DNA from: Streptomyces sp. NRRL F-5727
GTDB lineage: Bacteria > Actinomycetota > Actinomycetes > Streptomycetales > Streptomycetaceae
Direction of reading: 5' to 3'
DNA length: 64,000 bases
Assembly (NCBI RefSeq): GCF_000719555.1
Contig: NZ_JOGX01000005.1
Location: 153,487 to 217,486 of the forward strand
The notes under the pieces were generated by a model. That model was not told where the DNA came from, ran no database searches, and worked only from the letters and a program-made list of their open reading frames with translations. Below, one piece after another: positions 1 to 64,000 of the stretch; within the stretch, counting starts at the first letter, position 1, and the number at the start of each line of letters is the position of its first letter. A program made the translations under genes and the position numbers.

Positions 1-147
1 CGCGACTCGTCGCAGCCTTCCCCGGACGCGTGCACCTCGCGGGAGATGCGCCGGACGGTGGCGGCCAACGCGACCATCGCGTTCGTCTTCAACACGGTGA
101 TCGTGGCCGGCATGGTCGCGGCGCTGGACGGTGGGCAGGGCGTCTGA
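1..147 (+). CDS. C-terminal end of a DUF1345-like membrane protein (5' truncated by window)
   Basis: The first 48 codons are open from base 1 and end at TGA 145-147. The peptide has a charged TSREMRRTV stretch followed by one hydrophobic segment (IAFVFNTVIVAGMVAAL) and a short tail, which is how DUF1345 integral membrane proteins end. The start lies outside the window, so length and the other membrane segments cannot be judged. The family call is by resemblance only. A hairpin at 177-225 separates it from the convergent alcohol dehydrogenase. Confidence 0.5.
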   Translation, partial: RDSSQPSPDACTSREMRRTVAANATIAFVFNTVIVAGMVAALDGGQGV

Positions 148-176
148 CGGGTGCCGTCGGTCCTCGGGCGACGGTG

Positions 177-225
177 GGGCGGTGGCCGGTTCGTCCGCGC
201 GTGCGGGGTGAGCCGGCCACCGCCC
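177..225. terminator. Hairpin terminator between convergent genes
   Basis: GGGCGGTGGCCGG (177-189) pairs perfectly with CCGGCCACCGCCC (213-225) across a 23-base loop. It lies between the stop at 147 and the convergent stop at 233. There is no U tract, as is usual in high-GC actinomycetes. Confidence 0.5.
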
Positions 226-232
226 TGCGTGC

Positions 233-1294
233 TCAGGGGGTGAGCACGAGGCGGATCGGGTCCCCGATCTTCTTCTCCAGGCGGGCGACTGCGTCCGCGG
301 CTTCCGCCAGCGGGACGTGGGCGCTGACGGAGGGGCCGAGGTCGATCCGTCCGGCGGCGGCCAGTCCGACGAGCTGTTCCACGTGCTCCGGCTCGGAGCC
401 GTAGTGTCCGCGGACCTGGTTGACGTTGAAGCAGAAGCCGATGCTGTCGGCGATCGCGACCGGCTCCGGGGTGAGTCCGGCGAGGACGAGCGAACCGAAG
501 GGACCGAGGACCGACGCCGCCTGGGCGCGGGCGGCGCCCACGCCGGCGAAGTCGAACGCGACGTCGAGGCCACGCCCGGCCGTCGCCTCCCGCACCGCCT
601 CCGCGAAGTCCGGGGCGAGGGGGTCGAGGGCGACGTCCGCGCCGAAGGTGAGGGCCCGCTCGCGGGCCGAGGGCAGCGGGTCGATCGCGATGATCGGTGC
701 CGCGCCGACCATCCGGGCAAGCCGCACGGCGTGGGCGCCGAGGCCGCCCGCGCCCCAGATGCCGACCGACTGGGCGGGACGGACCGCGCCGGTGCCCACG
801 ATCGCGGCGTACGGGGTGGAGACCGCGTCGGGGATGATCGCGGCCTGGTCGAAGGGCAGGTCGTCCGGGATGGGGAGCAGAGTGCCCTCACGGGCGATCG
901 CGTACTGCGCCCAGCCGCCGTCGTAGTCCAGGCCGCGGGTGAGGGGGCGGTGGCACAGCATGCGGCGCAGGCAGCCGCCGCAGTCGCCGCAGGCCTCGCC
1001 GGCCTGGAGGACCACGCGCTGTCCGGGCGTCCAGTCGCCCTTCACGTCCGGGCCGAGGGTGTGGACGACTCCGGCGACCTCGTGGCCGAGGGTGACGGCG
1101 CCCGCCTTCGTGACGGCGTCGGTGGGGAAGAAGGGGCTCAGGCTGCCGTCGATCAGATGGATGTCGGACAGGCAGACGCCGGCGGCCCGCACCTCCACGA
1201 GGACCTCGCCCGGGCCGGGGACCGGGACCGGGACCTCTTCGACGGCGAAGGTACGGGTGTCCAGGCGCAGTCGCCCGGCCAGCATGGTGTTCAT
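233..1294 (-). CDS. Zinc-dependent alcohol dehydrogenase (MDR superfamily)
   Basis: This 353-residue protein has the MDR layout. It carries a catalytic-zinc Cys in AAGVCLSDIH (about residue 41), a GHE motif (LGHEVAGVV), the four-Cys structural zinc lobe (GEACGDCGGCLRRMLC) and a Rossmann loop GIWGAGGLGAHAV. It should oxidise an alcohol or reduce a carbonyl with NAD(P) in the cytoplasm. ATG 1294 is chosen over an upstream GTG at 1366 because family similarity begins at MNTMLAGRL and GAGG lies a short distance upstream. It is transcribed away from the P450 gene, and a perfect 9-bp inverted repeat sits in the shared intergenic region. The substrate is not indicated, although a link to the neighbouring fatty-acid hydroxylase is plausible. 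Confidence 0.88.
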   Translation of the reverse strand: MNTMLAGRLRLDTRTFAVEEVPVPVPGPGEVLVEVRAAGVCLSDIHLIDGSLSPFFPTDAVTKAGAVTLGHEVAGVVHTLGPDVKGDWTPGQRVVLQAGEACGDCGGCLRRMLCHRPLTRGLDYDGGWAQYAIAREGTLLPIPDDLPFDQAAIIPDAVSTPYAAIVGTGAVRPAQSVGIWGAGGLGAHAVRLARMVGAAPIIAIDPLPSARERALTFGADVALDPLAPDFAEAVREATAGRGLDVAFDFAGVGAARAQAASVLGPFGSLVLAGLTPEPVAIADSIGFCFNVNQVRGHYGSEPEHVEQLVGLAAAGRIDLGPSVSAHVPLAEAADAVARLEKKIGDPIRLVLTP

Positions 1295-1347
1295 GCGGAA
1301 ACCTCGATGTGTTCGGTGGAGGAAGCGCGTGCGTTGCTCAGGCGCTC

Positions 1348-1369
1348 GACATGGTCGACTGACCATGTC
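1348..1369. promoter_or_regulatory. Palindromic operator candidate between alcohol dehydrogenase and P450 genes
   Basis: GACATGGTC-GACT-GACCATGTC is a perfect 9-bp inverted repeat with a 4-bp spacer, 54 bp upstream of the dehydrogenase ATG. A related half-site (CTGACGGTGTC, 1385-1395) repeats the CTGACCATGTC of the right arm. This has the size of a TetR-type operator. Whether the TetR protein at 4834-5460 binds it is unknown, because that regulator's own promoter has a different palindrome. Confidence 0.45.
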
Positions 1370-1546
1370 GTTTAACCGTGTCTACTGACGGTGTCATCTG
1401 TCAAGCCGCTCCCGCCGGACGTTCGCGGCATGCCCAGAGTTCCGTCCTGCGACTGTGTCGTTCAGTACAGTCATCCGACATGTTCACCCGACAAAGTCGC
1501 GTGTATGTTGGCTGGTGACTGCTGGAGTGCAACGAAAGGCACGCTC

Positions 1547-4500
1547 ATGACTCAGGTGTCCGTAGGCGCGGCGCGGGCGATCCCCGAGCGCCCCCCGCTG
1601 CCCCTCGTAGGCCACGCGTTCAACGTTCCGGCGGGCGCGGACTTCCTGGCCTACCTGCTGAAGGAGTTCAGGGAATTCGGGCCCGTGTACCGGCTGCGGC
1701 TCTTCGGGAGGGACACCGTCATGGTCGGCGGTCTGGACCTCGTGACCGAGCTGTCGGACGAGACCCGCTTCCGCAAGCACGTGCACGCCGACCTGGTCGA
1801 GGTCCGGGCCCTGGCCGGAGACGGTCTGTTCACCGCCTACAACCACGAGCCGAACTGGCGCAAGGCCCACGACATCCTGATGCCCGCGTTCTCACTCGGC
1901 TCGATGCGCAGCTACCACGCCCCCATGCTCCAGGTCGCCCGGTCGCTGATCGGCAAGTGGGACCGGCTGGCCGGGGTGCAGTCGGTGGACGTGCCCGACG
2001 AGATGACCCGGCTGACCTTCGACACGATCGGCCTGTGCGGCTTCGGCTACGACTTCGAGTCCTTCCGCCGCGACGACCTGCACCCGTTCGTCGAGGCGAT
2101 GTCCCGGGCCCTCGTCTTCGCCCAGGAGAAGGGCGAGTCCATCCCGGGCTCCGAACTGTTCAAGAGGAAGAAGGTCGAGCAGTTCCGCGCGGACGTCGAC
2201 CTGATGACGGAGCTCGTCGACGACGTGATCAGGGAGCGCCGTGCCTCCGGCGACACCAGCACGGACGACCTGATGGGGCTGATGCTGCACACGAAGGACC
2301 CCGTCACCGGCGAGCTCCTGGACGACGTCAACATCCGGCACCAGGTGATCACGTTCCTGATCGCCGGCCACGAGACCACGAGCAGCGCGCTCTCCTTCGC
2401 CCTGTACTACCTGACCAAGCATCCGGAGGTGCTCGCCCGGGCCCAGGCCGAGGTGGACGCCCTGTGGGGCGACACCGAGTCCCCGGATCCCCAGTACGGC
2501 GACATCGGCAAGCTCACCTACATCCGCCAGGTGCTCAACGAGAGCCTGCGGCTGTGGCCGACGGCGCCCGCGTACGCCGTCGAGCCGATCGAGGACACCG
2601 TCATCGGCGGCAAGTACCCCGTGCGCAAGGGCGAGTCGCTGATGGTGATCGCCTCGGCCCTGCACCGTGACGCGGCCTGGGGGGAGAACGTCGAGCTGTT
2701 CGATCCCGAGCGCTTCACTCCCGAGCGGGAGGCGGCCCGTTCGGTGCACGCCTTCAAGCCGTTCGGCAGCGGTGAGCGGGCCTGCATCGGGCGCCAGTTC
2801 GCGCTGCACGAGGCCACCCTGCTGCTCGGCCTGCTGGTGCACCGCTATCGCCTGATCGACCACACCGACTACCAGATGAAGATCAAGTCGACGCTGACCA
2901 TCAAGCCCGACGGGTTCAGCCTGAGGCTCGCCCGCCGCACCAGTGACGAACGGCGCCTGCCCGCCGCCGCGGCGGTGGACACCGCCGTGGGCCACACCGC
3001 GGCCGTGACGCGCCGGGCGAGCGGGACCGCGCTGACGCTGCTCCACGGCTCCAACCTCGGCACCTGCGCCGGCATCGCCCGCGACCTCGGCACGGACGGC
3101 GAGGAGCACGGCTTCGCCACGGCCGTCTCCCCCCTCGACGCGTACAGGGAGAGGCTGGCCGGCTCCGAGGGCCCCGTCGTCATCGTCGCCGCCTCCTACA
3201 ACGGCCGGCCGACGGACGACGCCGCCGAGTTCGTCGCCTCCCTGGAGAACCTCGCCCCCGGCTCGCTCACCGGGCTGCGGTACGCCGTCCTCGGTGTCGG
3301 CGACCGCAACTGGGCCGCCACCTACCAGCGGATCCCCACCCTGATCGACGAGCGTCTGACCGCCGCGGGCGCCGTCCCGCTCCTGGAGCGCGGCAGCGCC
3401 GACGCCTCCGGCGACTTCGGCGGAGTGGTCGACCAGTGGACGGAAGACCTGTGGAAGGCGCTCCTGGAGGAGTACGGCGAGGCGGTCGCCGGTGAAGCGG
3501 CCGCCCCCGCACTCGATGGGGAGGGAGAAGGGCTGTACGAGCTGGAGGACACCTCGGACTCGGTCCTCGGTGGCCTCGCCGAGCGCCACGGCGTCCAGGC
3601 GATGGAGGTCCTCGAAGCGTACGAACTCGTCGACACCGACCACGAGCTGGGCCGCTCCAAGCGGTTCCTGCGACTGCGGCTGCCCGAGGGCGTCACCTAC
3701 CGCACCGCCGACCACCTCGCCGTCCTGCCCAGCAACCCCGAGGGCCTCGTCCAGCGCGTGGCCGACCGCTTCGGCCTCGACCTGGACCGCACCGTCCGGC
3801 TGCGCGCCCGCCGCCGGAGCCGGGGCGCCCTGCCCGTGGACCGGCCGCTGACCCTGCGCCGCCTGCTCACCGACTTCGTCGAGCTCCAGGACGCGGCCAC
3901 CCGGGAGCAGGTCGCCGTGCTCGCCGAGCACACCGAATGCCCGCCCGAGAAGCAGCCGCTCACGGCGCTCGCCACCGCCGATCCCGAGACCTTCCGGGAG
4001 CAGGTGACCGTCGCGGGGCTCAGTGTCCTGGACCTTCTGGAGCGCTACCGCGCGTGCGAGCTGCCCTTCGAGCGCTTCCTGGAGCTGCTGCCGGTCCTGC
4101 GTCCCCGGCACTACTCGATCTCGTCGTCCGCCGCGGCCCGGCCCGGCGAGGCCGACCTGATGGTGTCGCTGCTCGCAGCGCCCCACCGGTCGGGCGAGGG
4201 CACCTTCCGGGGCATCGCCTCGCACTTCCTGCAGACCGTGAACGCGGGCGACGTGATCCAGGCCCGGATCCTGCCGTGCAGCGAGTCCTTCCGCCTCCCG
4301 GAGGACACCTCCGTACCGGTGATCCTGGTCAGCGCGGGCACCGGCCTCGCGCCCTTCCGCGGCGCGGTCCTGGACCGCCACCACACGGGCTCGACCGGCA
4401 CCCTGCTCTGCTACTTCGGCTGCGACCACCCGGACGTGGACTTCCTGCACCGGGAGGAGTTCGAGGCGGCCGAGGCCGCCGGCGCCGTCAGCATGCGTCC

Positions 4501-4762
4501 CACCTTCATGCACGCGCCCGAGAACGGCGCCCGTTTCGTCCAGGAGCGCATCGCCCGCGAGAGCGAGGAGGTGTGGTCGGTCCTGGAAGCCGGTGGGCGC
4601 GTCTACATCTGCGGCGACGGCCGTCGCATGGCACCCGCCGTACGGGAGGCGTTCATGGCGATCTACCGCGAGCGGACCGGTGAGAGCGACGAGCGGGCCG
4701 AGGCGTGGCTCGCCGCGCTCGTGGGATCCGGACGCTACGTCGAGGACGTCTGGGCCGGCTGA
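1547..4762 (+). CDS. Self-sufficient cytochrome P450/NADPH-P450 reductase fusion (CYP102, P450 BM3 type)
   Basis: This 1071-residue cytosolic fusion is predicted to hydroxylate fatty acids near the omega end with NADPH and O2, like Bacillus P450 BM3 (1049 residues). The heme domain has the I-helix AGHETTS, ExxR in ESLRLWP and the heme-Cys loop FKPFGSGERACIG. A linker leads to an FMN flavodoxin domain (LLHGSNLGTC), then the FAD motif RHYSISSS and the NADPH motif VSAGTGLAPFRG. The C-terminus VEDVWAG resembles BM3. ATG 1547 is chosen because AAAGG lies 7 bases upstream and BM3 homology begins there; the reading frame is open back to 1391. A convergent TetR gene follows, as expected for CYP102 genes repressed by a TetR protein and induced by fatty acids. 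Confidence 0.95.
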   Translation: MTQVSVGAARAIPERPPLPLVGHAFNVPAGADFLAYLLKEFREFGPVYRLRLFGRDTVMVGGLDLVTELSDETRFRKHVHADLVEVRALAGDGLFTAYNHEPNWRKAHDILMPAFSLGSMRSYHAPMLQVARSLIGKWDRLAGVQSVDVPDEMTRLTFDTIGLCGFGYDFESFRRDDLHPFVEAMSRALVFAQEKGESIPGSELFKRKKVEQFRADVDLMTELVDDVIRERRASGDTSTDDLMGLMLHTKDPVTGELLDDVNIRHQVITFLIAGHETTSSALSFALYYLTKHPEVLARAQAEVDALWGDTESPDPQYGDIGKLTYIRQVLNESLRLWPTAPAYAVEPIEDTVIGGKYPVRKGESLMVIASALHRDAAWGENVELFDPERFTPEREAARSVHAFKPFGSGERACIGRQFALHEATLLLGLLVHRYRLIDHTDYQMKIKSTLTIKPDGFSLRLARRTSDERRLPAAAAVDTAVGHTAAVTRRASGTALTLLHGSNLGTCAGIARDLGTDGEEHGFATAVSPLDAYRERLAGSEGPVVIVAASYNGRPTDDAAEFVASLENLAPGSLTGLRYAVLGVGDRNWAATYQRIPTLIDERLTAAGAVPLLERGSADASGDFGGVVDQWTEDLWKALLEEYGEAVAGEAAAPALDGEGEGLYELEDTSDSVLGGLAERHGVQAMEVLEAYELVDTDHELGRSKRFLRLRLPEGVTYRTADHLAVLPSNPEGLVQRVADRFGLDLDRTVRLRARRRSRGALPVDRPLTLRRLLTDFVELQDAATREQVAVLAEHTECPPEKQPLTALATADPETFREQVTVAGLSVLDLLERYRACELPFERFLELLPVLRPRHYSISSSAAARPGEADLMVSLLAAPHRSGEGTFRGIASHFLQTVNAGDVIQARILPCSESFRLPEDTSVPVILVSAGTGLAPFRGAVLDRHHTGSTGTLLCYFGCDHPDVDFLHREEFEAAEAAGAVSMRPTFMHAPENGARFVQERIARESEEVWSVLEAGGRVYICGDGRRMAPAVREAFMAIYRERTGESDERAEAWLAALVGSGRYVEDVWAG

Positions 4763-4780
4763 TTCTCGCAAGGAGGAAGA

Positions 4781-4822
4781 AACGGTTGTGGGCGCACCTG
4801 GAAAGGTGCGCCCACAGCCGTT
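4781..4822. terminator. Bidirectional hairpin terminator
   Basis: A 19-bp stem (AACGGTTGTGGGCGCACCT at 4781-4799) pairs with 4804-4822 across a 4-base GGAA loop, with a single G-T mismatch. It sits between the convergent P450 and TetR stops, so it can serve both transcripts. Confidence 0.8.
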
Positions 4823-4833
4823 CTCGCGTCGTG

Positions 4834-5460
4834 TCAGGCCATCGGTACGTCCGGAAGGTCGAGGTCCCCCTTGGCCAGCGCCACGGTCGCGCCCACGAGT
4901 GCCCTGAGCCCCGTCCGCTCGGTGGCCTCGTCCGGCAGGCACTGGAGGACCTGCATGGTGAGTCCGTCGAAGCCGGAGAGGAAGAACCGGGCCACCGTCT
5001 CCGGAGACTCGGCCAGTTCCTGCCCCGTCCTCTCGGCCGTCTCCGCGATCACCTGCGCGGTCACCTCTATGACCCGCCGGTAGTGGCTCTGCCGGGCCTC
5101 GTTGAGGCCGGGCACGCGCAGGGCGAACATGGTCAGTTCGCTGAGCAGCTGGTGGTGCGACGACGGCTCGCGCACGGTGCCCCACAGGGCACCCGCCAGG
5201 GCGCTGAAGGTCTCCTCGAAGCCAGCGTCCTCCGGCGCCGCCCGCCGCACCTGCGTCACCAGCTCGTCGGTGATCTGGTCCATGACGGCTCGGTACAGGT
5301 CCTCCTTCGTACCGAAGGTGTAGTGGACGGTGGCCTGCGCGACACCGAGCTCCGCGGCGATGGCGCGGGTACTCCCCGCGGCGACGCCCTCCCGGGTCAT
5401 GAGGTCGATGGCCGCCTTGATCAGCTGAGGGCGGCGCTCCGCCGCGGAAACATGAGCCAT
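4834..5460 (-). CDS. TetR/AcrR family transcriptional regulator
   Basis: This 208-residue protein has an N-terminal TetR helix-turn-helix (IAAELGVAQATVHYTFGTKEDLY, about residues 29-51) and a ligand-binding C-terminal domain with a TetR_C-like FFLSGFDGLT helix. ATG 5460 gives the usual TetR beginning (MAHVSAAERRPQLIKAAI); a further in-frame start lies at 5493. A promoter-like -10 element lies only 6 bases upstream of this ATG and a palindrome overlaps the promoter, so autoregulation and a leaderless mRNA are likely. The convergent position next to the CYP102-type gene suggests it controls that gene, possibly with a fatty acyl ligand. This is inferred from Bacillus CYP102 regulation. Confidence 0.9.
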   Translation of the reverse strand: MAHVSAAERRPQLIKAAIDLMTREGVAAGSTRAIAAELGVAQATVHYTFGTKEDLYRAVMDQITDELVTQVRRAAPEDAGFEETFSALAGALWGTVREPSSHHQLLSELTMFALRVPGLNEARQSHYRRVIEVTAQVIAETAERTGQELAESPETVARFFLSGFDGLTMQVLQCLPDEATERTGLRALVGATVALAKGDLDLPDVPMA

Positions 5461-5465
5461 ACGCC

Positions 5466-5493
5466 CACTATATCGACTTAGTCGATCGATCAA
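5466..5493 (-). promoter_or_regulatory. TetR gene promoter with overlapping operator; probable leaderless start
   Basis: Reading leftward, a -10-like TATAGT lies 6 bases before ATG 5460, so transcription should begin at or next to the start codon. The palindrome TCGACT-T-AGTCGA (5473-5485) overlaps the spacer, and a wider pair CGACTT/AAGTCG (5475-5498) encloses it. No Shine-Dalgarno sequence can fit. Confidence 0.5.
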
Positions 5494-5511
5494 GTCGGCC
5501 CGGATCAGGCG

Positions 5512-7701
5512 TCACGTCGCTTCGGCGGTCGACGCGCTGTCCGCGGGAAGGGCCTGCTCGGCCCAGATGACCTTGCCCTCGCGACCGTGTCGTGTCCCCC
5601 AGCGCTCCGCGCACTGGGCCACGAGGAGCAGGCCGCGGCCGCCTTCGTCGTAGATGCGGGCGCGGCGCAGATGCGGGGCGGTGCTGCTGGCGTCGGAGAC
5701 CTCGCAGGTGAGCGTCGACTGGAGGATCAGTCGCAGCTGGATGGGGCTCTTGCCGTAGCGGATCGCGTTCGTGACCAGTTCGCTGACGACCAGCTCCGTG
5801 GTGAAGGAGAGTTCCTCCAACCCCCAGGCCGTCAGGACGTCGGAGGCGAAACGGCGGGCCCCGGACACGGCCGCCGGATCGGACGGGAGGTCCCTCGTGG
5901 CCACGTGGTCCGGGTCGAGGGCACGGGTCCGGGCGACGAGCAGGGCGACGTCGTCGGCGGGGCGGCCGGGCAGCAGTGCGGCCAGGAGCCGGTCGCAGAT
6001 CTCCTCCAGCGAGTCCGGCGCCGAGGTGAGGACGTCGTGCAGAGTGGCGAGTCCTTGGTCCACGTCACGCGTGTGGCCGGCGATCAGCCCGTCGGTGTGC
6101 AGGACCAGCAGGCTGTCCTCCGGCAGCTCGAACTCCGCGGTTTCGAAGGGGAGTCCACCCAGGCCGAGAGGCGGTCCGATCGGTACCTCCGGCAGGGCCT
6201 CGCCGACCTTCGAGGGGGTGACGACGGTCGGCGGGACATGGCCGGCACTGGCCAGCGAGCACCTGCGCGACACGGGGTCGTAGACCGCGTACAGGCAGGT
6301 GGCGCTGGTCTCGCCCTCGTCCGGCGACTCCTCACGCTGCATGCGGATGACCACGTCGTCCAGATGGGTGAGGAGTTCGTCGGGCATGAGGTCGATGTCG
6401 GCGAAGGCGCGGACGGCCGTGCGGAGTCGGCCCATGGTGGCGGCGGCGTGCAGGCCGTGACCGACCACGTCGCCGACGACCAGCGCGACGCGGGCCCCGG
6501 ACAGGGGAATGACGTCGTACCAGTCGCCGCCCACACCGGCGCGGGACCCGGCGGGCAGGTAGCGCGAGGCGGTTTCGACGGCCGGGTGTCTCACCGTGTT
6601 CCGCGGCAGCAGGGTCCGCTGGAGGGCGAGCGCGGTGGAACGCTCATGGGTGTACCGGCGGGCGTTGTCGATGGACACCGCCGCCCGGGAGACGATCTCC
6701 TGCGCCAGCAGGAGGTCGTCGTCGTCGAAGGGGGCCGAGGTGCGATGGCGTACGAACTGCACCAGGCCGAGGATCTCCCCGCGGGCGTGCAGAGGCACGA
6801 GGAGTACGGAGTGAAGCCCGAGGTCGCGCAGGACTCGGCCGTGGGACTCCGACGGCGCCACCCACGGGGGCATCTCGGTCCCCGCGATGTGGTGCAGGGC
6901 GGACCGCCCGGTGGTCAGTGCGCGAACCGGTTCGGAGCCGTCGGGGTAGGTGTGGGTCCCACCGACGCGGAGCGGGGACTCCGGACAGTCGTCGAGGACG
7001 GAGCGCTGGGCCACGCGGCGCTGCGTCAGGGCCTCCGGCGGACCGGTGCCGGTCTCGTCGAGTGCGGAGTCGAAGAGGTCGACGGTGACGAGGTCGGCGA
7101 AGTCCTCGGTGCAGACCTCCGTCAGCTCCTCCGCGGTGCGGAAGATGTCGAGCGTGGTCCCGATCCGCTTGCTCGCCCGGTCGGTGAGGGCGAGCCGACG
7201 CTGCAGCAGACGGTCGCGTTCCTCCTGGTAGGCGGCGACGACCTGTTCCGAGGAACGGTCCACGTAGTCGAAACCGATCGCGACCAGTCTCACCGTGGCG
7301 AGGTTGATCAGGTGCCAGTCGCCGGTGAGGCGGGGAGCTTCGGCCTGGAGCTGTTCGAGCAGGCTGAGATGGCCGAGGCGGTAGGCACGGAGGAGCCGGC
7401 TCACCGGGATCCCCCGCCGGGCGTAGCGGCGGGCGATGTCCAAGGCGGCCGGAGGAGCTTCCGGCACGCTCGCGCCGGGGCGGTCCTCCAGGAGATCCAG
7501 GAGGACGGTGACGTGCTGGGCCGTCTCCTCCAGGGTCAGGACCTCGATGTCCGCGTTCTCCCACAGCTCGGGGAACTCGCCGTTCAGGCGCTGGAGCAGC
7601 AGGCCGGCCAGCTTCTTCACCTGCGGTCTGAGGTGGCGGGCCAGCTGACCAAGGAACGCACCGGCGTCGGTTCCCATAGTGCGAATGTAAGGGAAGGCCA
7701 T
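5512..7701 (-). CDS. GAF / PP2C (SpoIIE-type) phosphatase / anti-sigma kinase-like signalling protein
   Basis: This 729-residue cytosolic protein has an N-terminal helical RsbR/RsbT-antagonist-like region (about 1-170), a GAF domain (about 180-345) and a PP2C-SpoIIE phosphatase domain (about 365-580; GVGGDWYDVIPL, VVGDVVGHG, LHTDGLI). It ends in a GHKL/RsbW-like ATPase (LVVSELVTNAIRYG, YDEGGRGLLLV). Such proteins dephosphorylate anti-anti-sigma factors and may also phosphorylate or bind their partners. It lies 48 bases downstream of the phytanoyl-CoA dioxygenase-like gene on the same strand and probably shares its transcript, which is odd for a catabolic cluster. The start is supported by GGAG 9 bases upstream; MGTDAG at 7677 is an alternative. 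Confidence 0.9.
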   Translation of the reverse strand: MAFPYIRTMGTDAGAFLGQLARHLRPQVKKLAGLLLQRLNGEFPELWENADIEVLTLEETAQHVTVLLDLLEDRPGASVPEAPPAALDIARRYARRGIPVSRLLRAYRLGHLSLLEQLQAEAPRLTGDWHLINLATVRLVAIGFDYVDRSSEQVVAAYQEERDRLLQRRLALTDRASKRIGTTLDIFRTAEELTEVCTEDFADLVTVDLFDSALDETGTGPPEALTQRRVAQRSVLDDCPESPLRVGGTHTYPDGSEPVRALTTGRSALHHIAGTEMPPWVAPSESHGRVLRDLGLHSVLLVPLHARGEILGLVQFVRHRTSAPFDDDDLLLAQEIVSRAAVSIDNARRYTHERSTALALQRTLLPRNTVRHPAVETASRYLPAGSRAGVGGDWYDVIPLSGARVALVVGDVVGHGLHAAATMGRLRTAVRAFADIDLMPDELLTHLDDVVIRMQREESPDEGETSATCLYAVYDPVSRRCSLASAGHVPPTVVTPSKVGEALPEVPIGPPLGLGGLPFETAEFELPEDSLLVLHTDGLIAGHTRDVDQGLATLHDVLTSAPDSLEEICDRLLAALLPGRPADDVALLVARTRALDPDHVATRDLPSDPAAVSGARRFASDVLTAWGLEELSFTTELVVSELVTNAIRYGKSPIQLRLILQSTLTCEVSDASSTAPHLRRARIYDEGGRGLLLVAQCAERWGTRHGREGKVIWAEQALPADSASTAEAT

Positions 7702-7749
7702 GACGTGCGCTCCTCGGACAGTTGCGGCAGCCTCCGGTCGGCTCGGTTC

Positions 7750-8616
7750 TCAGAGGCCGAGGTGGTCGCCCAGGTCGGCGTAGTCGACCTGCCACAGGCC
7801 GGGAGAGCCCGTGGGGTACTGGGAGCGGAAGCCGAGCATGCGCTGGACGCGCGGCGAGAGCGTCTTGGCGAGCTCCCTGTCGACCAGGAAGGGGTACGCC
7901 TCCTCACCGGTGAGGAAGCCCGCGTTGAACGCGAAGGCGAGGCCGCGCCGGTACTCGTCGCCGGTCCGGTTCGCTCCGCCGCCGTGCGCGGTCTTGCCGC
8001 TGAAGAGAAGGACGTCCCCGGCGTCCATGACGGCGGGGATCGTCTGCTCGGGGGTCCCGCGGTCCTCGAAGTCGCTCCAGTGGTTGCTTCCGGGGATGAC
8101 GCGGGTGGCGCCGTTCTCCTCCGTGAAGTCGGTCAGGGCGACCAGGAAGTTGATGGTGACTTCCGGACCGCTGGGCCCCATGCCGATGAACGGGAACCAG
8201 TTCTCCAGGTCACGGTGGAGCATCTGCGCCTTGTTGCCGGGGCCGATCTCGATCACCTGGGCGGTGGTCATCCAGTACGTGCCCGACTCCCGGAGGAAGA
8301 CCAGGTCGCTGATCTCGTGGACCAGGGGGTGGTCGATGACCTCGCTGCGGAACGTGGCGCTGTGCGTCACCAGGTTCGTGAGGCGCTTGGTGTTGCTGCC
8401 GTGGAACGCGGCCACGATCTCGTCCTCGTGGAGGGACCCCGGGGCGAGCGCCCGCAGCGGCTGCTCGATCTCGGCGTTGAAACGGACGATCTGCTCCTGC
8501 CTCAGGAAGCCCTTGATGATGACGCCGCCGTCACGCGTCACGATCTCGAGGATCTCCTCCGCCGGCGTGTCGTTCGCCACGGACGTCAGCGCCCGGGTCT
8601 TCTTCTGTGTCGTCAT
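7750..8616 (-). CDS. Phytanoyl-CoA dioxygenase (PhyH) family Fe(II)/2-oxoglutarate oxygenase
   Basis: This 288-residue protein has a PhyH jelly-roll with the facial triad visible: HxD in MLHRDLENW and the distal His in GKTAHGGG. A 2-oxoglutarate-binding Arg follows in the NRTGDEYRRGL segment. It is predicted to hydroxylate an organic substrate, with oxidation of 2-oxoglutarate to succinate and CO2. The related human enzyme acts on branched acyl-CoA, but bacterial members are diverse, so the substrate is open. It has its own upstream promoter cassette (8737-8845), shared in sequence with two other operons of this cluster. It precedes the PP2C-GAF gene. Confidence 0.88.
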   Translation of the reverse strand: MTTQKKTRALTSVANDTPAEEILEIVTRDGGVIIKGFLRQEQIVRFNAEIEQPLRALAPGSLHEDEIVAAFHGSNTKRLTNLVTHSATFRSEVIDHPLVHEISDLVFLRESGTYWMTTAQVIEIGPGNKAQMLHRDLENWFPFIGMGPSGPEVTINFLVALTDFTEENGATRVIPGSNHWSDFEDRGTPEQTIPAVMDAGDVLLFSGKTAHGGGANRTGDEYRRGLAFAFNAGFLTGEEAYPFLVDRELAKTLSPRVQRMLGFRSQYPTGSPGLWQVDYADLGDHLGL

Positions 8617-8736
8617 GCGTGTCCTCTTCCTCGATCCGAAGCGCGGTTGGTCGGCTGTGCGATCAGCTGCGGACGTTCCGTCGTCCGGGGACTCCCGCGC
8701 GGCGTCCTCGCGACGATCGGGCGGGTCCGGCGGTCA

Positions 8737-8845
8737 GGCGTTTCCGCGTCGTTCCTGTGGTGGTCGTCTCACTGTCGCCAGCCGGTACCGCAGGCGAGAA
8801 CGACAGCGGGCACCTGCTTCGCCCGGGCCCGGTGCACGATGCACA
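8737..8845 (-). promoter_or_regulatory. Promoter cassette copy A, upstream of the PhyH-like gene
   Basis: Read leftward, this 109-bp segment carries the palindrome GTGCA-TCG-TGCAC (8832-8844), the box GGTGCCCGCTGTCGTTCTC and a GCGACAGTGAG box. It ends in CCACAGGAAC and a GGAAACGCC stretch. It matches copy B (25922-26030) at most positions and at equal length, and copy C (28030-28144) more loosely. The segment between it and ATG 8616 (121 bases) has no obvious feature beyond a GAGGAAGAGGA ribosome-binding site. Confidence 0.65.
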
Positions 8846-8868
8846 GTCCGGTCGCGGGCACGGCGGAG

Positions 8869-10521
8869 CTATCCGCTCACGGCGTCCTTGCCGGAGTCGA
8901 CGCGAGCGGCGGGGGCGTTACGGGCGGAAGCGGGTCCCGACGCCGTGTGCCGGGGGTGTGTGGTCCGCTCCCGGGGACGCGCGCTGCCGAGCCATCCGAG
9001 GAGGAAGGCCGCCGGTACGGAGATCAGGCCGGGGGTGTGGAGCGGGAACAGGTTGAAGTCCTGCTCCGGCAGCAGCGCGTATCTCGTCCCGGACACAGCG
9101 GGGGAGGCGAGGGTCAGAAGGGTGCACAGGGACAGCCCTCCGTAGACGAGCCACAGCAGCCCGTGGCGGTTGAAGCCGGTCCAGAGGAAGGAATAGACGA
9201 CCGCGGGGAACACGCACGTGGCCGCGAGGCTCAGCGAGAACGCGAGGAGGAACTCGACGGGGTAGCGGTGTACGGCGGTGGTGAGGAGAAGACTCACGAC
9301 GCAGAGCACGACGACGGAGAGCCGCAGGACCGCCGGCTCTCCGATCCCGATCCGGGCACTGCCCTTCCGCCCGAGCAGGTCGCGGGTCACGGAGACGGCG
9401 GCGGCGAAGGTCACGCTCGCCACGGCCGTGAGCACGGCGAGGAAGGCGACACAGGCCACGAGGGTGATGAGCACGACCCGGCCGGTGGAGTGGTGGGGAA
9501 GCACCTCCGACGCCAGGAGGATCGGGGCTCCCTGCCCCCGCACGTCGACCGCTCCGATCCGTCCGCTGCCCACCACCGCGGCCGCGGCGAAGCCGGTCGT
9601 GATCAGCAGCAGGTAGAAGAGGCCGGTCAGCCCGACGGCGACGCTCAGTGAGCGCCGGGCGGAGGGCACGTCCCGGCTGGCGCTGACGCGCAGGAGCAGG
9701 TGGGGCATCATCGCGGTTCCGAGGATGACGACGATGTGGTCACTGAGCGTGCCGAGCGGTCCGCCCCCGGCGGAGTGCTCCCACAGCCCGGGGCTGAGGT
9801 ATCCGCCCGGTGACACGCTCTGGTCCATGGCGGCCGACAGCAGGGATCCGGGACTCCAGTCGAAGAAGCGGAGCGCCAGCAGGGTCACCGCGGCGAGCGT
9901 CACCAGGGCCACGGGCACTTTGGCGACCTGCACGAAACTGGTGCCGCGCAGATCGGCCACTCCTGCGAAGCACGTGACCAGGAATCCCATCAGCACCGTG
10001 CACACCACCTGGGCCGGCTCGCTCGGCATGCCGATCAGAAGGGCGGTGGTGATGCCGCCGGCCCGCAGTTGCACCATGAGCAGGGGCACGGCGATGCACA
10101 GGGTCACCACGGCGCCGGCGATCCGTACGCCCGGCCCCTCGGCGCGCAGGGAGAACAGCTCGCCCAGGGTGTAGCGGCGGGTCGCGCGAATCCTGGAGGC
10201 GAGGAGCAGGAAGACGCCGAGTGCGAGGGCGCTGTCGACGGCGGTCGAGACTCCGTCGTAGCCGAAGAGGGCGATGGCTCCCGGCAGCGAGACCAGGATG
10301 ATGACCGTGATCTGTTCTCCCGCCATCGCGACGCCGTTGAAGACGGGCGGAAGGGACCGGCCGGCGACGTAGAGGCGTTCCGGGTCGTCGTCCTGCGTGG
10401 CGAGCGTGAAGACCCACAGCAGGCAGAGGCCGACGAAGACGAGGAAGGCGCTGATGACCGCGCCCCGCGCGGCGGTGCCGATGAGATCGGGCGAGCCGAC
10501 GCTCAGGAGGTGCGTCGTCAC
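8869..10521 (-). CDS. Sodium:solute symporter (SSS family, ActP/MctC-like)
   Basis: This 550-residue polytopic membrane protein has about 13 hydrophobic segments. The early YVAGRSLPPVFNGVAMAGEQIT motif is typical of SSS-family monocarboxylate permeases such as ActP and MctC. It is expected to import a small organic anion with Na+ or H+. GTG 10521 is chosen because it overlaps the TGA of the DUF485 gene, giving translational coupling, and homology starts there. The pair DUF485 then SSS is the yjcH-actP arrangement. The C-terminal 40 residues are hydrophilic. Its place beside acyl-CoA enzymes suggests uptake of a carboxylate substrate or intermediate. Confidence 0.9.
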   Translation of the reverse strand: MTTHLLSVGSPDLIGTAARGAVISAFLVFVGLCLLWVFTLATQDDDPERLYVAGRSLPPVFNGVAMAGEQITVIILVSLPGAIALFGYDGVSTAVDSALALGVFLLLASRIRATRRYTLGELFSLRAEGPGVRIAGAVVTLCIAVPLLMVQLRAGGITTALLIGMPSEPAQVVCTVLMGFLVTCFAGVADLRGTSFVQVAKVPVALVTLAAVTLLALRFFDWSPGSLLSAAMDQSVSPGGYLSPGLWEHSAGGGPLGTLSDHIVVILGTAMMPHLLLRVSASRDVPSARRSLSVAVGLTGLFYLLLITTGFAAAAVVGSGRIGAVDVRGQGAPILLASEVLPHHSTGRVVLITLVACVAFLAVLTAVASVTFAAAVSVTRDLLGRKGSARIGIGEPAVLRLSVVVLCVVSLLLTTAVHRYPVEFLLAFSLSLAATCVFPAVVYSFLWTGFNRHGLLWLVYGGLSLCTLLTLASPAVSGTRYALLPEQDFNLFPLHTPGLISVPAAFLLGWLGSARPRERTTHPRHTASGPASARNAPAARVDSGKDAVSG

Positions 10522-10793
10522 CACGCGCCCCCGGCCGAACGGGAGTCGGCCGTCGTCGCCGAGGCCGGTTCGAAGGAGGACGCGGCCCGGTTCTCGTACC
10601 ACCAGGTCCCGCCGACGAGGACGACCAGCTGGGTGAATGCCCACGTGATGGCGAGGGTGAGGCGGCCGTACACGGAGATCTCCCCGAGGGACGTGGAGCA
10701 GGAGAGCACGACACCGACGGCCAGCGGCAGCGCGTTGACGGTGACCAGCACCCGGGTGTCACGAGGGGAATGCTGGGAGGAATCGGAGGGCAC
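10518..10793 (-). CDS. DUF485 family small membrane protein
   Basis: This 91-residue protein has two transmembrane helices (LVTVNALPLAVGVVL and LTLAITWAFTQLVVLVG) and a short polar tail, as in the DUF485 partner of ActP-type symporters. GTG 10793 has AGAGG four bases upstream, and the stop overlaps the symporter's GTG (GTGA). It probably assists or stabilises the symporter. The sequence is not highly characteristic, so the call leans on its neighbour. Confidence 0.72.
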   Translation of the reverse strand: MPSDSSQHSPRDTRVLVTVNALPLAVGVVLSCSTSLGEISVYGRLTLAITWAFTQLVVLVGGTWWYENRAASSFEPASATTADSRSAGGAW

Positions 10794-11066
10794 GGGACCT
10801 CTCTCGGGAAGAACGAGGAAGACGGACTCGGCGCGAGGGGGCGCGGAACGGCCGCAGCCGTGGAGGACGGGTGAGGGAGCCGGGCAGCCGTGCTCCGTAC
10901 CGGTCGGAAGCCATGCCGGTGACCGCCGGGATACGACGGTGGCGCGGCGTCCGCGGAGGAGGGCGCACCAGTGCCACGGCGAACGACGGCCTCGACGTGA
11001 CGTCAGAGCGAGACGGCCCGGCCGCGGTGAGGCAGGTGAAGCGCCTCGCACCGCGGGCGTCGGGCG
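10794..11066. other. Intergenic gap of 273 bp
   Basis: This gap lies between the APH-like kinase stop and the DUF485 start. It presumably holds the promoter of the transporter pair. No clear -10/-35, palindrome or copy of the cluster's promoter cassette was seen. Confidence 0.4.
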
Positions 11067-12167
11067 TCAGCGGTGGCTGGTCGCGGTCAGGCCGGCGTGG
11101 TGCCCGGCCCGCTCCAGGAGCCGGGGGACTCCTGTTTCGAGCGACGGTCCGAAGACCGTGTCGTGAGGACGCTCGCCCCGCTGCCAGCGGGTGTGGATGG
11201 CCTCGCAGAAGATCGCCGCCTTCCAGAGGGCGAGGGCCTGGTACCAGGGGAGCGGGGTGAGATCGAGGTCGGTGCGGCGCCGGTAGCGGTCTGCCAGTTG
11301 GCGCTGGGTGAGGTAGCCGGGTGAACGGGTCACCTTGGTGAGTTCGAGCGGGGTGGCAGGGCTGCCGGCCTCGGACCAGGTGGCGGTGAGGTACCCCAGG
11401 TCCGCGAGCGGGTCGCCGAGCGTGGCCATCTCCCAGTCGAGGATCGCGAGGACCTCGGCCGGCGCCTGGGGCGCGAACATGAGGTTGCCCATGCGGTAGT
11501 CGCCGTGCACCACCGACGCCGACTGGCTCGTCGGCAGGTTCTGGGCGAGCCAGTCCGCGATGCGCTCCACCGCGGGCAGGCTGCGGGTGGTGTTGACCTC
11601 CCAGAGACCGCGGAACCGCTCGACCTGTCGACGCAGATACCCCTCGGGGCGGCCCAGGGAGGCGAGTTCCCCATCGGTGACATCGATGCCGTGCAGGGCG
11701 ACGAGGGTGTCGACGACCGCCTCGCTGGTCAGCCGGCGCTGTTCGGCGGGGGAGAGGTGGGGCGGGATCGTGTCGGTGACGATCGTGCCGTCGAGCCGGG
11801 ACATCAGGTAGAACGGCACGCCCAGGACGTCCTCGTCCTCGCAGACGGCGAGGATCTCCGGCACCGGCACCCCGTGCCCGTGGAGGATCTTCTGGATGCG
11901 CGCCTCGCGCACCATGTCGTGCGTCGACTTCGGCAGCGGCGGGCGCGGGCCGCGGCGCAGGACGACGGACTCGCCGCCGCGTTCGATCAGGTAGGTGACG
12001 TTGGAGTGGCCGTCGCCGATGCGCTGCCACGCGAGCGGTCCGCTGCCGATGCCGTGGGCGTCGAGGAAGCCGGTGACCGCGTCGAGGACGAGGAGGGGAG
12101 GGCTGTCGAGATGACGGGCCCGCTCGCGGCTCGCGACGACCTCCACGCCGTCGGGGACGGTGTGCAT
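11067..12167 (-). CDS. APH-like phosphotransferase associated with acyl-CoA dehydrogenase (ACAD10/11-type kinase)
   Basis: This 366-residue protein has the aminoglycoside-phosphotransferase/choline-kinase fold. It shows an ATP-binding N-lobe (GDGHSNVTYLI), Brenner's catalytic loop VVHGDYRMGNLMF and the metal-binding ILDWEMATLGDPLADLG. Members encoded beside acyl-CoA dehydrogenases are thought to phosphorylate hydroxy-acyl-CoA before dehydrogenation, as in animal ACAD10/11 fusions. Here the kinase start overlaps the dehydrogenase stop as TGATG, supporting a joint function. ATG 12167 is preferred; GTG 12170 is directly adjacent. The pairing suggests the pathway can degrade hydroxylated, especially 4-hydroxy, fatty acids. 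Confidence 0.87.
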   Translation of the reverse strand: MHTVPDGVEVVASRERARHLDSPPLLVLDAVTGFLDAHGIGSGPLAWQRIGDGHSNVTYLIERGGESVVLRRGPRPPLPKSTHDMVREARIQKILHGHGVPVPEILAVCEDEDVLGVPFYLMSRLDGTIVTDTIPPHLSPAEQRRLTSEAVVDTLVALHGIDVTDGELASLGRPEGYLRRQVERFRGLWEVNTTRSLPAVERIADWLAQNLPTSQSASVVHGDYRMGNLMFAPQAPAEVLAILDWEMATLGDPLADLGYLTATWSEAGSPATPLELTKVTRSPGYLTQRQLADRYRRRTDLDLTPLPWYQALALWKAAIFCEAIHTRWQRGERPHDTVFGPSLETGVPRLLERAGHHAGLTATSHR

Positions 12168-13405
12168 CACGCGCCCCCGTCCCGGCCGACGACGGCGTCG
12201 CCCAGGTATCGCTCACCGGCCTGGACGGCGGTCCGCCGGCCGGCCGAGGCACGGCGTGCGATGGCCCACCGGTGGGTCTCGTTCGAGCCGTCGTAGATGC
12301 GGAACGGACGGACCTCGTTCAGATACTGGGCCAGCGGCAGTCCGTCGGAGACGCCGTCGCCGCCGCAGATCTGGACGGCACGGTCGATCACCCGGTGGAT
12401 CGCCTCCGAGCAGTGGACCTTCGCGACCGAGGACATCGCCGAGCCCGCCTTCGGATCGCTGTGCAGCAGCGCCGCGGTCTTGGTGATGATCGCGTCGGAG
12501 GTCTCGATGTCGATGACGGACTCGGCGATCAGGTGCTGGGCCAGGCCGAGCGAGTCGATCGGACCGCCGAACAGCTCCCTCTTCGCGGCCCGGTCGAGGG
12601 CGATGTCGTGCGCCCGGCGTGCCAGTCCCAGCCAGCGCATGCAGTGCGTGAGCCGCGCGGGGCCGAGCCGTACCTGCGCGTAGCGGAAGCCGAGCCCGAC
12701 CTCGCCGAGGACCGCGTCGTCGGGGACGAAGCAGTTCTCCAGGTACAGGTGCGGGTGGCCGCCGTCGATCGCGCGGTCGACGGTGTGGATCGGCTCGCCG
12801 ACCCGGATGCCGGGGTCGGTCAGGTCGACGAGGAACATGGTGGCCCCCTCGGGGAAGCCGTCGCCGGCCGGGGTGCGCGCCATGACGATGCAGAACGCGG
12901 CACCCACGGCACCGCTGGTGAACCGCTTGTGGCCGTCGATGATCCAGCCGCCGTCGGTGCGTACGGCGGTGGTCCGCAGCGCCGCCGGGTCGGACCCGGC
13001 TCCGGGGTGGGGCTCGGTCATGCCGAAGCACGAGCGGACGTCGCCGGCCGCCAGAGGCGCGAGGTAGCGCTTCTTCTGCTCCTCGGTGGCGATGAGGTTC
13101 AGCATGTGCATGTTGCCCTCGTCGGGGGCCATGCAGTTGAGCACGCTGGGACCGATCGGCGAGTACCCGGCCTCCTGCAGGACCGGCGACCAGTGTTCGA
13201 TGGGCAGGCCCTGCCCGCCGTACTCCTTCGGTACGAGCGGCGCGAAGACGCCGGCCTCCTTCGCCGCGGTCTGCAGCCGGTCGCGGGTGGCCCGGTCGAG
13301 ACGTCCGCCCGGTACGGGCTCCGCGTCGACGACGACCTCACGGATGAACCGGCGGGTGCGCTCGCGCAGCTCCGCGAACTCCGGCGGAAGGTCAGGGGTG
13401 GTCAT
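12167..13405 (-). CDS. Acyl-CoA dehydrogenase (FadE10/11, ACAD10/11-like)
   Basis: This 412-residue flavoenzyme has the three-domain ACAD fold. FAD/substrate-binding signatures CFGMTEPHPGAGSDPAA and VDGHKRFTSGAVGAAF are followed by the C-terminal YDGSNETHRWAIARR, where the Glu occupies the usual C-terminal catalytic position. It oxidises acyl-CoA to enoyl-CoA. AAAGGA lies 5 bases before ATG 13405. It is translationally coupled to the downstream kinase and follows the SDR gene by 29 bases. The partner kinase suggests hydroxy-acyl-CoA substrates. Confidence 0.9.
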   Translation of the reverse strand: MTTPDLPPEFAELRERTRRFIREVVVDAEPVPGGRLDRATRDRLQTAAKEAGVFAPLVPKEYGGQGLPIEHWSPVLQEAGYSPIGPSVLNCMAPDEGNMHMLNLIATEEQKKRYLAPLAAGDVRSCFGMTEPHPGAGSDPAALRTTAVRTDGGWIIDGHKRFTSGAVGAAFCIVMARTPAGDGFPEGATMFLVDLTDPGIRVGEPIHTVDRAIDGGHPHLYLENCFVPDDAVLGEVGLGFRYAQVRLGPARLTHCMRWLGLARRAHDIALDRAAKRELFGGPIDSLGLAQHLIAESVIDIETSDAIITKTAALLHSDPKAGSAMSSVAKVHCSEAIHRVIDRAVQICGGDGVSDGLPLAQYLNEVRPFRIYDGSNETHRWAIARRASAGRRTAVQAGERYLGDAVVGRDGGA

Positions 13406-13434
13406 GGCAGTCCTTTGTGGGAGGGTCGAGGTCG

Positions 13435-14202
13435 TTACGCGGTGCCGCCGGCGACCGTGAGGCCGCCGTCGACGGTGAGGACGTGGCCGGTGACCCAGGA
13501 GGCGTCCTCCGAGGCCAGGTACGCCACGGCGGAGGCGATGTCGGAGGGCACGCCCAGGCGCCGCAGGGGGTAGTCGGCGGCCACCTCGGCTTCCCTGCCC
13601 TCGTACAGGGCTTCGGCGAACCGCGTCTTGACGACGGCGGGGGCCACGGCGTTGACGCGGACCTCCGGGCCGAGCTCGACGGCCAGGGTCCTGGTCAGGT
13701 GGGAGACGGCGGCCTTGCTGACTCCGTAGAGGCCGATGCCGGGTGACGGGGTGTCGCCGGTGACGGAGGAGAGGTTCACGACGGTGCCGCCGCGCTCGGT
13801 GAAACCGAGCTTCGGATGGGCCACGGCGTCCTGCACCCAGGCGAGGGGGGCCAGGACGTTGACCTCCAGCACCTTGCGGGCGACGTCGAGGTCCAGGCCG
13901 ACGACGGGGCCGTAGGCCGGGTTGATGCCCGCGTTGTTCACGAGGACGTCGAGCCCGCCGAACTCGCGCGCGACGGTGTCGAAGACCTCGCGGCGGTGCT
14001 CGGGATCGTCCGCCCTGCCGGCGACGGTGACGACACTGCCCGGGGGAAGGGTGGCGGCGGCCTCTTCGAGGGGGCCGGCCTTGCGCGCGGTCAGGCACAC
14101 GCGCGCTCCTTCGGCGACGAGGCGTTCGGCGACGGCGAGGCCGATGCCCCGGCTCGCTCCGGTGATGACGGCGGTGCGTCCGGAGAAACGATTCTGACTC
14201 AT
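13435..14202 (-). CDS. Short-chain dehydrogenase/reductase
   Basis: This 255-residue classical SDR has the NAD(P) loop TGASRGIG at about residues 15-22, the NNAGIN motif, the catalytic Ser in NLSSVTG and the YxxxK pair in YGVSKAAVSHL. It should interconvert a hydroxy and a keto group, for example a 3-hydroxyacyl intermediate. It starts 3 bases after the stop of the preceding acyl-CoA synthetase, and GAAGGACT provides the ribosome site. It ends VDGGLTVAGGTA, as in FabG-like enzymes. Confidence 0.9.
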   Translation of the reverse strand: MSQNRFSGRTAVITGASRGIGLAVAERLVAEGARVCLTARKAGPLEEAAATLPPGSVVTVAGRADDPEHRREVFDTVAREFGGLDVLVNNAGINPAYGPVVGLDLDVARKVLEVNVLAPLAWVQDAVAHPKLGFTERGGTVVNLSSVTGDTPSPGIGLYGVSKAAVSHLTRTLAVELGPEVRVNAVAPAVVKTRFAEALYEGREAEVAADYPLRRLGVPSDIASAVAYLASEDASWVTGHVLTVDGGLTVAGGTA

Positions 14203-14205
14203 GGA

Positions 14206-15876
14206 TCAGTCCTTCGAAGGGGATACCGCTCCGGCGTCGCGGAGCTCGGCGCGGCGGATCTTGCCGCTCTGCGTCTTGGGCAGGTCGGAGAGGAAACGGA
14301 TCGCCCGCGGGCACTTGTAGGCCGCCAGCCGCTCACGCGTGAACGCGATCAGCTCGTCCGCCGTGGCGTTCAGACCCGCCTTGAGCGAGACGTAGGCGAC
14401 GACGGTCTCGCCGCGGTAGGCGTCCGGCTGCCCGACGACCGCGGCCTCCAGGACCGACGGATGCTCGTACAGGGCGTCCTCGACCTCGCGCGGCCAGACC
14501 TTGTACCCGGACACGTTGATCTGGTCCTTGAGCCGGTCCACCAGGTAGACCCAGCCCTGCTCGTCGATGACGGCGACGTCGCCGGTACGCAGCCGGCCCT
14601 GCGGCATCGTCCGGCGGGTGGCCTCGGGCTTGTCCCAGTACCCGGGCACCACCTGCGGTCCGCTCAGCTCCAGCTCACCCTGCTGACCGGGGGGCACCGG
14701 ATCGCCGTGCAGGTCGACGACGCGGGCGGTGAGACGCGGCAGCGGCTTGCCGATCGACAGGGTCCCGCTCGGCAGATGCACCGGTGCCCGCTCACCCGGC
14801 GGCACGGCGATGACGGCGGACGTCGTCTCGGTCATCCCGTAGCCGTTGTGGAGGTAGACGCCGAACCGCTCCCGGAACCGCTCGACGGTCGCCGGCGGGA
14901 TCGGCGCGCCCCCGGAGTACAGGGCCTTCACCGACGCGAAGTGCTCCGGCCCGGCCTGCGGCAGCTGGAAGATCGCGTTGTACGCGGTGATGGAGCCGAT
15001 CGTGTAGGTCACCCCGTACTCGGCGAAGGCCTCCAGGGCGACCTCGGGGTGGAACCGGCCCGCCAGGACGAGCGTGGTGTCGGTGAGCAGGGAGATCGTC
15101 GCGTTGACCACCGCCCCGGTGATGTGGAACAGCGGGGCCATGGCGAAGACGACGTCCCCGTCGCCCACGCCCATCCACGACGCGCAGGTCGTCACCACGC
15201 TCAGGACGTTGCCGTGGGTGTTCATGGCGCCCTTCGGCGGCCCCGTCGTTCCTGACGTGTAGGTCAGGAACGCGACATCGTCACGCGTCAGTTCCACGGG
15301 CGAGGGGCCGCGGCCCTCGAACTCGCGGATCAGGGCCCCCAGATCGCCGTCCGGCGCGGGTGCCAGGCGTTCCGTCGTCGCGAAGACCCGCGGATCGTTC
15401 CGCGACTGGTAGTCCAGGGCCGACGTGCTGATCAGCCACCGCACCGAGCTCCCCGCGAGCGTGCCGAGCGTCTCGTGGACGTCCTCGTCCGCGCAGACGA
15501 CGCCGACCGCCCCGGAGTCCTCGATGATCCGGCGGAGTTCCCGGCCCCGGTACATCGGGTTGAGTCCCAGCGCCGTGGCCCCCAGCTTCCACAGCGCCAG
15601 CAGCACCAGCGCGTACTGCGGAACGTTCTGCAGGTACACCCCGACGCGGTCGCCCCGGCCGGTCCCGCGGGCCTCGAACGCGGCGGCCAGGGCGTCCGAC
15701 GCCGCGTCCACCTCCCGGGCCGACAGGGCACCGTCGAAGAAGCGGAGCGCGGTGCCCTCCGGGTTCCTCGCCACACGTGCCTTCCAGGCGGCCACGAGCG
15801 AGCCGGGTGCCGTGTCCGGCCCCGTACCGGCCCCGCCGGGGAACGCGTCCCACCGGCGGCCCTCATCCACTGTCAT
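14206..15876 (-). CDS. AMP-binding acyl-CoA synthetase (first of two)
   Basis: This 556-residue ANL-superfamily adenylating enzyme has the P-loop-like motif YTSGTTGPPKGAM, then YGMTETTSAV (A5), a hinge region LRTGDVAVID and the C-terminal catalytic Lys in PKTQSGKIRRAEL. It forms acyl-AMP and then acyl-CoA from a carboxylic acid, ATP and CoA. It sits 42 bases downstream of a second synthetase and 3 bases before the SDR. Having two synthetases suggests either two different acids in the route, such as the two products of ester cleavage, or broad chain-length range. Confidence 0.9.
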   Translation of the reverse strand: MTVDEGRRWDAFPGGAGTGPDTAPGSLVAAWKARVARNPEGTALRFFDGALSAREVDAASDALAAAFEARGTGRGDRVGVYLQNVPQYALVLLALWKLGATALGLNPMYRGRELRRIIEDSGAVGVVCADEDVHETLGTLAGSSVRWLISTSALDYQSRNDPRVFATTERLAPAPDGDLGALIREFEGRGPSPVELTRDDVAFLTYTSGTTGPPKGAMNTHGNVLSVVTTCASWMGVGDGDVVFAMAPLFHITGAVVNATISLLTDTTLVLAGRFHPEVALEAFAEYGVTYTIGSITAYNAIFQLPQAGPEHFASVKALYSGGAPIPPATVERFRERFGVYLHNGYGMTETTSAVIAVPPGERAPVHLPSGTLSIGKPLPRLTARVVDLHGDPVPPGQQGELELSGPQVVPGYWDKPEATRRTMPQGRLRTGDVAVIDEQGWVYLVDRLKDQINVSGYKVWPREVEDALYEHPSVLEAAVVGQPDAYRGETVVAYVSLKAGLNATADELIAFTRERLAAYKCPRAIRFLSDLPKTQSGKIRRAELRDAGAVSPSKD

Positions 15877-15918
15877 CTGCCGTCCTTCCCACCCGTGTCC
15901 GTGCGCTCGGCGCGCCGG

Positions 15919-17475
15919 TCACGTGAGTTCGCGCTTGAGGATCTTTCCGGTGGACGTCATCGGCAGCGTCCGCACGACTTCGACGATGCGCGGGTACTTG
16001 TAGGCGGCCATCTGCTCCTTGCCCCAGGCGACCAGCTCGTCGGGGCGGGCCTCGGCGCCACGCTCGAGGATCACGAACGCCTTGATCTCCTCGCCGTGAC
16101 TGTCGTGCGGCACGCCGACGACCGCGGCCAGGCTGATCGCCGGGTGCGTCATCAGGACCTCCTCGATCTCGCGCGGGTACACGTTGAAGCCACCGCGGAT
16201 GATCAGGTCCTTCGCCCGGTCGACGATGTAGTAGAAGCCGTCCTTGTCCCTGCGGGCCAGGTCGCCGGTGCGGAACCAGCCGTCCCGGACGGCTTCGGCG
16301 GTGGCCTCGGGGCGGCCGTGGTAGCCCTTCATCACGTTGTGGCCCCTGACCGCGATCTCGCCGACGGCGCTGCCCGTGCCGTCGTCCTCGACCTCCGACC
16401 AGTCCGCGTCGACGAGCTTGACCTCGACGCCCCAGATCGGCACGCCGATCGACCCGGGGCGGGGCTCCCGCGCCGGATCGCTGAAGGTCACCACCGGCGA
16501 GGTCTCGGAGAGGCCGTAGCCCTCCAGGACCTGGACGCCCAGTCGCTCCCTGACCTGCTTGACGAGTTCCGCGGGGAGCGCGGCGCCGCCGGAGACGCCG
16601 ACGCGCAGGTTCCGCGCGATCCTCTCGACGTCGACGTCCTCGGTGAGCGTCTGCAACAGGCCCCACCACATGGTGGGGACACCCGCGAAGACGGTGATGT
16701 CCTCCCGCTGCATCAGGGACACCGCCTGCCGGGCGTCGAACCGCGGCAGCAGCACCAGCGTGCTCGCCGTGGAGAAGCCGGCGTTCAACTGCACGGTCGC
16801 GCCGAAGGAGTGGAACAGCGGCAGCACGACCAGATGGGTGTCCAGCGCCGGCCGGTTCTCCAACAGCTGGTTGACCGCCAGGGCGTTGAGCGTCAGGTTG
16901 GCGTGGCTGAGTTCGGCGCCCTTCGCCTGCCCCGTCGTACCGCTCGTGTAGAGCAGCACGGCCGGGTCGTCCCCCGACGTCCCGATGCTGTCGAACGTCG
17001 CCGCGGTGCCCCGCAGCGCGGCGCCCAGGGTCTCGACGCCCTCGATCCGGCTCTCCGCCGCGGGATCGGCGGTGATGAGGAAGAAGTGCTCGCAGGCCGG
17101 GGTCTCGCTGAACCCGGCGTGCCCCTCCGCCCCCATCGGCAGGCCCTCGCCGCCCTCGAAGCAGAAGTACGCCTTCGCCTCCGAGTCGGAGAGGTGGTAG
17201 GCGACCTCCCGGCCCTTGAGCAGGACGTTGAGCGGGACGACGACGGCGCCGGCCTTGAGGATCCCGTAGTAGACGATCGGGAACCAGGGCACGTTCGGAC
17301 AACTGAGCGCGACCTTGTCGCCGGGCCATATGCCGCGGTCGACCAGGAGGTTGGCGACCTGGTTGGCGGCGGCGTCGATCTGGGCGTAGGTGAGACGCGT
17401 CGTGCCGAGGACGACGGCGTCCCGGTCCGGGTGCGTGCGGGCGGAGTCCTCGAGCAGGACCGAGAGGTTCAGCAT
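15919..17475 (-). CDS. AMP-binding acyl-CoA synthetase / long-chain fatty acid-CoA ligase (second)
   Basis: This 518-residue ANL enzyme contains LLYTSGTTGQAKGAEL, GYGLSETSPVV, WFRTGDLARRDKDGF and the terminal MTSTGKILKREL lysine motif, so all catalytic parts are present. It activates a carboxylate to its CoA thioester. ATG 17475 (MLNLSVLLEDSAR) is preferred to the upstream in-frame codon at 17526, since family members begin this way; GGA is 12 bases upstream, a weak ribosome site. A 100-base gap with a 10-bp hairpin precedes it. Confidence 0.9.
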   Translation of the reverse strand: MLNLSVLLEDSARTHPDRDAVVLGTTRLTYAQIDAAANQVANLLVDRGIWPGDKVALSCPNVPWFPIVYYGILKAGAVVVPLNVLLKGREVAYHLSDSEAKAYFCFEGGEGLPMGAEGHAGFSETPACEHFFLITADPAAESRIEGVETLGAALRGTAATFDSIGTSGDDPAVLLYTSGTTGQAKGAELSHANLTLNALAVNQLLENRPALDTHLVVLPLFHSFGATVQLNAGFSTASTLVLLPRFDARQAVSLMQREDITVFAGVPTMWWGLLQTLTEDVDVERIARNLRVGVSGGAALPAELVKQVRERLGVQVLEGYGLSETSPVVTFSDPAREPRPGSIGVPIWGVEVKLVDADWSEVEDDGTGSAVGEIAVRGHNVMKGYHGRPEATAEAVRDGWFRTGDLARRDKDGFYYIVDRAKDLIIRGGFNVYPREIEEVLMTHPAISLAAVVGVPHDSHGEEIKAFVILERGAEARPDELVAWGKEQMAAYKYPRIVEVVRTLPMTSTGKILKRELT

Positions 17476-17502
17476 GGTGCCATTTCCGAAAGGTGGACCG
17501 GG

Positions 17503-17535
17503 CCAGGCCGCGGAGGAACAGAACACGCGGCCTGG
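17503..17535 (-). terminator. Intra-operon hairpin (possible attenuator/terminator)
   Basis: CCAGGCCGCG pairs with CGCGGCCTGG across a 13-base loop, in the 100-base gap between the aminotransferase stop and the second acyl-CoA synthetase. It may partly end or stabilise the upstream transcript. Confidence 0.35.
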
Positions 17536-17575
17536 CTCGGGGCGGGTGGGGGTGACGCGTGGCTCGATGCGGGTG

Positions 17576-18832
17576 TCACAACCTCCGCAGGAGCCGGTCG
17601 AGGGCCTCGGCCGTCGCCTCGACGTCGGCGGTGGTGTGCGCCGTGCTGAGGAAGACCTTGCCGGACGGCATGAAGAGGAAGCCCTGCCGCAGCATCCCTT
17701 CGAGGATCACCGCCCAGAGCCCGCTCGTTCCGTGCAGCCCCGTGGCGCCCCCGGCGGGGACGTACTGGAGGAGCGAGCCGACCCGGTTGAGGCTGCCGAA
17801 GTCGGGCGACGAACCGAGAACGGCGCCGACGAGGGCTTCGAACTCGGAGGAGATCCCTTCGAGTTGCGCGTGGACCTCGGGGTCGGCCAGGACGCGCATC
17901 GTCGCCGCGACGGCCGCCAGTGCGACCGGGTTGGCGTTGAAGGTTCCGGCGTGCACGACCCCGGACGTCACCTGGTCGATCAGATCGGACCGGCCGACGA
18001 CGGCGCTCTGGGTGAAGCCGCCGGCCATCGCCTTCCCGAAGACGGACAGGTCGGGAAGGACTCCGTACTTCTCGGCCGCCCCGCCCCGGGCGATCCGGAA
18101 CCCGGCGATCACCTCGTCGAAGACGAGGACGACACCGTGCCGGTCGCAGAGGGTCCGCAGCGTCGACAGGAACTGCGGCGAAGGCGCTTCGACGCCCGCG
18201 TTGCTCATCACCGGGTCGACGAGCACGGCCGCGATGTCGCGCTCGACGGCCTCGCCCAGCAGGCGCTCGGCCAGCTGTACGTCGTTGAAGCGCGCCACGA
18301 CCAGGTCGTCGAGGACGCTGGCCGACTGTCCCGCCCCACCGGGGGTGGCGGGGCGATCGCAGTCGTCCTCGGACATCCCGGCGTACACGGTGTCGTGCCA
18401 GCCGTGGTAGCTCTTCGCGAACTTGAGGACGCGGCGCCGTCCGGTGGCGGCGCGCGCGAGGCGCAGCGCCACCTGCACCGCCTCGGTCCCCGTGTTGCTC
18501 CACAGCAGCCGCTCGCCGTGCGGCACGGCCTCGAGGACCGCTTCCGCCGCGAGGTACTCCAGCGGATGCCCGGTGCCGACGACCTGCATCCTCGTCGCGA
18601 CCTCGGACACCGCCGACAGGACGCGCGGGTCACCGTGACCGAGGACGAGCGGCCCCCAGGCCATCACGTAGTCGACGTACCGGTCGCCGTCCAGGTCCCA
18701 GACGTGTGCGCCCCGCGCCTCGCGCACGAAGAGCGGATGGGGTGGCATCGCGGCGCGCAGGCCCGACCCCACACCCCCGCCGACGCTGCGGCGGGCTCGC
18801 TCGAAGGCCGAGCGGGATGATTCCAGGGCCAT
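17576..18832 (-). CDS. Class-III PLP aminotransferase (glutamate-1-semialdehyde aminomutase-like)
   Basis: This 418-residue fold-type-I PLP enzyme is similar in layout to GSAM and omega-transaminases. GTEAVQVALRLARAATG forms the phosphate cup, SYHGWHD stacks on PLP, DEVIAGFR holds the Asp that contacts the pyridine nitrogen, and LSVFGKAMAGGF carries the Schiff-base Lys. It moves or transfers an amino group on an aldehyde or ketone. The dehydrogenase and aldehyde dehydrogenase just upstream suggest it helps remove nitrogen from the substrate rather than make tetrapyrrole. An AGGGG site lies 7-8 bases before ATG 18832. Confidence 0.88.
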   Translation of the reverse strand: MALESSRSAFERARRSVGGGVGSGLRAAMPPHPLFVREARGAHVWDLDGDRYVDYVMAWGPLVLGHGDPRVLSAVSEVATRMQVVGTGHPLEYLAAEAVLEAVPHGERLLWSNTGTEAVQVALRLARAATGRRRVLKFAKSYHGWHDTVYAGMSEDDCDRPATPGGAGQSASVLDDLVVARFNDVQLAERLLGEAVERDIAAVLVDPVMSNAGVEAPSPQFLSTLRTLCDRHGVVLVFDEVIAGFRIARGGAAEKYGVLPDLSVFGKAMAGGFTQSAVVGRSDLIDQVTSGVVHAGTFNANPVALAAVAATMRVLADPEVHAQLEGISSEFEALVGAVLGSSPDFGSLNRVGSLLQYVPAGGATGLHGTSGLWAVILEGMLRQGFLFMPSGKVFLSTAHTTADVEATAEALDRLLRRL

Positions 18833-18849
18833 GAGATCGCCCCTGCCTT

Positions 18850-19965
18850 TCAGTACGTGATCACCGAGCGGATGCCGATGCCGCGCTTCATCTGGTCGAA
18901 CGCCTCGTTGACGTCCTGCAGACCGATCACGCTCGTCACCAGGGAGTCGAGATCGATGCGGTCGTTCATGTAGTGGTCGATCAGCAGCGGGAAGTCGGAA
19001 GCGGGCTTGCTGGAGCCGTAGTTCGAGCCGATGAGCGAGAGCTCCTGATCGGACATGACGAAGGGGTCGATGGAGACCTTCAGGCCGTCCGCCACCTGCC
19101 CGGCGACCACCGCCGTGCCGCCCCGGGCCAGGACCTCGTAGGCCGCCTCGATGGTGCGGGGCAGCCCGATGGCCTCGATGGCGATCTCCACACCGCGTCC
19201 GTCGGTGAGCTGCCGCACCCGGTCCGCGAAGTCCTCGCGGCCGTTGTTGATCAGGTCGGTCGCACCGAAGATGCGCGCCTGCTCCAGCTTCTCGTCGGAG
19301 ATGTCCGCGGCGATGATCCTCCGCGCGCCGGCGAGCCGGGCCCCCTGGATCGCGTTCAGGCCGACGCCGCCGCAGCCGAGGACCAGCACGGTGTCGCTCG
19401 GCCGCACGCCGGCGGTGTTGACGGCCGCGCCGACACCGGTCGTGACGGCGCACCCGACCAGAGCCGCCTGCGGGAACGGGGCGTCGTCCCGGACGGCGAT
19501 CGCACCCGACTCGGGCACCAGGGCGTACTCGCCGAACGTTCCGAGGCCCGCGAAGCTGAGGACGTCGTCCCCGCCGGCGGACGTGATCCGGGACCGGCCG
19601 TCGAACGACAGGTGGTTCGCCGAGTGCTCGCTCACCATGTCGCAGAGGACGGGCCTGCCGCTGATGCAGTAGCGGCAGCGGCGACACGAGGGCGTCCAGG
19701 ACAGCACGACGTGGTCGCCCTTCTTCAGCGTCGTGACGCCCTCGCCGACGCTCTCGACGATCCCGGCTCCCTCATGGCCGAGGATCATCGGCGTAGGAAC
19801 CTGCCATTCGCCCAGGAGGACGTGGAGGTCGCTGTGGCACACCCCGCTCGCCTGAAGCCGCACGAGCACCTCGCCGGGCGGAGGCGTCGAGGGGAGCGTC
19901 ACCCGCTCGATGGTCAGCGGTTCGTTCGGCGTCCTGAAGACGGCGGCGTCGAACTCGATCGTCAT
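18850..19965 (-). CDS. Zinc alcohol dehydrogenase (class III-like MDR)
   Basis: This 371-residue MDR enzyme has a catalytic zinc Cys in SGVCHSDLH (about residue 43), a GHEGAG motif and the structural-zinc cysteines SCRRCRYC...VLC. The coenzyme loop is LGCGGVGLNAIQGA, followed by an Asp-ending strand (IIAADIS) that favours NAD. It should oxidise a primary alcohol to an aldehyde, which the next enzyme (aldehyde dehydrogenase) would take to the acid. GGAAGGAAG precedes ATG 19965; the frame is open further upstream but without homology. Confidence 0.9.
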   Translation of the reverse strand: MTIEFDAAVFRTPNEPLTIERVTLPSTPPPGEVLVRLQASGVCHSDLHVLLGEWQVPTPMILGHEGAGIVESVGEGVTTLKKGDHVVLSWTPSCRRCRYCISGRPVLCDMVSEHSANHLSFDGRSRITSAGGDDVLSFAGLGTFGEYALVPESGAIAVRDDAPFPQAALVGCAVTTGVGAAVNTAGVRPSDTVLVLGCGGVGLNAIQGARLAGARRIIAADISDEKLEQARIFGATDLINNGREDFADRVRQLTDGRGVEIAIEAIGLPRTIEAAYEVLARGGTAVVAGQVADGLKVSIDPFVMSDQELSLIGSNYGSSKPASDFPLLIDHYMNDRIDLDSLVTSVIGLQDVNEAFDQMKRGIGIRSVITY

Positions 19966-19993
19966 GAAAGTCTTCCTTCCGTGTGGGGGGCGG

Positions 19994-21352
19994 TCACGTC
20001 CGAGCGGTACGGATGAGCTTCTTGTTGGCGAACTCGTCGATGCCCGCCCGTCCCAGCTCGCGGCCGAAACCGGACAACTTGACGCCACCGAAGGGCAGTT
20101 CCGCGCCATCGAGGCCGACGCCGTTGATGAAGACCATGCCGGCCTCGATCCGGTCGGCGACCCGCAGCGCCTGCTCGGCGTCCGTCGTGAACACGTAGGA
20201 GCCCAGCCCGTACGGGGTGTCGTTCGCCAGCTCGACGGCCTCGTCCTCGGAACCGACCCGGTAGACGGTCGCGACCGGGCCGAAGAGCTCCTCGGTGGCC
20301 GACGGCGACGCCGGGGAGAGGCCCGTCAGCACGCCGGGCGGGAAGTACGCCCCCTCGCGCTGCCGTGCGGAGACGAAGGTCGCCCCCTCGGCGACGGCGC
20401 GCCCGACCTGCTCCTCGACGTACTCGGCGGCGGCGACCGAGGAGAGCGGCGCCAGTCCGTCGGTCAGCGCGAGCACCTTCTCGGTGAACCTGTCGAGGAA
20501 GGCGTCGTAGACGTCATCGGCGACGATGAAGCGCTTCCCGGCGTTGCACGCCTGCCCGGCGTTCTCGAACCGCGCCTCGACCGCCGCCTGGACCGTGGCG
20601 TCGAGGTCGTCGGTCGACAGCACGATGAACGGGTCCGAGCCGCCCAGTTCGAGCACCACCTTCTTGAGGCTGCGCCCGGCCTTCTCGGCGACCTCCGCGC
20701 CGGCCCGCTCCGAACCGGTGAAGGAGACGCCCTGCACGCGGGGGTCGGCGATGGCGCGGCCGATCTGCTCGCCGGTGGCGTGGACGTTGACGTAGCAGCC
20801 CTGGGGGAGGCCCGCGTCCGTGAACAGCTGCTGGAGGGCCGCGGACGACTCCGGACACTGCGACGCGTGCTTGAGCACGATGGTGTTGCCCAGCGCGAGG
20901 TTGGGCGCGGCGAACCGGGCCACCTGGTAGTACGGGTAGTTCCAGGGCATGATTCCAAGGAGCACGCCGACCGGCTGGCGGCGGACGAAGGCGGTGCCCT
21001 CTCCCTCCAGGAGCTCGATCGGTTCGTCGGTGAGGAACCTCTCCGCGTTCTCGGCGTAGTACCGGTAGATCGAGGCGCTGAACTCGACCTCCCCGACGGC
21101 CTCCTCCACCGGCTTGCCCATCTCCCGGTGGATGATCTCGGCGAGCTGCCGGCTGCGCTCGTCGTGGAGGGTGGCGACGGTGTGCAACAGCCGGGCGCGC
21201 TGTGCCACGGAGGTCTGCCTCGACCAGTGCGCGTAGGCCCCCGCCGCCGCGTCGAGCGCCGCGTCTACGGTCTCGTCCGTCGCGGTGGGGTACTCCTTGA
21301 CCAGCTTGCCGGTGGCGGGGTCCACCACCGCGTACACGTGCCGCTTCGCCAT
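19994..21352 (-). CDS. NAD(P)-dependent aldehyde dehydrogenase (succinate-semialdehyde dehydrogenase-like)
   Basis: This 452-residue ALDH has the family motifs MPWNYPYYQ, VSFTGSERAG, the general-base Glu in LELGGSDPFIV, the catalytic Cys in NAGQACNAGKRF and EELFGPVATV. It oxidises an aldehyde to an acid. The length and the short N-terminus match the GabD/YneI group of succinate-semialdehyde dehydrogenases. GAAGGAG sits 5 bases before ATG 21352. It lies 28 bases from the next alcohol dehydrogenase gene, making an alcohol-aldehyde-acid pair. Confidence 0.9.
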   Translation of the reverse strand: MAKRHVYAVVDPATGKLVKEYPTATDETVDAALDAAAGAYAHWSRQTSVAQRARLLHTVATLHDERSRQLAEIIHREMGKPVEEAVGEVEFSASIYRYYAENAERFLTDEPIELLEGEGTAFVRRQPVGVLLGIMPWNYPYYQVARFAAPNLALGNTIVLKHASQCPESSAALQQLFTDAGLPQGCYVNVHATGEQIGRAIADPRVQGVSFTGSERAGAEVAEKAGRSLKKVVLELGGSDPFIVLSTDDLDATVQAAVEARFENAGQACNAGKRFIVADDVYDAFLDRFTEKVLALTDGLAPLSSVAAAEYVEEQVGRAVAEGATFVSARQREGAYFPPGVLTGLSPASPSATEELFGPVATVYRVGSEDEAVELANDTPYGLGSYVFTTDAEQALRVADRIEAGMVFINGVGLDGAELPFGGVKLSGFGRELGRAGIDEFANKKLIRTART

Positions 21353-21378
21353 GCTGACTCCTTCGTCGTGATTCGGGT

Positions 21379-22083
21379 TCATGCGGGGGCCCCGGCCGTG
21401 CGGGCCGGGTACGGGTCCAGAGCCGCGTCGCGGTCGTACAGCGCGCGGTAGGCGCGGAAGTAGACGAATCCCTGGGTGCCCCAGGTCGCCAGCGCGGCGG
21501 TGTAGAAGATCGTGCGGTTCGCGTCGTCGAACGGCAGGGGGAAGAAGTCGTACGTGATCGCGATGGTGGTCCCGGCGGCCGTGACCAGTCCGGTCCAGAC
21601 CGCCGGCCACCGCGCGCCCGCGCTCCAGAGCCGTTTGACGAAGTAGCAGAGGAACGCGGCCGTGAGGAGGTTGACGACGACGTAGAACACGGAGACCCAG
21701 AACGCACCGCGGTCGGTGTCGAGATCCGCGCCGTGGAAGGGGCGGAGGAACAGGGCGGCCACGATCGCGACCCCGAACACGGCGACGTCGACGCCGCGGC
21801 TCGGCTTGTAGCGATGGGTGACCTTCATCAGGCCCAGGACCAGGATGAGCGTGATGCCGACCGACCTGGAGAACGCGTCGAAGAAGTACGCCAGGTCGTA
21901 CAGGACGCTGTCGCTCTCGGCCCCGAGCAGCGACCAGAGCAGGAAGTTGGTGCCCGACGTGGCGACGACCATCCATTCGAGGCCCAGGAGGTAGTTGCCG
22001 TAGCGGCGGATGAACTTCCAGCCGTAGAAGTAACCGGCGAAGATCATCCACAGGTCGGCCAGCAGGAACAGCGTCTCCTTCAT
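21379..22083 (-). CDS. Integral membrane protein of unknown family
   Basis: This 234-residue protein has about seven hydrophobic segments, beginning MKETLFLLADLWMIFAGYFYGWKF. I did not recognise the family. Conserved-looking polar positions lie in the loops (WKFIRRYGNY, KVTHRYKPSRG, YDFFPLPFDDANR). Its ATG overlaps the amine-oxidase stop (ATGA), and GAGGGGGCG supplies the ribosome site. Tight coupling inside the catabolic operon suggests a transport, sensory or membrane-anchoring role for this pathway. Confidence 0.75.
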   Translation of the reverse strand: MKETLFLLADLWMIFAGYFYGWKFIRRYGNYLLGLEWMVVATSGTNFLLWSLLGAESDSVLYDLAYFFDAFSRSVGITLILVLGLMKVTHRYKPSRGVDVAVFGVAIVAALFLRPFHGADLDTDRGAFWVSVFYVVVNLLTAAFLCYFVKRLWSAGARWPAVWTGLVTAAGTTIAITYDFFPLPFDDANRTIFYTAALATWGTQGFVYFRAYRALYDRDAALDPYPARTAGAPA

Positions 22084-23474
22084 CGGGACGCCCCCTCTCG
22101 GACGTCGCGGGTCAGCAGGGTGAGGACGCTCTCGGCGGTGCGCTGGCCCGTCAGGACCGCGCCGTTCATGGTTCCGGCCCATTCGCCGGCGGTTTCGGAG
22201 CCCGCCCAGTGGACGCGCCCGTGGGGCTCGCTCAGCGCCTTGCCGAAGCTCGTGGTCGCGTAAGGGGCGACGGCGGGATTGGGGCCGCCCGGGGCGAAGG
22301 GCTCCGCTCCCCAGCAGTGGTCCACGTAGTCGATCGGGGTGAGCGCCTGCGGACCGTAGAGGTCGGCGAGCTGCCGGACCACCCGGTCGCGCCGGGTCCC
22401 GGGGCCGAAGCCGTCGAAGACGCGCGGATCGCAGAAGGCCATCAGGACGCCCGGTCCGCCGGGGGCGGGGGACACGTCGAAGGTGATGAACACGGTTCCG
22501 GTGTCGGTCACCGCCTCGCCGGAACAGCCGTCGGTCCGCCAGAACGGCCTCTCGTAGGCCACGAACGCCTTGCTCAGCACGCCCATGCGCCAGGTCCGCG
22601 TGAGCCCTTCGCCCCGTTCGGACAGGGCGGGCTCGAAGGTGATGGCGGCGCGGTGCGCCGGCGAGGCCGTGACGATCGCGTACCGGGCGCGGATCTCGCC
22701 TGAGTCGGTGCGGACGGTGACGCCGTCGTCGTCCTGTGCGATGCGGCGCACCGGTGTCTCCAGGCGCACGCGGTCGCCGAGCCGCTCCGCCACCCGCTTC
22801 GCGATCTCCTGGGTGGTCTCGACGATCCGGTCCTGCTGCTGGCCGCCCTCGACGTCCAGCATGTGGTCGAGTCCGCCCGCCGAGCGGATGTAGCGCAGTG
22901 CGTGCAGCAGGGAGACGTCTCCCGGGGTGCAGCCCCACTGCACCTTGCTGATGACGGTCATCAGCGCACGGGTGCCGGGCAGTGCGTTCTTCCGGTCGAG
23001 CCACTCGCCGAACGAGACGGCGTCGAGCCGGCCGGCCCCCGGCGTCTCCCACGCCGCGTCCACGTCGACGGTCGCGACCAGCTTGTTCACCGCCGCCTGC
23101 ATGCGCGCCATGTCCACCAGGGCCGCGGGGGAGACCTTCGGAATGGTGCCGCTGTAGGTGCGGCGCCGGCCCGCCATCCACAGCACGTTGCGGCCCTGGG
23201 CGAACTGGTCGGTGGTGGTGCACCCCACCCGGCTCGCGAGGTCCCGGACGGCGGTGTGGCGCCGGGCCACCCACGTCGCCCCGAGGTCGACCTTCACGCC
23301 GGCCACCTCGCCGGAGAGCGAGCGGCCTCCGACCCGGTCGCGGCCTTCCACGACCAGGACGGACCGCCCCGTGCTCACCAGCCGCTCCGCCGCGCTCAGA
23401 CCGGCGAAACCGGCACCGACGACCACGACGTCGACCGTGGTGCTCCCGGAGCGTGGCTCACGAGATCCGGACAT
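22080..23474 (-). CDS. Flavin-containing amine oxidase (MAO/LSD family)
   Basis: This 464-residue FAD protein has the dinucleotide loop VVVGAGFAGLSAAE, the RVGGR motif (DRVGGRSLSGE), the ATWV segment after it and the C-terminal FAD contact HWAGSETAGEWAGTMNGA. Members oxidise primary or secondary amines to imines, releasing aldehyde or ketone, NH3 and H2O2. Start ATG 23474 (MSGSRE) has GGAGG upstream and overlaps the hydrolase gene by 17 bases; ATG 23489 is also in frame. It lies between the hydrolase and the membrane protein. A role in deaminating the substrate is inferred. Confidence 0.9.
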   Translation of the reverse strand: MSGSREPRSGSTTVDVVVVGAGFAGLSAAERLVSTGRSVLVVEGRDRVGGRSLSGEVAGVKVDLGATWVARRHTAVRDLASRVGCTTTDQFAQGRNVLWMAGRRRTYSGTIPKVSPAALVDMARMQAAVNKLVATVDVDAAWETPGAGRLDAVSFGEWLDRKNALPGTRALMTVISKVQWGCTPGDVSLLHALRYIRSAGGLDHMLDVEGGQQQDRIVETTQEIAKRVAERLGDRVRLETPVRRIAQDDDGVTVRTDSGEIRARYAIVTASPAHRAAITFEPALSERGEGLTRTWRMGVLSKAFVAYERPFWRTDGCSGEAVTDTGTVFITFDVSPAPGGPGVLMAFCDPRVFDGFGPGTRRDRVVRQLADLYGPQALTPIDYVDHCWGAEPFAPGGPNPAVAPYATTSFGKALSEPHGRVHWAGSETAGEWAGTMNGAVLTGQRTAESVLTLLTRDVREGASR

Positions 23475-24393
23475 GGCTGCCTCCTTCACCCACGCGGGTC
23501 GCGTGCTGCGCGATGTAGGTCGTGAGGGGGTCGACGAGGGACTCGGGGAGGTGATGGCCCATGCCGGGAATGACCACGTGCTGGGCCGAGCGGATCGCCT
23601 CGACCGTCGCGACGCCGCCGCTCGGGTTCACCAGGGGGTCCCGGTCGCCGTGGATGACCAGCGTCGGGGCGGTGATCCGGCTCAGCTGGGCCGTCCGGTC
23701 CCCGGAGCGCTGGATCGCCTGGATCTGGCGCGCCGTGCCGGCCGCCGGGTCGCCGCCGCTGCGGTCCCAGCCGCGCGCCGCGATGGCCGCCTCGGCCGCG
23801 TCGTCGATGGGATGTTCCGTTCCCGCGATGTGACGGGTGAGCCTCAGATGGGCACGGACCGCCGCGGTTCTGTTCCTCGCCGGCGGGGCGGCGAGGAGCC
23901 GGATCGTCGACAGCGCCGGCTGCCCGACCTTGCGCGCCCCGGTGGTGGAGTAGAGGGAGGCCAGCGACAGGACCCGCTCGGGCGCCGTGGCCGCGATCGT
24001 CTGCGCGATCATCCCGCCCATCGACCGCCCGACCAGGTGCACCCGCGCGATCCCGAGATGGTCGAGTACGCCGACGGCGTCCTGGGCCATGTCGGCCAGC
24101 GTGTACGCGTCGCCGCGCGGACGCGCGGCGATCTGACGCAAGAGCCCGGGAGGGGGCGAGGCGACGAACGTCGACTGGCCGGCGTCGCGGTTGTCGATCG
24201 CGACGACCCGGAAACCGCGGGCGACGAGGGAGCCGACGAACGAGTCGGACCAGAAGGTGAGGTCTTCGCCCAGTCCCGCGATGAGCAGCATCGCGGGGTC
24301 GTCCTCGTCGCCGTGGTCCCGGAAGCAGATCGTCATCCCGGACGGCAGGGTCGCGTACCGGTCGCCGCTCTCGACGGCGCTCGTCTCAGGCAC
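23458..24393 (-). CDS. Alpha/beta hydrolase (esterase/lactonase-like)
   Basis: This 311-residue alpha/beta hydrolase has an oxyanion segment (LIAGLGEDLTFW), the nucleophile elbow GRSMGG, an acidic position in HGDRDPLV and a C-terminal catalytic His in GMGHHLP. It is cytosolic, with no signal peptide. The GTG start at 24393 lies inside the end of the upstream monooxygenase gene (8-base overlap). Placement directly after a Baeyer-Villiger-type monooxygenase strongly suggests it cleaves the ester or lactone made by that enzyme. Confidence 0.88.
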   Translation of the reverse strand: MPETSAVESGDRYATLPSGMTICFRDHGDEDDPAMLLIAGLGEDLTFWSDSFVGSLVARGFRVVAIDNRDAGQSTFVASPPPGLLRQIAARPRGDAYTLADMAQDAVGVLDHLGIARVHLVGRSMGGMIAQTIAATAPERVLSLASLYSTTGARKVGQPALSTIRLLAAPPARNRTAAVRAHLRLTRHIAGTEHPIDDAAEAAIAARGWDRSGGDPAAGTARQIQAIQRSGDRTAQLSRITAPTLVIHGDRDPLVNPSGGVATVEAIRSAQHVVIPGMGHHLPESLVDPLTTYIAQHATRVGEGGSHVRIS

Positions 24394-25921
24394 GGGTGGC
24401 TCGCCTCCCGCCGGGCGCCGGCGCGGCCGCCCGGCGGGCGCCGAACCGGAGGTTCTCGTCGGCCACCGGGCCGCGCAGCGCCCTGGCGTCCTCGGGGTAG
24501 GACATCGCCATCCGCCAGGGCTTCTCGGGGCCCTGCTTGGGCAGGAGCTTCTCGCCGCGCTTGGCGTACCCGGCCTGGAGGTCCATGACGGGCCTGCGGT
24601 TCGTTCCCGGCGGTGCGACCGGAACCACCGTGTCGTATCCGCGGGCGTCCATGTGCCTGACCAGGTCGATGAAGTAGCGGCACATCAGGCTCACCTTGAG
24701 CGTCCAGGACGAGGTGGTGTAGCCGATCGCCATCGCCCAGTTCGGCATCCCGCTCAGCAGCATGCCGCGGTAACAGAGCGCGTCCGCGATGTCGATCTGG
24801 TGCCCGTCGACCACGATGGGCATGCCGTCGAAGAGCCGCAGGTTCAGCCCCGTCGCGGTGACGATGATGTCGGCTTCCAGCTCCTCACCCGACGCCAGCA
24901 CGATGCCGCGCTTGCTGAACCGCGCCACGGCGTCGGTGACGACGGAGGCCCTTCCGTCCTTGATCGCGTCGAAGAAGTCGCCGTTCGGTGCCACGCACAC
25001 CCGCTGGTCCCACGGGTCGTACGGCGGGTTGAAGTGCTTGTCGACGTCGAATCCCCTGGGAAGGCGCTTGACGTTCTCGCGCCGGATGAAGGCCCGTCCT
25101 GCCTTGGGGAAGGTCCGCAGCCCCTTCACGACGGCGTGTTCGGTCCAGATGTTCTTGAACCGCGTCACGGCGTACCCGCGTTCTTCCCCGAGCAGCTTCG
25201 TGAGCGCCAGGGCGACCTTGTCGACGCGGGGGAGCGCCATGACGTAGGTGGGGGTGCGCTGCAGCATCGTCACGTGCCGGGCGGCGCCCGCCCCGGTGGT
25301 CATGGCCGGCACCAGCGTGATCGCGGTCGCGCCGCTGCCGATGACGACGACCTTCTTGTCGCTGTAGTCGAGTCCCTCGGGCCAGTGCTGCGGATGGACG
25401 ATCCGGCCCTCGAAGTCCTCCCGTCCCTGGAACTCCGGGGAGAACCCCTCGTCGTACCGGTAGTAGCCGGTGGCGGCGAAGACCCATCCCGCGTGGATCG
25501 TCCTGGTCCGGGTCGCTCCCGTGGCGGGGTCCGACGTCTGGACGGTGAGGGTCCACCGTGAGTCCGCCGTGGACCACTCCGCGCGGACGACCCGGTGGCC
25601 GAGCCTGAGGACGCGCTCCAGGCCGTTCTCCTCGACGGTCTCGTGGAGGTACTCCTTGATGAGGGGAGCGTCGGCGATCGCTGCTTCGTGGCGCCAGGGC
25701 TTGAACGCGTATCCGAACGTGTGGAGGTCGGAGTCCGAGCGGATGCCGGGATAGCGGAACAGGTCCCACGTGCCTCCGATGTCGTCGCGCGCTTCCAGTA
25801 CGGCGAGCGACTTGTCGGGCAGTTCCCGGCTGAAATAGGTGGCCGCGCCGATCCCGGAGATCCCGGCTCCGATGATCACCACGTCGAACTCCTCGACGGC
25901 GTCCAACACCTCAGCTGTCAT
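24386..25921 (-). CDS. Flavin monooxygenase of Baeyer-Villiger type (EthA-like)
   Basis: This 511-residue class-B flavoprotein has an FAD loop (VIIGAGISGIGAA), the full Baeyer-Villiger fingerprint FxGxxxHxxxWP (FEGRIVHPQHWP) and a second NADPH loop (VVVIGSGATAITL). It is predicted to insert oxygen next to a ketone carbonyl, giving an ester or lactone, with NADPH and O2. It is the first gene of the long leftward operon. Its promoter lies within cassette copy B, whose end reaches the start codon; GAGGAA precedes ATG 25921. The GIGAA loop and length fit the EthA group. Confidence 0.92.
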   Translation of the reverse strand: MTAEVLDAVEEFDVVIIGAGISGIGAATYFSRELPDKSLAVLEARDDIGGTWDLFRYPGIRSDSDLHTFGYAFKPWRHEAAIADAPLIKEYLHETVEENGLERVLRLGHRVVRAEWSTADSRWTLTVQTSDPATGATRTRTIHAGWVFAATGYYRYDEGFSPEFQGREDFEGRIVHPQHWPEGLDYSDKKVVVIGSGATAITLVPAMTTGAGAARHVTMLQRTPTYVMALPRVDKVALALTKLLGEERGYAVTRFKNIWTEHAVVKGLRTFPKAGRAFIRRENVKRLPRGFDVDKHFNPPYDPWDQRVCVAPNGDFFDAIKDGRASVVTDAVARFSKRGIVLASGEELEADIIVTATGLNLRLFDGMPIVVDGHQIDIADALCYRGMLLSGMPNWAMAIGYTTSSWTLKVSLMCRYFIDLVRHMDARGYDTVVPVAPPGTNRRPVMDLQAGYAKRGEKLLPKQGPEKPWRMAMSYPEDARALRGPVADENLRFGARRAAAPAPGGRRATRA

Positions 25922-26030
25922 GGCGTTTCCTCGCTGTTCCTGTGGCGGTTACCTCACTGTCGCGAGCCGCGACCGCCTGCGAGAACGACAGCGGGCACCT
26001 CCTTCGCCGGGGCTCGGTGCACGATGCACA
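25922..26030 (-). promoter_or_regulatory. Promoter cassette copy B, directly at the monooxygenase start
   Basis: Read leftward, the palindrome GTGCA-TCG-TGCAC (26017-26029) is followed by GGTGCCCGCTGTCGTTCTC, a GCGACAGTGAGG box, CCGCCACAGGAAC and the ribosome site GAGGAA just before ATG 25921. Because it reaches the start codon, the transcription start of the operon must lie in or just before it. It is nearly collinear with copy A (8737-8845, same 109-bp length). Confidence 0.7.
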
Positions 26031-26189
26031 GGCGGACCGGGCCGCTGCGCCCGTACGGTGTCCGACGTTCGGGCGGGGGCCCCGGCCGCGCCTGCGGCCC
26101 GGCCCTTCCGGGAGCAGGGCGGCCGGATCCCGCCGCCCGGCGGACGGTCGTGCCGCAGCCATGACGGAAGCAGGACCGGCGCGGTAGAG

Positions 26190-26220
26190 GTTTACTCCCG
26201 GCGTTTAGTGGTACTAAACG
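26190..26220. promoter_or_regulatory. GTTTAGT operator between monooxygenase and permease genes
   Basis: CGTTTAGT-GGT-ACTAAACG (26202-26220) is a perfect palindrome. An additional GTTTACTCCC (26190-26199) just before it matches the other arm of the related site at 31602-31618. It lies in the divergent region between the monooxygenase operon and the APC permease, about 320 bp before the permease start. The binder is probably one of the two regulators at 30.8-33 kb. Confidence 0.6.
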
Positions 26221-26537
26221 TCTCGTCGTGGTCGTGCGCAGAGGACGTACCCGCTGTCGTCACGACCTCGCTGCGCGTCGCGCCCCCCCCGGTTGTGTCG
26301 AGCCGCAGGGGAATCGCCGCCGTCGCTCCCGTGATCGCGGCCGAGCGGAAGCGGCCGACGACCCGGAACCCGCACGGGGCCACGTCTTCTCGGGCGGCAG
26401 GAGCCGCCTCCCGCCGCTCCGGCCCAGCCACCGTGAGGAAGCCGCACCCGTTCGTGCGCGCAGGCGCACCGCTCCACGCACTCCTTCACCCACCCATGAC
26501 GAGCCGGTACCGGCCCGTGAGCCGAAAGGTGATCGCG
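26221..26537. other. Long leader upstream of the permease
   Basis: About 317 bp lie between the GTTTAGT palindrome and the permease start. No second palindrome or convincing small gene was seen. An in-frame ATG at 26496 would extend the permease by 14 residues. Confidence 0.4.
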
Positions 26538-27986
26538 ATGACCGACCTCTCCAAGACAGGGCACGCCGAAGCACCCGGCGGTGCAGCGGGATCGGGCAAC
26601 CCGCTCCACCGCGGGCTCGGCGTGTCGCAGATCGTGTTCATGGTCGTCGCGGCGGCGGCACCGCTCGGCCTCGTGGCCGGCGGGGTGCCGCTCGCCTTCG
26701 CCGTGAGCGGCAGCCCGGGAATGCCGCTGTACTTCGCGCTGTCCACCGTGCTGCTGCTGGTCTTCGCGGTCGGCTTCACGCTGATGGCCGGACGGGTACG
26801 CGACGCGGGGGCCTTCTACGCCTACGTCCAGGCGGGGCTGGGCCGGATCCCCGGTCTCTCGGCGGCGACCCTCGCGCTCTTCTCCTACACGCTGCTTCTC
26901 GTCGGGGTGAACGCCTATGTTGGGGTCGCGACGAGCAACGTCATCGAGCGGTACGCCGACGTCGGCTCCCCGTGGTGGGCCTGGGCGCTCGTCTCGCTCG
27001 GCGTCATCGCCTTCCTCGGCTACCGCGACATCGAGTTGAGCGCCAAGGTGCTCGGTGCCGTGCTGGTGCTGGAGTCCCTGCTGCTCCTGGTCCTGGACCT
27101 CGGCATCGTGGGCCACGGCGGCGCCCACGGCCTGACGGCCGAGCCGGTGTCGCCCTCGATCGTGGGCACCGGCTCCCTGGGCCTCGGCGTCATGTTCGCC
27201 CTCTTCGGGTTCATCGGCTTCGAGGCGACGGCGGTGTTCCGCAACGAGGCGAAGGACCCCGACGTCACGGTCCCGCGGGCGACGTACGTCGCGATCCTGG
27301 TGATCGGAGCCTTCTACTCGTTCACCGTGTGGGCGATCGTGGTGGGTTCCGGCGTCGACGCCGTGGTCGGAGCCGCGCAGGCCGACCCCGAGGGCCTGGT
27401 CCTCACGCTGACGCGGAGCTACGTGGGGTCCGTCTGGGCCGACGCCATGCAACTCCTGCTGATCACCAGCCAGTTCGCTTGCGTACTGGCCTTTCACAAC
27501 GTCGTGACGCGCTACCAGTTCGCGCTGGCCCGGGCCGGCGCGCTTCCGGCGTCGCTGAGCGTCGTCCACCCCCGGCACCGCGCGCCGTCGGCGTCCTCGG
27601 CCGTCGCCTCGGCGGTCGCGTTCGTCACCACGCTCGTCGTCGCCTCGCTCGGCCTCGACCCGATCGGGGACCTCTACGCCTGGTTCTCCGGTGCCGCCAC
27701 CCTCGGCATCGTCCTGCTGATGGCGGCCACCAGCCTCGCCGTCATCGGCTTCTTCCGTCGCGCCGACGGGCGGCAGTCGGTGTGGCGGACGGTCGCGGCC
27801 CCGGCCGTCGCCTTCCTCGGCCTGGCCTGCGTGGTCTGCCTGATGGTCGCCAACTTCCCGCTCCTCGTCGGCACCACCACCGGTGCCTGGGTGATCGGCG
27901 GCCTCGTCGCCCTCTCGGCCGTGGCCGGCGCGGTGCAGGCCCTCGTCCTGCGCGCGCGCCGACCGGCTGTCTACGAGCGACTCTGA
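26538..27986 (+). CDS. APC-family amino acid/amine permease
   Basis: This 482-residue protein has 12 predicted transmembrane segments. The APC helix-1 signature appears as QIVFMVVAAAAPLGLVAGGVPLAF, together with FALFGFIGFEATAVFRNEAKDP, the usual family motif on helix 6 and the loop after it. It should import an amino acid or amine. AAAGGTGA precedes ATG 26538; an alternative in-frame ATG at 26496 cannot be ruled out. It is divergent from the monooxygenase operon and is followed by oxidases acting on amines, so it is the likely uptake system for the nitrogenous substrate. Confidence 0.9.
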   Translation: MTDLSKTGHAEAPGGAAGSGNPLHRGLGVSQIVFMVVAAAAPLGLVAGGVPLAFAVSGSPGMPLYFALSTVLLLVFAVGFTLMAGRVRDAGAFYAYVQAGLGRIPGLSAATLALFSYTLLLVGVNAYVGVATSNVIERYADVGSPWWAWALVSLGVIAFLGYRDIELSAKVLGAVLVLESLLLLVLDLGIVGHGGAHGLTAEPVSPSIVGTGSLGLGVMFALFGFIGFEATAVFRNEAKDPDVTVPRATYVAILVIGAFYSFTVWAIVVGSGVDAVVGAAQADPEGLVLTLTRSYVGSVWADAMQLLLITSQFACVLAFHNVVTRYQFALARAGALPASLSVVHPRHRAPSASSAVASAVAFVTTLVVASLGLDPIGDLYAWFSGAATLGIVLLMAATSLAVIGFFRRADGRQSVWRTVAAPAVAFLGLACVVCLMVANFPLLVGTTTGAWVIGGLVALSAVAGAVQALVLRARRPAVYERL

Positions 27987-28029
27987 GCGACGTGCCGGTC
28001 AGCTCATGAGCGCAAGGGCGCGGCCGGTC

Positions 28030-28144
28030 TGTGCACCGTGCACCGCCCTCGGAGGAAGCCGGTGCCCGGTGTCGTTCTCACCACGGCCGTGGCCTGTGAC
28101 GGTGGGGTACCAGGCAACCGCCACCGGCGAAGTCAGGTTTCGCC
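28030..28144 (+). promoter_or_regulatory. Promoter cassette copy C, upstream of the diaminopentanoate-dehydrogenase-like gene
   Basis: Read rightward, it begins with the palindrome GTGCA-CCG-TGCAC (28031-28043) and continues with GGTGCCCGGTGTCGTTCTC, a TGACGGTGGGGTA box and CCGCCACCGG. It is the most diverged of the three cassettes and lies about 50 bp before the start. A hairpin could also form from GGCCGTGGCC. Confidence 0.6.
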
Positions 28145-28192
28145 GAGCACCGTGTCGTGGGCGGGCCGACCGAGGCGCCCGAGGGAGTGACG

Positions 28193-29305
28193 TTGAAGAT
28201 TCGGACTGTCGTGGTGGGGCTCGGCGCCACCGGCCGGGCCATCGCCTCCTCCCTGCTGCGACGCGCGGACGTGGAGATCGTGGGAGCGGCGGACCGGGAC
28301 CCCCGCGTGGTCGGTCAGGACCTCGGAGTGCTCCTCGGCGGCGTCGCGAACGGTGTCGTCGTCGTGAGCGACCCGGCCGAGCTGCCCGCCGCCGACCTCG
28401 CGATCGTGGCGACCGTCTCGGATCTGCACAGGGCGGCCGACGTCCTGCTGCCGCTGCTGGAGCGTTCGTACAACGTCCTGAGCATCTGCGAAGAGCTGGC
28501 CCATCCATGGCGGAGCCACCCCGATCTGGCCCGGCGGCTCGACGACACGGCGAAGGCACACGGCGTGACCGTCCTGGGCAGCGGGGCGAACCCGGGCGTC
28601 CTGATGGACACCCTTCCCCTCCTCCTGACCGCACTGACCCAGCGTGTGGAGAGCGTGCGGATCCGCCGGCGGACCGACATGTCACGCTACGGCGCGATCC
28701 TGGCGAAGTTCGGCCTCGGTCTGACCCCGCGCGAGTTCGCGACGGCTCGCAGCCGTGGCGAGGTCGTCGGCCACCACGGCTTCGAGCAGGCCATCGGGGC
28801 GCTCGCGGCAGGGCTCGGATGGGATCTCGACTCGGTGGACGTGGGAGAGGTCGAACCCGCCGTCGTGACGACTTCGCCGCGCGTCGGGGACCACATGCGT
28901 ATCGAACCGGGACAGATCGCGGCGGTCACGCACGCCGCCCGGGGCGTGCTCAAGGGCGACGTGGTGATCGATCTGGAGATCACGTTCGGGTTCTTCGAGC
29001 CGGCCGACGAGACGGCCGCGGGCGACGACTACCGGATCGTCGGAGAGGAGCAGGTCGTCGGCCTCCGTTCCTCCGTGGGCTTCGACTCCTTCCTCAGCAC
29101 CGTCGCGGCGGCGGTCAACGCCTCCGCCGCGGTCGTCGAGGCGCGTCCCGGTCTCCTGTCGATGGGGGACCTGCCCGCGCGCTCGGTCGCGGCCAAGGGA
29201 GAGCGGCGAGCGGGCCGGGCCTCGCTCGGGGCCACGCATTCTCGGGACCGAGAGAGCACGACGTGGGGCGGACGCCCCACCTGGAAGGAGAGCGGGACAG
29301 CATGA
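28193..29305 (+). CDS. 2,4-diaminopentanoate dehydrogenase-like / dihydrodipicolinate reductase-fold oxidoreductase
   Basis: This ~370-residue protein has an N-terminal Rossmann domain (VVVGLGATGRAIASSLL) and the fold-typical core with GSGANPGVLMDTLP. It is most like NAD(P)-dependent 2,4-diaminopentanoate dehydrogenases and distant DapB relatives. It should oxidatively deaminate or reduce an amino/keto acid. Start choice: TTG 28193 has GGGAG at good spacing; GTG 28187 overlaps that site and GTG 28157 lacks one. The stop overlaps the next gene (ATGA). The C-terminal 40 residues are Arg-rich and diverge from the family. Confidence 0.75.
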   Translation: MKIRTVVVGLGATGRAIASSLLRRADVEIVGAADRDPRVVGQDLGVLLGGVANGVVVVSDPAELPAADLAIVATVSDLHRAADVLLPLLERSYNVLSICEELAHPWRSHPDLARRLDDTAKAHGVTVLGSGANPGVLMDTLPLLLTALTQRVESVRIRRRTDMSRYGAILAKFGLGLTPREFATARSRGEVVGHHGFEQAIGALAAGLGWDLDSVDVGEVEPAVVTTSPRVGDHMRIEPGQIAAVTHAARGVLKGDVVIDLEITFGFFEPADETAAGDDYRIVGEEQVVGLRSSVGFDSFLSTVAAAVNASAAVVEARPGLLSMGDLPARSVAAKGERRAGRASLGATHSRDRESTTWGGRPTWKESGTA

Positions 29306-30666
29306 GGACCGACAACACGAAGTACAGCAGCTTCACCGGCTGGATCGACCCGCCGGCCGACGTGCAGCCCGCGCTGGACGGCGACCTGACCTGCGACATC
29401 GCCGTCATCGGCGGCGGCATGGGTGGCATGGCGGCTGCGCTGCGCCTCGCGGAGCGCGACCAGGACGTCGTCCTGCTGGAGGCCGAGTTCTGCGGCTACG
29501 GCTCGGCCTCGCGCAACGGCGGGCAGATCGCCGGGGCGCCGGGCGGCGACCTGCGGATGCTCAGCCTCCAGTCCCCGAAGAAGATGCCGGTCATGGCCAG
29601 ACTGGCGGAGCACGCGGGCCGCTACGTGGAAGACCTCATCAAGAGGCACGACATCGACTGCGACTACGTGGCGAACGGCCTGGTGTGGGGTGCGGTCTCA
29701 CCCCTCATGATGCTCAGGGTGCGTACCCAGGCGGCCATCCTGCGCGCCTTCGGTGGGGGCGGGACCGTCGGCAGCAGAGAGGAGCTCGGCCTCCCCGCCG
29801 GCTTCGTGGGCGGGATGCGGGAATCCATCGGCGGGATGCTGAACCCGGGCAAGCTCGCCCGTGGTGTGCGCCGCGCACTGCTCGCCTCCTCGGCCAGGGT
29901 CTTCGAGCGGACGCGGGTGAGCGATGTCCGGCGCACGGGCGGCATCGTCGAGATCACGACACCGCACGGCACGGTGCGGGCCGACAAGGTGCTGCTCGCG
30001 ACCAGCGTCTACGGCGGCGAGTGGGACATCACGCCCAAGAACCTCGCGACGCCGCTGTACGTCATCGAGATCGAGTCGGAACCCATCGCGCCGGAGCGGC
30101 TCGCCGCGCTGGACTGGACCAGCCGGTCCGGCATCATCACCCAGCACCAGTTGATGACCCACTACCGGCTCACCGAGCGCAACACCATCGTCTGCGGGGT
30201 CCGCACAGCGCAGCGAGGCCAGACCTACCCGCTCCCGGACCGGGTCCCGGACCCCGCTGTCGTGCGGGACATGGGGAAGGATCTGGCCAACCGGTTCCCG
30301 TCGCTGTCCGACGTGGCCATCGAGCGGGCCTGGGGCGGTTGGATCGGCATCAGCCCGGACTGGCTGTCGGTCGCCGGGCAGGTGGGTGACAACGTCTTCT
30401 ACGCGATGGCCTGCAACGGCCACGGCCTCTGCCAGGTGCCGTACGTGACCCATCAGCTCGCCGACTACATCGTCGACGGCGAGATGCCGGAGGACCTCGC
30501 CGGCATCTGGTCGGACGCCCCGAAGTACTCGCCGTCGATGTCGCTGTTGCTGCAGCCGTTCGTCCTCCGGGCCGTCTGGGGGCTGGACCGGTTCAACGAC
30601 TTCTTCAACGGCAGCAGGACACGGGCCCGGCGGGCGCTCCGTCGTGGCAGGCGCGGGGGTTCCTGA
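29302..30666 (+). CDS. FAD-dependent amine/amino acid oxidase (DAO family, gamma-glutamylputrescine oxidase-like)
   Basis: This 454-residue DAO-fold flavoprotein has the FAD loop AVIGGGMGGMAAALRLAE at about residues 34-51 and the RNGGQ motif (SASRNGGQIAG) typical of PuuB/OrdL-type oxidases. A C-terminal WGGWIGISPDWL segment and NGHGLCQVPY close the flavin site. It would oxidise a secondary or primary amine with O2, releasing H2O2. It is translationally coupled to the upstream dehydrogenase by an ATGA overlap. No signal peptide is visible. With the permease and PuuR-like regulator it resembles a polyamine-type catabolic module. Confidence 0.87.
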   Translation: MRTDNTKYSSFTGWIDPPADVQPALDGDLTCDIAVIGGGMGGMAAALRLAERDQDVVLLEAEFCGYGSASRNGGQIAGAPGGDLRMLSLQSPKKMPVMARLAEHAGRYVEDLIKRHDIDCDYVANGLVWGAVSPLMMLRVRTQAAILRAFGGGGTVGSREELGLPAGFVGGMRESIGGMLNPGKLARGVRRALLASSARVFERTRVSDVRRTGGIVEITTPHGTVRADKVLLATSVYGGEWDITPKNLATPLYVIEIESEPIAPERLAALDWTSRSGIITQHQLMTHYRLTERNTIVCGVRTAQRGQTYPLPDRVPDPAVVRDMGKDLANRFPSLSDVAIERAWGGWIGISPDWLSVAGQVGDNVFYAMACNGHGLCQVPYVTHQLADYIVDGEMPEDLAGIWSDAPKYSPSMSLLLQPFVLRAVWGLDRFNDFFNGSRTRARRALRRGRRGGS

Positions 30667-30799
30667 GGGCCGGGCGACGGCTGCTCCGTGACGACGCGGG
30701 GTGAGAGCGCCACCCGCTACGACGAGACCGCCGGGTCCTGCGAGACAGCCGCCGCCCCCGCACCACTCCTGACGCGGGCCCGGCATGCGACGACAGGAT

Positions 30800-31408
30800 C
30801 TAGGCGGGCCCTCGCGCGGCGCGCGGCAGGGGAGGCGACAGGACCCAGAGGACCTCGCTCACCGTCGTACCCGGATTGTCGAACTGGTGAAGCGTCCGGC
30901 CGGAGAACGACGTGGACGCCCCTTCCGACAGCATCCGGGTCTCGCCCCCGACGATCAGACGGGTCGAACCGCTCAGCCCCATCGCGAAGATCGTGGCAGT
31001 GTCGAGCCGATAGGGGCCTCCGGTGCCCCCGCCCGGCTCGATCACGGAACGGAAGACCTGGAACGCCGTGGCGCCGGCGGGCGTGAGCAGGTACTCGGCC
31101 ACGCCCTCACCGCCCATGCCGATCCGGCTTCCGCCGTCCACGACCTGCTCGTCGGGGTACGCGAACAGCTCCCCGACCCCGATCCGCAGCACCTCGCAGA
31201 CGCGCAGCAACGTGGGGACGGACACGCTGGTGAGCCCACGCTCCAACTGGCTCAGAAAGCCCTTGGTGACCTCTGCCCGGTGCGCGACCTCCGTCAACGA
31301 CAGGCCGCGGTCGAGCCTGATCCTCCGCAGCTGCGCGCCGGTGGACGCTTCGAGGGCGGCGGCGCCCCGTTCCGCTCCGTCTGCTGTCCCGCCGTCACCG
31401 ATGGACAT
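30800..31408 (-). CDS. XRE-family regulator with C-terminal cupin (PuuR-like)
   Basis: This 202-residue protein has an HTH at about residues 24-80 (LRRIRLDRGLSLTEVAHRAE, TKGFLSQLERG) and a cupin_2 domain (about 110-195; GETRMLSEGASTSFSGRTLHQF). Members such as PuuR control amine and amino-acid catabolic genes, sensing a small ligand in the cupin. It is encoded convergently to the amine oxidase and divergently from the PucR-type regulator. It could bind the GTGCA-N3-TGCAC or the GTTTAGT palindromes; the sequence does not decide which. Confidence 0.9.
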   Translation of the reverse strand: MSIGDGGTADGAERGAAALEASTGAQLRRIRLDRGLSLTEVAHRAEVTKGFLSQLERGLTSVSVPTLLRVCEVLRIGVGELFAYPDEQVVDGGSRIGMGGEGVAEYLLTPAGATAFQVFRSVIEPGGGTGGPYRLDTATIFAMGLSGSTRLIVGGETRMLSEGASTSFSGRTLHQFDNPGTTVSEVLWVLSPPLPRAARGPA

Positions 31409-31601
31409 GGTGTGCTCACCGCCCGTCCCGAGGCCGAGGTCGTGTGCCCGTCAGGTGACAGGCCGACCCGGACGAGTCCTCTCCGTGGCACGAGGCTAAG
31501 GCATGCGTTCCAGGGGCGGCCGGTGCGCCCCTGCGGAGGGGGAGAGGGCGATGGTGCCGAACCCCTTGTGGTGCCGACGAGAGCGTGGTAAATCTGCCGC
31601 C

Positions 31602-31618
31602 GTTTAGTGGGAGTAAAC
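31602..31618. promoter_or_regulatory. GTTTAGT operator upstream of the PucR-type regulator
   Basis: GTTTAGT-GGG-AGTAAAC is an inverted repeat with one mismatch, flanked by further complementary bases (CCGCC and GGCGG). It is 71-116 bp before the two candidate starts of the PucR-type gene and matches the perfect site at 26202-26220. Its position suggests autoregulation of that gene or cross-regulation of the divergent XRE gene. Confidence 0.55.
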
Positions 31619-31733
31619 AGCGGCGGAGGGCGACGCCTTCGCCGTCGGCCAGGCCGCCGACAAGCCCTTCACCGGGCTGGGACACGGCATGTCGGGAGCC
31701 TCGGCTCCCCGAGAGCAGAGGGACACTGAGAAC

Positions 31734-32969
31734 ATGGAAGAGCTGTGGCCCCCGCCCTCGCGTGAGGTCGCCGATGCGATCAGGTCCCTGTGCCAGCGCC
31801 TGCTGACGGAAACGGACGCCCTGATCGACGCCTTCGCAAGGCCCTCTCTCGTCGCCCAGAACGATCCCGCTCTCCTCGCGGACGCGTCGCTGGTCGAGGA
31901 GGACCGCGCGCTCAACCGCTCTGAGGTGGTCCAGTGGTTGACCGCGAACGTTCAGCAACCGGGGCGGAGGGTGGAGCCCTACGTCAGTCCGAGGACCACG
32001 GCGTACATCAACGACCTCGTCTCCCGGGGCATCGCGCCCGACTTCGCCGTCGCCTGGCGTGTGGCCCTGGGGATCGGCTGGCGGCGATGGCTGGAGGAAT
32101 GCGTGGCGGACTGCGCGGACCCCGATCTCCTCGTGGGGGTCCTGGACGTGACGGCGCAGTCGCTGGTGCAGTACGCCCTCGACTCCGTCGCGGCCCTGCG
32201 GCAGGCCGGCCTCGCCGCGGCGATGGGGAACACGGACGCCGAGGGAATCGCGATGATCCAGCTGATCGCCAGTGGGGCACCGATGGCGGAGGACCTCGCC
32301 GAAGGACGCCTGCGCTACCGGATGGCGCGGTGGCACGTGGGCCTCGTCCTCTGGGTCGACGATCCCCAGCAGGCCGGTGCCTTGGACGAGGCGATCGCCG
32401 CCGTGCGCTCCTCCGCCGGAGGCCGGAGCGCCCTGGTGGCGCGCGCCAGCGCCACGTCGCGGTGGATCTGGCTTTCGGGGGAAACCGTCCCGGACCTGCA
32501 CCACGCGGAGAAGGCCCTCGCGGCGACCGACGCGGTCCGCGCGGCGGTGGGAAGGCCGGGACGCGGACTCGAAGGATTCCGCTCCAGCCACCAGGACGCC
32601 CTCGCGGCGCAGGCGCTCGTGATCCGGCTGGGTTCCGGCCGGCGGTTCACCGCCTACGCCGACGTCGAGCTGATCGACGCGCTCACCAAGGACCGGCCCG
32701 GCGCGCGTCGGTTCGTCGTCAACACCCTCGGGCCGTTGGCCGAAGCCGACACGGCCCTGCGGCAGGCACTGCTCACCTACGTGCAGTGCGGCTTCAGCAC
32801 CACCCGGGCGGCCGCCGACCTCTACGCGCACCGCAACACCGTCGAACGGCGCGTCTCACGGGCCAACGAGCTCTCGGCCGTCAAGGTGGAGGAGAACCCG
32901 ACCCACGTGGCGGCGGCGCTCCTGGTACTGGACATCGCGCCTGACATCGTGACGATCGCTCCGGGCTGA
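31734..32969 (+). CDS. PucR/CdaR-family transcriptional regulator
   Basis: This ~411-residue protein has a long helical/GGDEF-like middle region and the C-terminal PucR helix-turn-helix (LLTYVQCGFSTTRAAADLYAHRNTVERRV). PucR proteins activate purine, amino acid or aromatic catabolism genes in response to substrate. ATG 31734 (MEELWPPPS) is preferred because the family similarity begins there; ATG 31689 is also in frame and adds 15 residues. Its promoter region carries the GTTTAGT palindrome. It is the last chromosomal gene before the integrated element, so before insertion it lay directly upstream of panD. Confidence 0.85.
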   Translation: MEELWPPPSREVADAIRSLCQRLLTETDALIDAFARPSLVAQNDPALLADASLVEEDRALNRSEVVQWLTANVQQPGRRVEPYVSPRTTAYINDLVSRGIAPDFAVAWRVALGIGWRRWLEECVADCADPDLLVGVLDVTAQSLVQYALDSVAALRQAGLAAAMGNTDAEGIAMIQLIASGAPMAEDLAEGRLRYRMARWHVGLVLWVDDPQQAGALDEAIAAVRSSAGGRSALVARASATSRWIWLSGETVPDLHHAEKALAATDAVRAAVGRPGRGLEGFRSSHQDALAAQALVIRLGSGRRFTAYADVELIDALTKDRPGARRFVVNTLGPLAEADTALRQALLTYVQCGFSTTRAAADLYAHRNTVERRVSRANELSAVKVEENPTHVAAALLVLDIAPDIVTIAPG

Positions 32970-33090
32970 GCTCACGAGGCACGGGGCCGCGGTCGTCATC
33001 TGCCGAGCGGGTCGCCAAGGGTCGGCCCCGGACCAGCCGACGGCCGCCTGCGACGCGTGAAAGCCGGGGCGGGGGCCGTATCACCTGGGC

Positions 33091-33225
33091 GGAGCGACGT
33101 TCCTCACAAGCATCGTCCGGCGTGTGCCGGTGTACAGTCGAGGACGCCCTTGACCTGCACAAAGCAGGCAGGGAGCCGTCTCGGAGGAGTCCACAGTGCT
33201 GCGCACTCTGTTCAAGTCCAAGATC
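33091..33225. repeat. Left 135-bp direct repeat (attL) of the integrative element
   Basis: This segment is identical to 53455-53589 except at about four positions. It contains the native panD leader, a GGAGGAG ribosome-binding site, GTG 33196 and the first ten panD codons. The last 30 bases (33196-33225) are identical in both copies and are the likely strand-exchange core. Beyond 33225 the sequence departs from panD and enters the element. Confidence 0.88.
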
Positions 33226-33228
33226 TGA
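33196..33228 (+). pseudogene. panD 5' remnant at attL (10 codons then stop)
   Basis: GTG 33196 begins the same ten residues as panD ([10 protein letters not shown]) but reaches TGA at 33226-33228, where the integrative element begins. The native panD promoter and ribosome site therefore now read only a decapeptide. Confidence 0.8.
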
Positions 33229-33274
33229 CTATTTGGCGTCGCCGCAGGTCAGGGGCATCATGTGCCCCCCCTCA

Positions 33275-33324
33275 GGTCAGCAAACGGTCAGCATGCGTCC
33301 CCGACGTGTCCCCGCTTGCTGACC
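33275..33324. promoter_or_regulatory. Left integrase arm-type sites
   Basis: GGTCAGCA (33275-33282), CGGTCAGCATGCGTCCCC (33285-33302) and an inverted TGCTGACC (33317-33324) cluster between attL and the integrase gene. The same CGGTCAGCATG-GTCCCC block recurs at the right end (53361-53378). Repeated short sites just inside both att sites are typical of tyrosine-integrase arm-binding sites. Confidence 0.6.
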
Positions 33325-33370
33325 TTCGACCGACAGTGCGGCGCCTGAGCAGGTTCTTGGGCTGGAACGG

Positions 33371-34519
33371 ATGGTGCGACACACGGCCCGACAGCTCGCC
33401 CGCGGCATGGGGTCCTTCTTCAAGGACTGCGACTGCGCCAAGCCCACCCGCTGCCCCCACCCGTACTCGATCCGCTTCCGCGACGCGCTCGGCAAACAGC
33501 GCGAGGAATCCGGATACGACACGCAGGACGACGCGATCGAACGCCTCACGCAGCTCTACGCGGAGAAGAAGACCACGGCACCGTCCGTGGCGGCAGCCCG
33601 CCGAGAACTGGGCCAGCTGACGGTCGAGGATTACGCGAAGCAGTGGAGGCCCCGGCAGCGCAGGATGACGGACTACTCCACGGGAGAGCACGTCGACAGC
33701 TCGATCAACGTGCACATCGTCCCGCGGCTGGGAGCGCGGAAACTGAACTCGGTCACCCCGATGGTGGTCGAGCGGTTCCTGGACGAGATGGAGAGCGACG
33801 GGGTCGGCCGGGGGAACCAGGTGAACATCTTCCGGGTCCTGAAGACGATCCTTCGGGACGCGTATGCCAAGGGGGCGATCGCAGACGACCCGGTGAAGGG
33901 TGTCCAGGAGCCGGAGTACGTGCGCGAGCAGGTGGCCATCCCGTCCCTCGCCTACGTGACGAAGGCACTGGCCGTCGCCGACGAGGACTTGGCGCTGGAG
34001 ATCGTCATGATGGCGGGATGCGGCCTGCGAAACGGCGAGGCGCGGGCGGTGAACGTCCACAATGTCGTGGCGCAGGACGTGTACCGGGTACGGGAGCAGA
34101 TCCACTCGAACACGCTGAGGCCGGCGAAGCTGAAGCACCGCAAGGCGGGGGAGTTCCGGGAGGTTCCGCTACCGCGGTTGGTACGGGAGGCGATTGAGCG
34201 GTACGAGGAGAAGCACGGCACCGTGAAGGGCGGCTATCTGCTGCGTGGGCCGGGTGGCTACTTCACCGAGGGCATGGAGCGACGCCGGGTGAGGAAGCTC
34301 TTCGCAGACCTTCCGCCAGAGGAGGGCGTCGGGATGTACGGCTTCCGGCACTACTTCGCATCGAACGCACTCGGGAACGGCATCCCCATCACCGACGTCG
34401 CGGAGTGGATGGGCCACAAGTCCATCGAAGAGACGTACCGCACCTACCGGCACCTGATGCCGGGCAGCATCACCAAAGCCGCCCGGATCCTGGACGCAGG
34501 CCTCTGGGAAGCCGCCTGA
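33371..34519 (+). CDS. Tyrosine site-specific integrase of the panD island
   Basis: This 382-residue phage-type integrase has an N-terminal CxC/arm-binding segment (FFKDCDCAKPTRCPHPYSIRF), a SAM-like core-binding domain (about 85-185) and a catalytic domain. The catalytic domain carries Arg in GCGLRNGEA, FRHYFASN, MGHKS and the nucleophile Tyr in EETYRTYRHLMPG. The usual first His of the HxxR box is replaced (MYGFRHYF), a variation worth noting. It lies 145 bp inside attL and reads into the element. GTG/ATG choice is uncertain: MVRHTARQ at 33371 or MGSFFKD at 33407. Confidence 0.92.
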   Translation: MVRHTARQLARGMGSFFKDCDCAKPTRCPHPYSIRFRDALGKQREESGYDTQDDAIERLTQLYAEKKTTAPSVAAARRELGQLTVEDYAKQWRPRQRRMTDYSTGEHVDSSINVHIVPRLGARKLNSVTPMVVERFLDEMESDGVGRGNQVNIFRVLKTILRDAYAKGAIADDPVKGVQEPEYVREQVAIPSLAYVTKALAVADEDLALEIVMMAGCGLRNGEARAVNVHNVVAQDVYRVREQIHSNTLRPAKLKHRKAGEFREVPLPRLVREAIERYEEKHGTVKGGYLLRGPGGYFTEGMERRRVRKLFADLPPEEGVGMYGFRHYFASNALGNGIPITDVAEWMGHKSIEETYRTYRHLMPGSITKAARILDAGLWEAA

Positions 34520-34757
34520 TTTTCCCGTTTTCAGGGAACAGCAGGTTCTTCGAGTGCTGGTGGTACAGCACCTACACCTATGCTGACCAGGTAAAATGGT
34601 TGTTCGCGGAACCCTGTGACCGAGTCTGATCCGGAAATGCTCCGGATCTTGGTGTGAAGGTGCCGGATCGGGTCATGCTTCGGCGGTGGTGGAAGAGAAT
34701 GAGCGTGAGCGTGATCGGGACCGGACGGGTGAGGTGGCAGGCTGGGGCTGGCGAGGG

Positions 34758-34803
34758 CCAGGACCGGTGCAGCCCCGCGCGGGCGGGGCTGCACCGGTCC
34801 TGG
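34758..34803. repeat. Perfect 21-bp-stem hairpin
   Basis: Bases 34758-34778 pair without mismatch with 34783-34803 across a 4-base loop. The top half reads CCAGGACCGGTGCAGCCCC and continues two bases. It is far too long for chance and may be a transcription barrier or recombination-related structure. Confidence 0.75.
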
Positions 34804-34860
34804 CGGACTGGCGCTTGATGGCGGCCGCAGGAGAGTTCAGCCTCCCGTGTTCAGATCGAC

Positions 34861-34897
34861 TGGTTCACCTCGTCGGCCCGGCCGACGAGGTGAACCA
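34861..34897. repeat. Perfect 17-bp-stem hairpin
   Basis: TGGTTCACCTCGTCGGC (34861-34877) pairs perfectly with 34881-34897 across a 3-base loop. It lies 57 bp after the previous hairpin and is unrelated to it in sequence. Confidence 0.75.
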
Positions 34898-35173
34898 GCG
34901 CACCGACCTCGTCCTAGCACGGCGAGGTCTCCTCGGTACCCGGGTCCGTTAGGGAAGTCTCGCTTGGCTCGCCGGGCAGGCGGCGCTATTTGGCGAGCAG
35001 GACCATGCTGTCAGTAGGCTTTCGCTGCTATACCATCCCTCAGGGCCGACTCTGCCCCTAGGCCGTGTATCGGAAGTCGATCTTCGGCTGTCCTGTTCTG
35101 CAGGAAATTCTCGTTTCCTCTCTGTGCTGCCATGCGCGACGATCTCTACCGGGGCTTAACGAGGGAGGTGGTC

Positions 35174-35647
35174 ATGATCAACCGGCGACCGAGGCTGGTT
35201 CTCCTGTGTGGGCTGCCCGGTGCTGGAAAGACCACGGTGGCCAAGAAGCTGGAACGCGAGCTGTCCGCTGTCCGGCTTTGCCCGGACGAGTGGCTCATGT
35301 GCCTGGGCCTCGATGTCTTCGACAGTGAGGCTCGTGAGCGGGTCAAGCGATGTTTGTGGCAGCACGCCCAGGCGCTGTTGGCCTCCGGTGCCGTCGTGAT
35401 TCTGGAGAACGGTTTCTGGGAGCGGGCGGAGCGTGACGAGAAGCGGCTCATGGCCCGCTCGATGGGTACTGCCGTCGAACTGCGCTACCTCCGGGTGCCG
35501 CTCGAAGAGCTGGAAAGGCGTATCGCTCTGCGGAACCATGCACCTGGCGCGGTCGTGCTGACGGCCGAACTTCTCAGGAACTGCCAGGGGCAGTTCGAGG
35601 AGCCGACGCAGGCCGAACTCGACCTGTTTGACGCGCCCCTGCTCTAG
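35174..35647 (+). CDS. AAA_33/zeta-toxin-like P-loop kinase (IS passenger)
   Basis: This 157-residue P-loop NTPase has Walker [10 protein letters not shown] (about residues 14-22), a PDEW motif after the first strand pair and a lid-like Arg segment ([12 protein letters not shown]). It resembles small AAA_33 kinases and the kinase core of chloramphenicol phosphotransferase and zeta toxins. The substrate is unknown. GGGAGGTG precedes ATG 35174. Its stop codon shares a palindromic CTAG with the convergent transposase stop, so the two genes overlap by four bases. It lies inside the terminal inverted repeats of the IS. Confidence 0.8.
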
Positions 35648-36542
35648 CCCTGTCGCGCCCGTGCTGGTTGCAACCATTCGTTGATGGCTGCAACCAGCAC
35701 GGTCGTTTCGTAGCGGACGGCGAGTTTGTCATACCGGGTGGCGACGGCCCGGTGTCTCTTGAGGTGGTTGATCCCGCACTCGACCGCGTGTCGCTTGCGG
35801 TAGTCGTCCGGGTCGAAGTGCGGCGGCCGGCCGCCGCGAGAGCCGAGCTTCTGGCGGTTACGCGCCTGGTCGGCCTTGTCGGGGATGGTGCAGCGAATCC
35901 CGCGTCGACGCAGGTAGGCACGGTTCTTACGGGAGGCGTACGCCTTGTCCGCGCGCACTCGATCGGGACGGACGCGTGGCCCGCCTGGCCCGATGCGGGG
36001 CACTCGAACCTTTTCCAGGACGACTTCGAACTGCGGCGAGTCCCCTCGCTGCCCGGCTGTCACCACGATCGACATGGGCTTCTGGCCCTGCTCGACGGCC
36101 AGGTGCAGCTTGGTGGTGAACCCGCCGCGCGAGCGTCCCAGCCCGTGATCACCGGGCTCGGTGAACACACCTCCCGGTGGTTCCTTCTGCAGGTCACCCT
36201 GCTTGCGGGCCCCGGCCGCATGCTGATGGGCTCGGCACACCGTGGAGTCCACGCTCAGATCCCAAACGATCGAACCCTTCGCGTCAGCCAGGGACTGGAG
36301 CCGAGTGAGGATCTTCTGCCAGGTGCCGTTCCGCTGCCACCGGCGGAACAGGTCATAGACCCGACCCACGGCCCGTACTCGACGGGCACGTCCCGCCACG
36401 GCACACCGGTCCGGACCCGGAACCGTATGCCATCGATCAGCTGACGCCGAGGCCAGACGGGCGGTCGCCCCGCCCTGGCCCCCTTCGGCAACAACGGCTC
36501 CAGCACCGCCCACTGCTCGTCCGTGAGATCTCCCCGCCCCAT
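35644..36542 (-). CDS. IS5-family (IS427-type) transposase read in two overlapping frames
   Basis: The first frame starts at ATG 36542 with the N-terminal DUF4096-like segment ([19 protein letters not shown]). The sense then passes to a frame one base back near 36350-36370 ([13 protein letters not shown]) and continues with the DDE parts [14 protein letters not shown] and RADKAYAS, and the DDE Glu region [14 protein letters not shown], to the stop at 35644. A -1 shift is the usual way such IS make one protein, but no standard slippery heptamer was seen, so an inactivating mutation is possible. Confidence 0.82.
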
Positions 36543-36614
36543 GACCCGTGATCATTCACAGGCCAAGATCCACTTTCGATACACGGCCTAAGCTGGTCCG
36601 GCGTGGCAGCCGAG

Positions 36615-36730
36615 CGGATGGAACAATGTTTCACCCGCCTCAAGCGGTAGCGTGGCGCGGACACCGCTACGTCGTAACCGTCAGTCCTACGACGTAGCCT
36701 TCATTCTCGTCTCACCTTTGCTGCGGTGTG
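36615..36730 (+). pseudogene. Transposase C-terminal remnant (IS5-type)
   Basis: On the plus strand the sequence reads RMEQCFTRLKR then a stop, followed by RGxxTATS and a degraded tail. It matches the end of IS5-type transposases (MEQCFNRLKQWRG...YDK). Several substitutions and stops show it is dead. It lies just outside the right end of the kinase-carrying IS. Confidence 0.5.
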
Positions 36731-36755
36731 AGAAATGACGGCATAGCCCTGGCCC

Positions 36756-39700
36756 TCACCAGGCACGGCCGTCCGGAGGTAGATCATCCGTATCCCGCTG
36801 CATAAGGCGCAGGGCGGAGGCTGCGAGGTCGCGATAGAACTGCTCCTCGACGCTACCCCCAGCAGAGCTGTCGGCCAGCTCCGTGGCCTTCGCGTGCTGC
36901 TCGACATCCTCGGGGTAGGGCTGTCCAGGCGTTCCGGAACGCATTCCGGTGATGGCGGCTGCGTGCAAGGCGCCTCTCACTCTCTCCAGGCTGGCGTCTC
37001 CGTGTCGGTCCGCAGCCCGCAGACAGCGGCGTACGAAGTCAATGTCCCAGACAATCGTCCTGTCAGCCTTAGACAGTATGTCCGCAGCGATCGTGACCTT
37101 CACCAGGTCACCGTCGTGGAAGTACTCCTCGATTACCTCGGTGACCTGGGCGTCGTAAGGCCCGGCGACAAGCTCAAAGAGGTCAGCTCCCAGGCAGCGT
37201 CGGTACGTTGAGTCCGGATCGGCTGCGATCCAGTCGCGGACCTGTCGCAGTAGGGCCGGGAAGTCGTCGTGCCCGCGAAACGGCGGTGTGTCATTCCACT
37301 GAAAGGGCAGGGGGGAGTAGCCCCGGCCCTGGCATGGCGAGGAATCGATTCTGGCTTCGAGTAGTTCGATGACGGTGAGAGGCTCAGTGTTGACGAGCTC
37401 TGCAAGGAAGCGACCGACTTCGTGGCTGTCGATGGACGATGCCGTGGCGAGCGCTGTGAGAAAGGCCTTCTGCTGGTCCTGAGAGAGATCGGACCAGGAC
37501 AGCGCGCTGAACGGAGGGCCCGAGATGGCCATAGCGAACGCGTCGAGGTCCGCTGTCTCGACTACGGGTGAAGCGGTGAGCAGTTCGATGGCCAGGTCCT
37601 TGTGCTGCGTAGCGATGAGGTGCACGGCGCCAACGGTCGCCCTGCGCACAACTGTGTCTTCGTGGGCGGCGAGTGCCCGGAGCAGCTCACCCTCGCCACC
37701 CAGCAGTTCGTCGCGACCACGCTGGACACCAAAGGCCAGTGCCACCGACCGTGTTAGTCCCGTGTTCTTTGAGCCCATGAGTGTGCGGCCCCAGTGGACC
37801 GCGCGGTCGCCGGCGGCGCGCCCCATCGCAGCCAGAGCAACTTCCACAAGCGATGCCGGCACATGATCGGGCGCAGCCATGGCCTGCTCACAGATAGCTT
37901 CACCGACGGCCGGACGATTGATGACGAGTATCCAGATGAACCGTCGGGACTTGCCCGTGTCCGGACCGAATACCACTTCGTTCTCGCTCAGCAAGACATT
38001 GACACGAGTGGCGATCTGATCGTCTGTCCAGTCGGACAGTGTGGCCATCACATCTTGGAACAGCGAGTCTTGCGCCGCGTGCCAGTCTGATCGGTTTGGA
38101 TGGACAGTTGGGTCGGCCGGTCCGCCATGCAACGCCCGCGCGAGCTCGTTGTCCGGTGAGGTAGGGATCGAGCTCAGGAGGTCCTGGGCATGCTGGCGCA
38201 GATCGTCGGGCCCATATCTCGCGAGCCAATGGACCTCTGTGCGCACGGTGACCAGAATTGATGGTGGCAGGGTGCGCTGGAGGATGAACTGATGTAGACG
38301 TTCGATGGTGCTGCCGAGGTGTGGGAACCACGGCTGACGCATCGCGTCGGTGACCGACAGGTTGAAGGTGCCATGTGGCAGGCGGAAGGCCTTGCCGATC
38401 AGGGAGCTGGCTGCCGAGGCGCGTACGAGCTGCGGGTGCCCCAATTCTTCGAACGCCAGGTCGAGCACGAGGCCGCGCAGGTTCAGGACCCCGCTGGTTG
38501 GGGCCAGTACGTAGGGACGGAAGGTCAGAGACCAGGTAGCTGGTGTCCACAATTCGTCATAACCCTCGGTCTCCAGCAGAGGGCTCAGCACGCTCAACGG
38601 CTGATGAATAGTGGCGGTATCGGGTGAGCGGGCGAGCCACCGTTCGACCTGGCTGACGAGGGCATGTTGGTACTTGGTGGGGCCCCAGCGGGTATAGCCG
38701 GCCAGTTTCTCCAGAATGCGCAAAGGATGCGAGGGGTACTGGTTGAGGGGACGCTGGTCGTCGCATCCTAGGCGCCAAAGAAGCGTGGCTGCTTGTGGCA
38801 GGGACTCCAGCGAGCGCGCGGCGGCTTGGAGGACGTCGGCGAGGGCGTGATGTACGGCTGTGTTGGTCCAGGTGTGCATCATCCCGAAGCCGACGTCCCC
38901 GGTGACGGAGTCGCTAGGATTCTCCACCGCCCAATTAGCCAGGTCGATAGTCCGCTGGGGCTGATAGAAGGCAACCTCCTTCACCATCTCCAGCAAGCTC
39001 ACTCGACCGCGTGCGTCTGCAGAATGGAACGCCGCAGTGATGCCCTGCCACAGCGGTTCGATCAGCACGCCGGCGCCGGCGCCCTGTCCTTGTTGCCAGT
39101 CCACGCGACCGGTGTTCACCACTAGGTTGGCCAAGGCGCTGCCCTCAGCGGCTTCCATGGCTTTGGCGAGGTAGCCTGTGGGCAGCCCTGTGCTGCGATG
39201 GAGGGCTGCCTTGACTAGCAAGGCGTCCCCCAACAGGTCGGGGACCAGACGTATGGTGGTGCCATGCCGGAGGATCACCCCCGCCTCTTCTAATGCCTCC
39301 AAGTGCGGAGCTGAGACGTCGTACGGCAACCCGGTCAGCGCCTCCAGCGAACCTTGGACTTCTGGTTCCGCGAGGCGGACCGGCTGGAACGCGGCGAGAG
39401 CGGACAGCAGCTCTCGTGGCACCTGTCCGGCTGACGGAGCGGTCGTCAGCGCTTCGGCGAGCCGGTCGGTAAGTTCTCGGTGGAGTTGTTCGTCGCCTTC
39501 GAACCTTCGGGGATCCAGCTCTCCATTGTTGATCAGCGCCGCGCCCGTGACGATCAACAGTGGACAATCCCGTGCCGATGTAGCAAGTCGGGGCGCGTGG
39601 AGTCGTACCTCTTCTTTCAGGATCTCGCCAGCTAGGGAGACGGCGTCTTCGAACTCCAGGTCACCGATCTCAACCTGAGTGGTGTCGCTCATGTGGGTCC

Positions 39701-40523
39701 CTGCACAGGACAGAGCCCGCCGGGCGTGGGCTAGGCCGTAAGGGCGGAGACACAGCAGCACATTGGCCGATGGGTTGGCGCTCCGAACGCCGGAGACGAT
39801 CTTCTCCAAGGGGAGGGTGTCGTTGTGCGCGTCGTCGATGACGACCAGCAGACTGCCTTCGTTCGGCAGGTCCCCGAACATCCCGGAGCTGATGTCGGAG
39901 TTGGCACCGAGCACCCGTACTTCGACGGCGGGCTCAGCTTCGCTCAGCGTCTGGCACAGAGCCGTCACGATCTTGGTCTTCCCGACCCCGCCCCGGCCAA
40001 CGAGAAGCGCGATGGCTCCGTGCGCACTCCTGGCAAACGGCACGAGGCGGTCCATCGTCTCCGTGCGTCCGACGAGCCGCCAGCGGTGGCTGTACACCGA
40101 GCCTTTGTTCGCCTCGCGGAGGTAGTCGTCGGGTTTCATCCACGGGCTTGGCCCCGCGTTCCCATTCTGCTGGAGCACGACCTGGGTGCCGACCACATCG
40201 CCTAGAAAGACAGAACCGCGGAAGTCGATGTGATCCCCTTGATACCAGGCCCCCACACTGCCCGGAGTATGCCGCTGCATGGCCTCCGCCACGGTTCGCG
40301 CGATGCCGAGGTCGGTGGAAAGCAGGTCCACCACACGTCCGACCCAGGCCCGGGTTTCCTCCCGCCGTGCGGGGTGTGCTGCTGCCTCAACCAGCGCACT
40401 TGGGTTGGCGTTCTGATCCTGTGTCAGCGCCCGTGCCAGTTCGTCGACCAGTTGACGTCCGGCTTCCCCGGCGGCCCCTTCGGACAGAGCCGCCAGCAAT
40501 GCCGGCGGCAACGTCTCGTTCAT
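36756..40523 (-). CDS. STAND-like NTPase receptor with GDHIDFRGS motif
   Basis: This 1255-residue protein has a helical N-terminus (about 1-90), the short strand-forming motif GDHIDFRGSVFLGDVVG at about residues 96-112, a P-loop NTPase core (Walker A LLVGRGGVGKTK about 173-184; Walker B LLVVIDDAH about 225-233) and roughly 800 residues of helical repeat-like sequence. This is the architecture of STAND sensors: effector-coupling motif, NTPase switch, then a superstructure that detects a ligand. No membrane segment or enzymatic domain was seen. It follows the membrane-protein gene by 59 bases on the same strand. The neighbouring nucleosidase carries the same motif, so the two probably work together. 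Confidence 0.82.
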   Translation of the reverse strand: MNETLPPALLAALSEGAAGEAGRQLVDELARALTQDQNANPSALVEAAAHPARREETRAWVGRVVDLLSTDLGIARTVAEAMQRHTPGSVGAWYQGDHIDFRGSVFLGDVVGTQVVLQQNGNAGPSPWMKPDDYLREANKGSVYSHRWRLVGRTETMDRLVPFARSAHGAIALLVGRGGVGKTKIVTALCQTLSEAEPAVEVRVLGANSDISSGMFGDLPNEGSLLVVIDDAHNDTLPLEKIVSGVRSANPSANVLLCLRPYGLAHARRALSCAGTHMSDTTQVEIGDLEFEDAVSLAGEILKEEVRLHAPRLATSARDCPLLIVTGAALINNGELDPRRFEGDEQLHRELTDRLAEALTTAPSAGQVPRELLSALAAFQPVRLAEPEVQGSLEALTGLPYDVSAPHLEALEEAGVILRHGTTIRLVPDLLGDALLVKAALHRSTGLPTGYLAKAMEAAEGSALANLVVNTGRVDWQQGQGAGAGVLIEPLWQGITAAFHSADARGRVSLLEMVKEVAFYQPQRTIDLANWAVENPSDSVTGDVGFGMMHTWTNTAVHHALADVLQAAARSLESLPQAATLLWRLGCDDQRPLNQYPSHPLRILEKLAGYTRWGPTKYQHALVSQVERWLARSPDTATIHQPLSVLSPLLETEGYDELWTPATWSLTFRPYVLAPTSGVLNLRGLVLDLAFEELGHPQLVRASAASSLIGKAFRLPHGTFNLSVTDAMRQPWFPHLGSTIERLHQFILQRTLPPSILVTVRTEVHWLARYGPDDLRQHAQDLLSSIPTSPDNELARALHGGPADPTVHPNRSDWHAAQDSLFQDVMATLSDWTDDQIATRVNVLLSENEVVFGPDTGKSRRFIWILVINRPAVGEAICEQAMAAPDHVPASLVEVALAAMGRAAGDRAVHWGRTLMGSKNTGLTRSVALAFGVQRGRDELLGGEGELLRALAAHEDTVVRRATVGAVHLIATQHKDLAIELLTASPVVETADLDAFAMAISGPPFSALSWSDLSQDQQKAFLTALATASSIDSHEVGRFLAELVNTEPLTVIELLEARIDSSPCQGRGYSPLPFQWNDTPPFRGHDDFPALLRQVRDWIAADPDSTYRRCLGADLFELVAGPYDAQVTEVIEEYFHDGDLVKVTIAADILSKADRTIVWDIDFVRRCLRAADRHGDASLERVRGALHAAAITGMRSGTPGQPYPEDVEQHAKATELADSSAGGSVEEQFYRDLAASALRLMQRDTDDLPPDGRAW

Positions 40524-40582
40524 CTACCGCTTCTCTCTCCTGCGCAACCGTCCACTTGGAGTGGTAGGTCAACGGTAGAGGT

Positions 40583-41140
40583 TCACATCGCGCGGCGTGA
40601 TGCCTTGGCGTACAACACGATCTGAATGCCGAGGCCTATCACCGCCACTGCCTCAAGCGCTGATAGGGCGATGAGCAGAACGCCGCTCGGCTGGTCGGTC
40701 CAGAACACGAGCAGCCCTGCCAGCGGCAGCACACAGAACGCTGTCAGGTCCACCAGGCACTGGAACGCCTTCCGGGAACGACGGCGCGCATCGCCTCGAT
40801 GGGCTTCCTCCCATCCGAAGGCGGCAAATTCACCGTTGGACCCCGATAGTTGCGTCAGACGAGGGCCCAGCTCCTTGCGTACGTAGCGTCCGATCGCCGA
40901 GATCTTTTCGTCGTTGACCAGGTACGTCCATCCCAGAACGATGCAGACAGGCGGCAGTGCAAGCAGCATGGACGTCTGCTTGGCCTGTGCCACCGCCGCA
41001 ATGATCGCGGCGGACACGGCGAGCGTCACGTAGAGCAGGTTGTCGCGAAACCCGATACGCGTCTTCTGTTCGTCCTTGACGCTCTGGTACTCAACTAGCA
41101 GCAGCTGCCCAACACTGATGCCCCCTGCCGGTTCCGACAC
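40583..41140 (-). CDS. Four-helix membrane protein coupled to STAND/nucleosidase genes
   Basis: This 185-residue protein has two hydrophobic hairpins (NLLYVTLAVSAAIIAAVAQ with the next helix, then two more near the C-terminus). A conserved-looking cytosolic segment (VNDEKISAIGRYVRKELGP) lies between them. GTG 41140 is preferred because AGGAGGGG lies about 7 bases upstream; GTG 41167 is also in frame. It is probably co-transcribed with the STAND gene. I recall similar proteins next to nucleosidase-like genes in other Streptomyces, but no named family is claimed. Confidence 0.75.
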   Translation of the reverse strand: MSEPAGGISVGQLLLVEYQSVKDEQKTRIGFRDNLLYVTLAVSAAIIAAVAQAKQTSMLLALPPVCIVLGWTYLVNDEKISAIGRYVRKELGPRLTQLSGSNGEFAAFGWEEAHRGDARRRSRKAFQCLVDLTAFCVLPLAGLLVFWTDQPSGVLLIALSALEAVAVIGLGIQIVLYAKASRRAM

Positions 41141-41201
41141 AGCCCCACCCCTCCTGCCCAACGCCACGTGTCTGGCACTGATGCGGCAATATCATAGGTC
41201 C

Positions 41202-42074
41202 ATGCTTGATACCCAGCCCACAGCCGTGATCCTCACCGCGCTTCCTGTGGAGTACGAGGCCGTTCGAGAACATTTGAGGGACGCCAAGGAGCTCGTACAC
41301 GGCGACGGGACCCGGGTCGAGCAGGGCCGATTCGAGGGAGCGCCCTGGAGCGTGGCGATCGCTGAGCTGGGCGTGGGAGCCCTCAACGCCGCCGCGCTCA
41401 CCACACAGGTTGTCGGCTGGCTTCGCCCGCAGGTGCTCCTGTTCATCGGGGTCGCGGGCGGCCTCAAAGATGACGTTGCGATCGGTGACGTTGTGGTCGG
41501 GACGAAGGTGTACGCCGTTCACGGTGGCAAGCAGACCCCACAAGGATTCCTCGCCCGGCCCGAAGCGTGGAATGGTTCGCACCGGTTGCTGCAAACGGCC
41601 CGTGCGGCGCTGCGGGATCTGGAGGGCGTCCGCTGCCATTTCAAGCCGATCGCATGTGGTGATGTTGTCCTAGCTGACGACAAGTCCGAGTTCGCCGAGT
41701 ACATCCGAGTGAACTACAACGATGCTTACGCCATCGAGATGGAAGGGTCCGGCGCCGCCCACGCTGCCCATCTCAACGGCCAGGACTCCCTCGTCATCCG
41801 GGGGATCAGTGACCGAGCCAACTCTGACAAGCACGAGGCGGACGCTTCGGGATCCCAGCAGCGGGCCGCTGACCAGGCGGCCGCGGTGGCGATGGCCATC
41901 CTGCGCCGACAGCAGCCCCGCGGAAGCAGTTCCAACCCTGAGGGGGGACCATCTAGAGGCCGTGCTACCGAAGCCACCTACGGTGGTGACCATATTGACT
42001 TCCGAGGCAGCACATTCCTCGGGCCTGTCACGGGTAAGGCGACGGGGCAGCGCTCCGGCGAGGAGCAGGGCTAG
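41202..42074 (+). CDS. MTA/SAH nucleosidase-like (PNP/UDP phosphorylase family) protein with GDHIDFRGS tail
   Basis: This 290-residue protein has a purine-nucleoside-phosphorylase/MTAN fold (VILTALPVEYEAV, FIGVAGGLKDDVAIGDVVVG). The substrate-binding Glu is in YAIEMEGSG and the catalytic Asp in RGISDRAN. It may cleave nucleosides such as MTA, SAH or other nucleotides' glycosidic bonds. A C-terminal extension (about residues 262-290) repeats the motif GDHIDFRGSTFLGPVTG of the divergent STAND protein. ATG 41202 begins the family homology; -10-like TATCAT lies 6 bases upstream, suggesting a leaderless message. Confidence 0.87.
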   Translation: MLDTQPTAVILTALPVEYEAVREHLRDAKELVHGDGTRVEQGRFEGAPWSVAIAELGVGALNAAALTTQVVGWLRPQVLLFIGVAGGLKDDVAIGDVVVGTKVYAVHGGKQTPQGFLARPEAWNGSHRLLQTARAALRDLEGVRCHFKPIACGDVVLADDKSEFAEYIRVNYNDAYAIEMEGSGAAHAAHLNGQDSLVIRGISDRANSDKHEADASGSQQRAADQAAAVAMAILRRQQPRGSSSNPEGGPSRGRATEATYGGDHIDFRGSTFLGPVTGKATGQRSGEEQG

Positions 42075-42810
42075 GGCGTTTCTCTCGGATCATCTTGCCG
42101 ACCAGATGAAGATGGCGGCGATGTGGGGTCCGGCGATGTAGATGGTGGCGGTCTTGTCGTAGCGGGTGGGGAGGCCGCGCCACTGCTTGAGCTTGTTGAT
42201 GCACCGCTCGACGGTGTTGCGCTGTTTGTAGGCGTCGCGGTCGAAGGCCGGTGGGCGGCCGCCCCGGCTGCCGCGGCGTTTGCAGTTCGCGGCCTGGTCG
42301 GAGGGCTGTGGGATCACCGCCAGAATCCCGGCCCGACGCAGAGGGGTTCGGATTGCGCGGGACGAGTAGGCCTTGTCGGCCAGGACCACATCCGGGGTGG
42401 TCCTGGGTCGGCGGATCGGCCGCGGCACCCGTAAACGGACCATGACCTCGGGAAACGCGGGCGCGTCACCGGCCTGTCCTGGGGTTCGGACGAACGCCAG
42501 TGGCCGGCATAGGCTGTGCGCGGCGAGGTGGAACCTGGTGGTCAGTCCACCGAGGGATCGGCCGAGGGCATGGTCGTCCGGCTAGCCGGTAGGGGCCCCT
42601 TTTGAAGGGCCCCGGCGGCGTGCTGATGAGCCCGGACGATCGTGGAGTCGACCGAGACGATCCAGTTGAGGTCGCCTTCGGCGTCGGCCTGGGCGAGCAA
42701 GGCGGTGAACACGTGTCCTCTTGCAGTGCGGCAGGTTTCTCCAGACACCGGTGACTCGTATGCCTGGCGGGGAGCGGGCACCCTCAGGGGGACGCTGCGG
42801 TACGTGCCAA
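42075..42810 (-). pseudogene. Degraded IS5-family transposase
   Basis: Two leftward frames contain pieces of one IS5-type transposase. The upstream piece (about 42542-42800) has [19 protein letters not shown]; the downstream piece (42090-42443) has VVLADKAYSS and NTVERCINKLKQWRG. The 5' end is missing and the frames are shifted between them, so it is inactive. Its left end GGGCGTTTCTCTCGG begins just after the nucleosidase stop; its lost right end abuts the zinc-ribbon gene. Confidence 0.7.
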
Positions 42811-43986
42811 TCAGTCGGTGTGGTCTTTGGAACATGTCCCGCACCTGGTTCGGCCTCGCCTGATGCCAGTCAAGGTCACCGTGACTTTGGTCCCGCACGC
42901 ACAGCGGCAGCGCCACCGGTCGGTGGTTTTGCCAGGGTAGGTCTCCAGGGGATCGAACCCGGCCTGGCGGACCTCGGCAGCAGCCTTTGCCGGATCAGTT
43001 CGGCCGCCGGTCCGAGGGCACTTCTTACATCCCGTCGTTCCTGACCGGACGAAGGACAGACGCGTCATGACCTCGTTCCCGCAGGAGCAGCGGCAGTGCC
43101 ATGGGTCCGTGGTCCGGCCGGGATAGGGTTCCAACGGTTCGAAACCAGCCGCGTGCATCTCGGTCTCGGCTTGCTCGGCGTTCGATGACTTGGAGGAGCA
43201 GAAGCGGCAGCGGGTTCCTCCGTTGCGGACGTTGGAGTAGGTGGGGGTGCTCTCGCGACCGCAGGCGGTGCAGCGGCGGCGCCAAGGAGTCTGACTGGTG
43301 GAGTAGGGCTCCAGCGGTTCGAACCCTGCCGCCCGCATCACCCCCTCCGCCTTGGGGGCGGTCGCCGCCGTGGCGCGCTTGGCCTGCGCCGCTCTGGTGC
43401 GGCAGATGCGGCAGCCCTGGCCTCCGTTGCGTACGGCGTTGAAGGTGGGCCGGCCCTCGTGCCCGCACGTGGTGCACCGTGAGGGCCAGGTCGCGTTCGT
43501 ACGGCCCGGGTAGGGCACGAGCGGCTCGTACCCGCGGGCGCGCATCTCCTCGGCAGCAGCTTCCGCGTCGAACAGGAAGGCGGCCCGAGGCCGGGCGCCG
43601 GCCCGGGGAGCGTAGTCGTCCGGTGCGCGGCGGGTCTCCTCCTCGACCATGGCCCACACCTCATCCGCGGTGACGCGGTCGGTGGAGCAGGTCTCGCTCC
43701 AACCGTTCGGCATGACGTCCTTGGTGAGGAACGGACACAACTTGGCGCCGCGCAGACGGTCCAACACGCCCTGCTCGACGTCGTAGGCGGCGCCGGTCGT
43801 GAAGTCACTGGCTCGGTACAGCTCCCACCCCTGGAGCTCATGCTGCAGGAGCCGGGAGGTGTAGCCGGTGCAGGCGCCGATGCCGACCTTGACCGCGTTC
43901 CACTCCCGGTGGGTGATGACGTAGAGCAGCGGGCTGCTGCCCGCCGTACCGATCCGGCCGAGGCCACCGCGCTGATGCGGGCGCAC
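42811..43986 (-). CDS. GIY-YIG/T5orf172-like N-terminus with four zinc-ribbon repeats
   Basis: The 391-residue reading frame begins with a LLYVITHREWNAVKVGIG segment plus YDVEQGVLDRLR, resembling GIY-YIG/T5orf172 nuclease-like domains. It continues with four repeats of about 55-60 residues built on AAGFEPLEPYPGRT...W.CRC..CG followed by a second CxxC. The repeats are probable zinc-binding DNA/RNA-recognition ribbons. The first ~18 residues come from an inverted junction and are unlikely native, so the true start is lost or lies near 43935. The 3' end runs into an IS fragment. Function unknown; a defence-related nuclease is possible. Confidence 0.55.
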   Translation of the reverse strand: MRPHQRGGLGRIGTAGSSPLLYVITHREWNAVKVGIGACTGYTSRLLQHELQGWELYRASDFTTGAAYDVEQGVLDRLRGAKLCPFLTKDVMPNGWSETCSTDRVTADEVWAMVEEETRRAPDDYAPRAGARPRAAFLFDAEAAAEEMRARGYEPLVPYPGRTNATWPSRCTTCGHEGRPTFNAVRNGGQGCRICRTRAAQAKRATAATAPKAEGVMRAAGFEPLEPYSTSQTPWRRRCTACGRESTPTYSNVRNGGTRCRFCSSKSSNAEQAETEMHAAGFEPLEPYPGRTTDPWHCRCSCGNEVMTRLSFVRSGTTGCKKCPRTGGRTDPAKAAAEVRQAGFDPLETYPGKTTDRWRCRCACGTKVTVTLTGIRRGRTRCGTCSKDHTD

Positions 43987-44070
43987 GGCTTCGAGCCGAT
44001 GGAGCCGTATCCCGGTGCTTCGGTGGGCTGGAGCCTGCGACGGCGATTCTGCGACATGCAGGCCTCATTC
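43963..44070 (+). pseudogene. Inverted zinc-ribbon repeat fragment
   Basis: On the plus strand the sequence encodes RTDPAEATALMRAHGFEPMEPYPGA, one repeat unit of the leftward zinc-ribbon gene. It overlaps that gene's 5' end in the opposite direction. This is a relic of an inversion between repeats. Confidence 0.45.
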
Positions 44071-45097
44071 GCCCAGCCGTCATCTATCTTCTCGGCGCCG
44101 CCTCCGGCGCGTTTGTCGATGCCCTGAACGCGGCGCGCGGCGATGCGGTGCCCCACCACTCTGCTGGTTCTCCTCTTTACCAAGCGTCAGATCGCCATGG
44201 ATCCTGATCTGGTGGAGCCGCAGAGCTCTCGCATCGACGGTGCCATCGCCCACGTCGAGCCGCAGGCCAAGGATGAGTACAGCAAAGAGGCAGCCGACTG
44301 GCTCTACGCCATTCGTGCCGTGCACGTTCGGGACGGTCCTTTGGTTGCGTAGATCGGATGACGAGCACCGTCTGGCACAGGCGTTGCGCTCGACAGGGTC
44401 GAGCCGTGGCCGCGCATTGGACCGCGTGCGGGTTTCACGGGAGCGGGCCATGTTTTCCTTGTTTGTGCCTCATTGAGGCAGCCCTCTCCACGCGATGCTG
44501 GCTCGCCGACAGTGCAGTGACCGGTAGCTGGGCTCACGAGACCGAGGCAGCTGGCCTTCTCGGAGACCTGTATCCCGAAAGTGGCGAAGCCTCGCGGGCC
44601 GCCTCGTACTACTAGTGGGCGGGCAAGCCGAAGAAGATCGTCCATCTTGCCAAGGCGGCAGGCGACCGTCCGCTGTTGGTGAGTTCCCTGCGCGAGGTGC
44701 CATGGTGGGTGCTCCATGCCGGCGCTGCCGGCAGCGCCGCGCCGTTCCTCCCTCATCCTCTCTGGCCACCCCGGGTCTTGTTCCGTCCGCGCCGACCGCC
44801 GCCGCGGAGCGGGTGCGGGAGCAGGTCGCGGAGACGAACCGGTACCGCCGGGGCGCGAACCTCCCCGTGGTCGCCGGGCTGCCCGCCCTGCTGGGCGACC
44901 TCAACACCACGATCCTCGGTTCGGGCCAGGCCAAACTGCCCTCCATCGGTTGCCATCGCCGGGCCATCAGCTACGAGCTCGCCGGCGGCTTCGCGGCGTT
45001 CGCAGTGGAACGGAGCCGCCTGCTTTACGCATAGCCATGTGTGGGCGATCACCGTCGTGGAATGATCGCTGCGTCGGTCTGACGAAGAGGGTGGGCG
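44070..45097. other. Gene-debris region without an intact gene
   Basis: Codon use and frame are broken throughout. Two fragments look once-coding on the plus strand: 44143-44352 (a 69-residue frame with PQAKDEYSKEAADWLYAIRAVHVRDG) and about 44700-45034 (with QVAETNRYRRGANLPVVAGLPALLGDLN). Neither could be assigned to a family. Confidence 0.35.
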
Positions 45098-45240
45098 ATG
45101 ACAGACACCGGTGAGCAGTATGAGGCGTCGGCTTCGGCGCTCGGGTACCTCTTCCAGTTCGTCAAGGCTCTGCATATCTGCTGCGCTACCGCCATCCCGC
45201 TGCCCGGTTACTGCCAGTGGAGGGTGTGAAGCCGCGGCGG
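45098..45240 (+). pseudogene. Truncated start of a dsDNA-nuclease-like defence gene
   Basis: ATG 45098 reads MTDTGEQYEASASALGYLFQ, the typical beginning of dsDNA-nuclease-domain (Cap4/ABC-3C-like) proteins. One frame to the side, LLRYRHPAARLLPVEGVK continues the same family pattern. A frameshift and early stops end it about 45 codons in. The rest was apparently replaced by the pPIWI-RE island. Confidence 0.4.
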
Positions 45241-45331
45241 CGATCGTGACCGGAGATATGCGGTTTGCGGCGGCCTTGCTCACTCAGGCGCTCGGGAGCT
45301 GTCGCGAGCGCCGTCATGAGATCCGTGCTGA

Positions 45332-47977
45332 TTACAGGATGTACTCCTCCATCAATCCGGCTAGGTGGGCGATGGCTGGCCAGGTGGTGGCGATCGTCGT
45401 GTGGGCGTGAAGACGTCGTTGGGCCTGGGTGTACATGGCCCAGTCGGCGGGGTTGTCTCCGGCTTGGAGGAACGCGGGGACGATCTCCAGGGAAGTCGGG
45501 TTGGAGCAGGTCTTGGTTCGGTTGCCCGGTTCGGCCGGGTCGAGCTTGGTGACGCCGAGCGCGGTCTGGTTCTGGGCCGAGCGGGGGTTGATACCCCAAA
45601 ACGCGCGTTCCCCGATCTGGACGACCCCGGAGAACCGCCCGTACTTCGTCACGGGAATCAGCTCTTCCGATTCTTCGCCGGCCCTGACCATTTCCTCGGT
45701 GACTCCGAAGGACCGGGGGACCGCGTCGCGGTCGCTTCGTTCCCGGAGCCGGATGATGCGCAGGCCGGGCTGGTCGCCGGGCTTTCGGATCGCCGGAGTC
45801 ACAGCGGGGTCGGTCATGTCGACACCTGGCAGGACTAGCTGGTCGAAGGCGATCCGGCCGTCCTGCAGCCATGGCCAGATCTCCCGATCGCTCATCCGTG
45901 CGCGGCGTACGAGCAGGAGCCGGTCGGCGGTGGAGTCGAGGGCCAGGGCGCCGGTGATGAACTCGGCGAGGGCCGCGCGCGAGGTGCGGGTGGCTAGGCG
46001 TCCGCGGCCGGCGGTCAGCGCCTCGGGAAGTGTGGTCAGCGGCATGGGGTGCTCACTTGGGCTGCCGGGTGTGGGCATGAGCTGTGCGGTGGGCCCTTCG
46101 TGCGTGTGCTGCCGGATGAGGATGGGCACGATCATCCGTTCGCCCGCGGGGGCGAGCCAGACCGTGGTCAGTTCGAAGGGGCCGCTGATGCCCTGGGGTA
46201 CGGCGATCTTGGGCAGGTGGCCAGCCTGGCGGAGGGCGTCGTTGAGGGCGGCGGCAGCGCGTTCGATGTCGGCCGTGGCGAAGTCGGTGTCGGCGAAGCG
46301 TTTGGCGAGGGCGGCTTTGCTGGGGTTGGGGTTGGCAGGGGTGATAGGGCGAAGGCACTGAACGTTTCGGCGAAGAGCCGGAAGGGTCTTCTTGAAGAGC
46401 TTCTTTGGATCGCGTTGGCGCGTGCGCGAGAAGTAGGCGGGCCCTTCCATCTCCACGATACAGGCGATGGGTGCGGCGAGGCGGGGGAAGGATTCGACGA
46501 TCCTCCCGGCGCGCTCGGCCTCACTCCTTTCGTACTCGGCTCGGCGTGCGGCCTTGTCGGGGTTGGTGGAGCGGGGCAGGCCGGCGGTCAGGTCCTGCGG
46601 GTTGCAGCGGTTGAGCGTGAGGTTGAGCGGCCCGGTGAAGCCGGCCGAAGTCGCTGTGGACCGGAAGGGGGTCAGGCCGAGCTTTGCGGCGGCAGCGACC
46701 TGCAGGCCCTGCCAGGTCCGGTCGGAGGACGCCCATACCTCGATCTCGTAGGTAGGGGCGTTGGGCAGCTCCAGGGGCAGGAGCGACTTGGCGCGGGTCC
46801 GGGCCTTGGGCGTGGGCGCGAGCGGAGCCAGACCCTTCTCCGCCAGCTGGCGGGCGACCTGGGCGAGGACCTCCATGTGGTCGCGGGGCTGATAGCCGTG
46901 GCCGACGGGGTGATCGTGGACCGAGCGCGCCGGCGGTGTGCCGTCCTTTTCGGGGAAGCGGTAGGTCATGCCGGTGCTGTGGACGAGGTGGGCGGCGAAG
47001 GGCTGGGCTGCCGCGTCGCCGGGGGCGGTGCGCAGTTGGTCGAGGCTGGGTGGCTGGTGGTGGGTGAGGTGGGCGAGGATCTCGGCGACGCCCGGCTCCC
47101 AGGTCCAGGTGCTGCTCTCTCCGCGCCGGCGGATGGTGACTCCGCTCTGTAGGAGCATGGGTCGCTCGCGGCGGTGGACGAATCCTTGCTTGGCGGAGAG
47201 GAGCACCTTGGCGGTCGGGTCGCTGAATCCGCGGCGGGGGATGTACTCGACTGGGCGCGTCGCGAGGCGGGTCATGTTCAGGTCGACGTGGAGGTGGACT
47301 TCGGGGACACCGGGCACTGTCTCGAGGTGGAAGGTCAGGACGTCCACGCTGGCTCCGGCCGAGCCGTCTTCGTCGGTGAGGGTCTCGGGTGCGCCGAGGT
47401 GCAGGGCACGGCGGCCGTCTGCTCGGGTGGGTCCGAGTCGCAGGTCGCGGTGGTGTCCCAGGAGATGGAGCCCGCTGCTGGTGAGGTGTTCGGCGACGAG
47501 GCTGGGCAGGAGGTTGAAGACGTGGTTCGGGGGGTTGGCGGTGCCGTTGGCATGAAGGTCGTGGCGGGTGAGGTCGAGGTCTTCGGGGATCCACTCCAGT
47601 TGGCCGGCGCCTTCGAGTTGGCTGTACCAGTCGGTGTCGGGCATGTGGGGTGCCACACGGGCCGAGGCCCATGCCGACAGAGCGATCAGCAGGAGGTCCG
47701 GGTCGACCTCGGTCCGGGACCGGAGCCATGCGGGATCGCGGGGATTCGTCTGTACGGAGGTGATTTCGGGGTCGATGAGGGTGAGCAGGTCCCTCAGAGA
47801 GCGCGTGGGCAGGTAGTCGGGCCCGCTGCGGGGACGACGGCCGGGCCGGGTATCCCACGCCTTCTCCAGGAGGTCGAGCATTCCCGGCGGGCAGGTCGTG
47901 CGGTAGCCGGTGACGGGCCAGGTGGCTTCCGGCGTGAAGGTGAGCACGGTGGCTTGGGTGCTGCGGTAGGCGGGCAT
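45332..47977 (-). CDS. pPIWI-RE protein (PIWI/RNase H-like module of the pPIWI-RE island)
   Basis: This 881-residue protein matches the pPIWI_RE layout. A DUF3962-like N-terminal module (about 1-350) is followed by a middle region (about 350-560). The C-terminal RNase H-like PIWI domain (about 560-881) carries the blocks LLLVRRARMSDREIWPWLQDG, GLRIIRLRERSD and FWGINPRSAQNQT, and ends HLAGLMEEYIL, much like known members (HLA..EEY). These proteins are predicted nucleic-acid-guided defence factors distantly related to Argonautes. ATG 47977 overlaps the helicase stop (TGATG), the third gene of a coupled operon. The family call is from remembered signatures. Confidence 0.8.
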   Translation of the reverse strand: MPAYRSTQATVLTFTPEATWPVTGYRTTCPPGMLDLLEKAWDTRPGRRPRSGPDYLPTRSLRDLLTLIDPEITSVQTNPRDPAWLRSRTEVDPDLLLIALSAWASARVAPHMPDTDWYSQLEGAGQLEWIPEDLDLTRHDLHANGTANPPNHVFNLLPSLVAEHLTSSGLHLLGHHRDLRLGPTRADGRRALHLGAPETLTDEDGSAGASVDVLTFHLETVPGVPEVHLHVDLNMTRLATRPVEYIPRRGFSDPTAKVLLSAKQGFVHRRERPMLLQSGVTIRRRGESSTWTWEPGVAEILAHLTHHQPPSLDQLRTAPGDAAAQPFAAHLVHSTGMTYRFPEKDGTPPARSVHDHPVGHGYQPRDHMEVLAQVARQLAEKGLAPLAPTPKARTRAKSLLPLELPNAPTYEIEVWASSDRTWQGLQVAAAAKLGLTPFRSTATSAGFTGPLNLTLNRCNPQDLTAGLPRSTNPDKAARRAEYERSEAERAGRIVESFPRLAAPIACIVEMEGPAYFSRTRQRDPKKLFKKTLPALRRNVQCLRPITPANPNPSKAALAKRFADTDFATADIERAAAALNDALRQAGHLPKIAVPQGISGPFELTTVWLAPAGERMIVPILIRQHTHEGPTAQLMPTPGSPSEHPMPLTTLPEALTAGRGRLATRTSRAALAEFITGALALDSTADRLLLVRRARMSDREIWPWLQDGRIAFDQLVLPGVDMTDPAVTPAIRKPGDQPGLRIIRLRERSDRDAVPRSFGVTEEMVRAGEESEELIPVTKYGRFSGVVQIGERAFWGINPRSAQNQTALGVTKLDPAEPGNRTKTCSNPTSLEIVPAFLQAGDNPADWAMYTQAQRRLHAHTTIATTWPAIAHLAGLMEEYIL

Positions 47978-50900
47978 CAGCGGTGACCCCAGTCGATGTT
48001 GTCGAGAAGATGGGAAGCCAGGCCCCAACAGGCCTTCGCGAGTTCGTGGTCGAGCCGCTCGGCGACTGTGGCCGCGGGACCCGGGTCGGAGAGCCAGCCG
48101 TGCAGGAGCTGCTGCGCGGCGACGATCACGCTGGTACGGGGGGTGTCCGGGGCGGAGTCGTCGAGGTTTGCGGTACGGGGGGCGAAGGCCGCGTCGCAGA
48201 GGTAGACCAGCACAGGCTCGTTGCCGCGGATGCCACGGCCGAGGGTCTGGTGGAGGGGAACGAGGAAGTTGCCGACGAACGCGGCGTGCTCGACCGGGTC
48301 GGTGAGCCGCGTGAACAGGACGGGCTCGCCTACCCGTCGCTGCCAACGGCGACGCTCGCTGCCGCGGAGCTTGCGCGCGAGGTCGACTGGATCGACGTGG
48401 TCAAGAGTGACGTCGACAGGATTTCGAAGACGGCGCATCGCCTCACGGCTGAGGAGCGAGAGCGGGAAGGTGGCGTCGTCGGCGGGCGGGTGGATCCGAG
48501 CCAGGTAGAACACGGCGCCGAGGGCCGCGACGCGGCGGGCGTTGAGGATGTTGTGGCCGCGTTGAACGGCGCCTTCGGCTGCCACGAGGATGTCGGCACC
48601 GGAGGCGGCGAAGGTGGCAAGGCGCCGCCGGGGGATGCTGTGGCGGGTGGGCGGATCGTCGTCGCGGATGACATGGAGGGCCGTGTACGGGGTCTTCTGG
48701 TTGATGTAATCGGCGACGGTTTGAGCGTCCCGGGTGCTCTGCACGGTGAACAGGACCTGCTGGCGGTCATCGGCAAGACGCTGACGGGCCTGCTGGAGCA
48801 GCGACTCCCGCGCACCGGGGGCGGGATTGCAGATCCAGTCAGCGGACGTACACAGGGCGTGCGCGTGGAGGGTGGGGTCACCTCCGGTGCCCGAGGTGAA
48901 GACCGGGCGGCCGTCGCGGTAGCGCGGCGGCCGGAAGAGCATCTTGCTTTCCAGCAGAGCCGCCCTGGCCTTCTCAGGTTCGCGCAGGACCAGGTTCGGA
49001 GTGACGTCGAGGTGGAAGCGGGGGGAGGCGGGCATCCAGCTGGTGGCGGAGGCGAGGACGACGTTGGGCCCCTGGATTCCTTCGGCCTCCAGGAGGTCAT
49101 GGAGGTGATACAGCAGCCACCGGCCCACACCGCGCAGCCACAGGATGCTGAAGGACCCGCTGTCGCCAGCGGGGTTGGGCTGCCACTGGAGAGCCATCAG
49201 GTTGCCCGCGGCCTGCTCTGGGACGAAGGACATCAGGTCGCGGGGCGGCTGGCGGCTCCAGAAGTCGTCGCCGTCTCCGATCTGTGCCGGGCTGATGGCT
49301 GGCAGGCGCTGGGCGACCTCGAAGAACGATGTCGTGATGCGCGCGGCCCACAAGCCGCCCTGCAACAGCTGCGCGAGCTCCGCCGGCGTGCCCCGGGCCG
49401 TAATGCCGTCGAGTACCGGTTGATGGGCCTCGATCCACGCCTCGGCGGCCTCCTGCGCCGACATGAGCGTGTCGTGGGACGCTGTCATTGCCTCGATCAG
49501 CGCCGCCCAGTTCTCTGCGGGCGCCTGGAAGGGGGCGGTGACCAGCGGCTCGAAGTGCTCTTCGAAGTACCGGTCGGCGGCTTCCTCCAGTTCCGCCTTG
49601 CGGGCGAAGTCGTTCCGCTCGCCGAGGCCGTGGAGGCTTCGGGCCAGGCGCCGCAGGAGGCTGTACCCGGTGAACGGTCCCTCGGTGATGAGGGCGCTCA
49701 GGTGGTCGGCACCCGGGTCGATCATCAGCCGGTGGAGCTCCGTCAACGCCTGGTCGTGGCGGCGGAAGTGCTTGTCGCCCGCCGTCACCTCGGGGTCCCG
49801 GAGGTCAAGGAACCACGAGTGCTCCAAGCGCTGTCCGATCCGGTCCCCCACGCGATGGCTCCAGCCCCTGCCAGGTTGGGAGAGAATCTCGTGCAGCAAG
49901 AACCGGTCGTCGAACTGCTGCTGGACGGTGTCGGCCTCGTCCATCAGGAGAACGGTCAGGTGATGCTGGGCCGCTTCGGCGACGCGAACCTCGATCTGGG
50001 ACTGCGGCATCATCGTGGAAGCCAGGCCGGCCGCAGTGGTCACCCACACCTGGGCGTCGGCCACATTGCGAGTCGCTGCGTGGGCAGGGCATCGCGAAAG
50101 GATCGGGCAGTCCCGGCGCCCGCGCTGGCCGTCCACGGAGAGCTTGCCTCTGCACGGCCGCTCCTCCCTCGGGAGCGGAACCCGGTCGCTCCTGCTGGTC
50201 AGGCGCAGCTCCTCCACGTAGCACTGGTCGTCGGCGAACGCCGCCGCGGCGTCGGCACCGGTGGGGAAGGTGGTAGCGCCGTCGTGCAGGAGCGAGCGCC
50301 AATAGCGGTCCTTGTGGACTCCCTCCCGGGTCCGACCGAAGATGGGGACGGCGTTGATGCCGAGTGCCTGCAGGAAACTGACCTTGGTGTACATGTCGCT
50401 ACCGGAGGCGAGCACGAGACCCACCTTGCCGCTGCGCTGGGCAACGATGTAGGCGATCATGTCCAGCAACGTGGATTTTCCGCTGTTCATCAGGCCCACC
50501 ACGTGCCACAGACCGTCGATGACCATCTCCTGTGGCCGCTCCAGGAGGCGCCCTCCCACATGGTCGGCCAGCAGGGCCTCCATCTGCTCCAGCCGCTTGA
50601 CGAAGTTCCGGTTCTCGATCTCCGGGTGAGCGATCAGGAGCTCGTCCATCTCGGCGGCAGCCCGCTGGAAATCCTCGATGGTGAGAGGAATCGGCTCCCG
50701 TGTTCGGAGGGTCGTCGCCAGCAGCTCGGGCGGGGCCGGCGCGGGGACGAAAGTCTCGGGGATACGGACCTTTTCCCAGCTGCCGTCAGTTCGCTCGAAA
50801 GAGCACGTCGAACCAGGCGGCGCCGGCCGATAGCCGCTCCCCGCCTTGTAAGGGGCGACTTTCTGAAGCCTCTGCCGGTAGACGTCATGGCGTGCCGCAG

Positions 50901-51285
50901 CGTACGGGGAGCGGCGCCGGGTGAACACCGTCGACAGTTCAGCCTTGTGCCCCGCCATGTCACCTGGCTCGAACCCCCGTACCTGGGCAGGGAGCTTCAC
51001 GTAGTGATCGAGCTTCTCCCGCATCGTCCCGGTCTTGGCAACCGGGCCCATCAGTTCACGCAGGGTCCGGATCTGCGGGTCGAGCGCCGAGTCCAGCCGC
51101 ATGTATCCAGCGAGCACGGGCCACAGAGCGCCGATGCCCCGCCCCGGCATGTGATCGACCAGGAACGACAGCCCCAGCTCGAGGGCACACAGTTCCCATG
51201 GCTTGAGCTGGCCGAGCATCGGCCGCACGCACTCGTCGTCCAGCTCCTTCACCAGCGAGGTGCTCCAGGAGCGGGTGTCCCTCAT
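47977..51285 (-). CDS. pPIWI-RE island helicase (DinG/XPD-like SF2 with Fe-S cysteines)
   Basis: This 1102-residue protein has a long N-terminal region (about 1-250) and then an SF2 helicase core with Walker A GLMNSGKST (about 264-272) and DEAD box LLMDEAD (about 446-452). Four cysteines (about 355, 378, 393, 399) lie between motifs Ia and II as in XPD/DinG 4Fe-4S helicases. The second RecA lobe ends with motif VI QTLGRGIRG. It should unwind or translocate on nucleic acid using ATP. It overlaps the nuclease gene stop (4 bases) and the PIWI gene start, so all three are translationally coupled. Confidence 0.85.
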   Translation of the reverse strand: MRDTRSWSTSLVKELDDECVRPMLGQLKPWELCALELGLSFLVDHMPGRGIGALWPVLAGYMRLDSALDPQIRTLRELMGPVAKTGTMREKLDHYVKLPAQVRGFEPGDMAGHKAELSTVFTRRRSPYAAARHDVYRQRLQKVAPYKAGSGYRPAPPGSTCSFERTDGSWEKVRIPETFVPAPAPPELLATTLRTREPIPLTIEDFQRAAAEMDELLIAHPEIENRNFVKRLEQMEALLADHVGGRLLERPQEMVIDGLWHVVGLMNSGKSTLLDMIAYIVAQRSGKVGLVLASGSDMYTKVSFLQALGINAVPIFGRTREGVHKDRYWRSLLHDGATTFPTGADAAAAFADDQCYVEELRLTSRSDRVPLPREERPCRGKLSVDGQRGRRDCPILSRCPAHAATRNVADAQVWVTTAAGLASTMMPQSQIEVRVAEAAQHHLTVLLMDEADTVQQQFDDRFLLHEILSQPGRGWSHRVGDRIGQRLEHSWFLDLRDPEVTAGDKHFRRHDQALTELHRLMIDPGADHLSALITEGPFTGYSLLRRLARSLHGLGERNDFARKAELEEAADRYFEEHFEPLVTAPFQAPAENWAALIEAMTASHDTLMSAQEAAEAWIEAHQPVLDGITARGTPAELAQLLQGGLWAARITTSFFEVAQRLPAISPAQIGDGDDFWSRQPPRDLMSFVPEQAAGNLMALQWQPNPAGDSGSFSILWLRGVGRWLLYHLHDLLEAEGIQGPNVVLASATSWMPASPRFHLDVTPNLVLREPEKARAALLESKMLFRPPRYRDGRPVFTSGTGGDPTLHAHALCTSADWICNPAPGARESLLQQARQRLADDRQQVLFTVQSTRDAQTVADYINQKTPYTALHVIRDDDPPTRHSIPRRRLATFAASGADILVAAEGAVQRGHNILNARRVAALGAVFYLARIHPPADDATFPLSLLSREAMRRLRNPVDVTLDHVDPVDLARKLRGSERRRWQRRVGEPVLFTRLTDPVEHAAFVGNFLVPLHQTLGRGIRGNEPVLVYLCDAAFAPRTANLDDSAPDTPRTSVIVAAQQLLHGWLSDPGPAATVAERLDHELAKACWGLASHLLDNIDWGHR

Positions 51286-52580
51286 CGGGCACCTCCCGCC
51301 CTGCTTGCGCGGACGGCGGCTTGCCGCAAGAACGCCTTCTCATCAAGGACCTCGACTCCGGCGGCCCGGCCTTGCAGCTCGCGCTCCAGATCCGCGAGGT
51401 AGCCAGGTGTCTGGAGGCGGTGCGTGGGGACGACGATGATGCGCCGACGCGCCGGCACGCGGGGATCGCTGCGGAACCCCCGGGCGAGGAGAGTGGGGCT
51501 CGCGCAGTCCTTCGCGTCGATCGCCCAGCATTCCCGTTCCCCGCCGGCGTCCACCGGTTCGAAGATCAACGCCGCGTCCCAGGCATCCAGACACGGCCAC
51601 GGCTCAGTCCGAACCCGATCCGACGGCAGTTCGGCGAGCCGGTCCAGCAGCCGCCCTTCGAGTAGTCCAGGGTCGTGGAAGAACTGGCGGGTCGCCCTGT
51701 GCTGGGTCCAGTACCCGGCCAGACAGGCCACCTCGAACCGCTCGGGCCTCCCGCCGCACCCCGGAGTCCCGCAGCCGCTCGCCCCGTCGTCGACCGGGTT
51801 GTGACACTCCCGACAGCGACCCAGCCGGACCTTCCCCGGACTCTCGACCGGATGGAGGACGTACGCGGTACGCACGAACTTCGCGAGGTACGAGTCGCTG
51901 TCGGCGTCCGCCTTCGGCAACTCTCGGGCCAACGCCTGGATGTCGCGGTCGCTGAGCACGGGACGATCGATCAGCAAGCGCCGCAGTCGGCAGTAGATAC
52001 GCTGGACAGCCTCCTCGCCATCACCATTCATCCGAGCGCACGACATCAGTGCCGCGAAGGCCTGGTTTTGAACCAACTCCGCCTCGACGTCGGCGTGACG
52101 GACCAGATCGGCTGCCTGCTCGGCGAACTCCGACAGCTCATCCCCGTCCAGCAGGATGGCTTCTAGATCACCGTCGGCGAGGGAGAGCGGAACGGGCCAG
52201 GACCCCAGCGGGCGACGGCACCACTCGAACAGCTCGAGGTCGTTGCCCGGCCAGTCCGACCCCAGCGCCTGCGCCTTCCACCACAACCGCCCCCGTGCGT
52301 CACGCCAGGCGCGCGGCAACGGACCATACACTTCAGCAGCCCTGAAGTGCCCGCCATCCGCCGACTGCCGATCGAGCCGGATTCTCGCCAAGGCGGCACA
52401 CAACAACTCCACCGTCATGTAGTCGTCTGCTGCACCCTGGGGATCCCGGTCCCTGCCGGGCGCGGCATCCCGTGACTCCGCTACCGCATTCGCTGGTGGA
52501 CAGCCGTCCGGCGACTCCGATCCGACGGACTGAGGGTGTGCACGGTCAGCGGGCCTGGCGGCTTCCTGAGTAATGCTCAT
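51282..52580 (-). CDS. pPIWI-RE island REase-like nuclease with zinc ribbon
   Basis: This 432-residue protein has a low-complexity N-terminus (about 1-50), a helical region and a four-Cys zinc ribbon CRECHNPVDDGASGCGTPGC (about 256-275). A C-terminal restriction-endonuclease-like core follows, where LDAWDAALIF (Asp335) and WAIDAKD (Asp355, Lys357) form the D...(D/E)xK site. It is predicted to cut DNA as the effector of the island. It is the first gene of the operon. No Shine-Dalgarno precedes ATG 52580; TATATC 8 bases upstream suggests a leaderless transcript. ATG 52418 (MTVELLC) is an alternative start. Confidence 0.8.
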   Translation of the reverse strand: MSITQEAARPADRAHPQSVGSESPDGCPPANAVAESRDAAPGRDRDPQGAADDYMTVELLCAALARIRLDRQSADGGHFRAAEVYGPLPRAWRDARGRLWWKAQALGSDWPGNDLELFEWCRRPLGSWPVPLSLADGDLEAILLDGDELSEFAEQAADLVRHADVEAELVQNQAFAALMSCARMNGDGEEAVQRIYCRLRRLLIDRPVLSDRDIQALARELPKADADSDSYLAKFVRTAYVLHPVESPGKVRLGRCRECHNPVDDGASGCGTPGCGGRPERFEVACLAGYWTQHRATRQFFHDPGLLEGRLLDRLAELPSDRVRTEPWPCLDAWDAALIFEPVDAGGERECWAIDAKDCASPTLLARGFRSDPRVPARRRIIVVPTHRLQTPGYLADLERELQGRAAGVEVLDEKAFLRQAAVRASRAGGAR

Positions 52581-52776
52581 AGCTGATCGATATACACCAC
52601 GTCACCGACAATGCACTATCCGTTACGAATGAATGTTCTTGTTTGAAACTGTCATTCGATATTGGGGGGTCGCAGGCTGGCGTCGCCCTTGCAGTACCGG
52701 ACGGGACGTCCGAGGACCTGCACCTCGCCCTCGCGGCGGAGTCCGTGGGGCAGCAGGTCGACATCGCACTCGGGCC

Positions 52777-53097
52777 GTGACCACGGCGGTCCTCGCCGTC
52801 ACCCCTGGCCCATGCAGCCTGGTGATCGCGGTGTCGATCGCGGCCGGCATGGTCCGCGGCAACCTCACCCTCCTCCAGGCCACCGCCATCACCGACCGCT
52901 GGGGCACACAGCACTACGGTCGGCTCTCCGCCCTCCTCAGCGCCCCCGCCATGACAGCCTCCGCTCTCGCGCCCTTCGCTGCAGCCACTCTCGCCTCAAT
53001 CCTGGGCGGCTACCCGGAGTTGTTCGGAGTGCTTGCCGGCCTCGCGGCGGCGTCCGCAATCGTGGCCACGGCGACATCCGTACGAGGAAGGGAATGA
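52777..53097 (+). pseudogene. C-terminal fragment of an MFS transporter
   Basis: GTG 52777 begins VTTAVLAVTPGP, joined to a stretch typical of the last four helices of MFS exporters (GNLTLLQATAITDRWGTQHY, then SAPAMTASALAPFAAATLA). Only about 105 residues remain, so most of the protein is deleted. The start overlaps the stop of a preceding fragment (GTGA), hinting at a lost operon. Confidence 0.5.
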
Positions 53098-53350
53098 TTC
53101 CGATCGTCGAGGCCGACGGTCTCGGCACAGTGTCGCCGCCTTGCTCGCGAGTTCTACGCTGTCGAGGCTCTCGAGCGTGGCAGGCAGCGAGCCGACTTCT
53201 GGAGCGGTCGACCGTCGACTGGCTGATGGTCAAAGGGGCCGTGTTCCGTATACCGGGTCGAGGACAGTCCCCGACAGGTCGGCTGTGCATGGGCGCACGA
53301 CGTCAGTGGGCACGGAGGGACCTTCTGCATGCCTGATGGCGCATCAGATA

Positions 53351-53378
53351 AGTCAGCATTCGGTCAGCATGAGTCCCC
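53351..53378. promoter_or_regulatory. Right integrase arm-type sites
   Basis: AGTCAGCA (53351-53358) and CGGTCAGCATGAGTCCCC (53361-53378) match the left-end sites at 33275-33302 in the same order, orientation and spacing. They lie about 80 bp inside attR. Confidence 0.6.
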
Positions 53379-53454
53379 GCGCGTTCCGTGGCGATCGTCC
53401 CAACAGGCGTTGGTGCTAAGGGAAACACCAGGCAGGAAGCCGTCTAGCCCGACG

Positions 53455-53589
53455 GGAGCGATGTTCCTCACAAGCATCGTCCGGCGTGTGCCGGTGTACA
53501 GTCGAGGACGCCCTTGACCTGCAGAAAGCAGGCAGGGAGCCGTCTCGGAGGAGTCCCAAGTGCTGCGCACTCTGTTCAAGTCCAAGATC
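53455..53589. repeat. Right 135-bp direct repeat (attR), element-supplied panD leader
   Basis: It matches 33091-33225 with about four substitutions, two of them just before the start codon (GTCCCAAGTG here, GTCCACAGTG at left). It contains the leader, GGAGGAG ribosome site and first ten codons from which panD is now expressed. Confidence 0.88.
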
Positions 53590-53985
53590 CACCGTGCCAC
53601 CGTCACCCAGGCCGACCTGCACTACGTCGGTTCCGTGACCGTGGACGCCGACCTGCTCGACGCCGCCGACCTGCTGCCCGGTGAGCTGGTGCACATCGTC
53701 GACATCACCAACGGTGCCCGGCTGGAGACCTACGTCATCGAGGGGGAGCGGGGTTCCGGGGTCGTCGGGATCAACGGGGCCGCGGCTCACCTGGTGCATC
53801 CCGGGGACCTGGTGATCCTCATCAGTTACGCGCAGATGGACGACGCCGAGGCACGGGCGTACGTGCCCCGTGTCGTGCACGTCGACGGGGCGAACCGCAT
53901 TGTGGAGCTGGGTGCCGACGCCTCGGCGCCCGTGCCCGGCAGTGACACCGTGCGTCCGCCGCACGCGGTGCCGGCCCGGGTCTGA
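53560..53985 (+). CDS. panD: Aspartate 1-decarboxylase
   Basis: This 141-residue pyruvoyl-dependent enzyme makes beta-alanine from [10 protein letters not shown] for pantothenate and CoA synthesis. The self-processing site GSVTVDADL (Gly-Ser cleaved to pyruvoyl) and the conserved [19 protein letters not shown] are present. The length matches the family plus a short C-terminal tail. GTG 53560 has GGAGGAG upstream. It is the integration target of the adjacent island: its first ten codons and leader are inside the right direct repeat, so the element restores a full-length gene under a nearly native leader. Confidence 0.97.
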
Positions 53986-54121
53986 GTCCGGGGGCGCTCC
54001 GCGTCCACGCGGACCACGCCCGCGGCCGCGCGCGTGACCCGTACGGAGGCGCGCGCGGGTCGGGACGGCGTCGCCGGTGCCACCCTGGAGGTGAGGGGGG
54101 CCGTCGACCGGGAGGTACGTC

Positions 54122-54352
54122 ATGACCCATCCGTATCCCGACCCGCTGCCGCCCTCGCCGATCCCGCCGCCGGAGCCGGCGCCCCCGCCGGTGCCGCCGC
54201 CCAACCCGGTGCCCGTCCCGCCCGACCCGGCTCCGCCCGCGCCGCCGCAGCCCGGCGGGCCCGTACCGCCCCCGGAACCCCAGCCGCAACCGGGCCCCGC
54301 CGGGCTCGGCCGGTCCGGCGCGGCTCCGCCCGGGGCGTCAACGCCCCGGTGA
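54122..54352 (+). CDS. Proline-rich small protein
   Basis: This 76-residue protein is about half proline in its central part (PPEPAPPPVPPPNPVPV, PPDPAPPAPPQP). It starts MTHPYPDP behind a strong GGGAGGT site. It has no membrane segment or signal peptide. No function can be assigned from composition; similar small proline-rich proteins occur in Streptomyces. It lies between panD and the wall hydrolase gene on the same strand. Confidence 0.6.
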   Translation: MTHPYPDPLPPSPIPPPEPAPPPVPPPNPVPVPPDPAPPAPPQPGGPVPPPEPQPQPGPAGLGRSGAAPPGASTPR

Positions 54353-56773
<2,421 letters not shown>

Positions 56774-57114
56774 ACCTTCCACGATCGCCCCCGCGGACCG
56801 TTCCCGTCGTCAGACCAGGGAACGCCTTCTCGGTACCGCCGACGCAGTACGCGGCGGGCCCGTACACCGGAAGGTGTACGTCATCGCAGGTCACCGTGGC
56901 CGAAAGCGGCTCAGGCCGGGACCGGGAAGCGGTACCGGCCGCGTCCCGCCGTGCCCGCGGGATCCACATCCCGAGCCAGTCGCCGCGCCGACCGGTCCAC
57001 TTTGGACCCGAAGATCCGGAAGGCGTGGAAGGTCCGGTCAGGGGGCGGGGCGGACCGGGATACGGTGGCGCCGCGCCGCCGGAGCCGTACCGGCGGAACC
57101 ACCACGGGGGAGCG

Positions 57115-57846
57115 ATGGAACCGGACGCCAGCACGCCCGCCCTCGGCGGCTTCTTCGCCCTCCGGACCGCCCCGCCGTCCGCCGGCGGCGACCACCGCCC
57201 GCTCGCCCGGCTCTACGCGGGCGACGAGGAACCCGCCGGCGACGCACCCCTGCACGCGCGCGTGGACCGGGTCGCCGCCGCGCTCGGCGCGCCCGAGCGG
57301 CGCGTCGGCGCCTCCGTCGCCCAGCTCGGGCTCGTCGCCCGCCTCTGGTCCACGGCGCTCGGGCCGGCCGCCCTGCACGGCCGCTTCCCCGCCCTCGACC
57401 CGGCGGAGCTGTACTGGGACCCGGCCCTCGGCGCCCCGGACGACCTGTGGTGGTCCGGCGCCGACACCCGCCCCGGCACCGTGGCCGCGCTCCGCGAGGC
57501 CGTCCAGGAGACCCATCTCGTCCCGCTGCACGCCGCCTTCGCCCGCGACGGGCGGATCTCTCCGCGGCTGCTCTGGGGCAACGCCGGGTCGGCGCTCGCC
57601 GGCGCCCTGCGCGAGCTCGTCCGCTGGTCCCGCGCCCACGGCCGCCCCGGGGTGGCCGACCGGGCCGCCGCCCTCGTCCAGGGCCTCCTCGACCACCCGG
57701 ACCTCGCCCGGACCGTCCGCGGCCCGGCGCTGCGCCGCACCACCTGCTGCCTCTACTACCGCTCGTCCTCCGGCGGCCTGTGCGGCGACTGTGTGTTCGA
57801 CCACGCCCCGGGAACGGGTTTGGAGCGGCGGCCCCCCGCTCCGTAA
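57115..57846 (+). CDS. FhuF-like 2Fe-2S protein (siderophore-iron reductase type)
   Basis: This 243-residue protein has the FhuF C-terminal cysteine pattern TTCCLYYRSSSGGLCGDC (two adjacent Cys, then two more spaced by two) and an upstream LLWGNAGSALAGAL helix typical of the family. FhuF reduces ferric siderophores in the cytoplasm with a 2Fe-2S cluster. GGGGGAG precedes ATG 57115. No siderophore gene or iron-box was seen nearby. Confidence 0.82.
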   Translation: MEPDASTPALGGFFALRTAPPSAGGDHRPLARLYAGDEEPAGDAPLHARVDRVAAALGAPERRVGASVAQLGLVARLWSTALGPAALHGRFPALDPAELYWDPALGAPDDLWWSGADTRPGTVAALREAVQETHLVPLHAAFARDGRISPRLLWGNAGSALAGALRELVRWSRAHGRPGVADRAAALVQGLLDHPDLARTVRGPALRRTTCCLYYRSSSGGLCGDCVFDHAPGTGLERRPPAP

Positions 57847-57909
57847 AGTTGACACTTCAAACCCCCCGGCGGCACCCCGCCCGCGAGCGATCGAGGAACG
57901 ACCACGGCC

Positions 57910-59385
57910 ATGACGGTGACTGAAGAACCCCAGGAGTACGGCCCGGGCATCGACCCCGAGCGCCTGGCCGTCTGCCTGAGCGTCCTCGACGAGCTGGAGA
58001 AGATCGAGGTCGACCACCCCGACGCGATCGCCGTCCGCCGCGCCACCGCCGGCATCTACCGCACGGTCAAGCAGCGTCGCCGCCAGGAGCGCCGGGCCGC
58101 CAAGACCGCGCACGACCGCGCGGTCACCGAGGCCACCGCGACCGGCTCCGCCCAGCGCATCGACGACGAGACCGAGGGCATCCTGCCCTCCTCGGTCACC
58201 GAGGCCGGGAAGATCGCGGGCATACTCCAGCGCCCCCGGTCCTGCTACACCTGCAAGACCCGGTACGTCGAGGTCGACTACTTCTACCACCAGCTCTGCC
58301 AGGACTGCGCGGCCCTGAACCGGTCCAAGCGGGACATCCGCGCCGACCTCACCGGCAAGCGCGCCCTGCTCACCGGCGGCCGGGCCAAGATCGGCATGTA
58401 CATCGCGCTGCGGCTGCTCCGCGACGGCGCGCACACCACGATCACCACCCGCTTCCCCAAGGACGCCATCCGCCGGTTCAAGGCGATGGAGGACTCGGCG
58501 GAGTGGATCCACCGCCTGGAGGTCGTCGGCATCGACCTGCGCGACCCGGCCCAGGCCGTGGCCCTCGCCGAGCAGGTCGCCGCCGCCGGTCCGCTGGACA
58601 TCCTGATCAACAACGCCACGCAGACCGTGCGCCGGCTGCCCTCCGCGTACGCGGCCCTGGTCGACGGCGAGACCGCGCCGCTCCCGGCCGGCGAGCTGCC
58701 CGCCCACCACGTCATCGGCGCCTTCAACTCCGGCGCGGTCGACGGCCTCGCCGCGCTGCCCGTGGGGACCAGCGGCCTCGACGCCCAGAAGGTCGCCGAC
58801 CTCGCGCTCGTCGCGGGCAACGCCGGCCTGGAGCAGTACCGGGCGGGCACCGCGATCGACGCGGGCGGCCTGCTGCCGGACGTGGTGGAGTCCAACACCT
58901 GGGTGCAGACCATCGACCAGATCTCCCCGGTGGAGCTCCTGGAGACCCAGCTCTGCAACTACACCTCGCCGTTCATCCTGATCAGCGCCCTGCGCCCGTC
59001 GATGGCCGAGGCCGCCGCCAAGGCCGCGAGCGGGCGCGCGTACGTCGTGAACGTCTCCGCCATGGAGGGCGTCTTCTCCCGCGGCTACAAGGGCGCCGGG
59101 CACCCGAACACCAACGCCGCCAAGGCGGCCATGAACATGGTGACGCGGACCAGCGCCCAGGAGATGTTCGAGACCGACAAGATCCTGATGACCTCGGTCG
59201 ACACCGGCTGGATCACCGACGAGCGCCCGCACTTCGAGAAGCTGCGGCTCGCCGAGGCGGGCTTCCACGCCCCGCTGGACCTGGTCGACGGCGCCGCCCG
59301 CGTCTACGACCCGGTCGTGCGCGGCGAGGCCGGCGAGGACCTGTACGGCGTCTTCATGAAGGACTACTTCCCCGGCAAGTGGTAG
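57910..59385 (+). CDS. SDR-fold protein with N-terminal zinc-finger-like cysteines
   Basis: This 491-residue protein has a helical N-terminus (about 1-110) and a CxxC...CxxC pair (CYTCKTRY, QLCQDCAAL). A Rossmann domain follows with TGGRAKIGMYIALRLL and NNATQT, and the Tyr of the YxxxK position is replaced by NTNAAKAAM, so it is an atypical SDR. The role is unknown; the fused zinc ribbon suggests protein or nucleic-acid contact. TTGACA occurs just after the FhuF stop (57849-57854) and could be a -35 element. A strong terminator follows. Confidence 0.85.
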   Translation: MTVTEEPQEYGPGIDPERLAVCLSVLDELEKIEVDHPDAIAVRRATAGIYRTVKQRRRQERRAAKTAHDRAVTEATATGSAQRIDDETEGILPSSVTEAGKIAGILQRPRSCYTCKTRYVEVDYFYHQLCQDCAALNRSKRDIRADLTGKRALLTGGRAKIGMYIALRLLRDGAHTTITTRFPKDAIRRFKAMEDSAEWIHRLEVVGIDLRDPAQAVALAEQVAAAGPLDILINNATQTVRRLPSAYAALVDGETAPLPAGELPAHHVIGAFNSGAVDGLAALPVGTSGLDAQKVADLALVAGNAGLEQYRAGTAIDAGGLLPDVVESNTWVQTIDQISPVELLETQLCNYTSPFILISALRPSMAEAAAKAASGRAYVVNVSAMEGVFSRGYKGAGHPNTNAAKAAMNMVTRTSAQEMFETDKILMTSVDTGWITDERPHFEKLRLAEAGFHAPLDLVDGAARVYDPVVRGEAGEDLYGVFMKDYFPGKW

Positions 59386-59420
59386 CCCCGCTTCCGCGGG
59401 CTCGCCCCCCGGCTCGTCCC

Positions 59421-59460
59421 CGAAAGAGCGCCCTTTCCCGTCGGAAAGGGCGCTCTTTCG
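59421..59460 (+). terminator. Strong hairpin terminator
   Basis: CGAAAGAGCGCCCTTTCC pairs perfectly over 18 bp with 59443-59460 across a CGTC loop, 35 bases after the SDR stop. Confidence 0.85.
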
Positions 59461-59500
59461 GCCTTCGTCACTCGAACGCGTCACACTTTGGAGCCCGGTA

Positions 59501-59516
59501 GAGCGCAAGTGCGCTC
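59501..59516. repeat. Short palindrome upstream of the peptide gene
   Basis: GAGCGCA-AG-TGCGCTC is a perfect 7-bp inverted repeat about 165 bp before the peptide gene. It may be an operator. Confidence 0.3.
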
Positions 59517-59681
59517 ATTTGGTTACTCTGATGCCCACGGTCGGCCACCGGAGCGACACCCGCTCCACAGCCGGCCAGGGGACTGGCCACCCACCTCGGC
59601 CGCGGCCCCGCCCGAACACCGGCGCCACCGCGACCGAACGGCCCTACGTTCCCCCTCTGACGCGACACAAAGGAGTGCGCG

Positions 59682-59852
59682 GTGACACCCGAACTGACGA
59701 AGCAGGAATCCGGACCGTCGGAACCCTCCGAACGGCAGCGGCGCAACGGCGAGCTGGGCAGCCTCGAAGTGTGGGCCCGCTCGGCCCCGATCCGCCTCGC
59801 GGGCTACGAGGACGACCTCGCCGAGCCCCACATCCTGCCGGGCATCGACTGA
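59682..59852 (+). CDS. Small protein/peptide gene (56 residues), possible RiPP-like precursor
   Basis: GTG 59682 has an excellent site (AAAGGAG, 6 bases upstream). The product starts MTPELTKQESGPSEPSERQRR, a polar leader-like half, and ends LAGYEDDLAEPHILPGID, a compact acidic tail. There is no signal peptide. The leader-plus-conserved-tail look resembles peptide precursors, but no modification enzymes lie beside it in this window, so its role is unknown. The strong start supports translation. Confidence 0.6.
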   Translation: MTPELTKQESGPSEPSERQRRNGELGSLEVWARSAPIRLAGYEDDLAEPHILPGID

Positions 59853-59910
59853 TCGCCGCCCGACGCGAGGCGTCGTCCGCCGGCTGCCCCGTCGCGGCCC
59901 GTACGGCCCC

Positions 59911-59943
59911 GGTGCCCCCGGTCCCTCCCGGACCGGGGGCACC
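59911..59943. terminator. Hairpin terminator between convergent genes
   Basis: GGTGCCCCCGGTCC pairs perfectly with GGACCGGGGGCACC across CTCCC. It separates the peptide gene from the convergent lipase-maturation-factor-like gene. Confidence 0.8.
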
Positions 59944-59955
59944 GCCGTGTCCGGC

Positions 59956-61365
59956 TCAGCCCCGCAGCCGGACCGGCGGCAGGTACTCGCGCAGCAGCCG
60001 CCGCTGCCACCAGGCCCCGGTCGTGCGCAGCTCGCGCCAGGTGGAGAAGCGGTAGCGGTAGAGCCGGGCGCGGACGTGGACCGGCGGAGCGTCCGGGAAC
60101 GGATTGCGCCCGAGCAGCCGCAGGGTGTCCCGGTCCCCGGCGAGCAGCCGCTCCACGAAGGGCCCGAACCACTCGCGCGCGTAGCCGGGGGAGAGCGCCG
60201 CGAACCACATCAGCCAGTCGAGACGCAGGTGGTACGGGGCGAACTGGCGGGGGATGCGGCGGGGGTCGCCGGGCTTGCCCTTGAAGGCGTACGCGCGCCA
60301 CTCCGTGTCCGGGCCGGGCTCCGGGTCGCTGGTCCCCTCGACGACGATCTCGTCGCGGACGCGGCCGACCGTGCCGAAGGCGCCGTAGGTGTTGACCAGG
60401 TGGAACGGGTCGTAGGAGCGGTTCATCGACTGGTGGCGGGAGAGCAGGTTGCGCACGGGGCGGTCGCTGCGGACGAGGACCAGGGCGGTGACGGCGAGGA
60501 CCAGGGCCACGTACCAGAGCGGCGGGTCGGGGCGGGGGTGGTCGCCGGTGAGGGAGGAGAGGTCGAGGGCGGCGGCCGCGAGGACGATCGTGAGCCAGTT
60601 GAGCCAGGCGAAGTTGCCGGAGAGCACCAGCCACAGCTGGGTGACGATCATCAGGGCGGCCGCTACCGTGGCCACCGGCTGCGGGGCGAAGAGCAGGAAC
60701 GGCACGCCGAGCTGGACGACGTGGTTGGCGGCCGCCTCGACGCGGTGCAGGGGGCGGGGGAGCCGGTGGAAGAACCAGCTCAGCGGGCCCGGCATCGGCT
60801 GGGTCTCGTGGTGGTGGCAGAGGCAGGTGAGCTTCCGCCAGCACGCGTCGCCGCGGATCTTGATGAGTCCGGCGCCGAACTCGACGCGGAAGAGCAGCCA
60901 GCGGAGCAGCAGCAGGACCAGGAGGGGCGGGGCGACGTCGTCGTTGCCGAGGAAGACCGCGAGGAAGCCGGTCTCCAGGAGCAGCGACTCCCAGCCGAAG
61001 GCGTACCAGGTCTGGCCCACGTTCACGATCGACAGGTAGAGGCCCCACAGCAGCAGCCACAGCAGCATGGAGACGGCGAGCGGCACCGCGTCGCCGGCCC
61101 CGGCGGCCAGCGCCGCGGCCCCGGCGAAGCCGGTCCAGGCGACCGCCGCGAAGAGTCGGTCCGAGTAGCGCCAGTGGAAGAGCGAGGGCGAGCGGAGCGG
61201 GGTGGTGCGGCGCAGGAACTCCGGTACGGGGAGCATGCCGCGCTCGCCGATGAGTGCCCGGAACTGGAGGGCGGCCGACAGGAAGGCCACGCAGTACAGC
61301 ACGGCCAGGCCGCGCTGGAAGACGGTCCGGCCCAGCCACAGCTCGGGCGCGGTGAACCACTCCAT
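59956..61365 (-). CDS. Lipase maturation factor (LMF) family membrane protein
   Basis: This 469-residue protein has about eight hydrophobic segments in its first 320 residues and a long hydrophilic C-terminus. Family-typical stretches are IKIRGDACWRKLTCLCHHHETQPMP and the C-terminal NTYGAFGTVGRVRDEIVVEG and APYHLRLDWLMWFAAL. Eukaryotic LMF1 folds secreted lipases in the ER; the bacterial role is unknown. GGAG precedes ATG 61365. The DUF1990 gene follows on the same strand. Confidence 0.9.
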   Translation of the reverse strand: MEWFTAPELWLGRTVFQRGLAVLYCVAFLSAALQFRALIGERGMLPVPEFLRRTTPLRSPSLFHWRYSDRLFAAVAWTGFAGAAALAAGAGDAVPLAVSMLLWLLLWGLYLSIVNVGQTWYAFGWESLLLETGFLAVFLGNDDVAPPLLVLLLLRWLLFRVEFGAGLIKIRGDACWRKLTCLCHHHETQPMPGPLSWFFHRLPRPLHRVEAAANHVVQLGVPFLLFAPQPVATVAAALMIVTQLWLVLSGNFAWLNWLTIVLAAAALDLSSLTGDHPRPDPPLWYVALVLAVTALVLVRSDRPVRNLLSRHQSMNRSYDPFHLVNTYGAFGTVGRVRDEIVVEGTSDPEPGPDTEWRAYAFKGKPGDPRRIPRQFAPYHLRLDWLMWFAALSPGYAREWFGPFVERLLAGDRDTLRLLGRNPFPDAPPVHVRARLYRYRFSTWRELRTTGAWWQRRLLREYLPPVRLRG

Positions 61366-61403
61366 CGTCTCCAGTATCGGCCCGGCGGGGCCGGTCCGGC
61401 GTC

Positions 61404-61943
61404 CTACCCGGCGGCGATCCGGGCGAGGACGCGGCCGAGCCGGCGGGCGTAGGCGAGCTGGAGGCGGGGGACGACGGGGTCGGCGAGCCGGGTGTACCAG
61501 GCGGCGGGGCGGCTGAAGGCGGTGACGGTGAAGCGGACCGTGCCGTCGGGCTCCAGCTCCACCAGGAAGGACTCCTCGCCGCACTCGGGGTGGCCGGTGA
61601 GCGTGCCGTACGCGAAGCCGGCCCGGTGCTCCTCCTCGGGGACCCAGATCACCCGGCAGGGGACGCCGAAGGCGAGCGGGCCGATGCCGAGGGCCACCTC
61701 CAGGGTGACGCCCGGGGCGGCGCGGCCGGCCGAGGAGCGGACCCGGGCGCCGGTGGCCCGGTGCATCCGCCAGGTGGTGACGGCCTCGGCGGCGGCCCGG
61801 AAGGCGGCGGGGCCGTGGCCGACGGGCGTGCTGTGGCGCAGGTGGTGGTAGCCGGCGGGGAGGGCGCCGGGGGTGCGGGTGGCGCCGACCTCGCGGTAGG
61901 TGAGGGTGCGGCGCGGGGGCAGGTCACCGAGGACGCGGGTCAT
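61404..61943 (-). CDS. DUF1990 family protein
   Basis: This 179-residue protein has the DUF1990 START-like pattern YHHLRHSTPVGHGPAAF, IGPLAFGVPCRVIWV and YGTLTGHPECGEESF. It is coupled by an ATGA overlap to the YndJ gene. Such pairs occur in several bacteria without known function; a lipid-binding role is possible. It is probably controlled by the twin TTGAAC operators upstream of the partner gene. Confidence 0.85.
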   Translation of the reverse strand: MTRVLGDLPPRRTLTYREVGATRTPGALPAGYHHLRHSTPVGHGPAAFRAAAEAVTTWRMHRATGARVRSSAGRAAPGVTLEVALGIGPLAFGVPCRVIWVPEEEHRAGFAYGTLTGHPECGEESFLVELEPDGTVRFTVTAFSRPAAWYTRLADPVVPRLQLAYARRLGRVLARIAAG

Positions 61944-62848
61944 GCCGGGAGCTCCGTTCGCGGGAGGGGGGTGGGGCGGGGGTGGCCGGCGGCCTGGAGC
62001 CGGCGGTGGGCGAGCAGGGAGCAGACGGCGAAGCCGAGGGCGTTGCCGAGTCCGTGGGTGGCGGCCATCCAGGTCAGGGTGGGGTGGGGGAGTCCGGTCG
62101 CCTCGCCCAGCGCCCACCAGAGCGCGAGCGCCATGGTGGCGGCCAGGACCAGGGCGGAGACCGCGAGCAGGGCCCGGGTGGCGGGGTCGGCGGCGAGTCC
62201 GCGCCGCTCGCGCAGGGTGAGGACCGCGACGGCGGCCATGCCGGCGGTGAGGACGACCGCGCCGGCCAGTTCCGCCCAGTCGTCGACGAAGTAGCCGATC
62301 AGGACCAGCAGGGTGCCGGCGGGCACGCTGAGCGCGGCGGTCCGGGCCAGGGCGCCCTCGTCGGGCGTACGGGACAGCAGCCCGGCGACCAGGGCGGCGG
62401 CGAAGCCCGCGAAGTGGAAGTGCGGCACGGTCAGCGCGAGGAGGTCGAGCTCGAAGCCGAAGAGCGGGTACGCGGCCCGCTCGGCGACGAGCGCCAGTCC
62501 GGCGACGGACGGGGAGACGAGGGCCGTGAGGACGGCGATCTCGCCCGGGGGGAGCGACAGGAGGGCCCGCCAGGTCGCGGGCCGGGGGAGGGTCAGGGCG
62601 GTCCGGGCCGGGGCCTGGAGCGCGAGGGCCAGAGTGGCGAGCGCGTAGCAGGCCGCGAGCGCCGTGGCGGTGCCCGAGCGGGGCAGCCAGAGGGAGACCG
62701 CCCCGGGCAGGGCCAGCAGCGGCCAGGCCCGGCGCAGGAGGTCCCAGCCGGGCGGCCGGGGTCCCTCGACGAGACCGAGCCCGGTCGGCACCACCCAGAG
62801 CATCCCGAGCGTCACGACCGGGACCACGAAGGCCGACAGTGCGGACAC
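61940..62848 (-). CDS. YndJ-like integral membrane protein
   Basis: This 302-residue protein has about nine hydrophobic segments, starting SALSAFVVPVVTLGMLWVV. The YndJ signature HFHFAGFAAALVAG and a C-terminal HGLGNALGFAVCSLLAHR are present. Function unknown. GTG 62848 is behind GGGGGAG. Its stop overlaps the DUF1990 start. A TTGAAC-N17-TAGGCT promoter with two operators lies upstream. Confidence 0.85.
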   Translation of the reverse strand: MSALSAFVVPVVTLGMLWVVPTGLGLVEGPRPPGWDLLRRAWPLLALPGAVSLWLPRSGTATALAACYALATLALALQAPARTALTLPRPATWRALLSLPPGEIAVLTALVSPSVAGLALVAERAAYPLFGFELDLLALTVPHFHFAGFAAALVAGLLSRTPDEGALARTAALSVPAGTLLVLIGYFVDDWAELAGAVVLTAGMAAVAVLTLRERRGLAADPATRALLAVSALVLAATMALALWWALGEATGLPHPTLTWMAATHGLGNALGFAVCSLLAHRRLQAAGHPRPTPLPRTELPA

Positions 62849-62868
62849 GACGTACCACTCCCCCCGAC

Positions 62869-62925
62869 TTGAACACGTTCAACGGTGACGCGACCGAGCC
62901 TAGGTCCTCCCTTGAACGTGTTCAA
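62869..62925 (-). promoter_or_regulatory. Twin TTGAAC-N2-GTTCAA operators over the YndJ/DUF1990 promoter
   Basis: Two perfect 6+6 palindromes (62869-62882 and 62912-62925) are 43 bp apart centre to centre. Read leftward, the second overlaps the -35 element of a TTGAAC-N17-TAGGCT promoter and the first lies downstream of the start. This is a typical double-site repressor layout; no regulator gene is beside it in the window. Confidence 0.65.
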
Positions 62926-63036
62926 GTCCGAGGGTTCCGGGCCTGTCGCCGCCCGGTCGGCCGCTCTCCGCTTGCACCCCGTCACCGGCTGCGACAGAAC
63001 AGGAGGAACCCACCCGAGCCGACCGGGAGAAGCAAC

Positions 63037-64000
63037 GTGCGCCCCACGCAGCGCCGGACGCGGAGCAACCCCGCCGCCGTCCGCCCCGCCACCGGAGCCG
63101 CCCGCCACCAGGGCCGCCCCGCCCTCGCCGCGACGCTCGGCGCCGCCGCCCTCCTCCTCGCCGGCTGCTCCTCCGCCGACACCGGCGGCGCCGCCGGACG
63201 GGCCGCCCTCGGCGCCGCCCACGAGGTGCACCTCCAGCCGGTCGCCGCCCAGGGCCCCGACCCCTTCACCGCCTCCACCGCCCGCGGCGCCGGACTGCGC
63301 GCCCTCCAGGAACCCGACCCCGCGGCCCAGCCCGTCAGCGCCCCCGGCATCCGCGAGGTCACCGGCTCCACCCCCGGCCTCTACGGCGGCACCCGCGCCG
63401 AGGCCAGCTGCGACATCGAACAGCAGGTCGCCTACCTCGCCGCCGAACCCGCCAAGCTCACGGCCTTCGCCGAGGCCGCCGGCATCCCCGAGGGCGGCGT
63501 CGCCGACTGGCTGCGCGACCTCACGCCCGTGCTGCTGCGCGCCGACACCCGCGTCACCAACCACGGCTTCCGGGACGGCCGCGCCGCCCCCTTCCAGTCC
63601 GTCCTCCAGGCCGGCACCGCCGTCCTCGTCGACCCCTACGGCGCCCCCCGCGTCCGCTGCGCCTGCGGCAACCCGCTCCGCACGCCCGTCAGCGTCTCCG
63701 GGGCCGTCCACCACGGCGACCCCTGGACCGGCTTCGACCCCGACCGCGTGATCATCGTCAAGCCCACCACCGCCGTCGTCACCAGCCTGGTCATCGTGAA
63801 CGTCGCCGACGACAGCTGGATCGAGCGCAAGGCCGGCAGCGACGGCGACGAGGACCGCAAGCCGGACACCGTCCCCGACTGCGACCCCGACACCTGCGCC
63901 CTCAGCGACCCCGTCACCCCGGACCCCGACGCGCCCGGGAGCGTCACCCCCGAGACCCCGACGGAGCGCCCCGCCGAACCCGCCACCCCCACCGCCCCCG
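63037..64000 (+). CDS. Secreted lipoprotein, DUF6777-like (3' truncated by window)
   Basis: GTG 63037, behind GGGAGA, opens a frame with no stop before the end (321 codons visible). It encodes an Arg-rich start, a hydrophobic segment and the lipobox LLLAGC (Cys near residue 48), then a cysteine-containing domain (ASCDIEQQVAYLAAEP, CACGNPLRTP, WTGFDPDRVIIVKPT). A Pro/Asp/Thr-rich tail runs to the edge. The pattern resembles DUF6777-type lipoproteins anchored to the outer face of the membrane. Confidence 0.75.
   Translation, partial: MRPTQRRTRSNPAAVRPATGAARHQGRPALAATLGAAALLLAGCSSADTGGAAGRAALGAAHEVHLQPVAAQGPDPFTASTARGAGLRALQEPDPAAQPVSAPGIREVTGSTPGLYGGTRAEASCDIEQQVAYLAAEPAKLTAFAEAAGIPEGGVADWLRDLTPVLLRADTRVTNHGFRDGRAAPFQSVLQAGTAVLVDPYGAPRVRCACGNPLRTPVSVSGAVHHGDPWTGFDPDRVIIVKPTTAVVTSLVIVNVADDSWIERKAGSDGDEDRKPDTVPDCDPDTCALSDPVTPDPDAPGSVTPETPTERPAEPATPTAP

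Follow-up and report, generated by a model that had tools for sequence, protein, structure and literature searches.

The three-gene pPIWI-RE system was predicted in 2013 and has been thinly tested since. According to Burroughs, Iyer and Aravind, who proposed hybrid-directed restriction as its mode of action, the catalytic residues of pPIWI-RE proteins survive in a subset only, and the standalone and three-gene forms are mutually exclusive (PMC3702460). Among the matches listed, the only assayed member is PsPIWI-RE of Pseudomonas stutzeri DSM4166, which was reported in 2022 to cut (PMC10991935), so that an earlier sequence-only reading of the locus described here was broadly right in calling the system little characterised, apart from these assays. 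The same kinds of parts as in this locus, namely an Argonaute-like protein, a helicase and a PD-(D/E)XK-type nuclease, are described for DdmDE of Vibrio cholerae and ApsAB of E. coli (PMC11096173, PMC12904381).

The window, that is, the whole stretch of DNA that was analysed, comprises 64,000 nt of Streptomyces sp. NRRL F-5727, and L-numbers (such as L042 and L106) denote the loci collected for comparison. Its operon consists of the following features:

51282..52580, minus strand: REase gene, first of the operon; 432 aa with a helical Y domain, a zinc ribbon and a PD-(D/E)XK REase domain (Pfam pPIWI_RE_Y and pPIWI_RE_REase; PADLOC PprRE; structural model with pLDDT 85.5; residue conservation)
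47977..51285, minus strand: helicase gene, second of the operon; 1102 aa with a pPIWI_RE_Z domain and a DinG-type Fe-S SF2 helicase (Pfam pPIWI_RE_Z; PADLOC PprDinG, 2.7e-109; motifs unvarying in 80/80 helicases)
45332..47977, minus strand: PIWI gene, third of the operon; 881 aa with pPIWI_RE_X, MID_pPIWI_RE and RNaseH_pPIWI_RE domains (Pfam; PADLOC PprPIWI, 2e-84; structural model; Foldseek and VIA; residues)
52581..52672, minus strand: leader 5' of the operon, common to the nearest relatives and probably its promoter region (limits from blastn DNA similarity)

The REase and helicase genes overlap by ATGA, and the junction between the helicase and PIWI genes is TGATG. In a Pfam search with the three proteins, all six pPIWI_RE domains of the operon exceeded their curated cut-offs, while NCBIfam gave only weak ABC-ATPase matches for the helicase and assigned the REase-gene and PIWI proteins to no family. 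In the window, the PIWI-RE protein contains X, MID and RNaseH_pPIWI_RE domains, the DinG-type helicase carries Fe-S cysteines and a Z domain, and a single protein joins a Y domain, a zinc ribbon and a REase-fold domain; the genes run REase, helicase, PIWI and overlap at their ends, and the same order was found in the triad-complete loci. The operon is a complete pPIWI-RE three-gene system, as the sequence-only reading had claimed and as Pfam, PADLOC, gene order and coupling bear out, and it is a new member of a family whose composition and gene order have been known since 2013. What is added here is the prediction of a dead slicer site, the limits of a transferable cassette and the replacement of the nuclease in relatives.

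Conservation was assessed across 161 loci, comprising the window, 80 stretches from a genome search with REase matches (79 places in other genomes of the same genus and the second triad of the window's own genome) and 80 helicase-found loci in named genomes of Actinobacteria, Cyanobacteria and Chloroflexi, kept out of 254. Because the two sample sets overlap, eight of the 161 occur twice, and 153 are distinct. The helicase is present in 161/161 loci and the REase and the PIWI-RE protein in 160/161 each, as L136 (without REase) and L155 (without PIWI) are both cut by contig ends. The PIWI counts leave out L058, L136, L155, L163, L165 and L175, which have broken or cut frames, the helicase tree leaves out L058, L110, L111 and L136, and the count of 80 helicases, all distinct, leaves out L058. 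In every one of these 80 helicases, the Walker G-K, the four cysteines (C355/C378/C393/C399), the D-E-x-D and the motif VI residues are unvarying. The window REase has zinc-ribbon residues C256, C259, C270 and C275 and catalytic-domain residues E308, D335, D355 and K357; E308, C256, C259 and C270 are unvarying in 152/152 distinct REases, position 275 is occupied by C in 112 of them and by H in 37, and 139 retain D335, 139 retain D355 and 140 retain K357. Neither the Fe-S cysteines nor the REase lysine, on whose retention the sequence-only reading had staked its claim, has been lost; the window keeps a D-DxK motif with K357, and the residues that reading had named, including D335, D355, K357 and the helicase motifs, were all correct on re-check. 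In the PIWI protein, the MID residues D523, K525 and Q540 are found in 147/147, 144/147 and 146/147 distinct triads, and the RNase H residues R743 (134/147) and E831 (137/147), both present in the window, are on our reading of the alignment the published R and E of the family.

A structural model of the whole PIWI protein, a check that had been proposed beforehand for residues 560-881, reached a pLDDT of 88.0 and a pTM of 0.89 and showed an Argonaute fold by Foldseek and VIA, in line with the strong Pfam and PADLOC matches for a PIWI-like protein. Sequence searches of the PDB gave chance-level matches only, and one with the PIWI alignment gave a single unrelated weak match. The predicted slicer positions, whose placing rests on the structural model and spacing, are W607 and R691 in the window protein, neither of them acidic, and the catalytic acids of RNase H strands 1 and 4 expected of an active slicer are missing. 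None of the 147 distinct triads has an acid at column 607, and the residues at 607/691/693 are W/R/A in 13/13 loci (10 distinct) of the window's clade. The RNase H site is therefore predicted from the model to be dead and non-cutting, and the earlier description of all three parts as looking intact is right for the helicase and REase but not for this site. As another candidate for the first catalytic acid column, H624 was tried, since L127, L134 and L148 have D there (3/155 rows with both acids); it was dropped in favour of W607 because the model shows 615-624 as the second strand.

Two other accounts bear on these residues. The PIWI protein could be an RNA- or DNA-guided slicer that cuts with an altered active site, the helicase and REase only assisting; PsPIWI-RE is active (PMC10991935), three relatives carry the aspartate just described and further acids lie elsewhere in the domain, yet the complete lack of acids at column 607, R691 in the window and the uniform W/R/A state of its clade make this very improbable. 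Still less probable is that loss of the PIWI active site marks the onset of decay of an operon on an old island: transposase remnants and debris do adjoin the operon at about 42.1-45.3 kb, but all three frames are open, the helicase and REase motifs are intact, the W607/R691 state is common to the whole clade, and an 881-aa homologue 98% identical to the window PIWI represents 25 member sequences.

In many relatives, the REase gene has an additional gene immediately upstream (75/161 loci, or 72/153 distinct), always on the same strand (75/75). Its product was matched to PDDEXK_1 in 3/3 scanned cases (Pfam) and to PprPDDEXK in 4/4 (PADLOC); this fourth gene had been considered as a novelty and was dropped as such, since PADLOC already names it. 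PprPDDEXK residues D403, E416, Q436, C297, C509, C512 and C518 are unvarying in 75/75 and K418 is kept in 74/75. In none of the 13 loci of the window's clade, the window included, is the REase gene directly preceded by a PDDEXK_1/Cas4-like gene. The REase motif is broken in 13/147 distinct triads, and 12 of these 13 have PprPDDEXK, compared with 58 of the 134 with an intact motif; the exception, L159, has a broken motif and no extra gene, and its REase lies in two frames. The corresponding Fisher value of 3e-4 overstates the evidence, because 11 of the 12 form one clade in the helicase tree (12 tips including a duplicate, support 1.0). All 11 distinct loci of this REase-broken clade carry, upstream and in divergent orientation, a protein kinase gene, matched in 19/142 other loci, and all 11 encode a protein that matches a profile built on two ~1000-aa members (4/142 others); in L143 this protein shows BTAD, NB-ARC and TPR matches in Pfam. 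The profiles for PprPDDEXK, the kinase and the NB-ARC/TPR protein derive from sequences of the REase-broken clade, and the upstream flanks differ (shorter in L023-L102), so the numbers for other loci are lower bounds. In all, 11 relatives of a single lineage have lost the REase motif, and all 11 have PprPDDEXK, the kinase and the NB-ARC/TPR-type protein, none of which was found in the 13 loci of the window's clade.

As the sequence-only reading had it, the operon lies on a mobile island; direct repeats at panD and a tyrosine integrase are among its features:

45183..52672, no strand: portable cassette (32001-55500 compared by blastn with the remaining 12 loci of the window's clade)
33064..33225, plus strand: left att-like direct repeat, 162 nt, holding a copy of the panD start
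53428..53589, plus strand: right att-like direct repeat, 162 nt, reaching into panD
33371..34519, plus strand: tyrosine integrase adjoining the left repeat on its inner side (Pfam Phage_integrase, PF00589, 1.9e-13)
53560..53985, plus strand: host gene panD (aspartate decarboxylase), with the island at its 5' end (Pfam Asp_decarbox, 2.8e-50)

The two repeats, which contain the panD start, are 90% identical (about 97% over the inner 135 nt) and enclose about 20.4 kb of island DNA. In 4/10 fetched loci (L187-L190), a set chosen partly for hints of such pairs, the panD start likewise occurs a second time, and among the papers listed by a narrow literature search none treats panD as an integration site in Streptomyces. 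The idea that panD is a site for defence islands only was rejected, because scanning ten cargo proteins from three other islands showed a mixed cargo. Within the island, what the nearest relatives have in common with the window is confined to the operon and its edges, and their flanks differ: L106/L076, from one genome, align with 45183-52672 at 95.0%, after which similarity ends, L072 and L103/L083 align with 45294-52640 at 92.9-93.2%, and the other seven clade loci are about 76-81% identical within 45.3-52.6 kb. A cassette of ~7.4 kb thus moves without its neighbours, which suggests that it suffices.

This mobility also weighs on the proposal that the operon is a host DNA replication or repair system that processes replication intermediates. 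A knockout in P. stutzeri is sensitive to ciprofloxacin, and its authors suggest a role in replication (PMC10991935), but cassette-wise transfer to other sites, the location beside a STAND NTPase gene on an island with an integrase, and a patchy occurrence (REase matches in 89/392 sampled genomes of the same genus, the PIWI family in 6/396 genomes of a phylum-wide sample) render this reading improbable, and we infer a role in phage or plasmid defence. Among 50,697 phage records there were no matches, and a plasmid search with the window protein gave one partial match (Nostoc). The window's own genome holds a second, divergent triad (L042, G000:C23), whose helicase falls on the opposite side of the tree. 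The presence of two triads together is a separate matter from the exclusivity of standalone and three-gene forms, and it is not rare, as 11 of the 89 genomes have two or three REase matches.

Our preferred reading, to which we give a probability of roughly 55%, is that the three-gene pPIWI-RE system works like a split DdmDE/ApsAB machine. With a short guide held in the MID pocket, PIWI-RE would pair with the DNA of the invader, the most likely form being an RNA:DNA hybrid; PIWI-RE would not cut, because its RNase H site is without both predicted catalytic acids, and would instead bring in the DinG-type Fe-S helicase, by which the target would be opened. The zinc-ribbon PD-(D/E)XK protein would then cut the opened DNA, the REase probably being the cutter of the system by analogy with DdmDE and ApsAB. 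At the level of sequence and model, this reading draws on the order and coupling of the genes, on helicase and REase motifs that are intact, on the Argonaute-like model, on the missing slicer residues and on transfer of the ~7.4 kb cassette. Restriction directed by hybrids without a dedicated guide, in which PIWI-RE would detect R-loops on invaders undergoing active transcription or replication, DinG would act on them and the REase would cut, was proposed in 2013, with the DinG partner and the gene order as grounds (PMC3702460). It agrees with the report that PsPIWI-RE is active only on RNA/DNA hybrid pairings (PMC10991935) and with the finding that no guide source such as a repeat array was seen in 32.9-54.0 kb, where the repeats of at least 25 nt were one 25-nt pair and the two att-like repeats. 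Most of its parts are those of the split-machine reading, from which it differs in the origin of the guide. We consider it rather unlikely, as the MID residues expected to anchor the 5' end of a guide are nearly unvarying and the entire PIWI model is Argonaute-like.

More tentatively, at somewhat less than even odds, the split-machine reading may extend across the family: most pPIWI-RE Argonaute-like proteins would be non-cutting, guide-reading sensors with an exchangeable PD-(D/E)XK nuclease, one lineage would have passed cutting from the REase to PprPDDEXK while gaining apparent control genes that encode a protein kinase and an NB-ARC/TPR protein, and the window would represent the minimal three-gene form of a split DdmDE-like design. 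If true, pPIWI-RE joins DdmDE and ApsAB as another non-cutting Argonaute-like protein paired with a helicase and a nuclease. The window offers a compact test case, with a ~7.4 kb cassette in a genome that holds a divergent second triad and the prediction that the REase is essential and the PIWI protein does not slice.

Compared with known systems, the window has all the domains, the strict gene order and the overlapping ends of the three-gene form as described in 2013 (PMC3702460); it is no different from that definition, its particulars being the predicted dead RNase H site and the second triad in the genome. Like the window PIWI gene, the PsPIWI-RE gene adjoins and overlaps dinG (PMC10991935). 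In contrast, PsPIWI-RE is reported to keep both catalytic residues, D525 and D610, where the window has W607 and R691 at columns matched by model and spacing. Cutting by PsPIWI-RE counts against a pure sensor role for the whole pPIWI-RE family; neither a protein search nor searches of plasmids with L134, L127, P0061 and a protein from Azospirillum recovered PsPIWI-RE. The four-gene variant has the same three core genes plus PprPDDEXK, which the window is without. The window REase model overlaps the nuclease end of DdmD, giving weak support to a PD-(D/E)XK fold; helicase and nuclease are described as one chain in DdmDE and ApsAB, whereas the window has two genes and a Fe-S DinG-type helicase, and by this analogy its system would work like DdmDE and ApsAB and is not a member of them. 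Short and inactive long prokaryotic Argonautes also combine a guide-binding fold and a dead PIWI site with a separate effector, as predicted for the window, and pPIWI-RE is set apart from them by its own X domain, its R and E residues and its helicase partner.

Sequence comparison indicates that the 5' end of panD is an integration site used repeatedly in the genus, as judged from the 162-nt direct repeats of the window (33064-33225 and 53428-53589) together with loci L187-L190. In these four loci, among ten examined for panD copies and chosen partly on hints of such pairs, an extra copy of the panD start lies approximately 4.7 to 18 kb away from panD. The cargo at panD islands is mixed, with asparagine synthase, ABC transporter, AbiEii-like and astacin proteins represented among ten proteins scanned. 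On the window's own island, the pPIWI-RE operon is accompanied by the following features.

35644-36555, minus strand, DDE transposase gene
36756-40523, minus strand, STAND-type NTPase gene (nSTAND_NTPase5, 28.6 bits, below the cut-off of 34)
41040-42074, plus strand, PNP_UDP_1 phosphorylase gene, divergent to the STAND-type NTPase gene
42090-42443, minus strand, probable second transposase remnant, from reading of the translation
42811-43986, minus strand, 391-aa frame with several CxxC-type repeats
about 44.0-45.2 kb, gene debris beside the operon

A Pfam scan of the 391-aa frame returned nothing above the cut-off.

The window's own genome carries a second complete pPIWI-RE triad of divergent type (L042 4639-12417, G000:C23). 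Among the compared loci, one pPIWI-RE lineage has lost both the REase motif and the predicted PIWI slicer site; its members are L100 (= L172), L101, L102, L141, L143, L151, L153, L169, L176, L179 and L181, and upstream all of them carry the extra nuclease gene PprPDDEXK together with a divergently transcribed gene for a protein kinase and one of NB-ARC/TPR type. A further triad resides on a 728 kb plasmid of Azospirillum oryzae (L183 4162-11460), where the adjacent genes code for a DEAD/DEAH helicase, in convergent orientation, and for a DNA methyltransferase. On contig G166:C1 of a sampled genome, REase matches of equal score were detected near opposite contig ends, at 17560-17874 (plus strand) and 9106481-9106795 (minus strand), a pattern to be expected of a linear chromosome with terminal inverted repeats.

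Finally, the STAND-type NTPase and the PNP_UDP_1 phosphorylase share the short motif GDHIDFRGSxFLGxVxG, located at residue 96 of 1255 in the former and residue 316 of 344 in the latter. By analogy with systems described in PMC12261475, the two proteins look like a receptor/effector pair of bacterial amyloid signalling (BASS-type).
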